35,596 nt of DNA from positions 1-35,596 of the IMG/VR virus record IMGVR_UViG_3300049595_001488; one strand, written 5' to 3'. Source of the stretch: a virus. Below the pieces are notes generated by a model, which had not been told where the DNA came from, did not search any database, and saw only the letters and a list, made by a program, of their open reading frames with translations. This document shows, one piece after another, positions 1-35,596 of the stretch (positions are counted from its first letter, which is position 1; every line of letters starts with the position of its first letter). The translations under genes were made by a program, and so were the position numbers.

Positions 1-127
1 GATGGGATGGTATTGTCAAAATGGGTTGGCATATTCCTGACGCAGTGCATCTTGCCGATGATGCTCATCAAGTAGGCGCAGCATTGTTTATTAACAATTC
101 GGGAATAAATCTGACGTATAACAGCAT
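1..127. repeat. Terminal direct repeat, left copy
   Basis: Bases 1-127 are identical to 35470-35596. An exact overlap of this size at contig ends is what a short-read assembler leaves when it closes a circle. The reading frame of the tail-fibre gene is kept across the join. I therefore read it as an assembly overlap of a circular or circularly permuted genome rather than a true physical terminal repeat, though the latter is not excluded. Confidence 0.9.
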
Positions 128-881
128 TGCTTGGCGCATGCGGACTTCGGATGGTGGTCAAAAAATATATGCAATCGGGCCTCACGATGACGCAAACTTA
201 AATACTAATAATGTGTATTACAATTTTCAAGGGTCAAGAAATTCCTCTATTGGTATTCGGTTAATCGAAAACATCAACAATTCAGCTGTTCCGGGATGGG
301 CATTGACGAAAGTCTCAAACGCGGATGCTAATCATCCCAATGCTTTGATCGTCCAAGGTGGTAATAATAACGATGGAAGGATAGTTGTTGATGGAAGTGG
401 GAATGTTGTACTGCGGTCGAGTGGAACGGGCGAAACATGGCCTAGAACTGAAAGAGTGTGGGCTGGCACAACTTCACCAAACTTTCACGTTGCCACATTA
501 AACCATAATTATCGCCATCCTACGTTTTTGGATGACACGAACATGACAGGCTATATATTAAATGCAGCCTATCGCAGCTCGACTGTATCGGCGTTGGATC
601 ATCGTGGGAATCTTTTATGTTTAGCTGATGGCGGAGGTTTGTCGATAAAAGCTGGCGGCGAGAAAGCCAAGGCAGGAACGGTATCGCTAGTCAGCGGCAC
701 TGCCACTGTCGCATCAAAAAGCGTAAAAAATAATTCGTTGATATTTCTAACGGCTCAATCTGGGTCTGCAACTGGTGATTTACGAGTCTCTTCAAGGACT
801 GCTGGAACGTCTTTTACCATAACGAGCAGCAATGCTTCAGATAATAGGTCGATTGCTTGGCTGATCATAGACGTGTTATGA
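1..881 (+). CDS. Tail fibre with SGNH esterase domain, C-terminal part
   Basis: This is the end of the gene that starts at 33921; the whole protein is about 809 residues once the ends are joined. The piece begins mid-codon, so the internal ATG at 21 is not a start. It supplies SGNH block V, a D-x-x-H motif near residues 530-533 of the full protein (DAVH), completing the triad with Ser243 of GDS. The rest is likely beta-rich. It ends in a Ser/Thr/Ala-rich domain (GTVSLVSGTATVASKSV region) of a type commonly seen at phage fibre tips. The likely role is receptor binding plus removal of acetyl or other ester groups from host surface glycan. The DNA is clearly more AT-rich than the head genes, which fits an exchanged host-range module. 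It ends in an ATGA overlap with the next gene. Confidence 0.88.
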   Translation, partial: WDGIVKMGWHIPDAVHLADDAHQVGAALFINNSGINLTYNSIAWRMRTSDGGQKIYAIGPHDDANLNTNNVYYNFQGSRNSSIGIRLIENINNSAVPGWALTKVSNADANHPNALIVQGGNNNDGRIVVDGSGNVVLRSSGTGETWPRTERVWAGTTSPNFHVATLNHNYRHPTFLDDTNMTGYILNAAYRSSTVSALDHRGNLLCLADGGGLSIKAGGEKAKAGTVSLVSGTATVASKSVKNNSLIFLTAQSGSATGDLRVSSRTAGTSFTITSSNASDNRSIAWLIIDVL

Positions 882-1261
882 ACTACAGATGCCGAATCAG
901 TCTGATGGCCGCCGCGATGTTTGTCGCGGCCTGCGCCTCGACGCCGCGTAATCCCGAGGCGTGGATGGAGCGCGAGATCAACGCCTGTCTGCCTACGGCG
1001 ATTGCCTTTCGGGAGGGGCTGCGTAGATACAACGTCTGGTCCGAGGTGCTCGTCGCCCGGTGGTGGGACGGCTCTTCACCCCGCGGCCACGCCTATGCGG
1101 TCTATCTTTATCCTCCGGGGAAGAACCAGCTGTGGACCTATGACCAATGGGGCAGCTATCGGTCGCATGCTTATACCAACAGTCCTGTAATGGTGGCCCA
1201 TGCCGCCAACTTGCAGCGCAACCTTTCCACCGAACGATTAACCGCCGAATACCTCCAATGA
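878..1261 (+). CDS. Lipoprotein with possible papain-like Cys-His-Asp site
   Basis: 127 residues. The start at 878 overlaps the fibre stop (ATGA). The N-terminus is a lipoprotein signal: basic residues, a hydrophobic stretch, then lipobox VAAC with Cys19. The mature part has Cys37 in a helix-like ACLPTA context, His71 in GHAYAVY and Asp89 in YDQWG. That order and spacing resemble the papain, C39 or transglutaminase-like fold, so it may be a small cysteine peptidase or amidase, or a degenerate one. It heads the lysis cassette, so it could act on peptidoglycan or be a superinfection factor at the membrane. The lipoprotein call is firm; the enzyme call is inference from three motifs. Confidence 0.75.
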   Translation: MNYRCRISLMAAAMFVAACASTPRNPEAWMEREINACLPTAIAFREGLRRYNVWSEVLVARWWDGSSPRGHAYAVYLYPPGKNQLWTYDQWGSYRSHAYTNSPVMVAHAANLQRNLSTERLTAEYLQ

Positions 1262-1335
1262 TCTACAAATTGAAAAATTTATTGATTCGCTGGAGCGCAC
1301 GGTGCGTGACGGGTCTAATGTTGAAGAAAGAATGA
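1258..1335 (+). CDS. Possible 25-residue cationic peptide
   Basis: A short frame that starts on an ATGA overlap with the lipoprotein stop and ends 10 bases before the holin-like gene. The product would be basic and partly hydrophobic. No Shine-Dalgarno sequence is visible. It is kept only because most neighbours use the same overlap style; it may be non-coding. Confidence 0.25.
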   Translation: MIYKLKNLLIRWSARCVTGLMLKKE

Positions 1336-1345
1336 GTCGAAAACT

Positions 1346-1543
1346 ATGATCCACGATCAGCATACTTTTGCTCCACTAATAAAAGGCGTCACGGGCATGG
1401 TGGCGTCTTTTAGTGGTGTATTCATATCGCTGATGGCTCACGTTGAGGTGGTGCTTCGTGTTCTCGGGGTGGGGGTGGGTCTGGCCTGCGGTATCGCCTC
1501 GCTCATCTCGATCATTCGCAACATGCCAGCGCGAAAAAAATGA
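1346..1543 (+). CDS. Holin-like small membrane protein
   Basis: 65 residues with two hydrophobic segments, about residues 13-30 (GMVASFSGVFISLMA) and 34-56 (VVLRVLGVGVGLACGIASLI), and a basic tail (RNMPARKK). This is the layout of a small class II-type holin. It lies among lipoproteins and upstream of a cell-wall enzyme, which supports a role in membrane permeabilisation at lysis. No family-specific residue can be named. The bases just before the start (AGTCGAAAAC, 1335-1344) resemble the 3' half of the dispersed 14-bp motif. Confidence 0.65.
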   Translation: MIHDQHTFAPLIKGVTGMVASFSGVFISLMAHVEVVLRVLGVGVGLACGIASLISIIRNMPARKK

Positions 1544-1550
1544 AAGGCGC

Positions 1551-1694
1551 ATGATGAAAAGTATCCTCCTCTCGCTGGTCGCGCTGGCTCTTACGGGTTG
1601 CGCCAATCTTTCCGAAGTCCGCTTTGGTTGGGACTTCACCAAAAACTCGCTGACGGTTTCCATGCCGTTGGCCAAGCCAACATCAAGCAAATGA
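1551..1694 (+). CDS. Short lipoprotein, possible spanin-like component
   Basis: 47 residues: a signal segment (SILLSLVALAL), lipobox LTGC with Cys17, then about 30 polar residues (NLSEVRFGWDF). Two start codons lie in tandem at 1551 and 1554; the first is used here. AAAGG at 1543-1547 can serve as a weak ribosome site. Short outer-membrane lipoproteins between holin-like genes are typical of the o-spanin position in Gram-negative phages, but the partner i-spanin is not evident. It overlaps the next gene by ATGA. Confidence 0.6.
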   Translation: MMKSILLSLVALALTGCANLSEVRFGWDFTKNSLTVSMPLAKPTSSK

Positions 1695-1858
1695 CTAACT
1701 ACAAAACGACAATCCTCGGAATCGTAACCATCCTCGCCGCGGTGAGCGTGGCCGCAAAAGAATTTCTCACCAATGGCTCTTTGCCGGATATTGGAATCCT
1801 GTTTGCGAGTGTTGCCGCGGGATGGGGTTTGATTGCTGCTCGTGACGCCAAAGACTAA
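1691..1858 (+). CDS. Second holin-like small membrane protein
   Basis: 55 residues with two hydrophobic segments (TTILGIVTILAAVSVAA and IGILFASVAAGWGLIAA) separated by a short polar loop containing NGSLPD, and a charged end (RDAKD). Small proteins of this build are frequent in phage lysis regions. With the gene at 1346 it could form a holin/antiholin pair. The start is set by ATGA overlap with the lipoprotein stop. Confidence 0.6.
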   Translation: MTNYKTTILGIVTILAAVSVAAKEFLTNGSLPDIGILFASVAAGWGLIAARDAKD

Positions 1859-2408
1859 ACCGCGCATTTCCCCGCGGGAGGTGGGCAAGATCATCGAGCG
1901 TAACCGGGTGGTTGATCCGGTGGTGCTGGTGGGTATCCGCGGGTATTACCTGCGGACGATGGGTGATCCTACGCGCAATGACCGCGGGCTGTGGGATGAT
2001 GCCATGATTTTGGTGTCGCCGGAGGTGTATGCGACGTTTAACGCCAATACCGACCCAAGCATTTACCGCACGGGCATTGCCTCGCTAATGGAGGGGGTGC
2101 ATCGGTATCGGCGGGGTAATCACGGCATCGGTCGGGGGCCGGGGTATCCGGCGCTGCGTCCGGCGACTACGGGGGAACGCTTGCCCGTGCGTCGGGATGG
2201 GCGCGAGGGTATCCATGATGGTGTAGCCATCAACATTCACCGCGGAGGATCAATCGCATCCACGTCACCGCGGGCCACGTCCTCGGAGGGGTGCCAGACG
2301 ATTCCCCGCGAGCAGTGGGAGGCGTTCATCAATCTGGTTTATTCGGAGATGCGGCGGCACGGCCAGCAGACCGTGCCTTACGTTTTAACGGCGGCACCGA
2401 GCGCGTAA
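1842..2408 (+). CDS. YkuD-like cell-wall enzyme (putative endolysin)
   Basis: 188 residues from GTG 1842; a TTG at 1833 would add three. The C-terminal half has the signature of the L,D-transpeptidase (YkuD) fold: a strand with NIHRGG (His133) followed by TSSEGC (Cys151), as in the H-x(n)-S-x-G-C pattern, with QTI in place of the usual hydrophobic-Arg ending. Upstream lie FNANTDPS and an H-R-Y-R-R-G-N-H stretch common to phage proteins of this type. It is the last gene of the lysis cassette, so it probably cuts or edits peptidoglycan at lysis. There is no secretion signal, so it would depend on a holin. Its last 80 bases overlap the 3' end of the convergent integrase gene. The fold assignment is by motif only. 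Confidence 0.65.
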   Translation: MTPKTKPRISPREVGKIIERNRVVDPVVLVGIRGYYLRTMGDPTRNDRGLWDDAMILVSPEVYATFNANTDPSIYRTGIASLMEGVHRYRRGNHGIGRGPGYPALRPATTGERLPVRRDGREGIHDGVAINIHRGGSIASTSPRATSSEGCQTIPREQWEAFINLVYSEMRRHGQQTVPYVLTAAPSA

Positions 2409-3537
2409 TGGCGTCGGCCATCGTGGTGATCGAAGCATGGGTGTAGGCGTTGCTGATTTTTGTCGAGTCGTGGTCGCAGATGAGTTGCCGCACGCGCTGA
2501 TCAATCCCTGCATCGACCATGAGACTGTTGATCGTATGCCTCCAGCTATGAAACGTCTTGTCGGTCATCCCGCGACCTTGGCCTTTCTTTTGGGTTTTCG
2601 TCCGTGTGATGCCCGCGCTGTCCAAGAGCCGGGAGAAGTGTTTTGAGGCCACCGCGTTGCTGAGGCTGGCAAGGCCGGGCGTGATGTAACCGCGCTGGCC
2701 GGAGGTGCTGGCAAGGCTGGCCAGTTCTCCGACCAAGGGAACGGCAACGATTTTCCCGCGGCGGCTTTTCTTTTCCGGGGTGAAGCGAAGGATGCCGTCT
2801 TGGATTTCCTCGTAACGGCGATGAATGGCATCGCCCAAGCGCATGCCGTAATACAGACCGAACAAGCAGGCGGTGCGCCATTGGGCATCTGCTGCTTTAA
2901 GAATAGCGGCAATGTCAGCGGGGGAGAAGGTTTTGCGTTTGCTGGTGGACTCGGTGCTGGTCATGCGCAGCAAGGCGGCGGGATTGGCTTCGATGTGCTG
3001 CAAGTGCAGGGCGCGGTGGAATACGGCGCGGACGGTTTTGGTGACTTGCTGGGCGGTGAGGGTAGAAAGGCCGCGTCTGGTCAGGCTGTGGTAAAACTCG
3101 GAAATATCATCGGGGGTAATGGAGCGAAGATCATGGCGCGTCCGTTGGCCAAGAAACGCGGTAAAGTGGGCGCAATGTTTGACGTAAGACTCCATCGACC
3201 GGGGCTTGGCGGTTTTAGCGTCGAGGTAGCTTTGGGCGGCTTTTTCCCAAGTGGTGCGTCGGCGTGATCCGTTCTTGCCTGCGGCGCGAAGTAACGCATC
3301 CAAGCGGGAGTTTGCCCATACTGCATCGGGCGTCTGGTCTCGGAGTTCCCGGCCAATGGCTTCCATCTCATCGGCGACTTTCTTTGCCGTGCGTTTGGGG
3401 GTGGAGAGGTGGGGCAACTTCGTGGATCGGATGGTTTGCATCCAGTAGCCTCCTGCCGGATGATCGGTGGCGGCATTCCAGACGCGCATGCGTGCCATCC
3501 AGTAAGGGGAGTTTGAGAGGGTGGTGAGTGAAGCCAT
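2329..3537 (-). CDS. int: Tyrosine recombinase, phage integrase
   Basis: 402 residues, the only leftward gene. ATG at 3537 is chosen; a TTG nine bases upstream is the alternative. An N-terminal basic region is followed by a SAM-like core-binding domain (about residues 95-190, around FTAFLGQ and ITPDDISEFY) and a catalytic domain. Catalytic residues seen: Arg233 in YYGMRLGD, Lys in EKKSRRGK, H-x-x-R at His330-Arg333 (FHSWRH), His356 in CDHDSTKIS, and the nucleophile Tyr365 in AYTH. It would integrate and excise the genome at the attP immediately upstream (3636-3661). All key residues are present, so the protein looks active. Confidence 0.95.
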   Translation of the reverse strand: MASLTTLSNSPYWMARMRVWNAATDHPAGGYWMQTIRSTKLPHLSTPKRTAKKVADEMEAIGRELRDQTPDAVWANSRLDALLRAAGKNGSRRRTTWEKAAQSYLDAKTAKPRSMESYVKHCAHFTAFLGQRTRHDLRSITPDDISEFYHSLTRRGLSTLTAQQVTKTVRAVFHRALHLQHIEANPAALLRMTSTESTSKRKTFSPADIAAILKAADAQWRTACLFGLYYGMRLGDAIHRRYEEIQDGILRFTPEKKSRRGKIVAVPLVGELASLASTSGQRGYITPGLASLSNAVASKHFSRLLDSAGITRTKTQKKGQGRGMTDKTFHSWRHTINSLMVDAGIDQRVRQLICDHDSTKISNAYTHASITTMADAITRSVPPLKRKARSAGRAAASPNKPD

Positions 3538-3546
3538 CAGAGACAA

Positions 3547-3561
3547 GAGTTAGCACAGTTT
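3547..3561 (+). repeat. Integrase arm-type repeat, left
   Basis: GAGTTAGCACAGTTT, repeated exactly at 3693-3707. It lies about 75 bases to the left of the attP core, next to the integrase start. Direct repeats flanking an attP core are the usual form of arm sites bound by the N-terminal domain of tyrosine integrases. Confidence 0.6.
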
Positions 3562-3635
3562 CTTATACATGCAAATATGGTAAATGCGTGCATTTTGACA
3601 GTGTATTTACTCTGTTAAAGGGGTGAATTGAAGAA

Positions 3636-3661
3636 GCGTCGGTTCGATTCCGACCCTCGCC
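3636..3661 (+). other. attP: attP core, 3' end of a tRNA gene
   Basis: The sequence holds a perfect T arm, GTCGG (3638-3642), loop TTCGATT, CCGAC (3650-3654), followed by a seven-base 3' acceptor strand CCTCGCC (3655-3661). The matching 5' part of a tRNA (acceptor GGCGAGG, D arm, anticodon arm) is absent upstream, so this is a tRNA fragment. Temperate phages carry such a fragment so that integration restores the host tRNA gene. It lies directly upstream of the integrase gene. Confidence 0.85.
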
Positions 3662-3692
3662 TTTTTCTCTGTAAAGTGGGGAAAAAGTGGTG

Positions 3693-3718
3693 GAGTTAGC
3701 ACAGTTTGTTAGCACACC
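3693..3718 (+). repeat. Integrase arm-type repeats, right pair
   Basis: GAGTTAGCACAGTTT at 3693-3707 is followed at once by GTTAGCACA at 3708-3716. Together with the left copy there are three GTTAGCACA units in the same orientation around the attP core, one on the left arm and a tandem pair on the right. Confidence 0.6.
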
Positions 3719-3734
3719 TTTTAACTTTATTTGC

Positions 3735-3762
3735 TTTTTAACTCGGGGTGTGGTCTAGTCGA
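3735..3762 (-). promoter_or_regulatory. Weak leftward promoter candidate over a 14-bp motif copy
   Basis: Read leftwards, TCGACT (3762-3757) and TAAAAA (3740-3735) are 16 bases apart and each match four of six sigma70 consensus positions. The -35-like hexamer lies inside the dispersed motif copy at 3752-3765, so a protein bound there could control transcription towards the integrase. The evidence is weak. Confidence 0.25.
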
Positions 3763-3765
3763 AAC
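3752..3765 (+). promoter_or_regulatory. Dispersed 14-bp motif, copy 1
   Basis: GGTCTAGTCGAAAC, one mismatch to the consensus GGTCTAGTCAAAAC. It ends exactly at the base before ATG 3766, where a ribosome site would normally be. Confidence 0.75.
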
Positions 3766-3999
3766 ATGCCTTATGCAAACCCGGAGGATAAGAAGGCGGC
3801 AGATCGTCGCCGCTATAAGGAGCGGTATGAGACGGAGCGGGGTTTTGCCCGCAAGGAGGCAGAACGAAAGGCCCGGTATTACGCGGAGAATCCTCGCTAT
3901 GCGGCGCGGGTGAAGGCGAAGGTGCTGGCCGGACGTAAGAAGGTGAAGGCGACTAGCAAGAAGGTGGTGGCCAAGCGCAAGGGGGGTGCTAGGAAATGA
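3766..3999 (+). CDS. Small Lys/Arg-rich protein
   Basis: 77 residues, very basic. The N-terminal half is helical and charged (NPEDKKAADRRRYKERYE, then YYAENPRYAARVKAK), a pattern seen at the N-termini of some phage DNA-binding or HNH-type proteins; the tail is a run of Lys, Arg and Ala. No HNH motif is present. It probably binds nucleic acid. ATG 3766 is preferred over GTG 3748 because the latter would translate the dispersed motif. It is the first gene rightward of attP and overlaps the next gene by ATGA. Confidence 0.65.
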   Translation: MPYANPEDKKAADRRRYKERYETERGFARKEAERKARYYAENPRYAARVKAKVLAGRKKVKATSKKVVAKRKGGARK

Positions 4000-4334
4000 G
4001 TATGAAAAGATCGCTGCCGGAACCAAGGGAGTTGCTGTGCCAGCCGACGCTGGGGGCGTTGCAAACGGTGCTGATGGCGGTATTGGTTTTGCCGTGGCTT
4101 TTGCCCGTGATGTTGATTGTGGGGCTGACGAAGGGAACGGATTGGATCGGTAAAAAGCAGTGGTGGAAGTTGTATTGGGCAAGGTTGTGCTGGCATGAGC
4201 AGGAGGCGCAAAGCAATGCGGTGTTGCATCGTTGGAAATCTTACGGGCATTGGGTGATGTATGCCTTGCTTGGTGCGCCGTTGTGGGTGCCGCTGATTGT
4301 GGTGTGGTGGTGGTTTGCGGGGGTTAAAGAGTGA
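3996..4334 (+). CDS. Small inner-membrane protein
   Basis: 112 residues. Hydrophobic segments at about residues 20-45 (TVLMAVLVLPWLLPVMLIVGL) and 86-108 (VMYALLGAPLWVPLIVVWWW) surround a Trp-rich, charged middle. A second ATG at 4002 is possible. It is not recognised as a known family. Its position among early lysogeny-side genes would suit a membrane-located exclusion or host-interaction protein, but nothing in the sequence proves that. Confidence 0.6.
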   Translation: MSMKRSLPEPRELLCQPTLGALQTVLMAVLVLPWLLPVMLIVGLTKGTDWIGKKQWWKLYWARLCWHEQEAQSNAVLHRWKSYGHWVMYALLGAPLWVPLIVVWWWFAGVKE

Positions 4335-4388
4335 TGATTATGACACTGGCTTGCATGTGCGAAGTGGCTTGAATGCTGGCTTGGCGGG

Positions 4389-4419
4389 AAAAAAATTTTT
4401 TTGAAAAAAAAGTTTGACG
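4389..4419 (+). promoter_or_regulatory. A-tract and -35 element before the RHH operon
   Basis: Seven A then seven T (4389-4402), a G, then eight A (4404-4411), directly followed by TTGACG (4414-4419). A-tracts just upstream of a -35 act as UP elements or bend DNA. A -10 is not clear: TACTAA at 4434-4439 is 14 bases away and TAAGTT at 4437-4442 is 17 away. Confidence 0.5.
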
Positions 4420-4433
4420 GGTTTATTAAACCC
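4419..4433 (+). promoter_or_regulatory. Operator palindrome O1 of the RHH operon
   Basis: GGGTTTATTAAACCC is a perfect inverted repeat with seven-base arms. It begins at the last base of the -35 hexamer and covers the spacer, so a bound protein would block RNA polymerase. The core GGTTTAWTAAACC recurs at 4652 and 4743. Autoregulation by the ribbon-helix-helix proteins that follow is the simplest reading. Confidence 0.7.
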
Positions 4434-4448
4434 TACTAAGTTTTAGGC

Positions 4449-4622
4449 ATGCCTGATAAACTTGCAGACCATCGCAAGAGGGTTTCATTTGCCGAGGACC
4501 AAGAGGTTATCGACCAGTTGAAACGTATTGCGAAGAAGGATGGCAAGACGTTGACCGACGTGTATGCCGAAGCAGCGCGATTGCTGCTTGCCCAAAAACA
4601 AAAACATAAATCCCACAAATGA
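4449..4622 (+). CDS. Ribbon-helix-helix DNA-binding protein, first of a pair
   Basis: 57 residues. After a basic start (residues 7-11, DHRKR) comes a short strand RVSF, then two helices (EVIDQLKRIAKK and TLTDVYAEAARLLLA) joined by a DGK turn. This is the Arc/CopG/MetJ build, a dimer that inserts a beta ribbon in the major groove. ATG 4449 lies 15 bases after the operator palindrome, so the message may be almost leaderless. ATGA overlap with the second RHH gene suggests translational coupling. Likely a repressor of its own promoter; a wider role in lysogeny is possible. Confidence 0.75.
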   Translation: MPDKLADHRKRVSFAEDQEVIDQLKRIAKKDGKTLTDVYAEAARLLLAQKQKHKSHK

Positions 4623-4804
4623 AATCAACGATAAGTGTAGCACTCGATAAGGGTTTAATAAACCAACTGGAAGAAGTAAGCAAAGCGGAGGATCGTTCGG
4701 TGTCCTCTATTTTGCGTCTCGCGGGGCGAGAATATTTGGCAAGGTTTAATAAACCTGTTGGCTCGCAAAAGGTTACGAAGGTGAAGCAAAGGGGGGCGCG
4801 ATGA
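4619..4804 (+). CDS. Ribbon-helix-helix DNA-binding protein, second of a pair
   Basis: 61 residues with strand STISVAL, helix KGLINQLEEVSKAE, turn DRSVSS and helix ILRLAGREYLARF, followed by a basic tail (KVTKVKQRGAR). The CopG/Arc pattern is clearer here than in its neighbour. Two further copies of the operator core lie inside this gene at 4652 and 4743. Two different RHH proteins side by side could form homo- or heterodimers on the three sites. One of them being an antitoxin is possible, but no toxin-like neighbour is evident. Confidence 0.8.
   Translation: MKSTISVALDKGLINQLEEVSKAEDRSVSSILRLAGREYLARFNKPVGSQKVTKVKQRGAR
4652..4664 (+). promoter_or_regulatory. Operator-like palindrome O2 inside the second RHH gene
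   Basis: GGTTTAATAAACC, a perfect six-base-arm inverted repeat around a central A and the same core as O1. It lies in the N-terminal coding part of the gene, 232 bases from O1 centre to centre. Confidence 0.65.
4743..4755 (+). promoter_or_regulatory. Operator-like palindrome O3 inside the second RHH gene
   Basis: GGTTTAATAAACC, identical to O2 and 91 bases downstream of it, near the 3' end of the coding region. Three sites would allow looping or a roadblock. Confidence 0.65.
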
Positions 4805-5046
4805 CGGCGGATAGGCTGTATCGGCAGGCGTTGGAGGCGAAGGCTTCGCGGTGTGAGGGGCGCAAGAAGCGCAATCTGGATCGGTGGCTTCCCGCGGTGA
4901 ATGCGTTGCGCTCGAAGGGCTGGGATTACGCGGCGATTTGGGCGTGGCTCAAGGAGCAGGGGGAGGATGTGCATGGGTCGCGGGGGAGTTTTACCGCGGC
5001 CATGAGCCGTCGCTATATGCGGTGGCTGGCTAAGCAGATGCGCTAA
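4801..5046 (+). CDS. Small helical protein, possible DNA-binding
   Basis: 81 residues. The middle, LPAVNALRSKGWDYAAI then WAWLKEQGEDV, has the build of a helix-turn-helix-like segment often seen in small plasmid and phage proteins (choice of a gap rule: I...L...G..Y..I..WL...G). The ends are basic. It starts by ATGA overlap with the second RHH gene and so belongs to the same operon. It is not assigned to a named family. Confidence 0.55.
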   Translation: MTADRLYRQALEAKASRCEGRKKRNLDRWLPAVNALRSKGWDYAAIWAWLKEQGEDVHGSRGSFTAAMSRRYMRWLAKQMR

Positions 5047-5049
5047 TTT

Positions 5050-5244
5050 ATGAAACGATACAATTACAAGGTGGATGCTGGCTTTACGCTGGATGAGATG
5101 ATCATGGCGCGGGCCGCGCTTTTGGAGTGTGTGCGGCGTTGGTGGAGGATGCGCCATAGTGTGTATATGCGGGGTAATATCCGCGAGGCGGTGGCGGTGT
5201 ATCGCAAGTTGCGCGGGGCGTCGTATGAGGAGGTGGCACGATGA
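5050..5244 (+). CDS. Hypothetical protein
   Basis: 64 residues, not recognised. Charged and helical, with an aromatic-basic stretch RRWWRMRH in the middle and SYEEVAR at the end. It begins three bases after the previous stop and overlaps the next start by ATGA, so it is held in the operon by spacing alone. Confidence 0.5.
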   Translation: MKRYNYKVDAGFTLDEMIMARAALLECVRRWWRMRHSVYMRGNIREAVAVYRKLRGASYEEVAR

Positions 5245-5408
5245 GGGAGGATTATTTGGCGGTGGTGGCGGTGGTGCTGCTGTGGGCGGCGTCGCTGGTG
5301 CTGGCGTATGGCCGGGGGTGGCTGCGGGGCTGGGCGCGGTGCTACGAGAATGAGCGGTGGTCGCGCTGGCTGCTGCGCAATTACAGCAACAGGTCGATGA
5401 GGTTTTGA
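5241..5408 (+). CDS. Small single-span membrane protein
   Basis: 55 residues. One hydrophobic segment at about residues 6-23 (LAVVAVVLLWAASLVLAY) is followed by an Arg/Trp-rich tail, which predicts a cytoplasmic C-terminus by the positive-inside rule. It starts on an ATGA overlap with the previous gene. Function unknown. Confidence 0.5.
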   Translation: MREDYLAVVAVVLLWAASLVLAYGRGWLRGWARCYENERWSRWLLRNYSNRSMRF

Positions 5409-5411
5409 GGC

Positions 5412-6188
5412 ATGCAATCAACAAATAAAATACCCGCCGACGCAGCATGCCGCGCCGACGGGCTAATGGAGAAAAACATAAGTATGCAAAATGAAGCAAA
5501 TGGGCAACTGGTTTTAGACCAGAAGCCGAAGGCAGCGGTGGATATCTCGCTGGATAAGAACGGGGTGATGTTGCGCTCGTTTGATGAGATGGCACGGTTT
5601 TGTAAAGCCGTAGTGAACTCTGGCCTTGCGCCGAAGGGGTTTAACTCGCCGGAGGCGGTGATGGTGGCGGTGCAGCATGGGTTGGAGTTGGGGCTGGCCC
5701 CGATGCAGGCGCTCCAGTCGATTGCGATTATTAACGGCAAGCCGTGTATCTATGGGGATGCGGCGTTGGCGTTGGTGGCGTCGCACCCGGCATTCCTCGA
5801 CATTGAGGAGACGATGGAGGGCGAAGCGGCGAAATGCACGGTGCGGCGGAAGGATCGCAGTGCGGTGGTGCGGACGTTTAGCGAGGCGGACGCGAAGCGA
5901 GCGGGGCTGTGGGGCAAGAGTGGGCCGTGGCAGCAATACCCGGCACGGATGCTCCAGATGCGGGCGCGTAGCTGGGCGTTGCGGGATGCGTTCCCGGATG
6001 CGTTGCGGGGGCTGGGTATCCGGGAGGAAGTGTCGGATTACCAAGTGAAGCAGGCGCGGGGCCGGGTGGTGGCTACGAATGTGGTGCTGCCGGAGGAGGA
6101 TGCGCCGGAGGCGGCGGGGGATAGCTCGCAGCGGGCGGCGTTGGCGGACAAGGCCACGGGAAGTCTTTTTGAGGAGGAGGCGCAATGA
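5412..6188 (+). CDS. recT: RecT-family single-strand annealing protein
   Basis: Up to 258 residues from ATG 5412; ATG 5466 or 5484 would give a shorter N-terminus, and the first 24 residues look less conserved. The core has the RecT pattern: a Phe-Asp-Glu-Met-Ala-Arg-Phe-style helix, NSPEAVMVAVQHGLELGLAPMQAL split by short loops, INGKPCIYGDAALALV, and WQQYPARMLQMRARSWALRDAFPDAL. The end is acidic (EDAPEAAGD). RecT anneals complementary strands on ends processed by an exonuclease; the partner nuclease is encoded two genes downstream at 6319. Expected to work in replication, repair of the phage DNA and exchange between phages. Confidence 0.92.
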   Translation: MQSTNKIPADAACRADGLMEKNISMQNEANGQLVLDQKPKAAVDISLDKNGVMLRSFDEMARFCKAVVNSGLAPKGFNSPEAVMVAVQHGLELGLAPMQALQSIAIINGKPCIYGDAALALVASHPAFLDIEETMEGEAAKCTVRRKDRSAVVRTFSEADAKRAGLWGKSGPWQQYPARMLQMRARSWALRDAFPDALRGLGIREEVSDYQVKQARGRVVATNVVLPEEDAPEAAGDSSQRAALADKATGSLFEEEAQ

Positions 6189-6322
6189 GTGATTATGACT
6201 TTGATGATCGTTGCCAAGATGAGCAGCGGGAGGGGGACATGGAGCGGGCGCATGAGCGCGGCTGTATGGCGTCGTTTGGCGTGCCGTTTGATCCTTATGA
6301 CGATGAGGAGGGGGCAGAATGA
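6185..6322 (+). CDS. Small acidic protein
   Basis: 45 residues, rich in Asp and Glu (DYDFDDRCQDEQREGD at the start, DPYDDEEGAE at the end). It is joined by ATGA overlaps on both sides, between recT and the nuclease gene. The charge suggests a DNA-mimic or a partner of one of the recombination proteins, but that is only a guess. Confidence 0.6.
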   Translation: MSDYDFDDRCQDEQREGDMERAHERGCMASFGVPFDPYDDEEGAE

Positions 6323-7131
6323 ATACAGGCATCCTATCGTTGCCGGAGGCGCAATACCGCGCTGCGGAGGGGATTAGTAAGTCGATGCTGGATTGGATCG
6401 CACCACCGCGGACGCCTGCGCATTACAAGGCGAAGGTGGAGGGGCGGATCGCAGAGGAGCAGACGCCTGCGATGCGGCTGGGGCAGATGATTCACCGGGC
6501 GATTCTGGAACCGGAGACGGTGGCCGGGGCGTGGGTGGTGAAACCGGAGGGCATGAATTTTGCCACGAAGGAGGGCAAGGAGTGGCGAGTGGCGCAATCG
6601 CTGCCGATTATTTCGGCGGAGGAGGCGGCGACGATCACGGGGATGCGGGATAGTGTGCATGCGCATCCTGCGGTGCGGCGGATTCTGGCCAAGGCGCGGA
6701 CGGAGTGCTCGCTGTTTGCGAACGATGCGGACGGGATGTTGCGCAAGGCGCGGGTGGATGCGCTGCCGGAGAGTGGCAATGTGCTGGTGGACATTAAAAG
6801 TTGCCAGTGTGCCGATGCGGAGGTGATGGCCAAGAGTGTGATGGCGTATCGCTATCATGTGCAGGCGGCGTATTATCTCGATCTGTGCGAGTTGCTGGGG
6901 ATTGAAAGGAGCGAGTTTTTGTTTGTCTGTGTGGAAAAGCAGGCTCCTTATGCGGTGGCGGTGTATGCGCTGGAGGCGGACGCTATTGAGATGGGGCGGC
7001 TGGAGTATCGCCGGGATTTGGCGGCGGTGCGGCATTGCATGGCTACCGATGAGTGGCCGGGCTTTACGCGGGAGATTACCGCGCTGGGGCTTCCGGCGTG
7101 GGCGCAACGCCAAGCGGAGGGGGTGCTATGA
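6319..7131 (+). CDS. RecE/YqaJ-like PD-(D/E)XK exonuclease
   Basis: 270 residues. N-terminal pattern SKSMLDWIAPPRTPAHYKA followed by AMRLGQMIHRAILEP is that of the RecE C-terminal/DUF3799 nuclease group. The active site is visible as Asp147 (ARVDAL) and Asp158-x-Lys160 (VDIKSC), with Q-A-A-Y-Y in the following helix (HVQAAYYLDL). It would resect linear double-stranded DNA to give 3' ends for RecT. The position close to recT supports an operating pair like RecE/RecT or lambda Exo/Beta. All motifs are intact. Confidence 0.88.
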   Translation: MNTGILSLPEAQYRAAEGISKSMLDWIAPPRTPAHYKAKVEGRIAEEQTPAMRLGQMIHRAILEPETVAGAWVVKPEGMNFATKEGKEWRVAQSLPIISAEEAATITGMRDSVHAHPAVRRILAKARTECSLFANDADGMLRKARVDALPESGNVLVDIKSCQCADAEVMAKSVMAYRYHVQAAYYLDLCELLGIERSEFLFVCVEKQAPYAVAVYALEADAIEMGRLEYRRDLAAVRHCMATDEWPGFTREITALGLPAWAQRQAEGVL

Positions 7132-7394
7132 CGCAGAAAGAACGCATTGCGAGAATGAAGGCGGGAAATGCGAGCCTGCGCAAGCAACTGGCGCATGCGC
7201 TTGCCCGAGAGCTTGCCGCTTATGAGCATGTGGAGGCGTTGCAAGTGGTGGTGAAGGATATGGATGCTATCCGTTGCCAGCGCGAGATGTGGCGGCGCAA
7301 GTGTGCAGGTGTGCCGATGTTGGAGCGGAGGATTGCGGCTTTGAAGGCGGCGATTACTCGCTTGAAAAATAGGCAGAGGGAGGTGCGACCATGA
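7128..7394 (+). CDS. Small coiled-coil protein
   Basis: 88 residues, almost wholly helical, with heptad-like leucines and alanines (LRKQLAHALARELAAYEHVEAL, split here by charge) and a basic C-terminus (ITRLKNRQREVR). No catalytic motif. Overlaps both neighbours by ATGA inside the recombination block. Possibly an accessory or oligomerising factor. Confidence 0.6.
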   Translation: MTQKERIARMKAGNASLRKQLAHALARELAAYEHVEALQVVVKDMDAIRCQREMWRRKCAGVPMLERRIAALKAAITRLKNRQREVRP

Positions 7395-7750
7395 GCAACG
7401 ATTTCCCGTTTGAGTTGGCGTCGTTTGTGCGACCGACTGATCCGGCTACGTCGCGGATGGCGGCGGAGTCGCCAAAGAATCGGCTGCGTTGGGGGAGCCA
7501 GCGGCAGCGGTTGCTTTCGGCGTTTGCCGAGGCGGCGGAGGGGCTGAGTGATGAGGAGGCAGGCAAGGCGACGGGGCTGTATGCGTCGCGGGCTTGCTAT
7601 TGGAAGCGGTGCGGGGAGTTGCGTGATCTCGGGTGGATCGCGGACACGGGCCGGACGCGCAAAAGTGACTGCGGGCATGAGGTGATCGTGTGCGCGGTGA
7701 CGCAAAGTGGACTGGCGGCGCTGGTCGATGCAGGGGGGGAACAATCATGA
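7391..7750 (+). CDS. Winged-helix DNA-binding protein
   Basis: 119 residues. After PTDPATSRMAAE comes a winged-helix pattern: QRQRLLSAFAEAAEGLSDEEAGK, then a recognition helix ASRACYWKRCGELRDLGWI and a wing (ADTGRTRKS), then VCAVTQSGLAAL. Short phage proteins with this arrangement are seen in replication regions and predicted to bind DNA. It is one candidate for a regulator of the dispersed sites in this genome, though nothing links the two directly. Confidence 0.7.
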   Translation: MSNDFPFELASFVRPTDPATSRMAAESPKNRLRWGSQRQRLLSAFAEAAEGLSDEEAGKATGLYASRACYWKRCGELRDLGWIADTGRTRKSDCGHEVIVCAVTQSGLAALVDAGGEQS

Positions 7751-8058
7751 GTGGTCTAGTCAAAACAGATTATGCGGTGCGCTGGGCCGCGGGGGTGACG
7801 CCGGAGATGTGGCGTGACCGGGTGCTGGCTTTGGAGGAGCCGTTGCGGGGGGCGGTGGCGGCGGTGGTGTGGTGGGATATGTTTGCCATGCGCACGGTGG
7901 CGGATCGTTGGCCGCATCTGGATCACTTGCTGGGCCGGGCCGATGCGGTGCCGGAGCAGGTGCTTGCGGCGGGGCTGGTGGCGGTGGGTTATACGCCAAG
8001 CCGGGCGCAGAAGCGGGTGCAGCAGGGCCGGATGCGCGGGGGTGTGCCACTGACATGA
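7747..8058 (+). CDS. Hypothetical protein, starts with a coded 14-bp motif
   Basis: 103 residues from ATG 7747, set by ATGA overlap with the winged-helix gene. Codons 3-7 (GLVKT) are the dispersed motif. The rest is helical (VTPEMWRDRVLALEE, VAAVVWWDMFA, RWPHLDHLLG) and ends with a basic stretch AQKRVQQGRMRGG. Lies just before rusA and overlaps it by ATGA. Function unknown. Confidence 0.65.
   Translation: MSGLVKTDYAVRWAAGVTPEMWRDRVLALEEPLRGAVAAVVWWDMFAMRTVADRWPHLDHLLGRADAVPEQVLAAGLVAVGYTPSRAQKRVQQGRMRGGVPLT
7753..7766 (+). promoter_or_regulatory. Dispersed 14-bp motif, copy 2
   Basis: Exact GGTCTAGTCAAAAC, six bases into the gene that starts at 7747 and read as Gly-Leu-Val-Lys-Thr. Confidence 0.75.
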
Positions 8059-8450
8059 TCACGGCGATTGTGGAGGGTGAGCCGAATACGGCGACGGCGC
8101 AGCAGAAGGGCGTGATGGTGCGTAATGGCAGGCCGATGTTTTTCACCAAAAAGAAGGTGAAGGTGGCGCAAGATTTGTTGGTGGCACGGCTGCGGGTGTA
8201 TGCGCCGCGCAAGCCGATTGATTTTCCGGTGCTGGTGAAGGTGAAGTTTGCCTTTGGCCGGACGAAGGCAAGGCCGCATGAGCGGCGGCATGGGAAAAGG
8301 CCGGACATTGATAATTTGCTCAAAGGGGTGCTCGATGCGCTCGGGCCTGCGGGCTGGCTGGCCGATGATGGCTTGGTGGATCAACTGGTGGCTGAGAAGT
8401 GCCGGGTGGAGGGGCCGTATCTGGAAGTGACGATGAAAGAAGCTTTATGA
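8055..8450 (+). CDS. rusA: RusA-family Holliday junction resolvase
   Basis: 131 residues. The signature is RPDIDNLLKGVLDALGP with Asp84, Asp86 and Asp94, then WLADDGLVDQL with an acidic pair, and K in the closing strand (VAEKCRVEGP). RusA dimers cut four-way junctions with Mg2+. A basic stretch before the motif (FGRTKARPHERRHGK) suits DNA binding. It closes the recombination operon after RecT and the nuclease, and would resolve recombination intermediates before packaging. It overlaps the previous gene by ATGA. Confidence 0.93.
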   Translation: MITAIVEGEPNTATAQQKGVMVRNGRPMFFTKKKVKVAQDLLVARLRVYAPRKPIDFPVLVKVKFAFGRTKARPHERRHGKRPDIDNLLKGVLDALGPAGWLADDGLVDQLVAEKCRVEGPYLEVTMKEAL

Positions 8451-8475
8451 AATACCTAACTATGGAGGTGGAGCC

Positions 8476-9414
8476 ATGATTTGGCTGAACTTGAAAACGA
8501 CAACCTTGCGTTCGGCGGAGTATGTCGGCTGTGATCCGGTGCAACGGGCTACGTGGCTGAATTTGCTGGCGTATTGTTGCGAGCAGGAGAATGGCGGCAA
8601 AATCGAAGGCTGCGGCGGCTGGAAGGATCGCCAGTGGCAGCAGACTCTTGGGGTGACGCTGGCGGAGGTGCGCGAGGAGTGCGCGTTGTGGCGTTGGGAG
8701 GGCGAGGCGCTTTGCGTGGCGTTTTATCCCGACTTTAAGGAGGAAGAAGTGAAGGCTCGCCGCGAGGCTGGCAAAAGAGGTGGAAGCGCCAAAACCGAAG
8801 CAAAAAAACAAGCGTCCCGGCACAACGGGGCCAAGCACAACCCAAGCAAAACCCAAGCACAACCCAAGCAAAACCCAAGCAACAACCCAACGGAAAGGGA
8901 ATGGGAAAGAGAAGGGAATGATAAAGGAAAGGAAAGAGAAACAATTACTAACGTAATTGTGGCGGAGACACCGACGCGGGGGGAGGTGTTGGAGGCGGCG
9001 AAGTTGATGGGCGTGGATGCCCAAGTGGCGGAGATTTTTTTTGATGAGGCCGAAAGTCGCCCGATTACCCCGGACGGAGAGTGGACGGATCGCAATGGGC
9101 AACCGATGCGAAATTGGCGCAATGCGCTTAAAGCGTATGGCAACAAGTGGTTGGCCAATGCCAGAGGCACCGCCTTTGCGCAGAATGGTGCCGCCAAGGC
9201 TTTGACTAGACCGGAGGGCGTCTGGAGCTTGGAAAAGCGTATCGAGGCCGCTAAGGCCGAAATTGAACGAATCCGGGGGGATGAAAAAAACTGGATGCGC
9301 CGGGCTGATAAGCCTTGGGAGCGAGAATTGAAACCGGAGGCCAAGGACTTAATGCGGGGCTTCAAGCAGCAAATCACCGATTTGCAGCGGCAGATTACGG
9401 GGGTGGCAGCATGA
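8476..9414 (+). CDS. Replication initiator-like protein (phage O / DnaD type)
   Basis: 312 residues, with GGAGG at 8464-8468 as ribosome site. The N-terminal 90 residues look like a winged-helix domain (MIWLNLKTTTLRSAEY, WLNLLAYCCEQENGG, LALWRWEG-type strands). A basic, Asn/Gln/Pro-rich linker (about residues 95-150) holds the DNA repeat array described separately. The C-terminal part has GEWTDRNGQPMRNWRNAL, the pattern at the end of many phage O-like initiators, then a charged coiled coil. It probably binds the origin within its own gene and recruits host replication proteins; no phage helicase loader or polymerase is present here. Carries one copy of the 14-bp motif at 9199. Confidence 0.75.
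   Translation: MIWLNLKTTTLRSAEYVGCDPVQRATWLNLLAYCCEQENGGKIEGCGGWKDRQWQQTLGVTLAEVREECALWRWEGEALCVAFYPDFKEEEVKARREAGKRGGSAKTEAKKQASRHNGAKHNPSKTQAQPKQNPSNNPTEREWEREGNDKGKERETITNVIVAETPTRGEVLEAAKLMGVDAQVAEIFFDEAESRPITPDGEWTDRNGQPMRNWRNALKAYGNKWLANARGTAFAQNGAAKALTRPEGVWSLEKRIEAAKAEIERIRGDEKNWMRRADKPWERELKPEAKDLMRGFKQQITDLQRQITGVAA
8831..8885 (+). repeat. Five 11-bp iterons, putative replication origin
   Basis: Five tandem units CCAAGCAMAAC (M is C in units 1 and 3 and A in units 2 and 4; unit 5 ends CCAAGCAACAA). The copies start at 8831, 8842, 8853, 8864 and 8875. An 11-bp period is one helix turn and is not a multiple of three, so the repeat is kept at the DNA rather than the protein level. It lies inside the initiator gene, as the lambda origin lies in gene O. 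Confidence 0.75.
8886..8940 (+). other. Purine-only stretch next to the iterons
   Basis: About 50 bases almost without pyrimidines on this strand, rich in GGGAAAG and GGAAAG. It follows the iterons directly and could be the easily unwound part of an origin. Confidence 0.5.
8941..8960. repeat. Inverted repeat next to the origin
   Basis: ACAATTAC, loop TAAC, GTAATTGT: a perfect eight-base stem in an AT-rich patch inside an otherwise GC-rich gene. It follows the purine stretch, so the order is iterons, purine tract, hairpin, similar to lambda-like origins. Confidence 0.65.
9199..9212 (-). promoter_or_regulatory. Dispersed 14-bp motif, copy 3 (reverse)
   Basis: GCTTTGACTAGACC on the plus strand, one mismatch. 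It lies mid-gene in the initiator, read as Ala-Leu-Thr-Arg-Pro in frame. Confidence 0.6.
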
Positions 9415-9644
9415 GCGCGGAAAAGGACAAATCGCCAACACCGGAGACGGACGCGGCCCAATTCGGGACAGGCAGAGTCAGCGTGGACTTTGCCCGCAAG
9501 CTGGAGCGCGAGCGCAACCAATACCGCCGCGACTTGGAACTTATTGCCGAAGATTGCGAAGCGTGGCTGAACAATCAGTGCGACGAAACCGCGTGCGAGT
9601 TTATCAAGGCAGTGCGCGACTACGCGAAGGAGGCCAGCAAATGA
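9411..9644 (+). CDS. Small phage protein with TPETDA / FARKLERERN motif
   Basis: 77 residues. The opening TPETDAAQF and the segment VDFARKLERERNQYR are a widespread pattern in small phage proteins of unknown function. A second half follows with CEAWLNNQCDETACEF. The protein is charged and mostly helical. The start overlaps the initiator stop by ATGA. Confidence 0.65.
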   Translation: MSAEKDKSPTPETDAAQFGTGRVSVDFARKLERERNQYRRDLELIAEDCEAWLNNQCDETACEFIKAVRDYAKEASK

Positions 9645-9919
9645 ACTTGCGGGCCGATGAGGTGACGGGGGTTTTTCCGCGGGGGGCATTGACCACTGTG
9701 CGAAAAGGGGAGGATATGGGCAATTCGCTAGAGGATTATATCGCGCAAGAGATGCACGAGGATGAGGTGACGGTGATTAACATTCTGCAAGATCACGGCG
9801 TGGTCAGTGATGAAGCCGTGCATGCCAAGGATGTGCATAACGCGGGCGTGGCCGTCGCGTGGATTCACCGAAACCCACAGTTTTTTCGTCGCGGTCTAGT
9901 CAAAACAAAACGGCGATGA
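9641..9919 (+). CDS. Hypothetical protein ending in a coded 14-bp motif
   Basis: 92 residues from ATG 9641, which has AAGGAGG seven to eight bases upstream and an ATGA overlap. ATG 9716, with GGGGAGG before it, would give 67 residues and is a real alternative, because the sequence from MGNSLEDYIAQEMHED on is the better folded part. Possible helix-turn-helix-like segment VTVINILQDHGVVSDEAVH. The C-terminus GLVKTKRR is the dispersed motif read in frame. Confidence 0.6.
   Translation: MNLRADEVTGVFPRGALTTVRKGEDMGNSLEDYIAQEMHEDEVTVINILQDHGVVSDEAVHAKDVHNAGVAVAWIHRNPQFFRRGLVKTKRR
9893..9906 (+). promoter_or_regulatory. Dispersed 14-bp motif, copy 4
   Basis: Exact GGTCTAGTCAAAAC at the 3' end of the gene at 9641, nine bases before the next possible start (9916). 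Confidence 0.75.
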
Positions 9920-10041
9920 ATCTTTTGCAGCAGTCTGGTAAAGCGGCGGGCCATTGTTTGCCTAGTGAGCATGACGCCTGTTCCCGTAACCGCATAAAAG
10001 CGGGAACCTGCTGCATCTTTTTTGCAAAGGACAATCTATGA
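9916..10041 (+). CDS. Possible 41-residue Cys-rich peptide
   Basis: A short frame linked by ATGA overlaps on both sides. It has four cysteines (HCLP, DAC, TCC). Inside it lies a seven-base inverted repeat, so the stretch may instead be an untranslated control region. The start has no clear ribosome site. Confidence 0.3.
   Translation: MNLLQQSGKAAGHCLPSEHDACSRNRIKAGTCCIFFAKDNL
9980..10007 (+). other. Hairpin before the SSB-like gene
   Basis: GTTCCCG (9980-9986) pairs with CGGGAAC (10001-10007) around a 14-base loop. T residues follow only 10 bases later, so it is a weak terminator at best; an RNA control element for the gene at 10038 is possible. Confidence 0.35.
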
Positions 10042-10328
10042 TTACACTGAACATTAACGTGATGAAGATCGACAAGTCGTTGCTCCATGAGGGCAAGACG
10101 GGCGGCAAGTATATGGGGCTGGTGCTCTTTGATAATAAGGAGGGCAAGGATCAATATGGCAATGATGGGTATGTGGTGCAGGACGTGGGCAAGGAAAGGC
10201 GGCTGGCCGGGGAGCGGGGGCCGATTATCGGCAACTGGCGTAATCTGGAAAAGCGGACGGAGGCGGCGGCACCGAAGCCGGAGGCAAAGCCCACCTCGGA
10301 AATGACTGATGAGGATATTCCGTTTTAA
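10038..10328 (+). CDS. Small SSB-like protein with DEDIPF tip
   Basis: 96 residues. The N-terminal part is beta-rich (ITLNINVMKIDKSLL, GKYMGLVLFDNKEG, YGNDGYVVQDV), then GPIIGNW, a Pro/Ala/Lys linker and an acidic end TDEDIPF. That last tip matches the conserved D-D-D-I-P-F end of bacterial SSB, which docks many repair and replication proteins. Small phage proteins of this kind are common and may coat single strands or recruit host SSB partners. The SSB role is inferred mainly from the tip and from the replication setting. Confidence 0.6.
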   Translation: MITLNINVMKIDKSLLHEGKTGGKYMGLVLFDNKEGKDQYGNDGYVVQDVGKERRLAGERGPIIGNWRNLEKRTEAAAPKPEAKPTSEMTDEDIPF

Positions 10329-10414
10329 GTGCGGTGAATAACGGGGGATATTTAAGGGGGGCGAGTCAAAACTTGGTCAAGACTTTTGTCCCGTTTCCTG
10401 TGTAGGATCACGCT

Positions 10415-10825
10415 ATGCCATCAACTGCTGAGGTCGATTTGGAGCAGCGCATTCACACCGTCGCGGAGTGGGTGCTGGGGGGCGTGCGTTATAGTGAGTT
10501 GCTTGCGAAATGTTACGGGCAATGGCGGGTGTGCAAGCGGACGGCTGAAAGCTATGTCGCAAAAGCCAATGAGTTGGCGCGGGCGTCGCGGATGCGGCAG
10601 AAGGAGGTGATGATTGCGCGGGCGGCGGAGAAGCTGGAGCGCATTCATGACCGGGCGCTGGCGCGGGAGGATTGTGCGGCGGCGACGGGGGCGGTGCGGG
10701 AGTTGATCAAGCTCTTGGGACTAGCGGAGCCGGATAAGCAGGAGGTGAAGCATGGGGCAACGGATGCACTGGAGGCGTTTTTGGGCAAGTTGGTGAATAA
10801 TCCGGATGAGCCAAAACCTGTCTAA
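10415..10825 (+). CDS. terS: Terminase small subunit
   Basis: 136 residues. The N-terminal half is a helix-turn-helix type (LGGVRYSELLAKC, then WRVCKRTAESYVAKANEL), the middle a helical oligomerisation part (RAAEKLERIHDRAL, ATGAVRELIKLLGLAEP), and the C-terminus a short tail. This domain order is that of small terminases that recognise phage DNA and form a ring. It is followed, with a 20-base overlap, by the large subunit, which supports the call. An 86-base gap with no gene precedes it, holding only a partial match to the dispersed motif (GAGTCAAAAC at 10363-10372). Confidence 0.8.
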   Translation: MPSTAEVDLEQRIHTVAEWVLGGVRYSELLAKCYGQWRVCKRTAESYVAKANELARASRMRQKEVMIARAAEKLERIHDRALAREDCAAATGAVRELIKLLGLAEPDKQEVKHGATDALEAFLGKLVNNPDEPKPV

Positions 10826-12332
10826 TCCTCTGTGGAGGTTGCGTAACCTCTACCATATTAAGCGGGCGGATGATGGGCGGGTGATCCGTTTTGTGCCAAG
10901 GCCGGAGCAGCAGCGGGTCTTTGATATGCTTTTTGTCGAGGGGGTGCGGCGGCTGATTATCTTGAAGGCGCGGCGGCTGGGGATGAGCACGGCGTTGGAT
11001 GTGCTGTTGACTGATCAGATGCTTTTTAATGCGGGGACGCAGTGCTCGCTGGTGGATCAGACGGCGGCGGATGCGGAGCGCAAGCTGGCGACGATTGCCA
11101 AGGTGGCGCTGGAGAATATGCCCACGGAGTTTCTGGCGCATGTGGAGCGGGTGCGCGATAGCGGCAGCATTCTTGAAGTGAGTGTGAGTGGACAGTCCAC
11201 CTCCTCGTTTTTTGCGGGACTGCGGGCGCGGGGTGGCACGAATAACTGGTTGCACCTTTCGGAGTGGGGCGTGATCCAAGCCGATGATCCGAAGCGGTCG
11301 GAGGAGATTCTAACCGGGGCGATTCCCTCGGCGGAGCATGGGGCCATCATCGTGGAAACGACGTGGAAGGGGGGGCGCGGGGGGCATCTTTGGGAGATTG
11401 TGCGCAAGGCGCTGGAGACGCCGGAGGAGGCGAAGACCAAGAAGGATTGGCGGGTGGTGTTTTTCCCGTGGTGGACGGATGCCACGTATGTGCTGGCCGG
11501 GGATGTGGCGACGATCAACCCGGAGGTGGCCAAGTATTTAGATGAGATGGAGGGGGAGACGGGGCATAGGTTTTCGCCGGAGCAGCGGCTTTGGTATGAT
11601 CGGCAGGCGCGGGATTTGGGGATGTTTATTTATCGGGAGTTCCCCACCACGATGGCGGAGTGTTTTCGCTCGCCAGTGGAGGGAGCGATTTATGCCGATT
11701 TGCTCGATAAGCTGCGGGCCAGCGGGGGCATTAGCCAGCATCGGATTGATGAAAGTGCGCTGGTGCATACGAGTTGGGACTTGGGTAGCCCGGTCAATGT
11801 GGTGACGTGGTATTGGCAGATGATCGGCACGGAGATACGGGTGATTGATTGCGATGTGGATTTGGACAAGACGCCTGTGCAGCGGGTGGCGCATATGCTG
11901 GCCAAGGGTTACAACTTTGGGGCGCATTACTTGCCGCATGATGCGGCGGCGACCAATACGAGCGGGCGGAGTTTTGAGCAGGAGTTGCGCGAGGCGGGGC
12001 TGGCCAATACGAAGATTTGCCCGCGGACGCATGATGTGTGGGTGGGCATCAATCGGCTGCGGCAGATGATGCCGCGATTTACCTTCCGCTTGCCGCATTG
12101 CGAGGCGGGGTTGCATGCGCTGGCCAGTTATCATTACAAGCGGGCGAGCAGCACGGGGCTGGTGATCAATGAGCCTGTGCATGATTGGTCGAGCCATGCG
12201 GCGGATGCGCTGCGGATGGTGGCGGAGGCGGAGATGGCCAATATGCTCAAGGTGTCGAGTGCGCCGCGTAGCCCGGTGACGGTGCTGACGGGGTTGCGCG
12301 ATAGCAACCGAACAACGGTGGTGCGGCGATGA
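10806..12332 (+). CDS. terL: Terminase large subunit
   Basis: 508 residues, overlapping terS by 20 bases. The ATPase domain has a Walker A-like loop K54-A-R-R-L-G-M-S-T62 and a Walker B region ending in Glu153 (NWLHLSEWG). The nuclease domain shows Asp325 in TSWDLG, an acidic CDVDLD strand and Asp460/Asp467 in HDWSSHAADALRM, as in RNase H-like terminase nucleases. It pumps DNA into the prohead and cuts concatemers. The length is normal and all motifs are intact. Confidence 0.95.
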   Translation: MSQNLSNPLWRLRNLYHIKRADDGRVIRFVPRPEQQRVFDMLFVEGVRRLIILKARRLGMSTALDVLLTDQMLFNAGTQCSLVDQTAADAERKLATIAKVALENMPTEFLAHVERVRDSGSILEVSVSGQSTSSFFAGLRARGGTNNWLHLSEWGVIQADDPKRSEEILTGAIPSAEHGAIIVETTWKGGRGGHLWEIVRKALETPEEAKTKKDWRVVFFPWWTDATYVLAGDVATINPEVAKYLDEMEGETGHRFSPEQRLWYDRQARDLGMFIYREFPTTMAECFRSPVEGAIYADLLDKLRASGGISQHRIDESALVHTSWDLGSPVNVVTWYWQMIGTEIRVIDCDVDLDKTPVQRVAHMLAKGYNFGAHYLPHDAAATNTSGRSFEQELREAGLANTKICPRTHDVWVGINRLRQMMPRFTFRLPHCEAGLHALASYHYKRASSTGLVINEPVHDWSSHAADALRMVAEAEMANMLKVSSAPRSPVTVLTGLRDSNRTTVVRR

Positions 12333-12730
12333 AGGCTCCGGCGAAACAAATCTATGACCTTTACGATGTGGATAGCCCGCGGACGTTTGGTGAGGATTTG
12401 CAGGCGTATTTGCTCAACGGCTATGTGTTTGCCACGCCGACGGAGATGCTAATGGCGCGTCCGGTGCCGAGCGGGGCGGAGCCTGCAATGATCAATAACC
12501 CGTGGCAGGTGTTTCCCGTGGAACGGTGTGATACGTGGTATATCTATGCCTATGCGCAGACGGGGAAAACTTCGCCGCTGGGTCTAGTCAAAAAACTATT
12601 GCGCTATCAGCCATTTCCGTTACGGCTTGTGGCGTGGGAGCGAAAGCGCGATGGCAGGTTGCGTTTTTATTCCATCACAAAATTACTGGAAATCCTGAGC
12701 TATGAGAAATTACGACAACTCGAAAATTGA
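12329..12730 (+). CDS. Hypothetical protein of the packaging operon
   Basis: 133 residues, starting on an ATGA overlap with terL. Aromatic-rich (YIYAYAQTGK, WQVFPVER) with a basic C-terminus (WERKRDGRLRFYSITKLLEIL). The motif copy at 12581 is read as GLVKK in the middle. Not recognised; its place between terL and portal suggests a virion or packaging accessory role. Confidence 0.65.
   Translation: MKAPAKQIYDLYDVDSPRTFGEDLQAYLLNGYVFATPTEMLMARPVPSGAEPAMINNPWQVFPVERCDTWYIYAYAQTGKTSPLGLVKKLLRYQPFPLRLVAWERKRDGRLRFYSITKLLEILSYEKLRQLEN
12581..12594 (+). promoter_or_regulatory. Dispersed 14-bp motif, copy 5
   Basis: GGTCTAGTCAAAAA, mismatch at the last base, mid-gene and in frame as Gly-Leu-Val-Lys-Lys. 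Confidence 0.6.
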
Positions 12731-12992
12731 TGTGGCCATGAGGCGCAATTTTGGCGGTGGTGGTGGGCGCAGTGCGCCGCCTCCGATGCCGAAGTTTGAA
12801 ATGCCGAAGCCTCCCGATCCGCCTCCTCCACCGCCTCCGGCACCAACGTTTATGAACGAGGGCGCGGCGGAGCAAAATGCGCAGCAGGGGATGGATGCTT
12901 ACCGTCGCCAAGGCTTTCGCAAGTCGCGGATGGCGGGCGATACGGGCGGCTACACTAACCCGGTGACGGGTGCCTCCAGTCTGCTGGGCTGA
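12702..12992 (+). CDS. Proline-rich small virion-region protein
   Basis: Up to 96 residues from ATG 12702, which overlaps the previous gene by 29 bases; ATG 12738 would avoid the overlap. A poly-Pro stretch (residues about 36-48) is followed by RRQGFRKSRMAGDTGG and the end ASSLLG. Short proteins with a Pro-rich start and a GFxxSxxAGDTGG-type end directly before the portal gene are recurrent in podo- and siphoviruses, function unknown. Confidence 0.7.
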   Translation: MRNYDNSKIDVAMRRNFGGGGGRSAPPPMPKFEMPKPPDPPPPPPPAPTFMNEGAAEQNAQQGMDAYRRQGFRKSRMAGDTGGYTNPVTGASSLLG

Positions 12993-13002
12993 TGGTCTGG
13001 TA

Positions 13003-13016
13003 GGTCTAGTCTAAAC
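13003..13016 (+). promoter_or_regulatory. Dispersed 14-bp motif, copy 6
   Basis: GGTCTAGTCTAAAC, one mismatch. It ends two bases before the portal start codon; no Shine-Dalgarno sequence is present there. Confidence 0.75.
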
Positions 13017-13018
13017 GC

Positions 13019-14704
13019 ATGAAGGATCAAACGGCTTTGGCGGATTGGGTCTTGTCGCGTCACGCGGAGTTGGTGGCGGAGCGGGCGACGTGGGAGACGG
13101 TCTGGCAGGAGTTGGGCGAGTATTTCTTGCCGCGCCGGGCGGAGATTACCAGCAAGCGGACGCAACCGGATACCAGCCGTTTTGATGTGCTCTTTGATTC
13201 GACGGCGATGCAGGCGGCGGCGACGCTGGCCAATGGGCAATTGGCGTATATCACGCCTGCCGATGCGCGGTGGTTTGCTTTTGAGCCTCCTCGCGGGGTG
13301 ACGCATGATAAGGCGAAGGCGTGGTATAGCCGTTGCACGGAGATTGCGCAGAAGTTGCTGGCCACCTCGAATTTTTACAGCGAGGTGCATGAGGTGTATT
13401 ACGATGATTCGGTGTTTGGGACGTATTGCCTGTTTGCTCGTCGCGGCAAGACGCATCCGGTGGTGTTCACGCGGTTTGAAATCGGGACGTTTGCCATTGC
13501 GGAGGATGATGAGGGGCAGGTGGATACGGTGTTCCGGGAGTTGGAGTTGACCGTGGAGCAGGCGGCGGGGGAGTTTGGCGAGGAGTATCTTTCTGAGAAA
13601 CTGCGGAAGGCGCTGGCGACGTATCGGGAGCAGGGCAAGGGTGGGACGGTAAAGCATAAGTTTATCCATGCCATTTACCCGCGGAACCCGAAGGATCGTC
13701 AAAAGGGCAAGGAGGATGGGCCGAATAAGCCGTGGGCCAGTATCTATGTGGAAGCGGCTAATAAGCATGTGTGCCGCGAGGGGGGCTATGATGAGAAGCC
13801 TTTTTTTGCCGGGCGGCATGACAAGCATACGGTGGGGCCGTATGGGGTATCTCCGGCGTGGCGGGCGCTGCCGGAGGCGCGGCAACTGAATTTCTTGTGC
13901 AAGCAACTCGATGCTTTGGCGGAGGTGAAGGCGTTTCCAAGGCTGGCGATCCCGGCGACGCATGAAGGGGAGATTGATTTGCGGGCGGGCGGGGTGACGT
14001 ATTTTGATCCGCAAAACCCGAACGCTTTTCCGAAGGAGTGGGCGACGGCGGGGGATTACAATATCGGGCTGGATCGGGAGAACCGGAAAACCGAAGCGAT
14101 CAACCGGGCCATGCACGTGGATATGTTCCGGATGTTTTCGGACATTCAGAAGCAGATGACGGCGACGGAGGTCGCGGAGCGGGCCAGTGAAAAGCTGGTG
14201 CAGTTTTCCCCGAGCTTTAGCCGGAAAACTACGGAGTTACTGACGCCGATGTTGCGGGCGGTGTTTGGCATTTTGATTCGGGACGGTAAGTTTCCCCAGC
14301 CTCCCGCGGAAGCGGCGGTGCAGGATGATATGGGTAATCTGGTGATCCCGGAGCCGGAGGTGACGTATGTTTCCCGTGTGGCGTTGGCCATCCGGGCGAT
14401 GCAAAATCTGGCGTTGTCGCGGTCGCTGGAACGCAATGCGATGATTGCGCAGTTCCGACCGGAGGTGCTGGATAATTATGATTTTGACGCGATTAGCCGG
14501 GATACGTCGCGCAATGACGGGTTGCCGGATAGCTGGATGAAGGACAAAGACCGGGTGGATGAGGAGCGGGCGCAACGGGCCGAAGCGCAAGCGCAAGCCG
14601 CGCAGCAGCAGCAGATGATGCAGATGGCGGAGGCCGCGGGCAAAGCGGGCAATGTGAAGCAGGATTCAATGCTGGGGATGCTGGTCAACCGGGAGATTGC
14701 ATGA
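13019..14704 (+). CDS. Portal (head-to-tail connector) protein
   Basis: 561 residues. Typical T7 gp8-like start: RHAELVAERATWETVW, then ELGEYFLPRRAE, FDSTAMQAAATLANG and FAFEPPRGV. The middle holds the strand-rich crown region and PYGVSPAWRALPEARQLN. The C-terminus is helical and Gln-rich (QAQAAQQQQMMQMAEAAG), as in portal barrels and tails. Twelve copies form the ring through which DNA enters and leaves the head and to which the tail binds. It directly follows the terminase genes and precedes scaffold and capsid. Confidence 0.93.
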   Translation: MKDQTALADWVLSRHAELVAERATWETVWQELGEYFLPRRAEITSKRTQPDTSRFDVLFDSTAMQAAATLANGQLAYITPADARWFAFEPPRGVTHDKAKAWYSRCTEIAQKLLATSNFYSEVHEVYYDDSVFGTYCLFARRGKTHPVVFTRFEIGTFAIAEDDEGQVDTVFRELELTVEQAAGEFGEEYLSEKLRKALATYREQGKGGTVKHKFIHAIYPRNPKDRQKGKEDGPNKPWASIYVEAANKHVCREGGYDEKPFFAGRHDKHTVGPYGVSPAWRALPEARQLNFLCKQLDALAEVKAFPRLAIPATHEGEIDLRAGGVTYFDPQNPNAFPKEWATAGDYNIGLDRENRKTEAINRAMHVDMFRMFSDIQKQMTATEVAERASEKLVQFSPSFSRKTTELLTPMLRAVFGILIRDGKFPQPPAEAAVQDDMGNLVIPEPEVTYVSRVALAIRAMQNLALSRSLERNAMIAQFRPEVLDNYDFDAISRDTSRNDGLPDSWMKDKDRVDEERAQRAEAQAQAAQQQQMMQMAEAAGKAGNVKQDSMLGMLVNREIA

Positions 14705-14988
14705 GCGATCCGGATTTAGAACGGGAGCGGGAGCGGCAGCGGGTGATCAATGCTTACCATCGGGTTTTTAACTCGGAGGATGGACGCAAGGTGCTGGCCA
14801 ATTTGCGGGCGTATTTCCGCGTGGATCGTCCGGCCTTTGAGCGGTCGCCGATGCAGCGGTATGACGCGCTGGCGGCGGCGCTGCGGGATGGGCAGCGCGA
14901 GGTGATGCTTTTTATCGAACACAAGTTGACGTTGCCGACCAAAGGCGATGCCGACGTGGAAAAACCCAAAACCCAAGTGACGCGCTGA
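14701..14988 (+). CDS. Bbp19-like structural protein
   Basis: 95 residues, ATGA overlap with the portal gene. Pattern YHRVFNSEDGRKVLANL, FERSPMQRYDALAAALRDGQRE and VMLFIEHKL is that of the Bbp19 family, first named from Bordetella phage BPP-1, where it lies among the head genes. It is thought to be a minor structural protein; the molecular role is unknown. Its presence links the head module with BPP-1-like podoviruses. Confidence 0.8.
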   Translation: MSDPDLERERERQRVINAYHRVFNSEDGRKVLANLRAYFRVDRPAFERSPMQRYDALAAALRDGQREVMLFIEHKLTLPTKGDADVEKPKTQVTR

Positions 14989-14999
14989 TTTTTTCGGCG

Positions 15000-15013
15000 G
15001 GTCTAGTCAAAAC
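15000..15013 (+). promoter_or_regulatory. Dispersed 14-bp motif, copy 7
   Basis: Exact GGTCTAGTCAAAAC, ending two bases before the scaffold start, in the same place and orientation as the portal copy. Confidence 0.8.
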
Positions 15014-15015
15014 CT

Positions 15016-15897
15016 ATGGATACAAATAACAATGCAGGCGGAGAAAGTAACGGCAGCAATGATCAAGGAGTGGCGCAAGCGGCGATGCCGGGAGCCGCAG
15101 CAGGCGAGAAAACCTTGCTGGCCACGGAAACCACGGGCACCACGGGCACCAAAGAGGGCGGAGAGGATGCGGGAGCACAAGGCGTAGAAAAGCCGGAGTG
15201 GTTGCCGGAGAAATTCTGGCGCAATGACGCGGCGGATGTGGAGTCGCTGGCGAAAAGTTATCAAGGGCTGGAGCAACTGCTGGGCAAAAAGGCCAAGGCG
15301 GTGGTGCCTCCGGATGAAAAATCCTCGCCGGAGGAATGGGCCACGTGGCGCAAGACGCTCGGGGTGCCGGACAAGCCGGAGGATTACAAGATCAAGCCGG
15401 AGCAGTTGCCGGAGGGTTTTTCGTGGGATGAGCAGTCGGCCAAGCGCGTGGCGGAGGTGGCGCATAAGCATAATATCCCGGCAGCGGCGTTGCAGGATTT
15501 GGTGAAGTTTGACTTGGAGCGGCAGCAGTTGATGCAGCAGGCCGCGATCAGCATGGCGCAGCAGGAACTTGAAACCGGGCGCGAGGAGTTGAAGCGGGTG
15601 TATGGGGATAAGATGGATGAGAAGATCACGCTGGCCAAGCGGGCGGCGCTGACGGTGGGGGCCAATCCTTTGAGCCGGGGCTTTGTTGACCCGGAGGTGG
15701 TGAAGGCGTTTGTCTCGCTGGCAGAGAAGCTTAGCGATGACAAGTTGGTGGCGGGCGACCAGACCACGGCCAGCAGCAGCCGGGCGCGGGCGCGGGATAT
15801 TATGACCAATAAGGCTAATCCGATGTATGCCCGGTATCAGGACGGTGATCCCGAAGTGGTGGATCAGGTGCGCCGGATGCTGACCAGCGCAAGCTGA
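15016..15897 (+). CDS. Capsid scaffold protein
   Basis: 293 residues, acidic N-terminal part of low complexity (NNNAGGESNGSNDQG), then PEWLPEKFWRND, SLAKSYQGLEQLLGKK, WRKTLGVPDKPEDY and long helices, ending KANPMYARYQDGD and VVDQVRRML. This combination is the T7 gp9-type scaffold pattern common to many podoviruses. It guides prohead assembly and leaves before maturation. The gene lies between portal and capsid, separated from capsid by two extra genes. Confidence 0.88.
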   Translation: MDTNNNAGGESNGSNDQGVAQAAMPGAAAGEKTLLATETTGTTGTKEGGEDAGAQGVEKPEWLPEKFWRNDAADVESLAKSYQGLEQLLGKKAKAVVPPDEKSSPEEWATWRKTLGVPDKPEDYKIKPEQLPEGFSWDEQSAKRVAEVAHKHNIPAAALQDLVKFDLERQQLMQQAAISMAQQELETGREELKRVYGDKMDEKITLAKRAALTVGANPLSRGFVDPEVVKAFVSLAEKLSDDKLVAGDQTTASSSRARARDIMTNKANPMYARYQDGDPEVVDQVRRMLTSAS

Positions 15898-16637
15898 TGG
15901 CCAATAAGACCAAAGGCTGGCAGAAGTATTTGGCAGTCTCATGCACGCATGGGGCGGAGGCCGACCCGCGGGCGTTGGACGCGATGCTGCGTTTGCGCGA
16001 GGCGTGGAAGCCGAACTTTGTGCTACACTTGGGCGACGCGATTGACTGCCGGGCGATGCGCTCGGGGGCGCGGCGTGATCCGGATGGCGGGGATTATTCG
16101 GCCAGCGTGGCTGATGATCTGATGCAGGGTTTGGCTTTCTTGCGGGAGTTGAAGCCTAATGTCTATCTCTTTGGCAACCATGAGGCGCGTTTGCAGCATT
16201 TGGTCAATTCGCCTAATGCGTTGCACGCGGCGGCGGCGCAAGGGGTGCTGGAGCGGATTGAGAAGGAAATGGGCAAGCTCAAGTGCCACGTGATCCCTTA
16301 CAAGGGGGTGCATCCCGATGGGATGTTTGCCTTGGGGGATACGTTTTTTACCCACGGGGCGCTCTATAATGTTTCCGCGGCGCGGGATTTGGCGGAGATG
16401 GTGGGCAAGTCGGTGGTGATGGGCCATACCCACCGCGTCGCTATGGAAAGTGCGCGGATTCATGCGCGGGCGATTGGTTGGACGATTGGCTGCGGGATTC
16501 GCTTGGATGTCGATTACAGTATTGGCCGTAGGCAAACGCTGGGGTGGAGGCACGCGGCAGCTTATGGGCATTTCAACGGGACGCATTGCACGGTGAACGT
16601 GGCGGTGTTTGATCCGCATTACCGGATTCCATTATGA
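15897..16637 (+). CDS. Calcineurin-like metallophosphoesterase, altered motif I
   Basis: 246 residues, start overlapping the scaffold stop (TGATG). The family motifs are in order: motif I as SCTHG, with Cys16 where the usual DxH has Asp and with His18 kept; GDAID with Asp47 and Asp50; GNHE (Asn94, His95); THG with His153; GHTH with His177 and His179. The two-metal site would lose one ligand at Cys16, though Cys can bind metals such as Zn or Fe. The substrate cannot be told. A phosphoesterase between scaffold and capsid is not part of the standard head set, so a role in countering host signals or in DNA end processing is open. Confidence 0.85.
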   Translation: MANKTKGWQKYLAVSCTHGAEADPRALDAMLRLREAWKPNFVLHLGDAIDCRAMRSGARRDPDGGDYSASVADDLMQGLAFLRELKPNVYLFGNHEARLQHLVNSPNALHAAAAQGVLERIEKEMGKLKCHVIPYKGVHPDGMFALGDTFFTHGALYNVSAARDLAEMVGKSVVMGHTHRVAMESARIHARAIGWTIGCGIRLDVDYSIGRRQTLGWRHAAAYGHFNGTHCTVNVAVFDPHYRIPL

Positions 16638-16933
16638 AAAATAAAGCAGATGCAGACTTGGCGCGGTGGTGTGAGGTGCTGGCGGAGGATAAGCCCGTGG
16701 ATCAAGTGCCGGAGGGATGGAAGACGGTCAAGCAGTTGGCCGAAGATTTGGGGAAATCGGTGACGGCAACGAAAATTTTGGTCGCCTTGGCGTTGAAACG
16801 CGGGGCGGTGGAGAGCCGACGCTATCGGGTGCGGTCGGCGCAAAAGGTGTATCCGGTGACGCATTACAAGCTGGTCAACGAGGCTGTAAAAAAGTCGAAA
16901 AAAGTTTTGACTAGACCCAAAAAGCAGCGATAA
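16634..16933 (+). CDS. Small helix-turn-helix-like protein
   Basis: 99 residues. The stretch WKTVKQLAEDLGKSVTATK then LVALALKRGAVESRRYRV fits a helix-turn-helix or winged-helix fold, with a basic tail (KKSKK, RPKKQR). It may bind DNA; its place just before the capsid transcription unit would suit a regulator of that unit. It overlaps the phosphoesterase by ATGA. The 14-bp motif and the candidate capsid promoter lie in its last codons. Confidence 0.65.
   Translation: MKNKADADLARWCEVLAEDKPVDQVPEGWKTVKQLAEDLGKSVTATKILVALALKRGAVESRRYRVRSAQKVYPVTHYKLVNEAVKKSKKVLTRPKKQR
16904..16917 (-). promoter_or_regulatory. Dispersed 14-bp motif, copy 8 (reverse)
   Basis: GTTTTGACTAGACC on the plus strand, exact. 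Its TTGACT forms the -35 of a plausible rightward promoter, so here the motif could act as an operator. Confidence 0.75.
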
Positions 16934-16934
16934 A
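16907..16934 (+). promoter_or_regulatory. Candidate sigma70 promoter for the capsid gene
   Basis: TTGACT (16907-16912, five of six consensus bases), a 16-base spacer, and GATAAA (16929-16934, four of six). Transcription would start near 16941, about 160 bases before the capsid start. The -35 lies within motif copy 8. Confidence 0.5.
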
Positions 16935-17073
16935 GCGGGGATAGTTAGGCAGACAACTCCTGTAAGTGAGCCTGTCCTACGGCACCCACAAGGCCGACGA
17001 CCCGCACGGCGCGGATAATCGGTAAGCCGAGGGACAAGAGAAAACCACAACCGATTGGGCAGCGCGGAGGCGC

Positions 17074-17087
17074 GGTCTAGTCAAAAC
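17074..17087 (+). promoter_or_regulatory. Dispersed 14-bp motif, copy 9
   Basis: Exact GGTCTAGTCAAAAC, 17 bases before the capsid start and just before its ribosome site. Confidence 0.8.
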
Positions 17088-17090
17088 CAC

Positions 17091-17097
17091 AAGGAGA
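17091..17097 (+). promoter_or_regulatory. Strong ribosome site of the capsid gene
   Basis: AAGGAGA, seven bases before ATG 17105, in an A-rich context. It is a much better Shine-Dalgarno sequence than at portal or scaffold, as expected for the most abundant virion protein. Confidence 0.8.
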
Positions 17098-17104
17098 TAA
17101 AATT

Positions 17105-18013
17105 ATGTCTGCTACTACTCAAATTCCGCAGTTTTTCACAACTGAGTTTTCCGCAAATTGGGAACACTTGGTTCAGCAAAAGCTGAGCAAACTCCGCGAC
17201 TTCGTGATGATTGATCGAGTCAAGGGGAAAGAAAAAAGTTACAATCAACTGGCCGCTATCGAGATGACGCAAATCACCTCGCGGGCCGCCACCACTAATG
17301 TCACGGACACGGCGATGGCAAAACGCTGGATTCGTCCGTTGCAGTATGAGAAGGCCGACCTTCTGGATGAATGGGATGCCGAGCTTTTGGGCGAGGTGTC
17401 GCTGCCGCAGAGTGAGTTGATCCAAGCGCATGCCGCGGCTTATGGCCGGGCTTGCGATAAGATCGTGCTTTCGGCGGCAACGGGCACCGCGTTCACGGGT
17501 GCCACGGGCACCACTTCCACGGTGTTGCCCAATGGCCAGAAGATCGGCGCGACGTTTGTCGAGTCGGGTTCTCCCGCAACCAGCGGTTTGACTATTGCCA
17601 AGCTGCGCCAAGCGAAATTCATCCTCGATGATAACAATGTCGATGAGGACGATCAGCGTATCATTGCCCTGAGTGCCAAGCAGTTGCAGGACTTGCTGCG
17701 CACCACCGAAGCGACCAGCGCCGATTACAACACGGTGAAGGCACTGGTGGCCGGGCAGATTGATACCTTCCTTGGCTTCCGCTTCCGTCTGGTGGACAAA
17801 TCGTTCTTCGCCTACGACGGCGCAACGGGCATCCGAACCATCGTGGCTTATGCCAAGAGTGGTCTGCGCATGACCGACAGCGGGCGTAGCGTGCATGTCG
17901 ATGTGCGACCTGACCGCAGCCATTCGCTGCAAATCCGCACGGTGGCATCTATCGGTGCTGCCCGTATGGAGGAGGCGAAGGTTGTCGCTATCGACTGCGA
18001 CGAAATTATCTAA
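17105..18013 (+). CDS. Major capsid protein
   Basis: 302 residues. The order after scaffold, the length and the strong ribosome site fit. Patterns such as FTTEFSANWEHLVQQK, FVMIDRVKGKEK, RWIRPLQYEKADLLDEWD, AYGRACDKIVLSAATG and FLGFRFRLVDKSFF are those of podovirus HK97-fold capsid proteins (the BPP-1 or P22-unrelated small capsid group). It forms the icosahedral shell. Codon use is visibly different from neighbours: many C-ending codons (ATC, GCC, ACC) instead of G-ending ones, typical of a highly expressed gene. It has its own promoter candidate and terminator. Confidence 0.9.
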   Translation: MSATTQIPQFFTTEFSANWEHLVQQKLSKLRDFVMIDRVKGKEKSYNQLAAIEMTQITSRAATTNVTDTAMAKRWIRPLQYEKADLLDEWDAELLGEVSLPQSELIQAHAAAYGRACDKIVLSAATGTAFTGATGTTSTVLPNGQKIGATFVESGSPATSGLTIAKLRQAKFILDDNNVDEDDQRIIALSAKQLQDLLRTTEATSADYNTVKALVAGQIDTFLGFRFRLVDKSFFAYDGATGIRTIVAYAKSGLRMTDSGRSVHVDVRPDRSHSLQIRTVASIGAARMEEAKVVAIDCDEII

Positions 18014-18031
18014 CTTACCACCCCACCGCGC

Positions 18032-18066
18032 TGGCAGGCCGCGGATAAGTAGCCTGCCAATTTTTT
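18032..18066 (+). terminator. Rho-independent terminator after the capsid gene
   Basis: TGGCAGGC (18032-18039), loop of 12, GCCTGCCA (18052-18059), then A and six T. A perfect eight-base GC-rich stem with a U tract. It is the only strong terminator I can find in the window. Confidence 0.92.
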
Positions 18067-18072
18067 AATCTT

Positions 18073-18669
18073 ATGGCGGACTCCACTTCTATCTGCAATA
18101 GCGCGTTGGCCAAGCTGGGCAGTGGCATGATTATGTCGCTGACGGATGATTCCAAGCAGGCGCAATTTTGCAGCCGCTTTTACGATGAGACGCGGGATGA
18201 GGTGTTGTCTTCGCATCGGTGGAATTTTGCCATGCGGCGGGCGACGTTAAGCCGTTTGGCGGATGCGCCGGAGTTTGAATGGGCCTTTGCGTATCAGTTG
18301 CCCACGGATTGCTTGCGGGTGGTGCAGTTGAACGGGGCAGAGCCAAGTGAGCGCGAGGGGGAGTTTGCCGTGGAGCGCAATATGCTGATGACGGATGCCG
18401 ATGTGGCTCAGGTGCGGTATATCGCCCGGATCACCGATGGCAGTTTGTATCCGCCGCTGTTTGTGGAGGCTTTGGCAACCAAGCTTGCCAGCAAGTTGGC
18501 GGGGCCGATTACCGGGAGCCGACAGTTGCCCGCGGAGTTGTTGCGGGAATATGAGGTGATCACGGGGCCGAAGGCGCGGATGGCCGATGTGTTTGAGGAG
18601 CAAAGGCGGCGTAAGCAGCCGTGGGTGTTTAGTGATCTGGTGCGGGCGCGGTATGCCCGCGGGATGTAG
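18073..18669 (+). CDS. Tail tubular protein A (adaptor, gp11-like)
   Basis: 198 residues. The start SICNSALAKLG, then FYDETRDEVLSSHRWNFA and LPTDCLRVV, and the middle FVEALATKLASKLA are the hallmark of the T7 gp11 adaptor family. Twelve copies sit under the portal and connect it with the nozzle. The ATG comes only seven bases after the terminator, with no good Shine-Dalgarno, so these tail genes rely on read-through or an unseen promoter. Confidence 0.93.
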   Translation: MADSTSICNSALAKLGSGMIMSLTDDSKQAQFCSRFYDETRDEVLSSHRWNFAMRRATLSRLADAPEFEWAFAYQLPTDCLRVVQLNGAEPSEREGEFAVERNMLMTDADVAQVRYIARITDGSLYPPLFVEALATKLASKLAGPITGSRQLPAELLREYEVITGPKARMADVFEEQRRRKQPWVFSDLVRARYARGM

Positions 18670-18674
18670 CGTTT

Positions 18675-21200
18675 ATGGCGAATATCCTCGTCACGTCTCT
18701 TAACGCCGGGGAGTTGAGTCCCTACATGGATGCCCGTGTGGATGTGGAGAAGTATGCCAGCGGTTGCCGCAGACTGGAGAATATGCAGGTGTTGCCTTAT
18801 GGCGGGGTGTTTCGCCGGGGCGGGACGGAGTATCTGGGCACGGCCAAGCTGGGTAATCGGCGGTGTCGTTTGATCGGGTTTAACTATTCGACCACGACGC
18901 GCTTTGTGCTGGAGGTGGGGCATCAGTATATCCGCTTTTGGAGTAACGGGGTGCAGGTGATGGCCGGGGGCGTGCCGCTGGAGGTGGCCACGCCGTATCT
19001 GGAGGAGCATTTGCGGGAACTGCAATATGTGCAGATTAACGATATTTTATACATTGCGCACGCCAATTACCCGGTGGGCAAGCTTTCGCGCTTGGCGGAT
19101 AATAACTGGACGCATGCGGCGATGAGTTGGCTTTACCCGCCACTGGTGGAGCTTGCGCCGGAGTTTCAAGAATTGCGCTTGAGCAATACGCAGCTAGGCA
19201 GCGGGCGGACTTTGCAAAGCAAATCGGCGTTTTTTAGCACGGCGGATGTGGGCACGGTGTTTGCGCTCAAGTTTCGCAAGGATGCGGCCAATTTGTTTAT
19301 CGAGCAGGCGGTGAACGCGAGTGGGTGGAGCGCGGGCTTGGTGCCGATGTCGGCGGGCGAGGCGTGGGATTTCCAGACTACCGGAACATGGAATGCCACG
19401 GTGGGCATTTACCGGACGGTGCCGGAGGAGACGGCCAAGGGGCTAATCACGATGGCGGTGACGCGCAGCGGGACGGTGGCCACGGTGACGCATACGGCGC
19501 ATGGATACGCGACGGGCGAGGAATTGCAGTTTAACGGGGTGGCACCTTTTACGGTGAACAGTGCCGCCATTACGGTGGTCAATGCCAATACTTACACTTA
19601 TGCGGTGGCCAATAGTGGGGCGACTAGCGGGAACGTGAACGTGGTGAACCTGACGAAAATGGAGTTGGTGCGCCAGTATGATAGCAATGGCGACCGCAAC
19701 ATTGTGGCTACGGGGACGGCGGCGGAGCTTGGGTATTACAAGGTGCGGGTGACTAATTATGTGAGTAACACCAATGCGCGGGCGGTGTTGGAAAGCCGGG
19801 GGATTTTTGAGGAAGGGCTATTCCGCGTGGATACGTTTAATAGCTCGTCGCAAGTGACGGGCACGGTGATCAAGCCGTGCGGACTGGCGACCGGGGCGCG
19901 GTGGAGTGCCACGGCCAAGCAAGATGCGTTTAATGGCAAGTATGGGTATCCGCGCACGGTGGCGGTGCATGAGCAACGGCTATGTTTTTCCGGAACGACG
20001 ATGAAACCGCAGTCGGTTTGGTGCAGCCAGACCGATGATTTTGAGAATTTTGAACTTGGCACGTCGGACGCGGCAGGGATGCAGTTTGATATTGCCGCCA
20101 GCGAGGGCAACCGGATCAGTTGGATGTTTAGCCAAAAGCGGTTGATGATCGGGACGGCGGGCGATGAGTGGACAATCGGCGGGGCCGACAGCGGGCCGAT
20201 GACGGCCAGCAATGTGCAGGTGCAGCGGCAGGCGAGCTTTGGCAGCAAGTATATGCGGGCGGTGCTGCTCAATGACATTTTGCTCTTTGTGCAGCGGCGC
20301 GGGCGCAAGGTGCGGGAGTTGGTCTATAACTTCGACCGGGACGGGTGGGTGGCTCCGGATTTGACCGTGCTTTCGGAGCATATTTCTGACTCGGGGCTGG
20401 AGGAGATGAGTTTTCAGCAGCAGCCGGATGCGGTGCTTTGGGCGGTGCGCAACGATGGCATCTTAATCGGGATGGCGTATGAGCGGGATCAGAACGTGGT
20501 GGCGTGGCATCAGCACAATACGGACGGGGATTTTGAAAGCGTGGCCACGATCTACGGGCTGGATAACGCGGATGATGAGGTGTGGCTGTGTGTGAAGCGG
20601 ACGATCAACGGGCAGGTGGTGCGCTATATCGAGCGTTTCCACCCGCAAGTGCGGACGGCGTTTTTCGAGGAGGATAAGCCGAATTGGTGGTATCTGGATT
20701 GTGCCAAGCGGTATAGCGGGGCGGCAACCACCACGATCACGGGGCTGGGGCATCTGGAGGGCAAGACGGTCGATGTGCTGGCCGATGGTGCGGTGGCGGT
20801 GGCGCGGGTGGTGTCGGGTGGGCAAATCACGCTGGAAAAGCCAGCCAGCACGGTGCTGGTGGGATTGCCGTATGTCTCGCTGGTGCAGCCGATGAAGTTT
20901 GACTTTCAACTGCAAGACGGGCCGACACGGGGGCGTAATAAGCGGATCAACCGGGTGAATGTGAGCCTCTACAAGTCGTTGGGCGGGCAGGTGAGCACGG
21001 ATGATCAGGAATGGCTGTGGCTTTACCCGCGGGACTGGAATGATGCAATGGATGATTCGCCACGGGTTTTCAGCGGGGAAAAGGAAGTGGTGGTGGGGGG
21101 AGACTATTCGACCAATGCGGATTTAAGCCTGCGGCAGACGTTGCCCTATCCCTTCACGATCCGGGCGCTGGTGGTGAAGTTGGATGCCTACGGGGATTGA
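18675..21200 (+). CDS. Tail tubular protein B (nozzle, gp12-like)
   Basis: 841 residues. Opening SLNAGELSPYMDARVDVEKY, then CRRLENMQVLPYGGVFRRGGTEYLG, is the typical start of nozzle proteins of T7- and BPP-1-like podoviruses. Further on: RFVLEVGHQYIRFW, TVAVHEQRLCFSGT and RKVRELVYNFDRDGW, the beta-propeller style strands of the nozzle. An inserted part at about residues 250-350 looks like an Ig-like or Thr/Val-rich beta domain (VTHTAHGYATGEELQF, NANTYTYAVAN). It is the tail tip tube through which DNA leaves. Confidence 0.92.
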   Translation: MANILVTSLNAGELSPYMDARVDVEKYASGCRRLENMQVLPYGGVFRRGGTEYLGTAKLGNRRCRLIGFNYSTTTRFVLEVGHQYIRFWSNGVQVMAGGVPLEVATPYLEEHLRELQYVQINDILYIAHANYPVGKLSRLADNNWTHAAMSWLYPPLVELAPEFQELRLSNTQLGSGRTLQSKSAFFSTADVGTVFALKFRKDAANLFIEQAVNASGWSAGLVPMSAGEAWDFQTTGTWNATVGIYRTVPEETAKGLITMAVTRSGTVATVTHTAHGYATGEELQFNGVAPFTVNSAAITVVNANTYTYAVANSGATSGNVNVVNLTKMELVRQYDSNGDRNIVATGTAAELGYYKVRVTNYVSNTNARAVLESRGIFEEGLFRVDTFNSSSQVTGTVIKPCGLATGARWSATAKQDAFNGKYGYPRTVAVHEQRLCFSGTTMKPQSVWCSQTDDFENFELGTSDAAGMQFDIAASEGNRISWMFSQKRLMIGTAGDEWTIGGADSGPMTASNVQVQRQASFGSKYMRAVLLNDILLFVQRRGRKVRELVYNFDRDGWVAPDLTVLSEHISDSGLEEMSFQQQPDAVLWAVRNDGILIGMAYERDQNVVAWHQHNTDGDFESVATIYGLDNADDEVWLCVKRTINGQVVRYIERFHPQVRTAFFEEDKPNWWYLDCAKRYSGAATTTITGLGHLEGKTVDVLADGAVAVARVVSGGQITLEKPASTVLVGLPYVSLVQPMKFDFQLQDGPTRGRNKRINRVNVSLYKSLGGQVSTDDQEWLWLYPRDWNDAMDDSPRVFSGEKEVVVGGDYSTNADLSLRQTLPYPFTIRALVVKLDAYGD

Positions 21201-21213
21201 CCAATGCCCTACT

Positions 21214-21227
21214 GTTTTGACTAGACC
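21214..21227 (-). promoter_or_regulatory. Dispersed 14-bp motif, copy 10 (reverse)
   Basis: GTTTTGACTAGACC on the plus strand, exact, in the short gap after tail protein B and ending one base before ATG 21229. Confidence 0.8.
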
Positions 21228-21228
21228 A

Positions 21229-21651
21229 ATGGAACCTAAACTTCAACTTCGCATGTTTGATTCGGCTAAGGATTATGACATGGTTGCCGATTGGTGGCGG
21301 GGGCACGGGTGGAATCCGGTGCCGTCTTATTTTTTGCCCAAGCTGGGCGTGGTTGCTTGCTGGATAGAGGGTGAAAAGACCAAAGACACTGCCGCGGCTT
21401 GGCTTTACATGGACAATTCATCCCCGGTCTGTTGGCTGGAATATATGGTGAGTAATCCCGCGATGAACGCGGGTCGCAGCGTCAAGGCGTTGCGCCATTT
21501 GGACACCTTTCTAACCGCTGAGGCGAAGGCAACCGGATATGTCGTGATGATGACCACTTGCAGGCAGGATTCGCTGGTCAAATTTCACGAGAAAAACGGG
21601 TTTCGCAAAACTGACGAGGATGTGACGCACCTTGTCAAAATTCTGAACTGA
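21229..21651 (+). CDS. GNAT-like acetyltransferase domain protein
   Basis: 140 residues from ATG 21229; an earlier frame start at 21184 would translate the motif. Pattern: MFDSAKDYDMVADWWRGHGW at the start, then ACWIEGEKTKDTAAAWLYMDN, RSVKALRHLDTFLTAEAK and a late segment VKFHEKNGFRKTDE, close to the GNAT fold with K-N-G-F near the end. The acetyl-CoA loop is weak. Small GNAT-like proteins are known between tail and core genes of some podoviruses. Target unknown. Confidence 0.65.
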   Translation: MEPKLQLRMFDSAKDYDMVADWWRGHGWNPVPSYFLPKLGVVACWIEGEKTKDTAAAWLYMDNSSPVCWLEYMVSNPAMNAGRSVKALRHLDTFLTAEAKATGYVVMMTTCRQDSLVKFHEKNGFRKTDEDVTHLVKILN

Positions 21652-21652
21652 G

Positions 21653-22372
21653 ATGGCCGTCACCACCACAACTGCAGTGATTGCCGGAGCAGCTATTGCC
21701 GCGAGCTTAGCCAGCGCGGGCCTTGCCTACTACGGCCAGCAGCAGCAGGCGGCGGCGGCGGAGCGCATGGCGCAATACAATTATGAGGTGCAGCGGCAGC
21801 AGAATGATATGCAGGCGCAGATGGCCAAGATGGTGGCTGAGCAGCAGCATCAAGCGGGATTGCAAAATGCGGCGGTGATGGAGCGCGAGGCGCAGCGGGT
21901 GGAGATGGAGGCGCGGGAGCGGGCCAAGCGGATGCGCGAGGAGAATGAGCGGATGTTGGGGATGCAGCGGTCGCGGTATGCGGCGGCGGGTGTGACCAGT
22001 GAGGGGACGCCTTTGGTGGTGATGGCGGAGACGGCGGGGATGCTGGAGCAAGCCGTGGGTGATGAGCTTTACAAGGCGGATATGGAGCGCATGGCATGGA
22101 TGCGCAAGGGCGAGGTGGAACGCTGGCAGGCGGGTTACTCGCTGATCGACAAGGCGGCGGCGGAGTATGATTTGGCCAGTGCGAGTGTGCGGGCGTATCC
22201 GCTTTTGATGGAGGGGCAGAATATGGCGCAGAATTTGCGGACTTCGAGCTATGGCACGCTCTTGGAAGGAGTTTCGGGGGCGGCGGGAACTTATTACAAC
22301 ATGCCGCGAACCACGGCAGGACAAATGACGCCGCAGGTGCGACGGGCGACGGCGGTAAATCGCGCAGGTTAA
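21653..22372 (+). CDS. Internal virion protein (gp14-like)
   Basis: 239 residues. A hydrophobic N-terminal part (about residues 6-25, VIAGAAIAASLASAGLAYYG) is followed by a long Gln/Glu/Arg-rich coiled coil and RSRYAAAGVTSEGTPLVVMAETA, a pattern found in T7 gp14-type internal core proteins. It would be ejected into the host outer membrane as part of the DNA channel. It lies one base after the GNAT gene and one base before the next core gene. Confidence 0.8.
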   Translation: MAVTTTTAVIAGAAIAASLASAGLAYYGQQQQAAAAERMAQYNYEVQRQQNDMQAQMAKMVAEQQHQAGLQNAAVMEREAQRVEMEARERAKRMREENERMLGMQRSRYAAAGVTSEGTPLVVMAETAGMLEQAVGDELYKADMERMAWMRKGEVERWQAGYSLIDKAAAEYDLASASVRAYPLLMEGQNMAQNLRTSSYGTLLEGVSGAAGTYYNMPRTTAGQMTPQVRRATAVNRAG

Positions 22373-22373
22373 T

Positions 22374-24308
22374 ATGGCGAACATTCCTCTAGCACAGATA
22401 CCTAATGCGCCGCAGGCTGGGAGCACGGCGGTGGCTTTGCCCGTGGGGGCAATTCGTGCGCCGCGGGTGGAGCAGATGCCTGTGGTGTCGTTTGCCGCGT
22501 TTGATGGCGGTGGTCGCGGGATGCAGGCGCTGGGGCAGAGTATGGCGCGGGCCAATGCGGTAACGACGGATTTTGCCGAGCAGATGGCGAGGGCTAATGA
22601 TGAGATGAACTTTGCCGCGGCGGATCGTTTGCTGACGGAGAATGTGGCGGCTTTCGAGGTGGAATCTTCGCGGTTGCCGGAAAGCGAGCATGTGACGCTG
22701 TGGCAGGAGAAGTATTTGCCGAAGGTGCAGGAGCAGGTGAGTGGCATGGGGCTGACTCCGGTGGGCCGGGCACGGCTGGATGCGTGGATGGTGCAGAAGG
22801 GTTCGGAAACCAGCGCGGCGGTTTATACGAGCGCCAACAAGCGACTCATTGAGCGGGGGCGCATGGAGATTCAGAATTACGTGGAGCGGGCCAATAATGA
22901 GGGCCGCTATGAGGATGCGATGGGCGGGATTGCCCGTGGCGTTTCCGCGGGGCTTTTTAGCCAAGAGGAAGGCGGCAAGCTGGAGAATGATTTGGTGGAA
23001 AAGCGCAAGGTGGACACGCTCACGCAAGCCATACAGCAAAACCCGGCTTTGTGGCGCAAGGAGTTGCGGCAGTATCAGGCGGAGGGGAAAAACCCGCACA
23101 ATCTGAGGCCGGAGCAGGTGTTGCAGTTTCGCCGGATGGCGGAATCAACGCATGGGCAACTGGTGCAGGATTTGGGCAACGAGATGCTGACGCGATTGGA
23201 AACGCAAAGCCCGGCCATCACCAACGAGCAAATCGAGGAGTTTTTTACCCGACCGGATGTGCAAGCGCCGCGGGAGGTGATTCAGAGCTTTAAGAAATAC
23301 CGTAGTCTGGCCTATGCGCAGACGCCGGAGGGCCAAGCGGAGAAGGCGGATAAATACGGGAAGCTGTGGGGGCAAATCTTTGGTTACAATGCGGAGGGGG
23401 ATTTGAACTCCAAAGACCCGGAAAAAACGATGACGGAGTATTACAGCTTGCTCGCTCAGGTGAATGCGACGGCTCCGGAGGGCGAGCGCAAGCCGTTTAT
23501 GGACAAGCTTAACGAGATGGTGAGTAATGCCCGTGAGGGCAAGCGCAGTCGCCGCGATGAGATTGCCAAGGGGCTGGTGGATAAGGTGGAGAAGTTTGCC
23601 GAGTGGGGCCAGCTAGGGGATGACGGGGGTTGGCGGGTGATGAAGAAGGATGGCAAGACGGAGCGTGTGCCCAAAGACCCGCAAAAGTATCTCAATGTGC
23701 AGCAGAAGAAGATCGAGGCGATTAACGCGGTGCGCGAGATGCTGCGCACGAATCCGGATTTGACCGAAGGGCAGGCGATGGAGCGGTTTAAGGGGATTAT
23801 GGATGACAAGTTGGAGGCGGGTTCGCTGTTCCAAAAGGAGGTGGATGATCGCGGGTTTTTCGGGACGATTGGGGCGTGGTTTGGCGCGATGGACGCGGGG
23901 GAGAGCAAGTCGCGCAATGAGGGCATGTGGCATGTGGGCGATGGCAAGGCGGTGGGCAAGGTGACAAGCTATAACTGGAAGGGTGATCCGTATAGTGACA
24001 GCAATTCACGGAATTTGATCGGGGCGTGGAATAATCGCCTGACGGAGAGCAGTCTTGCGGTGTCGCCGGATGTGGAGGCACGGTTTAAGCAGGCAGGAAT
24101 TGGCGAAGGGGATGCGGTGGAATTGACGCTGGCGGACGGGACAACGGTGGTGCGGACGTGGGATGACCGGACGATGCAGGATGAGCAGGCGCGGCGCAAA
24201 TTTGGCAAGCCTCTAAGGGGGCGTTTTGATTTTCACCATCCGTATGACGGGCCTTTTGAGAAGGACGGCATGGCGGTGGTCAGTTTCCGTAAAGCGCCAA
24301 CCGCATGA
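22374..24308 (+). CDS. Internal virion protein (gp15-like)
   Basis: 644 residues, mainly helical and charged, no signal peptide. Its place between the gp14-like and the giant gene, its size and the start (FDGGGRGMQALGQSMARA, then ANDEMNFAAADRLL) suit a T7 gp15-like core protein that spans the periplasm during ejection. The C-terminal 170 residues hold beta-type stretches (VEARFKQAGIGEGDAVEL, LADGTTVVRTWD). Similarity to gp15 itself is too low to see by eye; the call rests on gene order. ATGA overlap with the giant gene. Confidence 0.7.
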   Translation: MANIPLAQIPNAPQAGSTAVALPVGAIRAPRVEQMPVVSFAAFDGGGRGMQALGQSMARANAVTTDFAEQMARANDEMNFAAADRLLTENVAAFEVESSRLPESEHVTLWQEKYLPKVQEQVSGMGLTPVGRARLDAWMVQKGSETSAAVYTSANKRLIERGRMEIQNYVERANNEGRYEDAMGGIARGVSAGLFSQEEGGKLENDLVEKRKVDTLTQAIQQNPALWRKELRQYQAEGKNPHNLRPEQVLQFRRMAESTHGQLVQDLGNEMLTRLETQSPAITNEQIEEFFTRPDVQAPREVIQSFKKYRSLAYAQTPEGQAEKADKYGKLWGQIFGYNAEGDLNSKDPEKTMTEYYSLLAQVNATAPEGERKPFMDKLNEMVSNAREGKRSRRDEIAKGLVDKVEKFAEWGQLGDDGGWRVMKKDGKTERVPKDPQKYLNVQQKKIEAINAVREMLRTNPDLTEGQAMERFKGIMDDKLEAGSLFQKEVDDRGFFGTIGAWFGAMDAGESKSRNEGMWHVGDGKAVGKVTSYNWKGDPYSDSNSRNLIGAWNNRLTESSLAVSPDVEARFKQAGIGEGDAVELTLADGTTVVRTWDDRTMQDEQARRKFGKPLRGRFDFHHPYDGPFEKDGMAVVSFRKAPTA

Positions 24309-27300
24309 GTATTAAATTAGCCGATATACCTAACAATAACGAAATGGAGCCTTTGCCTCCCGTGCAACCGTTGGATGCTACGGCTCCGATGGATGATGAG
24401 CATTGGAACAAGATTTTTACCGACCAAGAGTATTTTGACGGGATTGCCAAGAGTCGCGGGGTAACGGAGGCGATGCGGACAAGTTTGCACGGTGAGGATT
24501 ACCCGTATCGGCAGGCGATGATGGGTTATCTATCGGCCAGCCGGAACGTGCCGATGGAGGATGTGCGCAAGATTTACGATGAGGAGAAAGACGGGTTTGC
24601 GCAGCGCGTGCTGGGCAAACCCACGGCGAGCAGCCGGGAGTTGTTTGACTGGCAAAAGCAGCAGTTTGCGCGGGCCAATGAACGTAATGCGGCGGCGCGG
24701 ACGATGATGGAGAATGTGATCAAGCGTAGCCTAGAGGATGCGCTGACGGGCGGCAGCAATGACCATACGCGGGCGGTGACGGAGGATTTGACCAGTTACG
24801 GCGAGATGTTTAACGAGGCGGAGCAGTTGGATTTGCGGAAGAAGGCCGATGAGTTGGATATACAAGTGCGCCGGGCGCAAGCGATGGTGAGCGAGGATGC
24901 GCGGTGGCTCTTTGACGCATTGCGCCAAAATACCGGGGCCGTGGATCGCGGGGTGGCGGCATGGCAGGGGGGGCAGGCGGTGCCGGAAATGGAGGAGGTG
25001 GCCAAGCGGTTTGCCACGTTGCCGGAGCAGCAGCGCAAGGCGGTGTATGAGTTGGTGGCGGGCTTTGGGCAGATTGCCAAGGTGGACAAGGGGTTCTGGT
25101 ATCAGATGGCGGAAAGCCTCGGACGCGGGGTTAGTGATGTGGCGGAGGTGACGCCGCGGGTGCTGGGAGAAAATGCGCTGGAGGCGCAACTGGCGCAACT
25201 GGAGGATGCCAAGCGACCTGTGTTTTTGGTGCCGGGCCGCACGGGGGAAGTGCGGGTGGAAAGGTTTGACCTGCAAGGCACCGGGCCAGCGTCGCCGGAG
25301 GAGCGGGCGCAAGCGGCGGAGCGGATACGGGAAAAGCTGGCGGTGCGCCAAGTGCAGCGGGAGTTGCGGGATTTGGCGGAACGGGTGGTTGATCCCATCA
25401 AAACGGTGACAAACCTGCCGGAGATTTTGGAGGAGGGGCTTTACGGGGCGGCTCGCAGCTTGCCCTACACGGCGGTGGCGGCGGTTCCTTACGTGGGCAT
25501 GCCCGCGGTGGCGACGGCGCTGTATGCGCAGAATTATGACCGTTTGCGCTTGGAGCATCCGGAATTGCCCGCGGGGAAGGTCGCGCTGGTGGCGGCGGCA
25601 TCGGCTCCGATTGAAGCGGCGCTGGAACGTTTGCAGGTGAAGTTGATCACGGGGCGGTTGCCGTGGCTGGGAGGTCTAGTCAAAAAAATGGCGCATCCGA
25701 ACCAGCGCAACATAACCCGGATCATGCTGGGCAGCGGGGGCATCTTGCTGGAGCAGAATGCGCAAGAGACGGTGCAGGAGTTGACGTTCCCGGTGGCGCG
25801 GACGGTGGCGGCGGCGCTGGATGAGGATATGCCGGGCTTTGACTGGCAGGAAAAGATTGAGGGGATGCCGCGGGAATTGGCGGTGCAGTTTGTGGCGCTT
25901 TTGCCGTTGTCGCTGGTGGGCATGGGGGCGTTGACGGTGCGGGAGTTGCGCCGGGGCGGGGACTATATCAAGGACAAGGCGAATCTGGAAAAGGTGGGGC
26001 TTTCGCCGGAGCAGGTGGATCGGGTGCTGGGGGCGGAGACGCTGGAGGAGGCGGAGGCGATTTACCAAGAGGAGTATAACCGCCGTGATCCGGAGCGGGC
26101 GAAGGCCGCAGCCATGAAGTTGATCGAGGAGATGGCCAATACGCCGAATCTCTCGCAGAAGCCGGAGATGCCGACCGTGGAGCGGCAGGGGGCGGATTAT
26201 GTGGTGCGCAACCGCGAGGGGGTAGAGATGTTGCGCACGCAAGACCCGGATGCGGCGACGTATGAATTTAACAAGCTGATGCAGAGCCGGGAGCAGGCGT
26301 TTTACGAAGCGCAGGTGGCGCTGGTGGAGATGTTGCGCAAGGCGAAGGAGGCGCGGGGGCTGACGCCGGATGTTTCGGAGATTGAGTTGGTGGCCAAGGA
26401 GGTGATTGAGCCTTACGCGACGATGACGCCGGAGGAGTTGGAGCAGCGGCGCAAGCAGTATGAACTGGAGTATGGCACGGAGGCGGCGGGTGCTTTGGAA
26501 GTGGTGGGGGTGAATGTGGCGCAGATGCGCGATGGGGTGTTCCGCGATGTGTCGAAGATCGTGCGGGGCAGTGATCCGCTGGTGGTGGTGGAAGAAGTGG
26601 TGGAGGGGGAATTGAAGCGGGCGTGGCAGGATGGGCGCTTTAGCCGGGAGGATATGATCGGGTGGATTCGCCAATATGAGCGGGCCAGCGGGGAAAACAT
26701 TTTGACCGGGGAAGGTGATGCCGATGTGATCGAGGCCACGTCTTCGCTAGGTGTGGCGTATTTTATGGGGCAGTCGCGGCGGGATTCGCTGCCGGACAAG
26801 TTGCGGGCTTTCTTTGAATGGCTCTCGCAGTATTTGCGGGCGATTATGGCGCGGGCTGTGCGGCTAGAGCAGGCGTTGGCGGAGGGGGAAGTGGATCAAC
26901 GCTTTGAGGCGTTTTTAGCGCAATCGCTGGGCATGGATTTGGATGCGATTTTGGAGAAGCAGGCGAAGGCAGCATTAAGCGGGATTTTGACGGGGACGGA
27001 GGGGGAAAGCGCGTTGGCGCAACCGCAGTTGACTGATCCTAGCGGGGTGGCGCGGGGCAAGGAGTTTTCGCGGGTGAATGAACAAAATGTGCAGGCGCTT
27101 AATGCGTATCTGGATGGCTTGGAGGAAGGTTTTTACCCGGTGATGAACGGCGACGGGGAGCAGACGTATGTGGTGAAAGTCACGCGGCGCAAGGATGGCA
27201 GCAAGCGGGTGGAGTTGTGGACGGCGGACGGCAAGGAATTGGTGGGGGATCGTCGCTCGGTTGTCACGGAGTTGAATTATGCGCCGTCGCAAGATGGGCA

Positions 27301-30300
27301 GGGCAATACGGTGTGGACAAAAGCGGAGTTGGGGGCCGGACAAAAGCGGATTTATGAGGAACTGACGCCGGAGCAGGAGGAGGAGCTAGCGTGGCAGGCG
27401 ATGCAGGATCAGCAGGAGGAGGATTTGGACGGGGCAAAGGGAAGTGGAGATGTGGAGCTTTTTACGGCGATTGCCTCTGCGGGGGGATTGCCTTCACCGG
27501 GCACGAAGAATGCGCGGCAGTATAGCGGGGAGTTGCGCACGCTGCGGGAGACGTTGCGCGTGGGGCGGGATATTCAAGTCAAAGGGGCGTTTAATCTTTT
27601 TCGCACAGATGCGCCGGATTTGGATGCGCTGACCAAGGAGTTGCGACGGTCTGGCTTTGTGGATGTGCAGACGCCGGATGATTTGTTTGAGTTGATTGAT
27701 CGTCGCATCCGCGGCGGAAAGCCGATCTATGGCTATGAGGGCAAGGGTTGGGCGGAGGTGTATGAGGGGCAGACGTGGGCGGTGCGGGAGAATCGAGATA
27801 ATTTCTCGCTTGTTGGCTTAGATGCTCAGGCGTATTTTGATTTTGCCAATGTCCCGCAAAGCAAACAGCAAGCTGGTCAGCAAGCCGTCGATGCCGCGGC
27901 GCAAGCCAGCGTCGAACCCTACGAGGCCGATTTGCTATCCTCCCGCGGAGGAGTGGATGGGAGCGGGGAGTTGCGAAGCGCCCGAGAACGTCAAGCGGCT
28001 GCTTATCAGGCACTCTTAGGCGGAGACGCAAATTTCGTCGCCAAGGCTATCCGTGAGGGTGTGCCGTTGTCGCGGCTGATGCTGGGCTTTATCGGGCGGG
28101 AGCCTGTGTCGTTTAATATCCGCGGTGCTATCATCGAAAATCCGCGTGATCTGGCGTTGTATAACTTGGCTCATCGGACGCCGTTTTTTGAAAGCCTTAA
28201 GATCGTGGTGGTGGATACGGCTAACCAAGTGATTGCTTCGCAAGTGGTGAGCACGGGCACGGTGAATGAGTCGCTGGCGCATCCGCGGGACATTTTGGCG
28301 GTGGTGGAGACGGCGCGGGCTAATCATCCCGGCGTGGCGCTGGGGGGCTTTATGGTGATGCACAATCACCCATCGGGAAATCCTAGCCCAAGCAGTGCAG
28401 ACAAAAAATTGACGGAGCGGCTGGCGGCGGCAGGAGACGAAATCGGCGTGCCGTTGATTGATCACGTCGTCACCAATGGCGAGTCGTTTTATAGCTTCCG
28501 AGAAAATCGGGAAATTACGTATTTGGGCGCAGCAAAAAATGATCCGGCAGCAGGGAGAGCTAATTTGCCCGTGCTGGCGAGGCCGGAGGGTGACATTGCG
28601 CCGGGAGCAATGGCGGAGTGGGAAGTCTTGCCTGCTAGCGTAGGCCAGCAACTAAGCCTCTATAATAACGACATACTCAAGGGCGTGCAGCAAACGCTGC
28701 AAACGGCAGACCCGAATATGATCCATGTGATTAACGTGGATACTCGCCACGGTATTATTAGTGTGGATCGTTACCCGCTGGGCACGAAGGCGAGCGAGGC
28801 GGTCAAGCGCAGTATCACGCAAGGCACGTATGGGGTGTTTGTGTCGCTGCCGTCGATGACTCTGGCCGATGCTGGAGTGATCAAACGCGATTTTCTTGGG
28901 GTGTATCAACAGACTTACAGTATCCCGCTGCTCGATGTGGCGGCTTACGGGCAGGAGAGTTTTAGGTCTTTGGGTTTGCTGGAAGAAGCCGATGCGCCTT
29001 ATAGCGCGGCGCGGGCGGTGGCCTCGGAGCAGCGGGCGGTGGATGGGGCGTATCCGGTGGCCGGGCCTAGCTATGCGGTGCGTCTGGTATCGGTGCATAA
29101 GTTAAGCGAGGAAAACTTGGCGTTTGCCGAGCAGATGGGGGGCTTGGCGGTGCCGAGTGTGGCGGTGACGAAGGTGGGCAATGTGGTGGATGGTTTTGGC
29201 AAGGTGGCGCTAATTGGCGGGAGGGAGCTTGGTGATCCGGAGGCAAACCCGGTGTTTGATGCGGATGCTTACACCTCGCGCTTCCCAAGGCCGGAATACA
29301 AGAAGGTGAAGCAGGCGGTGGCGCAACGGGTGGTCAATAAGTTGCGTCCGTATGAGCAGAAGTTTGGCGATGGTCGCGGCATGTCGCTGCAAGAGGTGTG
29401 GGATAATGCGGTGAATAGGCCGCAACCGGATGAGACGGTGAATAAGCTATTGCGGAGCAATATGGCCAAGGCCGCGTATTTGGGGCTGGTGGAGGGCGTG
29501 GAGGTGGAACCGCAAATGCGCGAGGTGCCGCAACGCTGGGGGTTGATGGGCACGCGGGCGATGCAGGAGTATGTGGCGCAAGGGGGCGGTTTTAACCTCA
29601 ATTACGATGATGCGGCAGGCTTGCGCCGTCTGGCGGAGGTGGTGATGGCGGCGGTGGAGGAGCAGGTGGCCGGGAAGTCGCCGGAGGTGCAGAGGATGCT
29701 GCGCGAGGCGATGCGGGCGAATGTCAATGAGGATGGCACGTTTGCTTTCGGTCGGCAGTTGCCGCTGGAGCAGGATGCCCGGAATTACGGCAAGATGGAG
29801 GTGGATGCGGAGGCGACGGGCAAGGTGCTTGATGAGGCGTTGCGCGGCAAGGAGGCGGCGTTTGATCGCTGGGTGAATGAGACGATTCGCGGGATGTATG
29901 AGGCTCCACGGATCAAGGTGAATGGAAGGTGGGAGCCTTATACGCTGGAAAATATCGTGCGGGTGATGACGGCGGGCCGGATCGTGGGGGCGGAGCAGAC
30001 GATGACTTTTGGCGAGGGCCAGCTACGGGCGGCATCTTCGCGGCGCTTTGGCTCGGTGCAGGAGATGAAGAATGTGGCGGAGGAGGGCATTGCCACGGAA
30101 GCGGAGGTGCAGGCGCGGCGGGACGTGGTGAATGCACGGCTGGGGGCATGGCGCGAGGCGCTGATGGGCTACTACAAGTGGCAAAGCTCTTGGGATGCGC
30201 TGGATAATTCGATGATGGCGATGGCGGGTTATCTCAAGGCGCAAAGCAGCACGGAGACGGCGATGCGGCGGGCGTTGCTGAGCAAGGATTTTGTGGGGGT

Positions 30301-33300
30301 GCCTGCGGAGGTTGTGCGGGAGGGGATGGAGATTGCGGCGGAGTTTCGCAATGTCCCGGTGCCGTATTTTGAGAGCAAACCGCAACGGGTCGTGCGGCTG
30401 GGTGAGTTTAAGGCGGCGGTGGTGGCGGGCGATGTGTCGCCGGAGACGGTGAATATCCTCAACCGCCACGGGATTGAGGTCTATACGGTGGACAGCGCGA
30501 GCACGGCGGCGGATGATGATGTGCAGGCGGCGATGGAAAAGGCGGGTGATGGGGTGTCGTTTGCGGTGCGCCCAAGCGGTGCGGGGGCTGGTGAAAATGT
30601 GGCGGTGTTGGATGTGGAGCCGAAATTAACGGGGATGTCGAAGCGAGATGCTGCGGAGACGATTTTACCCGTGTTGCGCGGGTATCAAAAACTTGATGGC
30701 GATGCTTTGCCTTTCAATAAGGATTTGGGCCAAAGGGTGCGGTTTTCGGGCAAGACTACGGGGAAACTGGTGTCTTATGCGTCGCATACGCTGGAGGATA
30801 TGGAGTTGGCGTTTATCCTGCCGATGTTGATTGAAAACGCTGTGTTGGTGGAGAGCAGGGCGGACAGATATGGAAATCCTGAAATCCGCAGTGTGAAGAT
30901 TTTGGCATCCGTTGCCCGAGTGAATGGCAAGGTGTATGCAGCAAAGTTGACGGTGTTTGACCGTCAAGATGGTGCGGTTTTGTATGACGTGACTGGAAAA
31001 GAAATGAGGCTTGCGCCTAGTGTCGTTCAGGTTCCCGAAGGAACTTCCACAACGCTCGCAAGCCTCGGTGCAAATGTGGACGATCTTGTGAGGGCGGTCA
31101 AGGGGGATTCTGAGGTGTCTCGGGCGGTGCGTTCGCAGCGGTATTACGATGAGGTGGAGCGGGCGTTGGTGGCGTTGGACAATGATCCGGTGTATCGGCG
31201 GGGCCGGGTGGGTTCGGCGTTGAAGCGGTTTAAGAAGATTCGGGATCAGTTTAGCCGGAAGGATGCGGAGCCGTTGTCGCAGATGGAGGCGATTGCCTTT
31301 ATGGAGGCGCTTATCAGCATACTGCCTCCACAGATGCAGGGGCGCGTGGGCGGTCGGGTGCGGATCGCGCAATTTAAGACGGCGCAAGGGCGGCGTAATT
31401 ATATCCTCAACCGGATTGCCAAGGTGGATGAGGTGTTGGAGGAGTATTTGCGGGAGGAATACAATGCCGATGCGGTGAGGCTCTTTGCACGGGCGAGGCC
31501 GCAACGGGATGAGGCCGGGCAGAAGCCGAAGGGCAAGCTGGGGTATTCGGTGCATGAGCTTTTTAAGACGTTGCAGGAGGCGACGGAGTGGACGCCGGAG
31601 GAGGCCGAAGCGCATGTGGCCAAGCTGGAGAAGCGGATGGGCGCGGAGGAAATTTTGGCGGAGGAGGAGGCGCATATTGCGCTGGAGTCGCAGCTTGTGC
31701 CGCTGTTTGCCGATTGGCTCCATGCTGATGCGCAGCGTCGGCAGGACGCGGTGATGCTGGGGCAAGAGGTGTGGACGCGGGCGTATCAGGCGGAGCGGGC
31801 ACGGGTGGAGCGGATGCGCCAAGAACGGGAGGCGGCACGGGAGGAGTTGGCGCGGGCCGCTGGCTCGGAAGGCGATGCCAAAGAACGCTATGAGCGTCTG
31901 GCGCGGGAAAACGGGCTTTCGGCGAAGTGGGAGGGGGCGATGCTCAACTTGCTGAATTTTGACCAAGTGATTAGCTATGTCTTTGGCGAAAAATCGGAGG
32001 TGGTGCGCAAGCTGGTGACGGCGCAGCGCAAGGCGGATAATGCCAAGGCGGACGGGATTGCGTCGCGCTCGGAGGATTGGGCGCAGTTTGTGAGCCGTCT
32101 CGGGGGCGGGGCGATGGCGGGGCAGACGTTGGTCTATGAGCTTTCGCGCACGAATGAGACGGTGCGTGGCATCAAGTTTAGCCAGTTGCAACTGGTGTCT
32201 ATCACGATGATGTGGAAGCAGGCCAAGGGGCGCGAGCACATGCTAGGCAAGCTGGATGAGTCGGGCGAGCCGACGGGCAAGTGGCATTACAATCAGGCGT
32301 TTGTCGATGAGGCGGAGGCGAAGCTGAGGCCGGAGGCGGTGGCAATCCGCGAGTATTTGCTGAAAAAGTATGATGAGGAGTATGATGCGCTCAATGCGGT
32401 GTATCGCCGGGTCTATGGGCTGAATCTGCCGAAGGAGCAGTTTTATAGCCCGCTGGTGGTCAACCCGGTAATGGCGACCAAGGAGGGGATGGGGGTTGAT
32501 CCTCTAACGGGCGCGGTGTATGCGGAGGGGTCGCGGAGTCCGGGGGCGTTGCGCAATCGTGGGGCGGGGGTGGCGGAGCCGATTTTCCGCGATGCGTTGC
32601 AGACTTATTTTGCCCACATGCTGCAAATGGAGCATTGGAAGGCGTATGCGGTGCTCAATGGGGAGATGACGGCGGTGATGGGGCACCGGGACATTCGCAA
32701 TGTGGTGGAGGCCAAGGCCGGGAGGCAGGCGGCAACGGTGGTTTCCAAGTGGCTGCAATACTTCAATGAGGGCGGCAGCAAGGATGCGGCGGCGCATTTG
32801 GCGCTCAATCAGGTGTTTAACAATGCGCTCAACCGCGCCTCGGCGATGGCTCTTTTCGGGCGTATCAGCACGCTGGTTCTGCAATCAACGCAGATGGGAG
32901 CGGCGGCGGCGAAGATGCCGCTGGGTTCGTATCTCAAGCGATTGTCGATGCTGCTGACGGGGCAGATGGGTTGGGGCGAGTCGTTGCGGTCGCCTTATGT
33001 GCAACGGCGTATTGCAGAGATGCCGCCTCAAGTGCAAATCGCCATGCAGGGGCTACTGGCGACCAAGCCGAATAAGGTGCGGGAGGCGGCGCGAAAGCTG
33101 GGCCGATTGATCTCCGGATTTGACGGGCTATTTACCGCGGGAACGTATGCGATGGTCTATGACTATCAACGGGGCTTGGCTCTGAAAAACGGGATGACGC
33201 GGCAGGAGGCGGAGGCGTTTGCACGGGAGGAGGCGGAGCGGATCACTGATGAGGTGGCGCAACCGACACGGGCGGGGGCACGGTCAATCTGGGAGCTTAA

Positions 33301-33868
33301 TACGACAAATCCGCTAGGACGGATGGCGTGGGCGTTTGGCTCGGAGGCGCGGAAGAATCTGGCTTTGGTGCTGTTTTCGGCCAGCAGGCGACCGAAAGGA
33401 GAGCTTGGCCGGGCGTTGCTTTTCGTGATGGTGTTTAACGGGCTGCTGGCCATGGTGATTCGCAATGCGTTCCGTGATCTCAAGGATGGGGACGATGATG
33501 AGCTTTTCGATGAGAAAAATTGGGGCTGGGGCCGGATGGCGGCAATGTGGGTGAGTGAACCGCTTTATGGTTTCCCGGTGCTCGGGGAGTCGGCGGAGGG
33601 AGCGATTTTTGCGGCGGCTGGGGAATACCAGCCTAAGAGCGGGATGCTGGACGTGAAACAAGCGGTGCCTGCCTTGATGCGCTTGCCGGAGACGGCGGGC
33701 GAGGTGCTGACGGGCGAGGCGGATTGGCGGCAGGTGGTGCGCGATGGCAACCGTTTGCTGATGGCCGGGGGGCTGATGAGTTCGACTTTGGCGGCGGCGG
33801 CGTCGCTGTCGAATCTAGCGCGGGATGTTTTTGAAATCGGGAAAAGCCGGGTGGGAAATGATGAATAA
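24305..33868 (+). CDS. Giant polyvalent virion protein with JAB metalloprotease
   Basis: 3187 residues, in the place of the T7 gp16 core protein. In order: a helical start; hydrophobic stretches at about 375-440 and 525-546; a helical part; a small domain at about 1050-1180 (GTKNARQYSGELRTLRE, GWAEVYEG); a RadC/JAB domain at about 1245-1410 with the zinc motif His1353-x-His1355-x10-Asp1366 (HNHPSGNPSPSSAD) after GTVNESLAHPRD; a domain at about 1590-1650 (GGLAVPSVAVTK, FGKVALIGG); an LPD3-like domain at about 2160-2235 (FILPMLIENAVLVE, YAAKLTVFD); and a long helical C-terminus with a hydrophobic span near 3030-3050. It is probably ejected with the DNA, helping form the channel and delivering enzyme domains that act on host proteins. 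Domain names are by motif only. Confidence 0.85.
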   Translation: MSIKLADIPNNNEMEPLPPVQPLDATAPMDDEHWNKIFTDQEYFDGIAKSRGVTEAMRTSLHGEDYPYRQAMMGYLSASRNVPMEDVRKIYDEEKDGFAQRVLGKPTASSRELFDWQKQQFARANERNAAARTMMENVIKRSLEDALTGGSNDHTRAVTEDLTSYGEMFNEAEQLDLRKKADELDIQVRRAQAMVSEDARWLFDALRQNTGAVDRGVAAWQGGQAVPEMEEVAKRFATLPEQQRKAVYELVAGFGQIAKVDKGFWYQMAESLGRGVSDVAEVTPRVLGENALEAQLAQLEDAKRPVFLVPGRTGEVRVERFDLQGTGPASPEERAQAAERIREKLAVRQVQRELRDLAERVVDPIKTVTNLPEILEEGLYGAARSLPYTAVAAVPYVGMPAVATALYAQNYDRLRLEHPELPAGKVALVAAASAPIEAALERLQVKLITGRLPWLGGLVKKMAHPNQRNITRIMLGSGGILLEQNAQETVQELTFPVARTVAAALDEDMPGFDWQEKIEGMPRELAVQFVALLPLSLVGMGALTVRELRRGGDYIKDKANLEKVGLSPEQVDRVLGAETLEEAEAIYQEEYNRRDPERAKAAAMKLIEEMANTPNLSQKPEMPTVERQGADYVVRNREGVEMLRTQDPDAATYEFNKLMQSREQAFYEAQVALVEMLRKAKEARGLTPDVSEIELVAKEVIEPYATMTPEELEQRRKQYELEYGTEAAGALEVVGVNVAQMRDGVFRDVSKIVRGSDPLVVVEEVVEGELKRAWQDGRFSREDMIGWIRQYERASGENILTGEGDADVIEATSSLGVAYFMGQSRRDSLPDKLRAFFEWLSQYLRAIMARAVRLEQALAEGEVDQRFEAFLAQSLGMDLDAILEKQAKAALSGILTGTEGESALAQPQLTDPSGVARGKEFSRVNEQNVQALNAYLDGLEEGFYPVMNGDGEQTYVVKVTRRKDGSKRVELWTADGKELVGDRRSVVTELNYAPSQDGQGNTVWTKAELGAGQKRIYEELTPEQEEELAWQAMQDQQEEDLDGAKGSGDVELFTAIASAGGLPSPGTKNARQYSGELRTLRETLRVGRDIQVKGAFNLFRTDAPDLDALTKELRRSGFVDVQTPDDLFELIDRRIRGGKPIYGYEGKGWAEVYEGQTWAVRENRDNFSLVGLDAQAYFDFANVPQSKQQAGQQAVDAAAQASVEPYEADLLSSRGGVDGSGELRSARERQAAAYQALLGGDANFVAKAIREGVPLSRLMLGFIGREPVSFNIRGAIIENPRDLALYNLAHRTPFFESLKIVVVDTANQVIASQVVSTGTVNESLAHPRDILAVVETARANHPGVALGGFMVMHNHPSGNPSPSSADKKLTERLAAAGDEIGVPLIDHVVTNGESFYSFRENREITYLGAAKNDPAAGRANLPVLARPEGDIAPGAMAEWEVLPASVGQQLSLYNNDILKGVQQTLQTADPNMIHVINVDTRHGIISVDRYPLGTKASEAVKRSITQGTYGVFVSLPSMTLADAGVIKRDFLGVYQQTYSIPLLDVAAYGQESFRSLGLLEEADAPYSAARAVASEQRAVDGAYPVAGPSYAVRLVSVHKLSEENLAFAEQMGGLAVPSVAVTKVGNVVDGFGKVALIGGRELGDPEANPVFDADAYTSRFPRPEYKKVKQAVAQRVVNKLRPYEQKFGDGRGMSLQEVWDNAVNRPQPDETVNKLLRSNMAKAAYLGLVEGVEVEPQMREVPQRWGLMGTRAMQEYVAQGGGFNLNYDDAAGLRRLAEVVMAAVEEQVAGKSPEVQRMLREAMRANVNEDGTFAFGRQLPLEQDARNYGKMEVDAEATGKVLDEALRGKEAAFDRWVNETIRGMYEAPRIKVNGRWEPYTLENIVRVMTAGRIVGAEQTMTFGEGQLRAASSRRFGSVQEMKNVAEEGIATEAEVQARRDVVNARLGAWREALMGYYKWQSSWDALDNSMMAMAGYLKAQSSTETAMRRALLSKDFVGVPAEVVREGMEIAAEFRNVPVPYFESKPQRVVRLGEFKAAVVAGDVSPETVNILNRHGIEVYTVDSASTAADDDVQAAMEKAGDGVSFAVRPSGAGAGENVAVLDVEPKLTGMSKRDAAETILPVLRGYQKLDGDALPFNKDLGQRVRFSGKTTGKLVSYASHTLEDMELAFILPMLIENAVLVESRADRYGNPEIRSVKILASVARVNGKVYAAKLTVFDRQDGAVLYDVTGKEMRLAPSVVQVPEGTSTTLASLGANVDDLVRAVKGDSEVSRAVRSQRYYDEVERALVALDNDPVYRRGRVGSALKRFKKIRDQFSRKDAEPLSQMEAIAFMEALISILPPQMQGRVGGRVRIAQFKTAQGRRNYILNRIAKVDEVLEEYLREEYNADAVRLFARARPQRDEAGQKPKGKLGYSVHELFKTLQEATEWTPEEAEAHVAKLEKRMGAEEILAEEEAHIALESQLVPLFADWLHADAQRRQDAVMLGQEVWTRAYQAERARVERMRQEREAAREELARAAGSEGDAKERYERLARENGLSAKWEGAMLNLLNFDQVISYVFGEKSEVVRKLVTAQRKADNAKADGIASRSEDWAQFVSRLGGGAMAGQTLVYELSRTNETVRGIKFSQLQLVSITMMWKQAKGREHMLGKLDESGEPTGKWHYNQAFVDEAEAKLRPEAVAIREYLLKKYDEEYDALNAVYRRVYGLNLPKEQFYSPLVVNPVMATKEGMGVDPLTGAVYAEGSRSPGALRNRGAGVAEPIFRDALQTYFAHMLQMEHWKAYAVLNGEMTAVMGHRDIRNVVEAKAGRQAATVVSKWLQYFNEGGSKDAAAHLALNQVFNNALNRASAMALFGRISTLVLQSTQMGAAAAKMPLGSYLKRLSMLLTGQMGWGESLRSPYVQRRIAEMPPQVQIAMQGLLATKPNKVREAARKLGRLISGFDGLFTAGTYAMVYDYQRGLALKNGMTRQEAEAFAREEAERITDEVAQPTRAGARSIWELNTTNPLGRMAWAFGSEARKNLALVLFSASRRPKGELGRALLFVMVFNGLLAMVIRNAFRDLKDGDDDELFDEKNWGWGRMAAMWVSEPLYGFPVLGESAEGAIFAAAGEYQPKSGMLDVKQAVPALMRLPETAGEVLTGEADWRQVVRDGNRLLMAGGLMSSTLAAAASLSNLARDVFEIGKSRVGNDE
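25673..25686 (+). promoter_or_regulatory. Dispersed 14-bp motif, copy 11
   Basis: GGTCTAGTCAAAAA, last base differs, deep inside the giant gene and in frame as Gly-Leu-Val-Lys-Lys. Confidence 0.6.
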
Positions 33869-33901
33869 AAAACTGTTGCCCGCAGTGGGTTTTTCCTTTC
33901 T

Positions 33902-33915
33902 GTTTTGACTAGACC
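33902..33915 (-). promoter_or_regulatory. Dispersed 14-bp motif, copy 12 (reverse)
   Basis: GTTTTGACTAGACC on the plus strand, exact, in the 52-base gap before the tail fibre and five bases from its ATG. Confidence 0.8.
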
Positions 33916-33920
33916 TTATT

Positions 33921-35596
33921 ATGGCCATTCAAGCTGATACTTCACGAGTGCAATACACGGGCAATGCCAGCACGACGCAGGCATATCCTGTGCCGTTTCC
34001 GTTTTTTAGCGCGACGCACTTGCGTTGCATTGTGACCACCAACGGCGTGGATGCGCCGATGAATTTTGTGGCCACGGGCGAGGGGAATCCGAACGGCGGG
34101 AGCTTGACCACGGTGACGGCGGTTCCGGCAACGAGCACGGTGACGATTTACCGCGAGGTGCCCGCGACGCAGACCACTTCCTATGTCGAAGGTGGGGATT
34201 TTCCCGCAGCCAGCCATGAGCGGGCCTTGGATAAGCTGACTATGCTGGTGCAGCAAGTAATTCGTTTAGGTCAAAGAACATTGCGCTTGCCCGAGAGTCA
34301 AAATAGCCCGAATGAAATTCCGTCACCAACGGCAGGCACTCAAACACTAACCGCAACAGATGGCCGGTTGGGGTGGTCGCCCACAGTCCCGGTTCCAAGT
34401 GTTCCCAGCAATGCTGGAACGTTTGTATTTGGCACGACTGGACAAAACATTTTGCCGACTTGGCAACCCTTACCACAATTTCAAAGCCAAGACATTACAA
34501 ACGCAGTACTAGATGCCGCCGATGGAGAATATGTTTCACAGCAAAGATATTTTAGCCCACACGCATTGCAGCGGACTTTAAGCATTCTCCACCGAATGGA
34601 GACGAAACAGCAGAGTGGAACATTAGTGTTTTTGGGTGTTGGCGACTCAATGGCCCACCGAAAACCAACATGGATAAGCAGATATTTGTTCAACAGATAT
34701 GAAATTAAAGGGGCGTGCTTAAAAGGGTTGGTCACGAGGTCGTTTGGGGATGTTGATGCTACAACGTTTGATCAGACAAAACCCGCTGAATTTAATTATT
34801 GGGAGAATGGCGAAATTGCAAAAGTCAGAACAAACGGCAGTGTTCAATATGGACTTTTGGACGGATTAGGCACAAGTGCTGGGTTTATACTATCCAACGA
34901 AATTACAATTTATTCTGTTGCGCGTTCTGGCGGAGGCACATTCAAAGTACAATACAGTACCGACGGTACTAATTGGACTGATGTGCCCGAGTTAAACAAT
35001 GTCAGCACATCTGCTGGAAGTGCTATTGGGCTAGTATCAAAAGCAACAGTGGCCACGGCAGGTTTTTATCGGTGGCGCGTTTTAGGCTTGTCTGGCGAAT
35101 CATGGATTATCGGGGCGAAGGCAATAAATACCCTAAACAATGGAGTTGTATTTGGCTTAATAACAAGAGGAGGAATGACCATAGCGCAAAGCAATACGGT
35201 GTCTTCAGCCATATTCAATCCTATTATAGCAGATATTAGTCCAGACCTCGTTATGTGGGAGCAGAAGGATGATCCCAGCGATTATGTAAATGGACTACCA
35301 ACTTATCTTGACAGATGGGCAAATGCGGGAGTGCAACCCGACTGGGTATTAGTGGGCACAAATGATTCTATTGTTAATGATGTAGGTTCAGCGACAGTAC
35401 GGGCCACAATAAAAAGCGTCGCAGATGCAAGAAAATTAGGGTATTTCGACTTTAATGGCCTCGTCGGCGGATGGGATGGTATTGTCAAAATGGGTTGGCA
35501 TATTCCTGACGCAGTGCATCTTGCCGATGATGCTCATCAAGTAGGCGCAGCATTGTTTATTAACAATTCGGGAATAAATCTGACGTATAACAGCAT
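33921..35596 (+). CDS. Tail fibre with SGNH esterase domain, N-terminal part
   Basis: Starts at ATG 33921 and is open to the window end; it continues in the same frame from base 1 to 881. The last 127 bases are the copy of 1-127. The first 130 residues are a T7 gp17-like attachment domain (SRVQYTGNASTTQAYPVPF, TTSYVEGGDFPA, ALDKLTMLVQQVIRL) that binds the tail. From about residue 225 comes an SGNH hydrolase: block I GVGDSMAH with Ser243, block III GTND with Asn481, and block V D530-x-x-H533 in the other part. About residues 300-390 look like an inserted beta domain. The attachment part is GC-rich and the rest AT-rich, a sign of domain exchange. The esterase probably deacylates host surface sugars. 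Confidence 0.9.
   Translation, partial: MAIQADTSRVQYTGNASTTQAYPVPFPFFSATHLRCIVTTNGVDAPMNFVATGEGNPNGGSLTTVTAVPATSTVTIYREVPATQTTSYVEGGDFPAASHERALDKLTMLVQQVIRLGQRTLRLPESQNSPNEIPSPTAGTQTLTATDGRLGWSPTVPVPSVPSNAGTFVFGTTGQNILPTWQPLPQFQSQDITNAVLDAADGEYVSQQRYFSPHALQRTLSILHRMETKQQSGTLVFLGVGDSMAHRKPTWISRYLFNRYEIKGACLKGLVTRSFGDVDATTFDQTKPAEFNYWENGEIAKVRTNGSVQYGLLDGLGTSAGFILSNEITIYSVARSGGGTFKVQYSTDGTNWTDVPELNNVSTSAGSAIGLVSKATVATAGFYRWRVLGLSGESWIIGAKAINTLNNGVVFGLITRGGMTIAQSNTVSSAIFNPIIADISPDLVMWEQKDDPSDYVNGLPTYLDRWANAGVQPDWVLVGTNDSIVNDVGSATVRATIKSVADARKLGYFDFNGLVGGWDGIVKMGWHIPDAVHLADDAHQVGAALFINNSGINLTYNS
35470..35596. repeat. Terminal direct repeat, right copy
   Basis: Identical to 1-127. Unique genome length without it is 35,469 bases. 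Confidence 0.9.

What the first reader, a model, noticed from the sequence alone, without database searches (positions are those of the whole stretch)
24305..33868. One-quarter of the genome encodes a single ejected multi-domain protein
A 3187-codon frame in the gp16 position combines hydrophobic channel-like parts with a full JAB zinc motif (HNHPSGNPSPSSAD), a domain with GGLAVPS and an LPD3-like domain known from polyvalent proteins of phages and conjugative elements. It may carry several effectors into the cell with the DNA, such as a protease that removes ubiquitin-like tags or cuts the polyprotein itself.
Basis: partly seen in the sequence, partly recalled or inferred. Interest (0 to 1): 0.68.

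Follow-up and report, generated by a model that had tools for sequence, protein, structure and literature searches.

The report
Giant cysteine-free injected phage effector protein
A quarter of this small temperate phage's genome encodes one enormous, cysteine-free protein that is most likely shot into the bacterium with the DNA, and close relatives show that it is a fixed chassis into which enzyme modules such as the RadC/JAB one are spliced or lost in frame.

Summary
The 3187-codon ORF at 24305-33868 is real. It lies in the gp16 position of a temperate podovirus (circular contig). Its domains are a RadC-type JAB domain with an intact JAMM site (E1296, H1353, H1355, S1364, D1366), a PBECR5 nuclease-like core and an LPD3 domain. 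This makes it a 'polyvalent protein' of the BPP-1 Bbp10 / Carin-1 gp32 class: its C-terminus matches theirs (hhalign 97%).

(1) It has no cysteine; relatives have 14 in 95,522 residues where 717 are expected, and T7 gp15/gp16, P22 gp7/gp20/gp16 and N4 vRNAP have none. This was known for N4-like vRNAP and fits ejection. (2) The RadC region (aa ~1041-1574) is a cassette: a 95-98% identical relative lacks exactly these 534 residues in frame, four other giants carry it, and its GC3 is deviant. (3) The cassette holds an active-looking JAB followed by a probable degenerate one.

A self-cleaving or deubiquitinating protease is not supported: the cassette is dispensable, co-occurs with the usual HExxH peptidase in relatives, and RadC is the nucleic-acid-linked JAB clade. 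The 2017 survey reported RadC only in conjugative-element polyvalent proteins, so this is a new variant of a known kind.

The parts
24305..33868 (+). giant polyvalent ejection protein, 3187 aa, zero Cys
24305..27424 (+). N-terminal chassis (aa 1-1040); 95.6% identical to L016; aa ~560-900 shared with L017/L026
27425..29026 (+). RadC cassette (aa 1041-1574): absent in frame from near-identical L016; GC3 0.62 against 0.74-0.76 in the chassis
   Evidence: module borders in L066-L069:
27443..27679 (+). mini-domain (aa 1047-1125) resembling a segment at the same place in L017/L026
   Evidence: by eye on printed sequences
28139..28507 (+). RadC-type JAB domain (aa 1279-1401); JAMM residues E1296, H1353, H1355, S1364, D1366
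28361..28402 (+). HNHPSGNPSPSSAD zinc motif (aa 1353-1366)
28625..29014 (+). probable degenerate second JAB (aa 1441-1570), HNHPSG replaced by an LSLPSM-like sequence
   Evidence: hhalign 85%, E 6e-6; same beta-beta-alpha-beta-alpha-beta order, low confidence
29066..30505 (+). PBECR5 core, really ~480 aa (aa 1588-2067); invariant H1598, S1618, D1654, F2022, E2023, K2025
30716..30985 (+). LPD3 domain (aa 2138-2227), in the slot where most relatives carry an HExxH peptidase; GC3 0.62
31529..33607 (+). C-terminal chassis (aa 2409-3101) shared with BPP-1 Bbp10, Carin-1 gp32, Ab9, vir555
   Evidence: hhalign 97.3%, E 1.8e-11; shuffles below 1%
33404..33460 (+). hydrophobic segment (aa 3034-3052), at a position from the C-end (154) similar to that in 16 of 17 relatives (134-169)
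22374..24308 (+). gp15-position protein, 644 aa, zero Cys
21653..22372 (+). internal virion protein (phrog_418), 239 aa, zero Cys

Best explanation
It is the gp16-position ejection protein of a temperate podovirus, of the polyvalent Bbp10/gp32 class. It is packaged in the head, unfolds and leaves through the tail with the DNA. Its N- and C-terminal chassis helps build the passage through the envelope, and its middle carries enzyme modules into the cell: a RadC-type JAB (with a probable pseudo-JAB), a PBECR5 RNase-like domain and LPD3. The middle modules are cassettes gained and lost in frame between phages, so the phage changes its injected effectors without changing the delivery part. The JAB most likely acts on nucleic acid or nucleotides of the host or of incoming DNA as a counter-defence or take-over step. 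Shown here: architecture, homology, cassette presence/absence, cysteine depletion. Inferred: packaging, ejection, unfolding, and every enzyme activity.
For: Gene order. Pfam RadC, PBECR5, LPD3. Shared C-terminal module, hhalign 97%, with a hydrophobic stretch in a similar place. PBECR5 in 30 of 33 complete giants with swappable ART, LPD22, LPD38, kinase, SLT, GNAT, helicase/methylase, RadC. In-frame cassette: window against L016; L017/L026 differ by ~142 aa with ART-like sequence; L019/L035 and L059/PS25B swap middles. RadC cassette in L066-L069. Deviant GC3. Cysteine: 14 per 95,522 aa in giants against 600 per 79,901 in other ORFs of the same contigs; 0 in T7 gp15/gp16, P22 gp7/gp20/gp16, N4 vRNAP; 18 of 31 ejection-position proteins of 450 aa or more lack Cys against 1 of 31 others, P = 3e-6. 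Lack of Cys in injected vRNAP and its proposed reason are published (PMC2784036, PMC3715699, PMC3915230).
Against: No virion proteomics for this phage. Not all injected proteins lack Cys: T4 Alt has 3 per 682 and P1 DarB 9 per 2255 (that both are injected is from the literature). A scaffold protein and N4's capsid protein also lack Cys, so the sign is not specific. C-terminal homology to T7 gp16 or N4 vRNAP was not found. The enzyme role of RadC is unproven anywhere in the papers read.
Confidence: 0.75

Rival explanations
1. The JAB domain is the processing protease: it cuts the polyprotein after entry and replaces the HExxH peptidase that this protein lost.
For: The window has no HExxH, while most relatives carry one ~530-550 aa after the PBECR5 start, where the window has LPD3. 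The JAMM residues are intact.
Against: L066, L067 and L069 carry both JAB and HExxH, and so does L038. L017, L026, L029, L040 and L043 have no HExxH and no RadC. L016 lost the JAB cleanly, although its own C-terminal part is not held.
Confidence: 0.08
2. The JAB is an isopeptidase that removes ubiquitin-like tags placed by bacterial defences (Bil, CBASS Cap2), so the phage injects a counter-defence.
For: JAMM site intact. Foldseek also finds Pyrococcus JAMM1 bound to SAMP2 (E 1e-3) and Rpn11/Rpn8-type pairs more weakly. An active JAB beside an inactive one recalls Rpn11/Rpn8.
Against: RadC 2qlc is far the best match (TM 0.87, E 3e-10). Iyer et al. 2017 argue that RadC lacks the groove for the ubiquitin tail. 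No link to a host with such a system; the host is unknown.
Confidence: 0.12
3. The protein stays in the particle (tail or head structure) or acts late in lysis and is not injected; the domains are relics.
For: BPP-1 Bbp10-like proteins have been called a lysin in a genome paper (OANV1 gp16; PMC9239159). No proteomic proof.
Against: Conserved catalytic residues across relatives; cysteine depletion like that of proven ejected proteins; fast turnover of middle modules but not of the ends.
Confidence: 0.07

Closest known systems
Polyvalent proteins (Iyer et al. 2017, PMC5512222)
   Same: Several unrelated domains from their catalogue (RadC, PBECR, LPD3) in one giant late protein next to virion genes
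   Different: They report RadC only in conjugative-element polyvalent proteins; here it is in a phage-type one, with a probable second inactive JAB, and the zincin peptidase they call central is absent
Bordetella phage BPP-1 Bbp10, Cobetia phage Carin-1 gp32, Acinetobacter phage Ab9, OANV1 gp16 class
   Same: Gene position, giant size, C-terminal module (OANV1 only by its published similarity to Bbp10); PBECR5 core shared with Carin-1 and Ab9
   Different: Bbp10, gp32 and the Ab9 protein carry HExxH; none of the three has RadC or LPD3 as far as searched
T7 gp16 (internal core protein D)
   Same: Last of the internal virion genes, no cysteine, hydrophobic stretches
   Different: No detectable sequence homology of the C-terminus (hhalign 4%); 2.4 times longer; carries polyvalent domains
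N4 virion RNA polymerase gp50
   Same: Similar size (3500 aa), zero Cys, third gene of the ejection module, itself classed as polyvalent by Iyer et al.
   Different: No RNA polymerase domain here; no detectable homology
Solo RadC proteins (PDB 2qlc; plasmid and phage JAB proteins)
   Same: JAMM residues and fold
   Different: Solo, 1-2 Cys per protein, no pseudo-JAB seen; here cysteine-free inside a giant chassis

Membership tests
Phage-type polyvalent protein | two or more domains of disparate activity in one polypeptide | tested here: met
   RadC, PBECR5 and LPD3 above Pfam gathering scores
Phage-type polyvalent protein | encoded among late virion genes | tested here: met
Phage-type polyvalent protein | transferred into the cell with the DNA | not testable with these tools
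   needs virion proteomics and translocation assay
Phage-type polyvalent protein | zincin (HExxH) peptidase, common but not universal | tested here: not met
   no HExxH in 3187 aa; not obligatory in the definition
BPP-1 Bbp10 / Carin-1 gp32 ejection-protein class | homologous C-terminal module | tested here: met
   hhalign 97.3%, E 1.8e-11 over 640 columns; shuffled controls below 1%
BPP-1 Bbp10 / Carin-1 gp32 ejection-protein class | same place in the internal-virion-protein operon | tested here: met
T7 gp16 family | detectable sequence homology to gp16 | tested here: not met
   C-terminal profile against T7 gp16, 4%
T7 gp16 family | lytic transglycosylase domain | tested here: not met
   no SLT match by Pfam
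RadC clade of JAB domains | RadC profile match and JAMM residues E, HxH, S, D | tested here: met
   (domain match; whole-protein equivalog cut-off not reached, as expected for one domain)
JAB deubiquitinase / isopeptidase | groove for a ubiquitin-like tail and peptidase activity | not tested
   literature argues against the groove for RadC
PBECR5 / BECR RNase | conserved His and Ser/Thr on a small alpha/beta core | tested here: inconclusive
   H1598 and S1618 invariant in 33 sequences; strands at both ends of the 480-aa model flank a long helical part, but no PDB fold match at E 1e-3

The most novel reading that the evidence does not exclude
Podovirus ejection proteins of this class are an exchangeable injection chassis: constant ends that cross the envelope, and a middle slot in which whole enzyme cassettes (RadC-JAB plus pseudo-JAB, ART, LPD3, kinase, helicase/methylase) are spliced in or out in frame and purged of cysteine. 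In this phage the cassette would deliver a JAB/pseudo-JAB pair that undoes a ubiquitin-like or nucleotide-based defence at the moment of entry. If so, cysteine absence plus gene position could be used to list injected effectors from sequence alone.
Probability: 0.15. Interest if true: 0.85.

Novelty: new variant of a known kind. Interest (0 to 1): 0.52.

Why it matters
If right, one gene position in many short-tailed phages is a replaceable effector slot on a delivery protein, and near-identical phages differing by one cassette are natural knock-outs for finding what each injected enzyme does. The strong loss of cysteine, stated in print for N4-like virion RNA polymerases, extends here to the internal proteins of T7 (gp15, gp16) and P22, the lambda tape-measure protein, crAss001 giant proteins (5 Cys in 6102 aa) and some 35 giant polyvalent proteins, giving a cheap sequence test for proteins that cross the envelope with the DNA. 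It also puts RadC, a common domain of unknown activity, in a setting where its role can be tested during infection.

Tried and rejected
Whole-protein and single-sequence searches for relatives in IMG/VR gave nothing or only the near-identical contig; DNA search of phages found nothing, and the N-terminal half matched no phage by tblastn. E. coli genomes: no match. 'JAB replaces the lost HExxH peptidase' was considered and rejected: L066, L067, L069 and L038 have both and several relatives have neither. Homology of the C-terminus to T7 gp16 and N4 vRNAP: not found. A first attempt to align the two JAB halves with two sequences was negative; with five to eight sequences it reached 85%. Structure of the RadC cassette is only moderate (pLDDT 54 overall, 70-82 over most of the first JAB), so the pseudo-JAB rests on order of elements and profile alignment. 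The PBECR5 core model is good (pLDDT 93) but matches no solved structure, so its RNase fold could not be confirmed. Papers linking cysteine absence to ejection were found only for N4-like vRNAP; the library is incomplete.

Full report
Observation. The contig has a 127-bp terminal repeat and so closes as a circle of about 35.5 kb; the ORF is 27% of it. The phage carries a tyrosine integrase (2332-3546, minus), RecT, exonuclease VIII and RusA genes, so it looks temperate. The head-tail genes run portal, scaffold, capsid, tubA, tubB, a GNAT-like gene, internal virion protein (phrog_418), a 644-aa gene, the giant, then the tail fibre whose gene runs across the contig ends. The same order is seen in BPP-1, BcepC6B, Carin-1, Ab9 and vir555, with the giant at the place of T7 gp16.

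Domains. Pfam finds RadC-like JAB (aa 1279-1401), PBECR5 (1594-1755) and LPD3 (2138-2227), all above the gathering scores; NCBIfam and the PDB agree on RadC. The JAMM residues are E1296, H1353, H1355, S1364 and D1366; they line up with solo RadC proteins of plasmids and a phage. The GGLAVPS motif belongs to PBECR5. An alignment of 33 relatives shows the PBECR5 unit is about 480 aa long, with H1598, S1618, D1654, F2022, E2023 and K2025 invariant. AlphaFold gives it pLDDT 93: strands at both ends of the unit, a long helical part between. It matches other giant phage proteins but no solved structure at E 1e-3, so its RNase nature remains a prediction of Iyer et al. 2017.

Relatives. A PBECR5 profile search of IMG/VR gave 50 loci, 33 complete giants with three named phages added being scanned with Pfam: PBECR5 in 30, ART-PolyVal in 13, LPD22 in 12, LPD38 in 3, and single cases of RadC, ddrB-ParB, kinase, SLT, GNAT, and restriction-type helicase/methylase matches. 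Most carry an HExxH peptidase motif about 530-550 aa after the PBECR5 start; the window does not and has LPD3 there. The window's C-terminus (aa 2409-3101) aligns with the C-terminal profile of 17 giants including BPP-1 Bbp10 and Carin-1 gp32 (hhalign 97.3%, E 1.8e-11; shuffles below 1%). The window's hydrophobic stretch lies 154 residues from the end, within the 134-169 seen in 16 of those 17 (vir555 differs at 251).

The RadC module is a cassette. Contig L016 matches the window at 94-97% in DNA over most of 12 kb, but lacks window positions ~27425-29025, exactly 534 codons; the protein is 95.6% identical before and 98.0% after the gap and stays in frame. A profile of the module found four further giants, L066-L069. 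The matching part begins near aa 1030 (L066, L067) or 1163 (L068, L069) and ends at aa 1568-1587 in all, the place of the L016 break (1574). These four have no PBECR5 motif, so the cassette has moved between chassis. Its GC3 is 0.62 against 0.74-0.76 for most of the chassis; a circular-shift test gives 0.005 for the RadC segment and 0.07 for the LPD3 segment. The same pattern recurs: L017 and L026 (91% and 77% identical flanks) differ by about 142 aa with ART-like sequence, and L019/L035 and L059/PS25B keep their ends and exchange the middle. A segment of L017/L026 resembles window aa 1047-1125 (by eye), which suggests that L016 lost the module.

A second, degenerate JAB. Residues ~1441-1570 follow the order of the first domain. 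With five to eight sequences per side the two halves align by hhalign at 85% (E 6e-6), HNHPSG facing LSLPSM-like sequence; a two-sequence attempt had failed. The AlphaFold model shows the same order of strands and helices but is weak there. Foldseek puts RadC 2qlc first (TM 0.87) and JAMM isopeptidases far behind. I treat the pseudo-JAB as likely, not proven.

Cysteine. The protein has none in 3187 residues, nor do the two genes before it. In 35 loci the giants have 14 Cys in 95,522 residues, against 600 in 79,901 for other ORFs of the same contigs, where 717 would be expected; the gene just upstream is Cys-free in nearly all. T7 gp15/gp16, P22 gp7/gp20/gp16, N4 vRNAP (3500 aa), lambda H and T4 gp29 have none; four crAss001 giant or cargo-region proteins have 0 to 3 each. 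Of 31 ejection-position proteins of 450 aa or more in thirteen named phages 18 have no Cys, against 1 of 31 others (Fisher P = 3e-6). T4 Alt (3) and P1 DarB (9) are exceptions. For N4-like vRNAP the absence and its likely reason, passage through the tail and an oxidising periplasm, are in print (PMC2784036, PMC3715699, PMC3915230). I found no paper that extends it to this class, in an incomplete library.

Interpretation. The best reading is an ejected polyvalent protein with a fixed delivery chassis and exchangeable effector cassettes. Ejection is inferred from position, kinship and cysteine depletion. The JAB as a self-cleaving protease is unlikely: L066, L067 and L069 carry JAB and HExxH together, L038 likewise, several relatives have neither, and L016 has lost the module. 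A deubiquitinase-like role is not excluded, but RadC is a different JAB clade and Iyer et al. argue that it lacks the ubiquitin groove and probably acts on nucleic acid or nucleotides. [quoted passage not shown] the window, L038 and L066-L069 are phage-borne cases.

Novelty and score. The kind is known; the phage-borne RadC cassette with a probable pseudo-JAB, the in-frame natural deletion and the breadth of cysteine loss are new to me and to the papers read. Interest 0.52.

Noticed in passing
window 21184-21651 and L016 3879-4272: The GNAT-like gene between tubB and the internal virion protein falls in the one other stretch where near-identical L016 does not align (window 21297-21705): it looks replaced there.
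   Followed up: partly
L017 aa ~1171-1313 against L026: In-frame presence/absence of an ART-like domain ('KAWFGDSKVVDAQGKPLVVYHGT') between two otherwise near-identical giants: a second natural cassette difference.
   Followed up: partly
window 29066-30505: PBECR5 is a ~480-aa unit, twice the Pfam model's match, with strands at both ends around a long helical part; confident model (pLDDT 93), no solved structure like it.
   Followed up: partly
L014/L072 (N4), L015 (T7), L071 (P22), L075 (lambda), L079 (crAss001): Cysteine is absent or nearly absent from the ejected or tape-measure proteins of unrelated phages while their neighbours have 0.5-2%; T4 Alt and P1 DarB do not follow.
   Followed up: partly
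L015 gp16 (T7) against BcepC6B gp17 group: Weak profile similarity (hhalign 38%) between the C-terminal part of T7 gp16 and the stand-alone last internal virion protein of BcepC6B, Ab31, phiV10.
   Followed up: no
window 15897-16637: A metallophosphoesterase gene lies between the scaffold and capsid genes.
   Followed up: no
window 1-127 and 35470-35596: Exact 127-bp terminal repeat; the tail-fibre gene runs across it, so the contig is a closed circle.
   Followed up: yes
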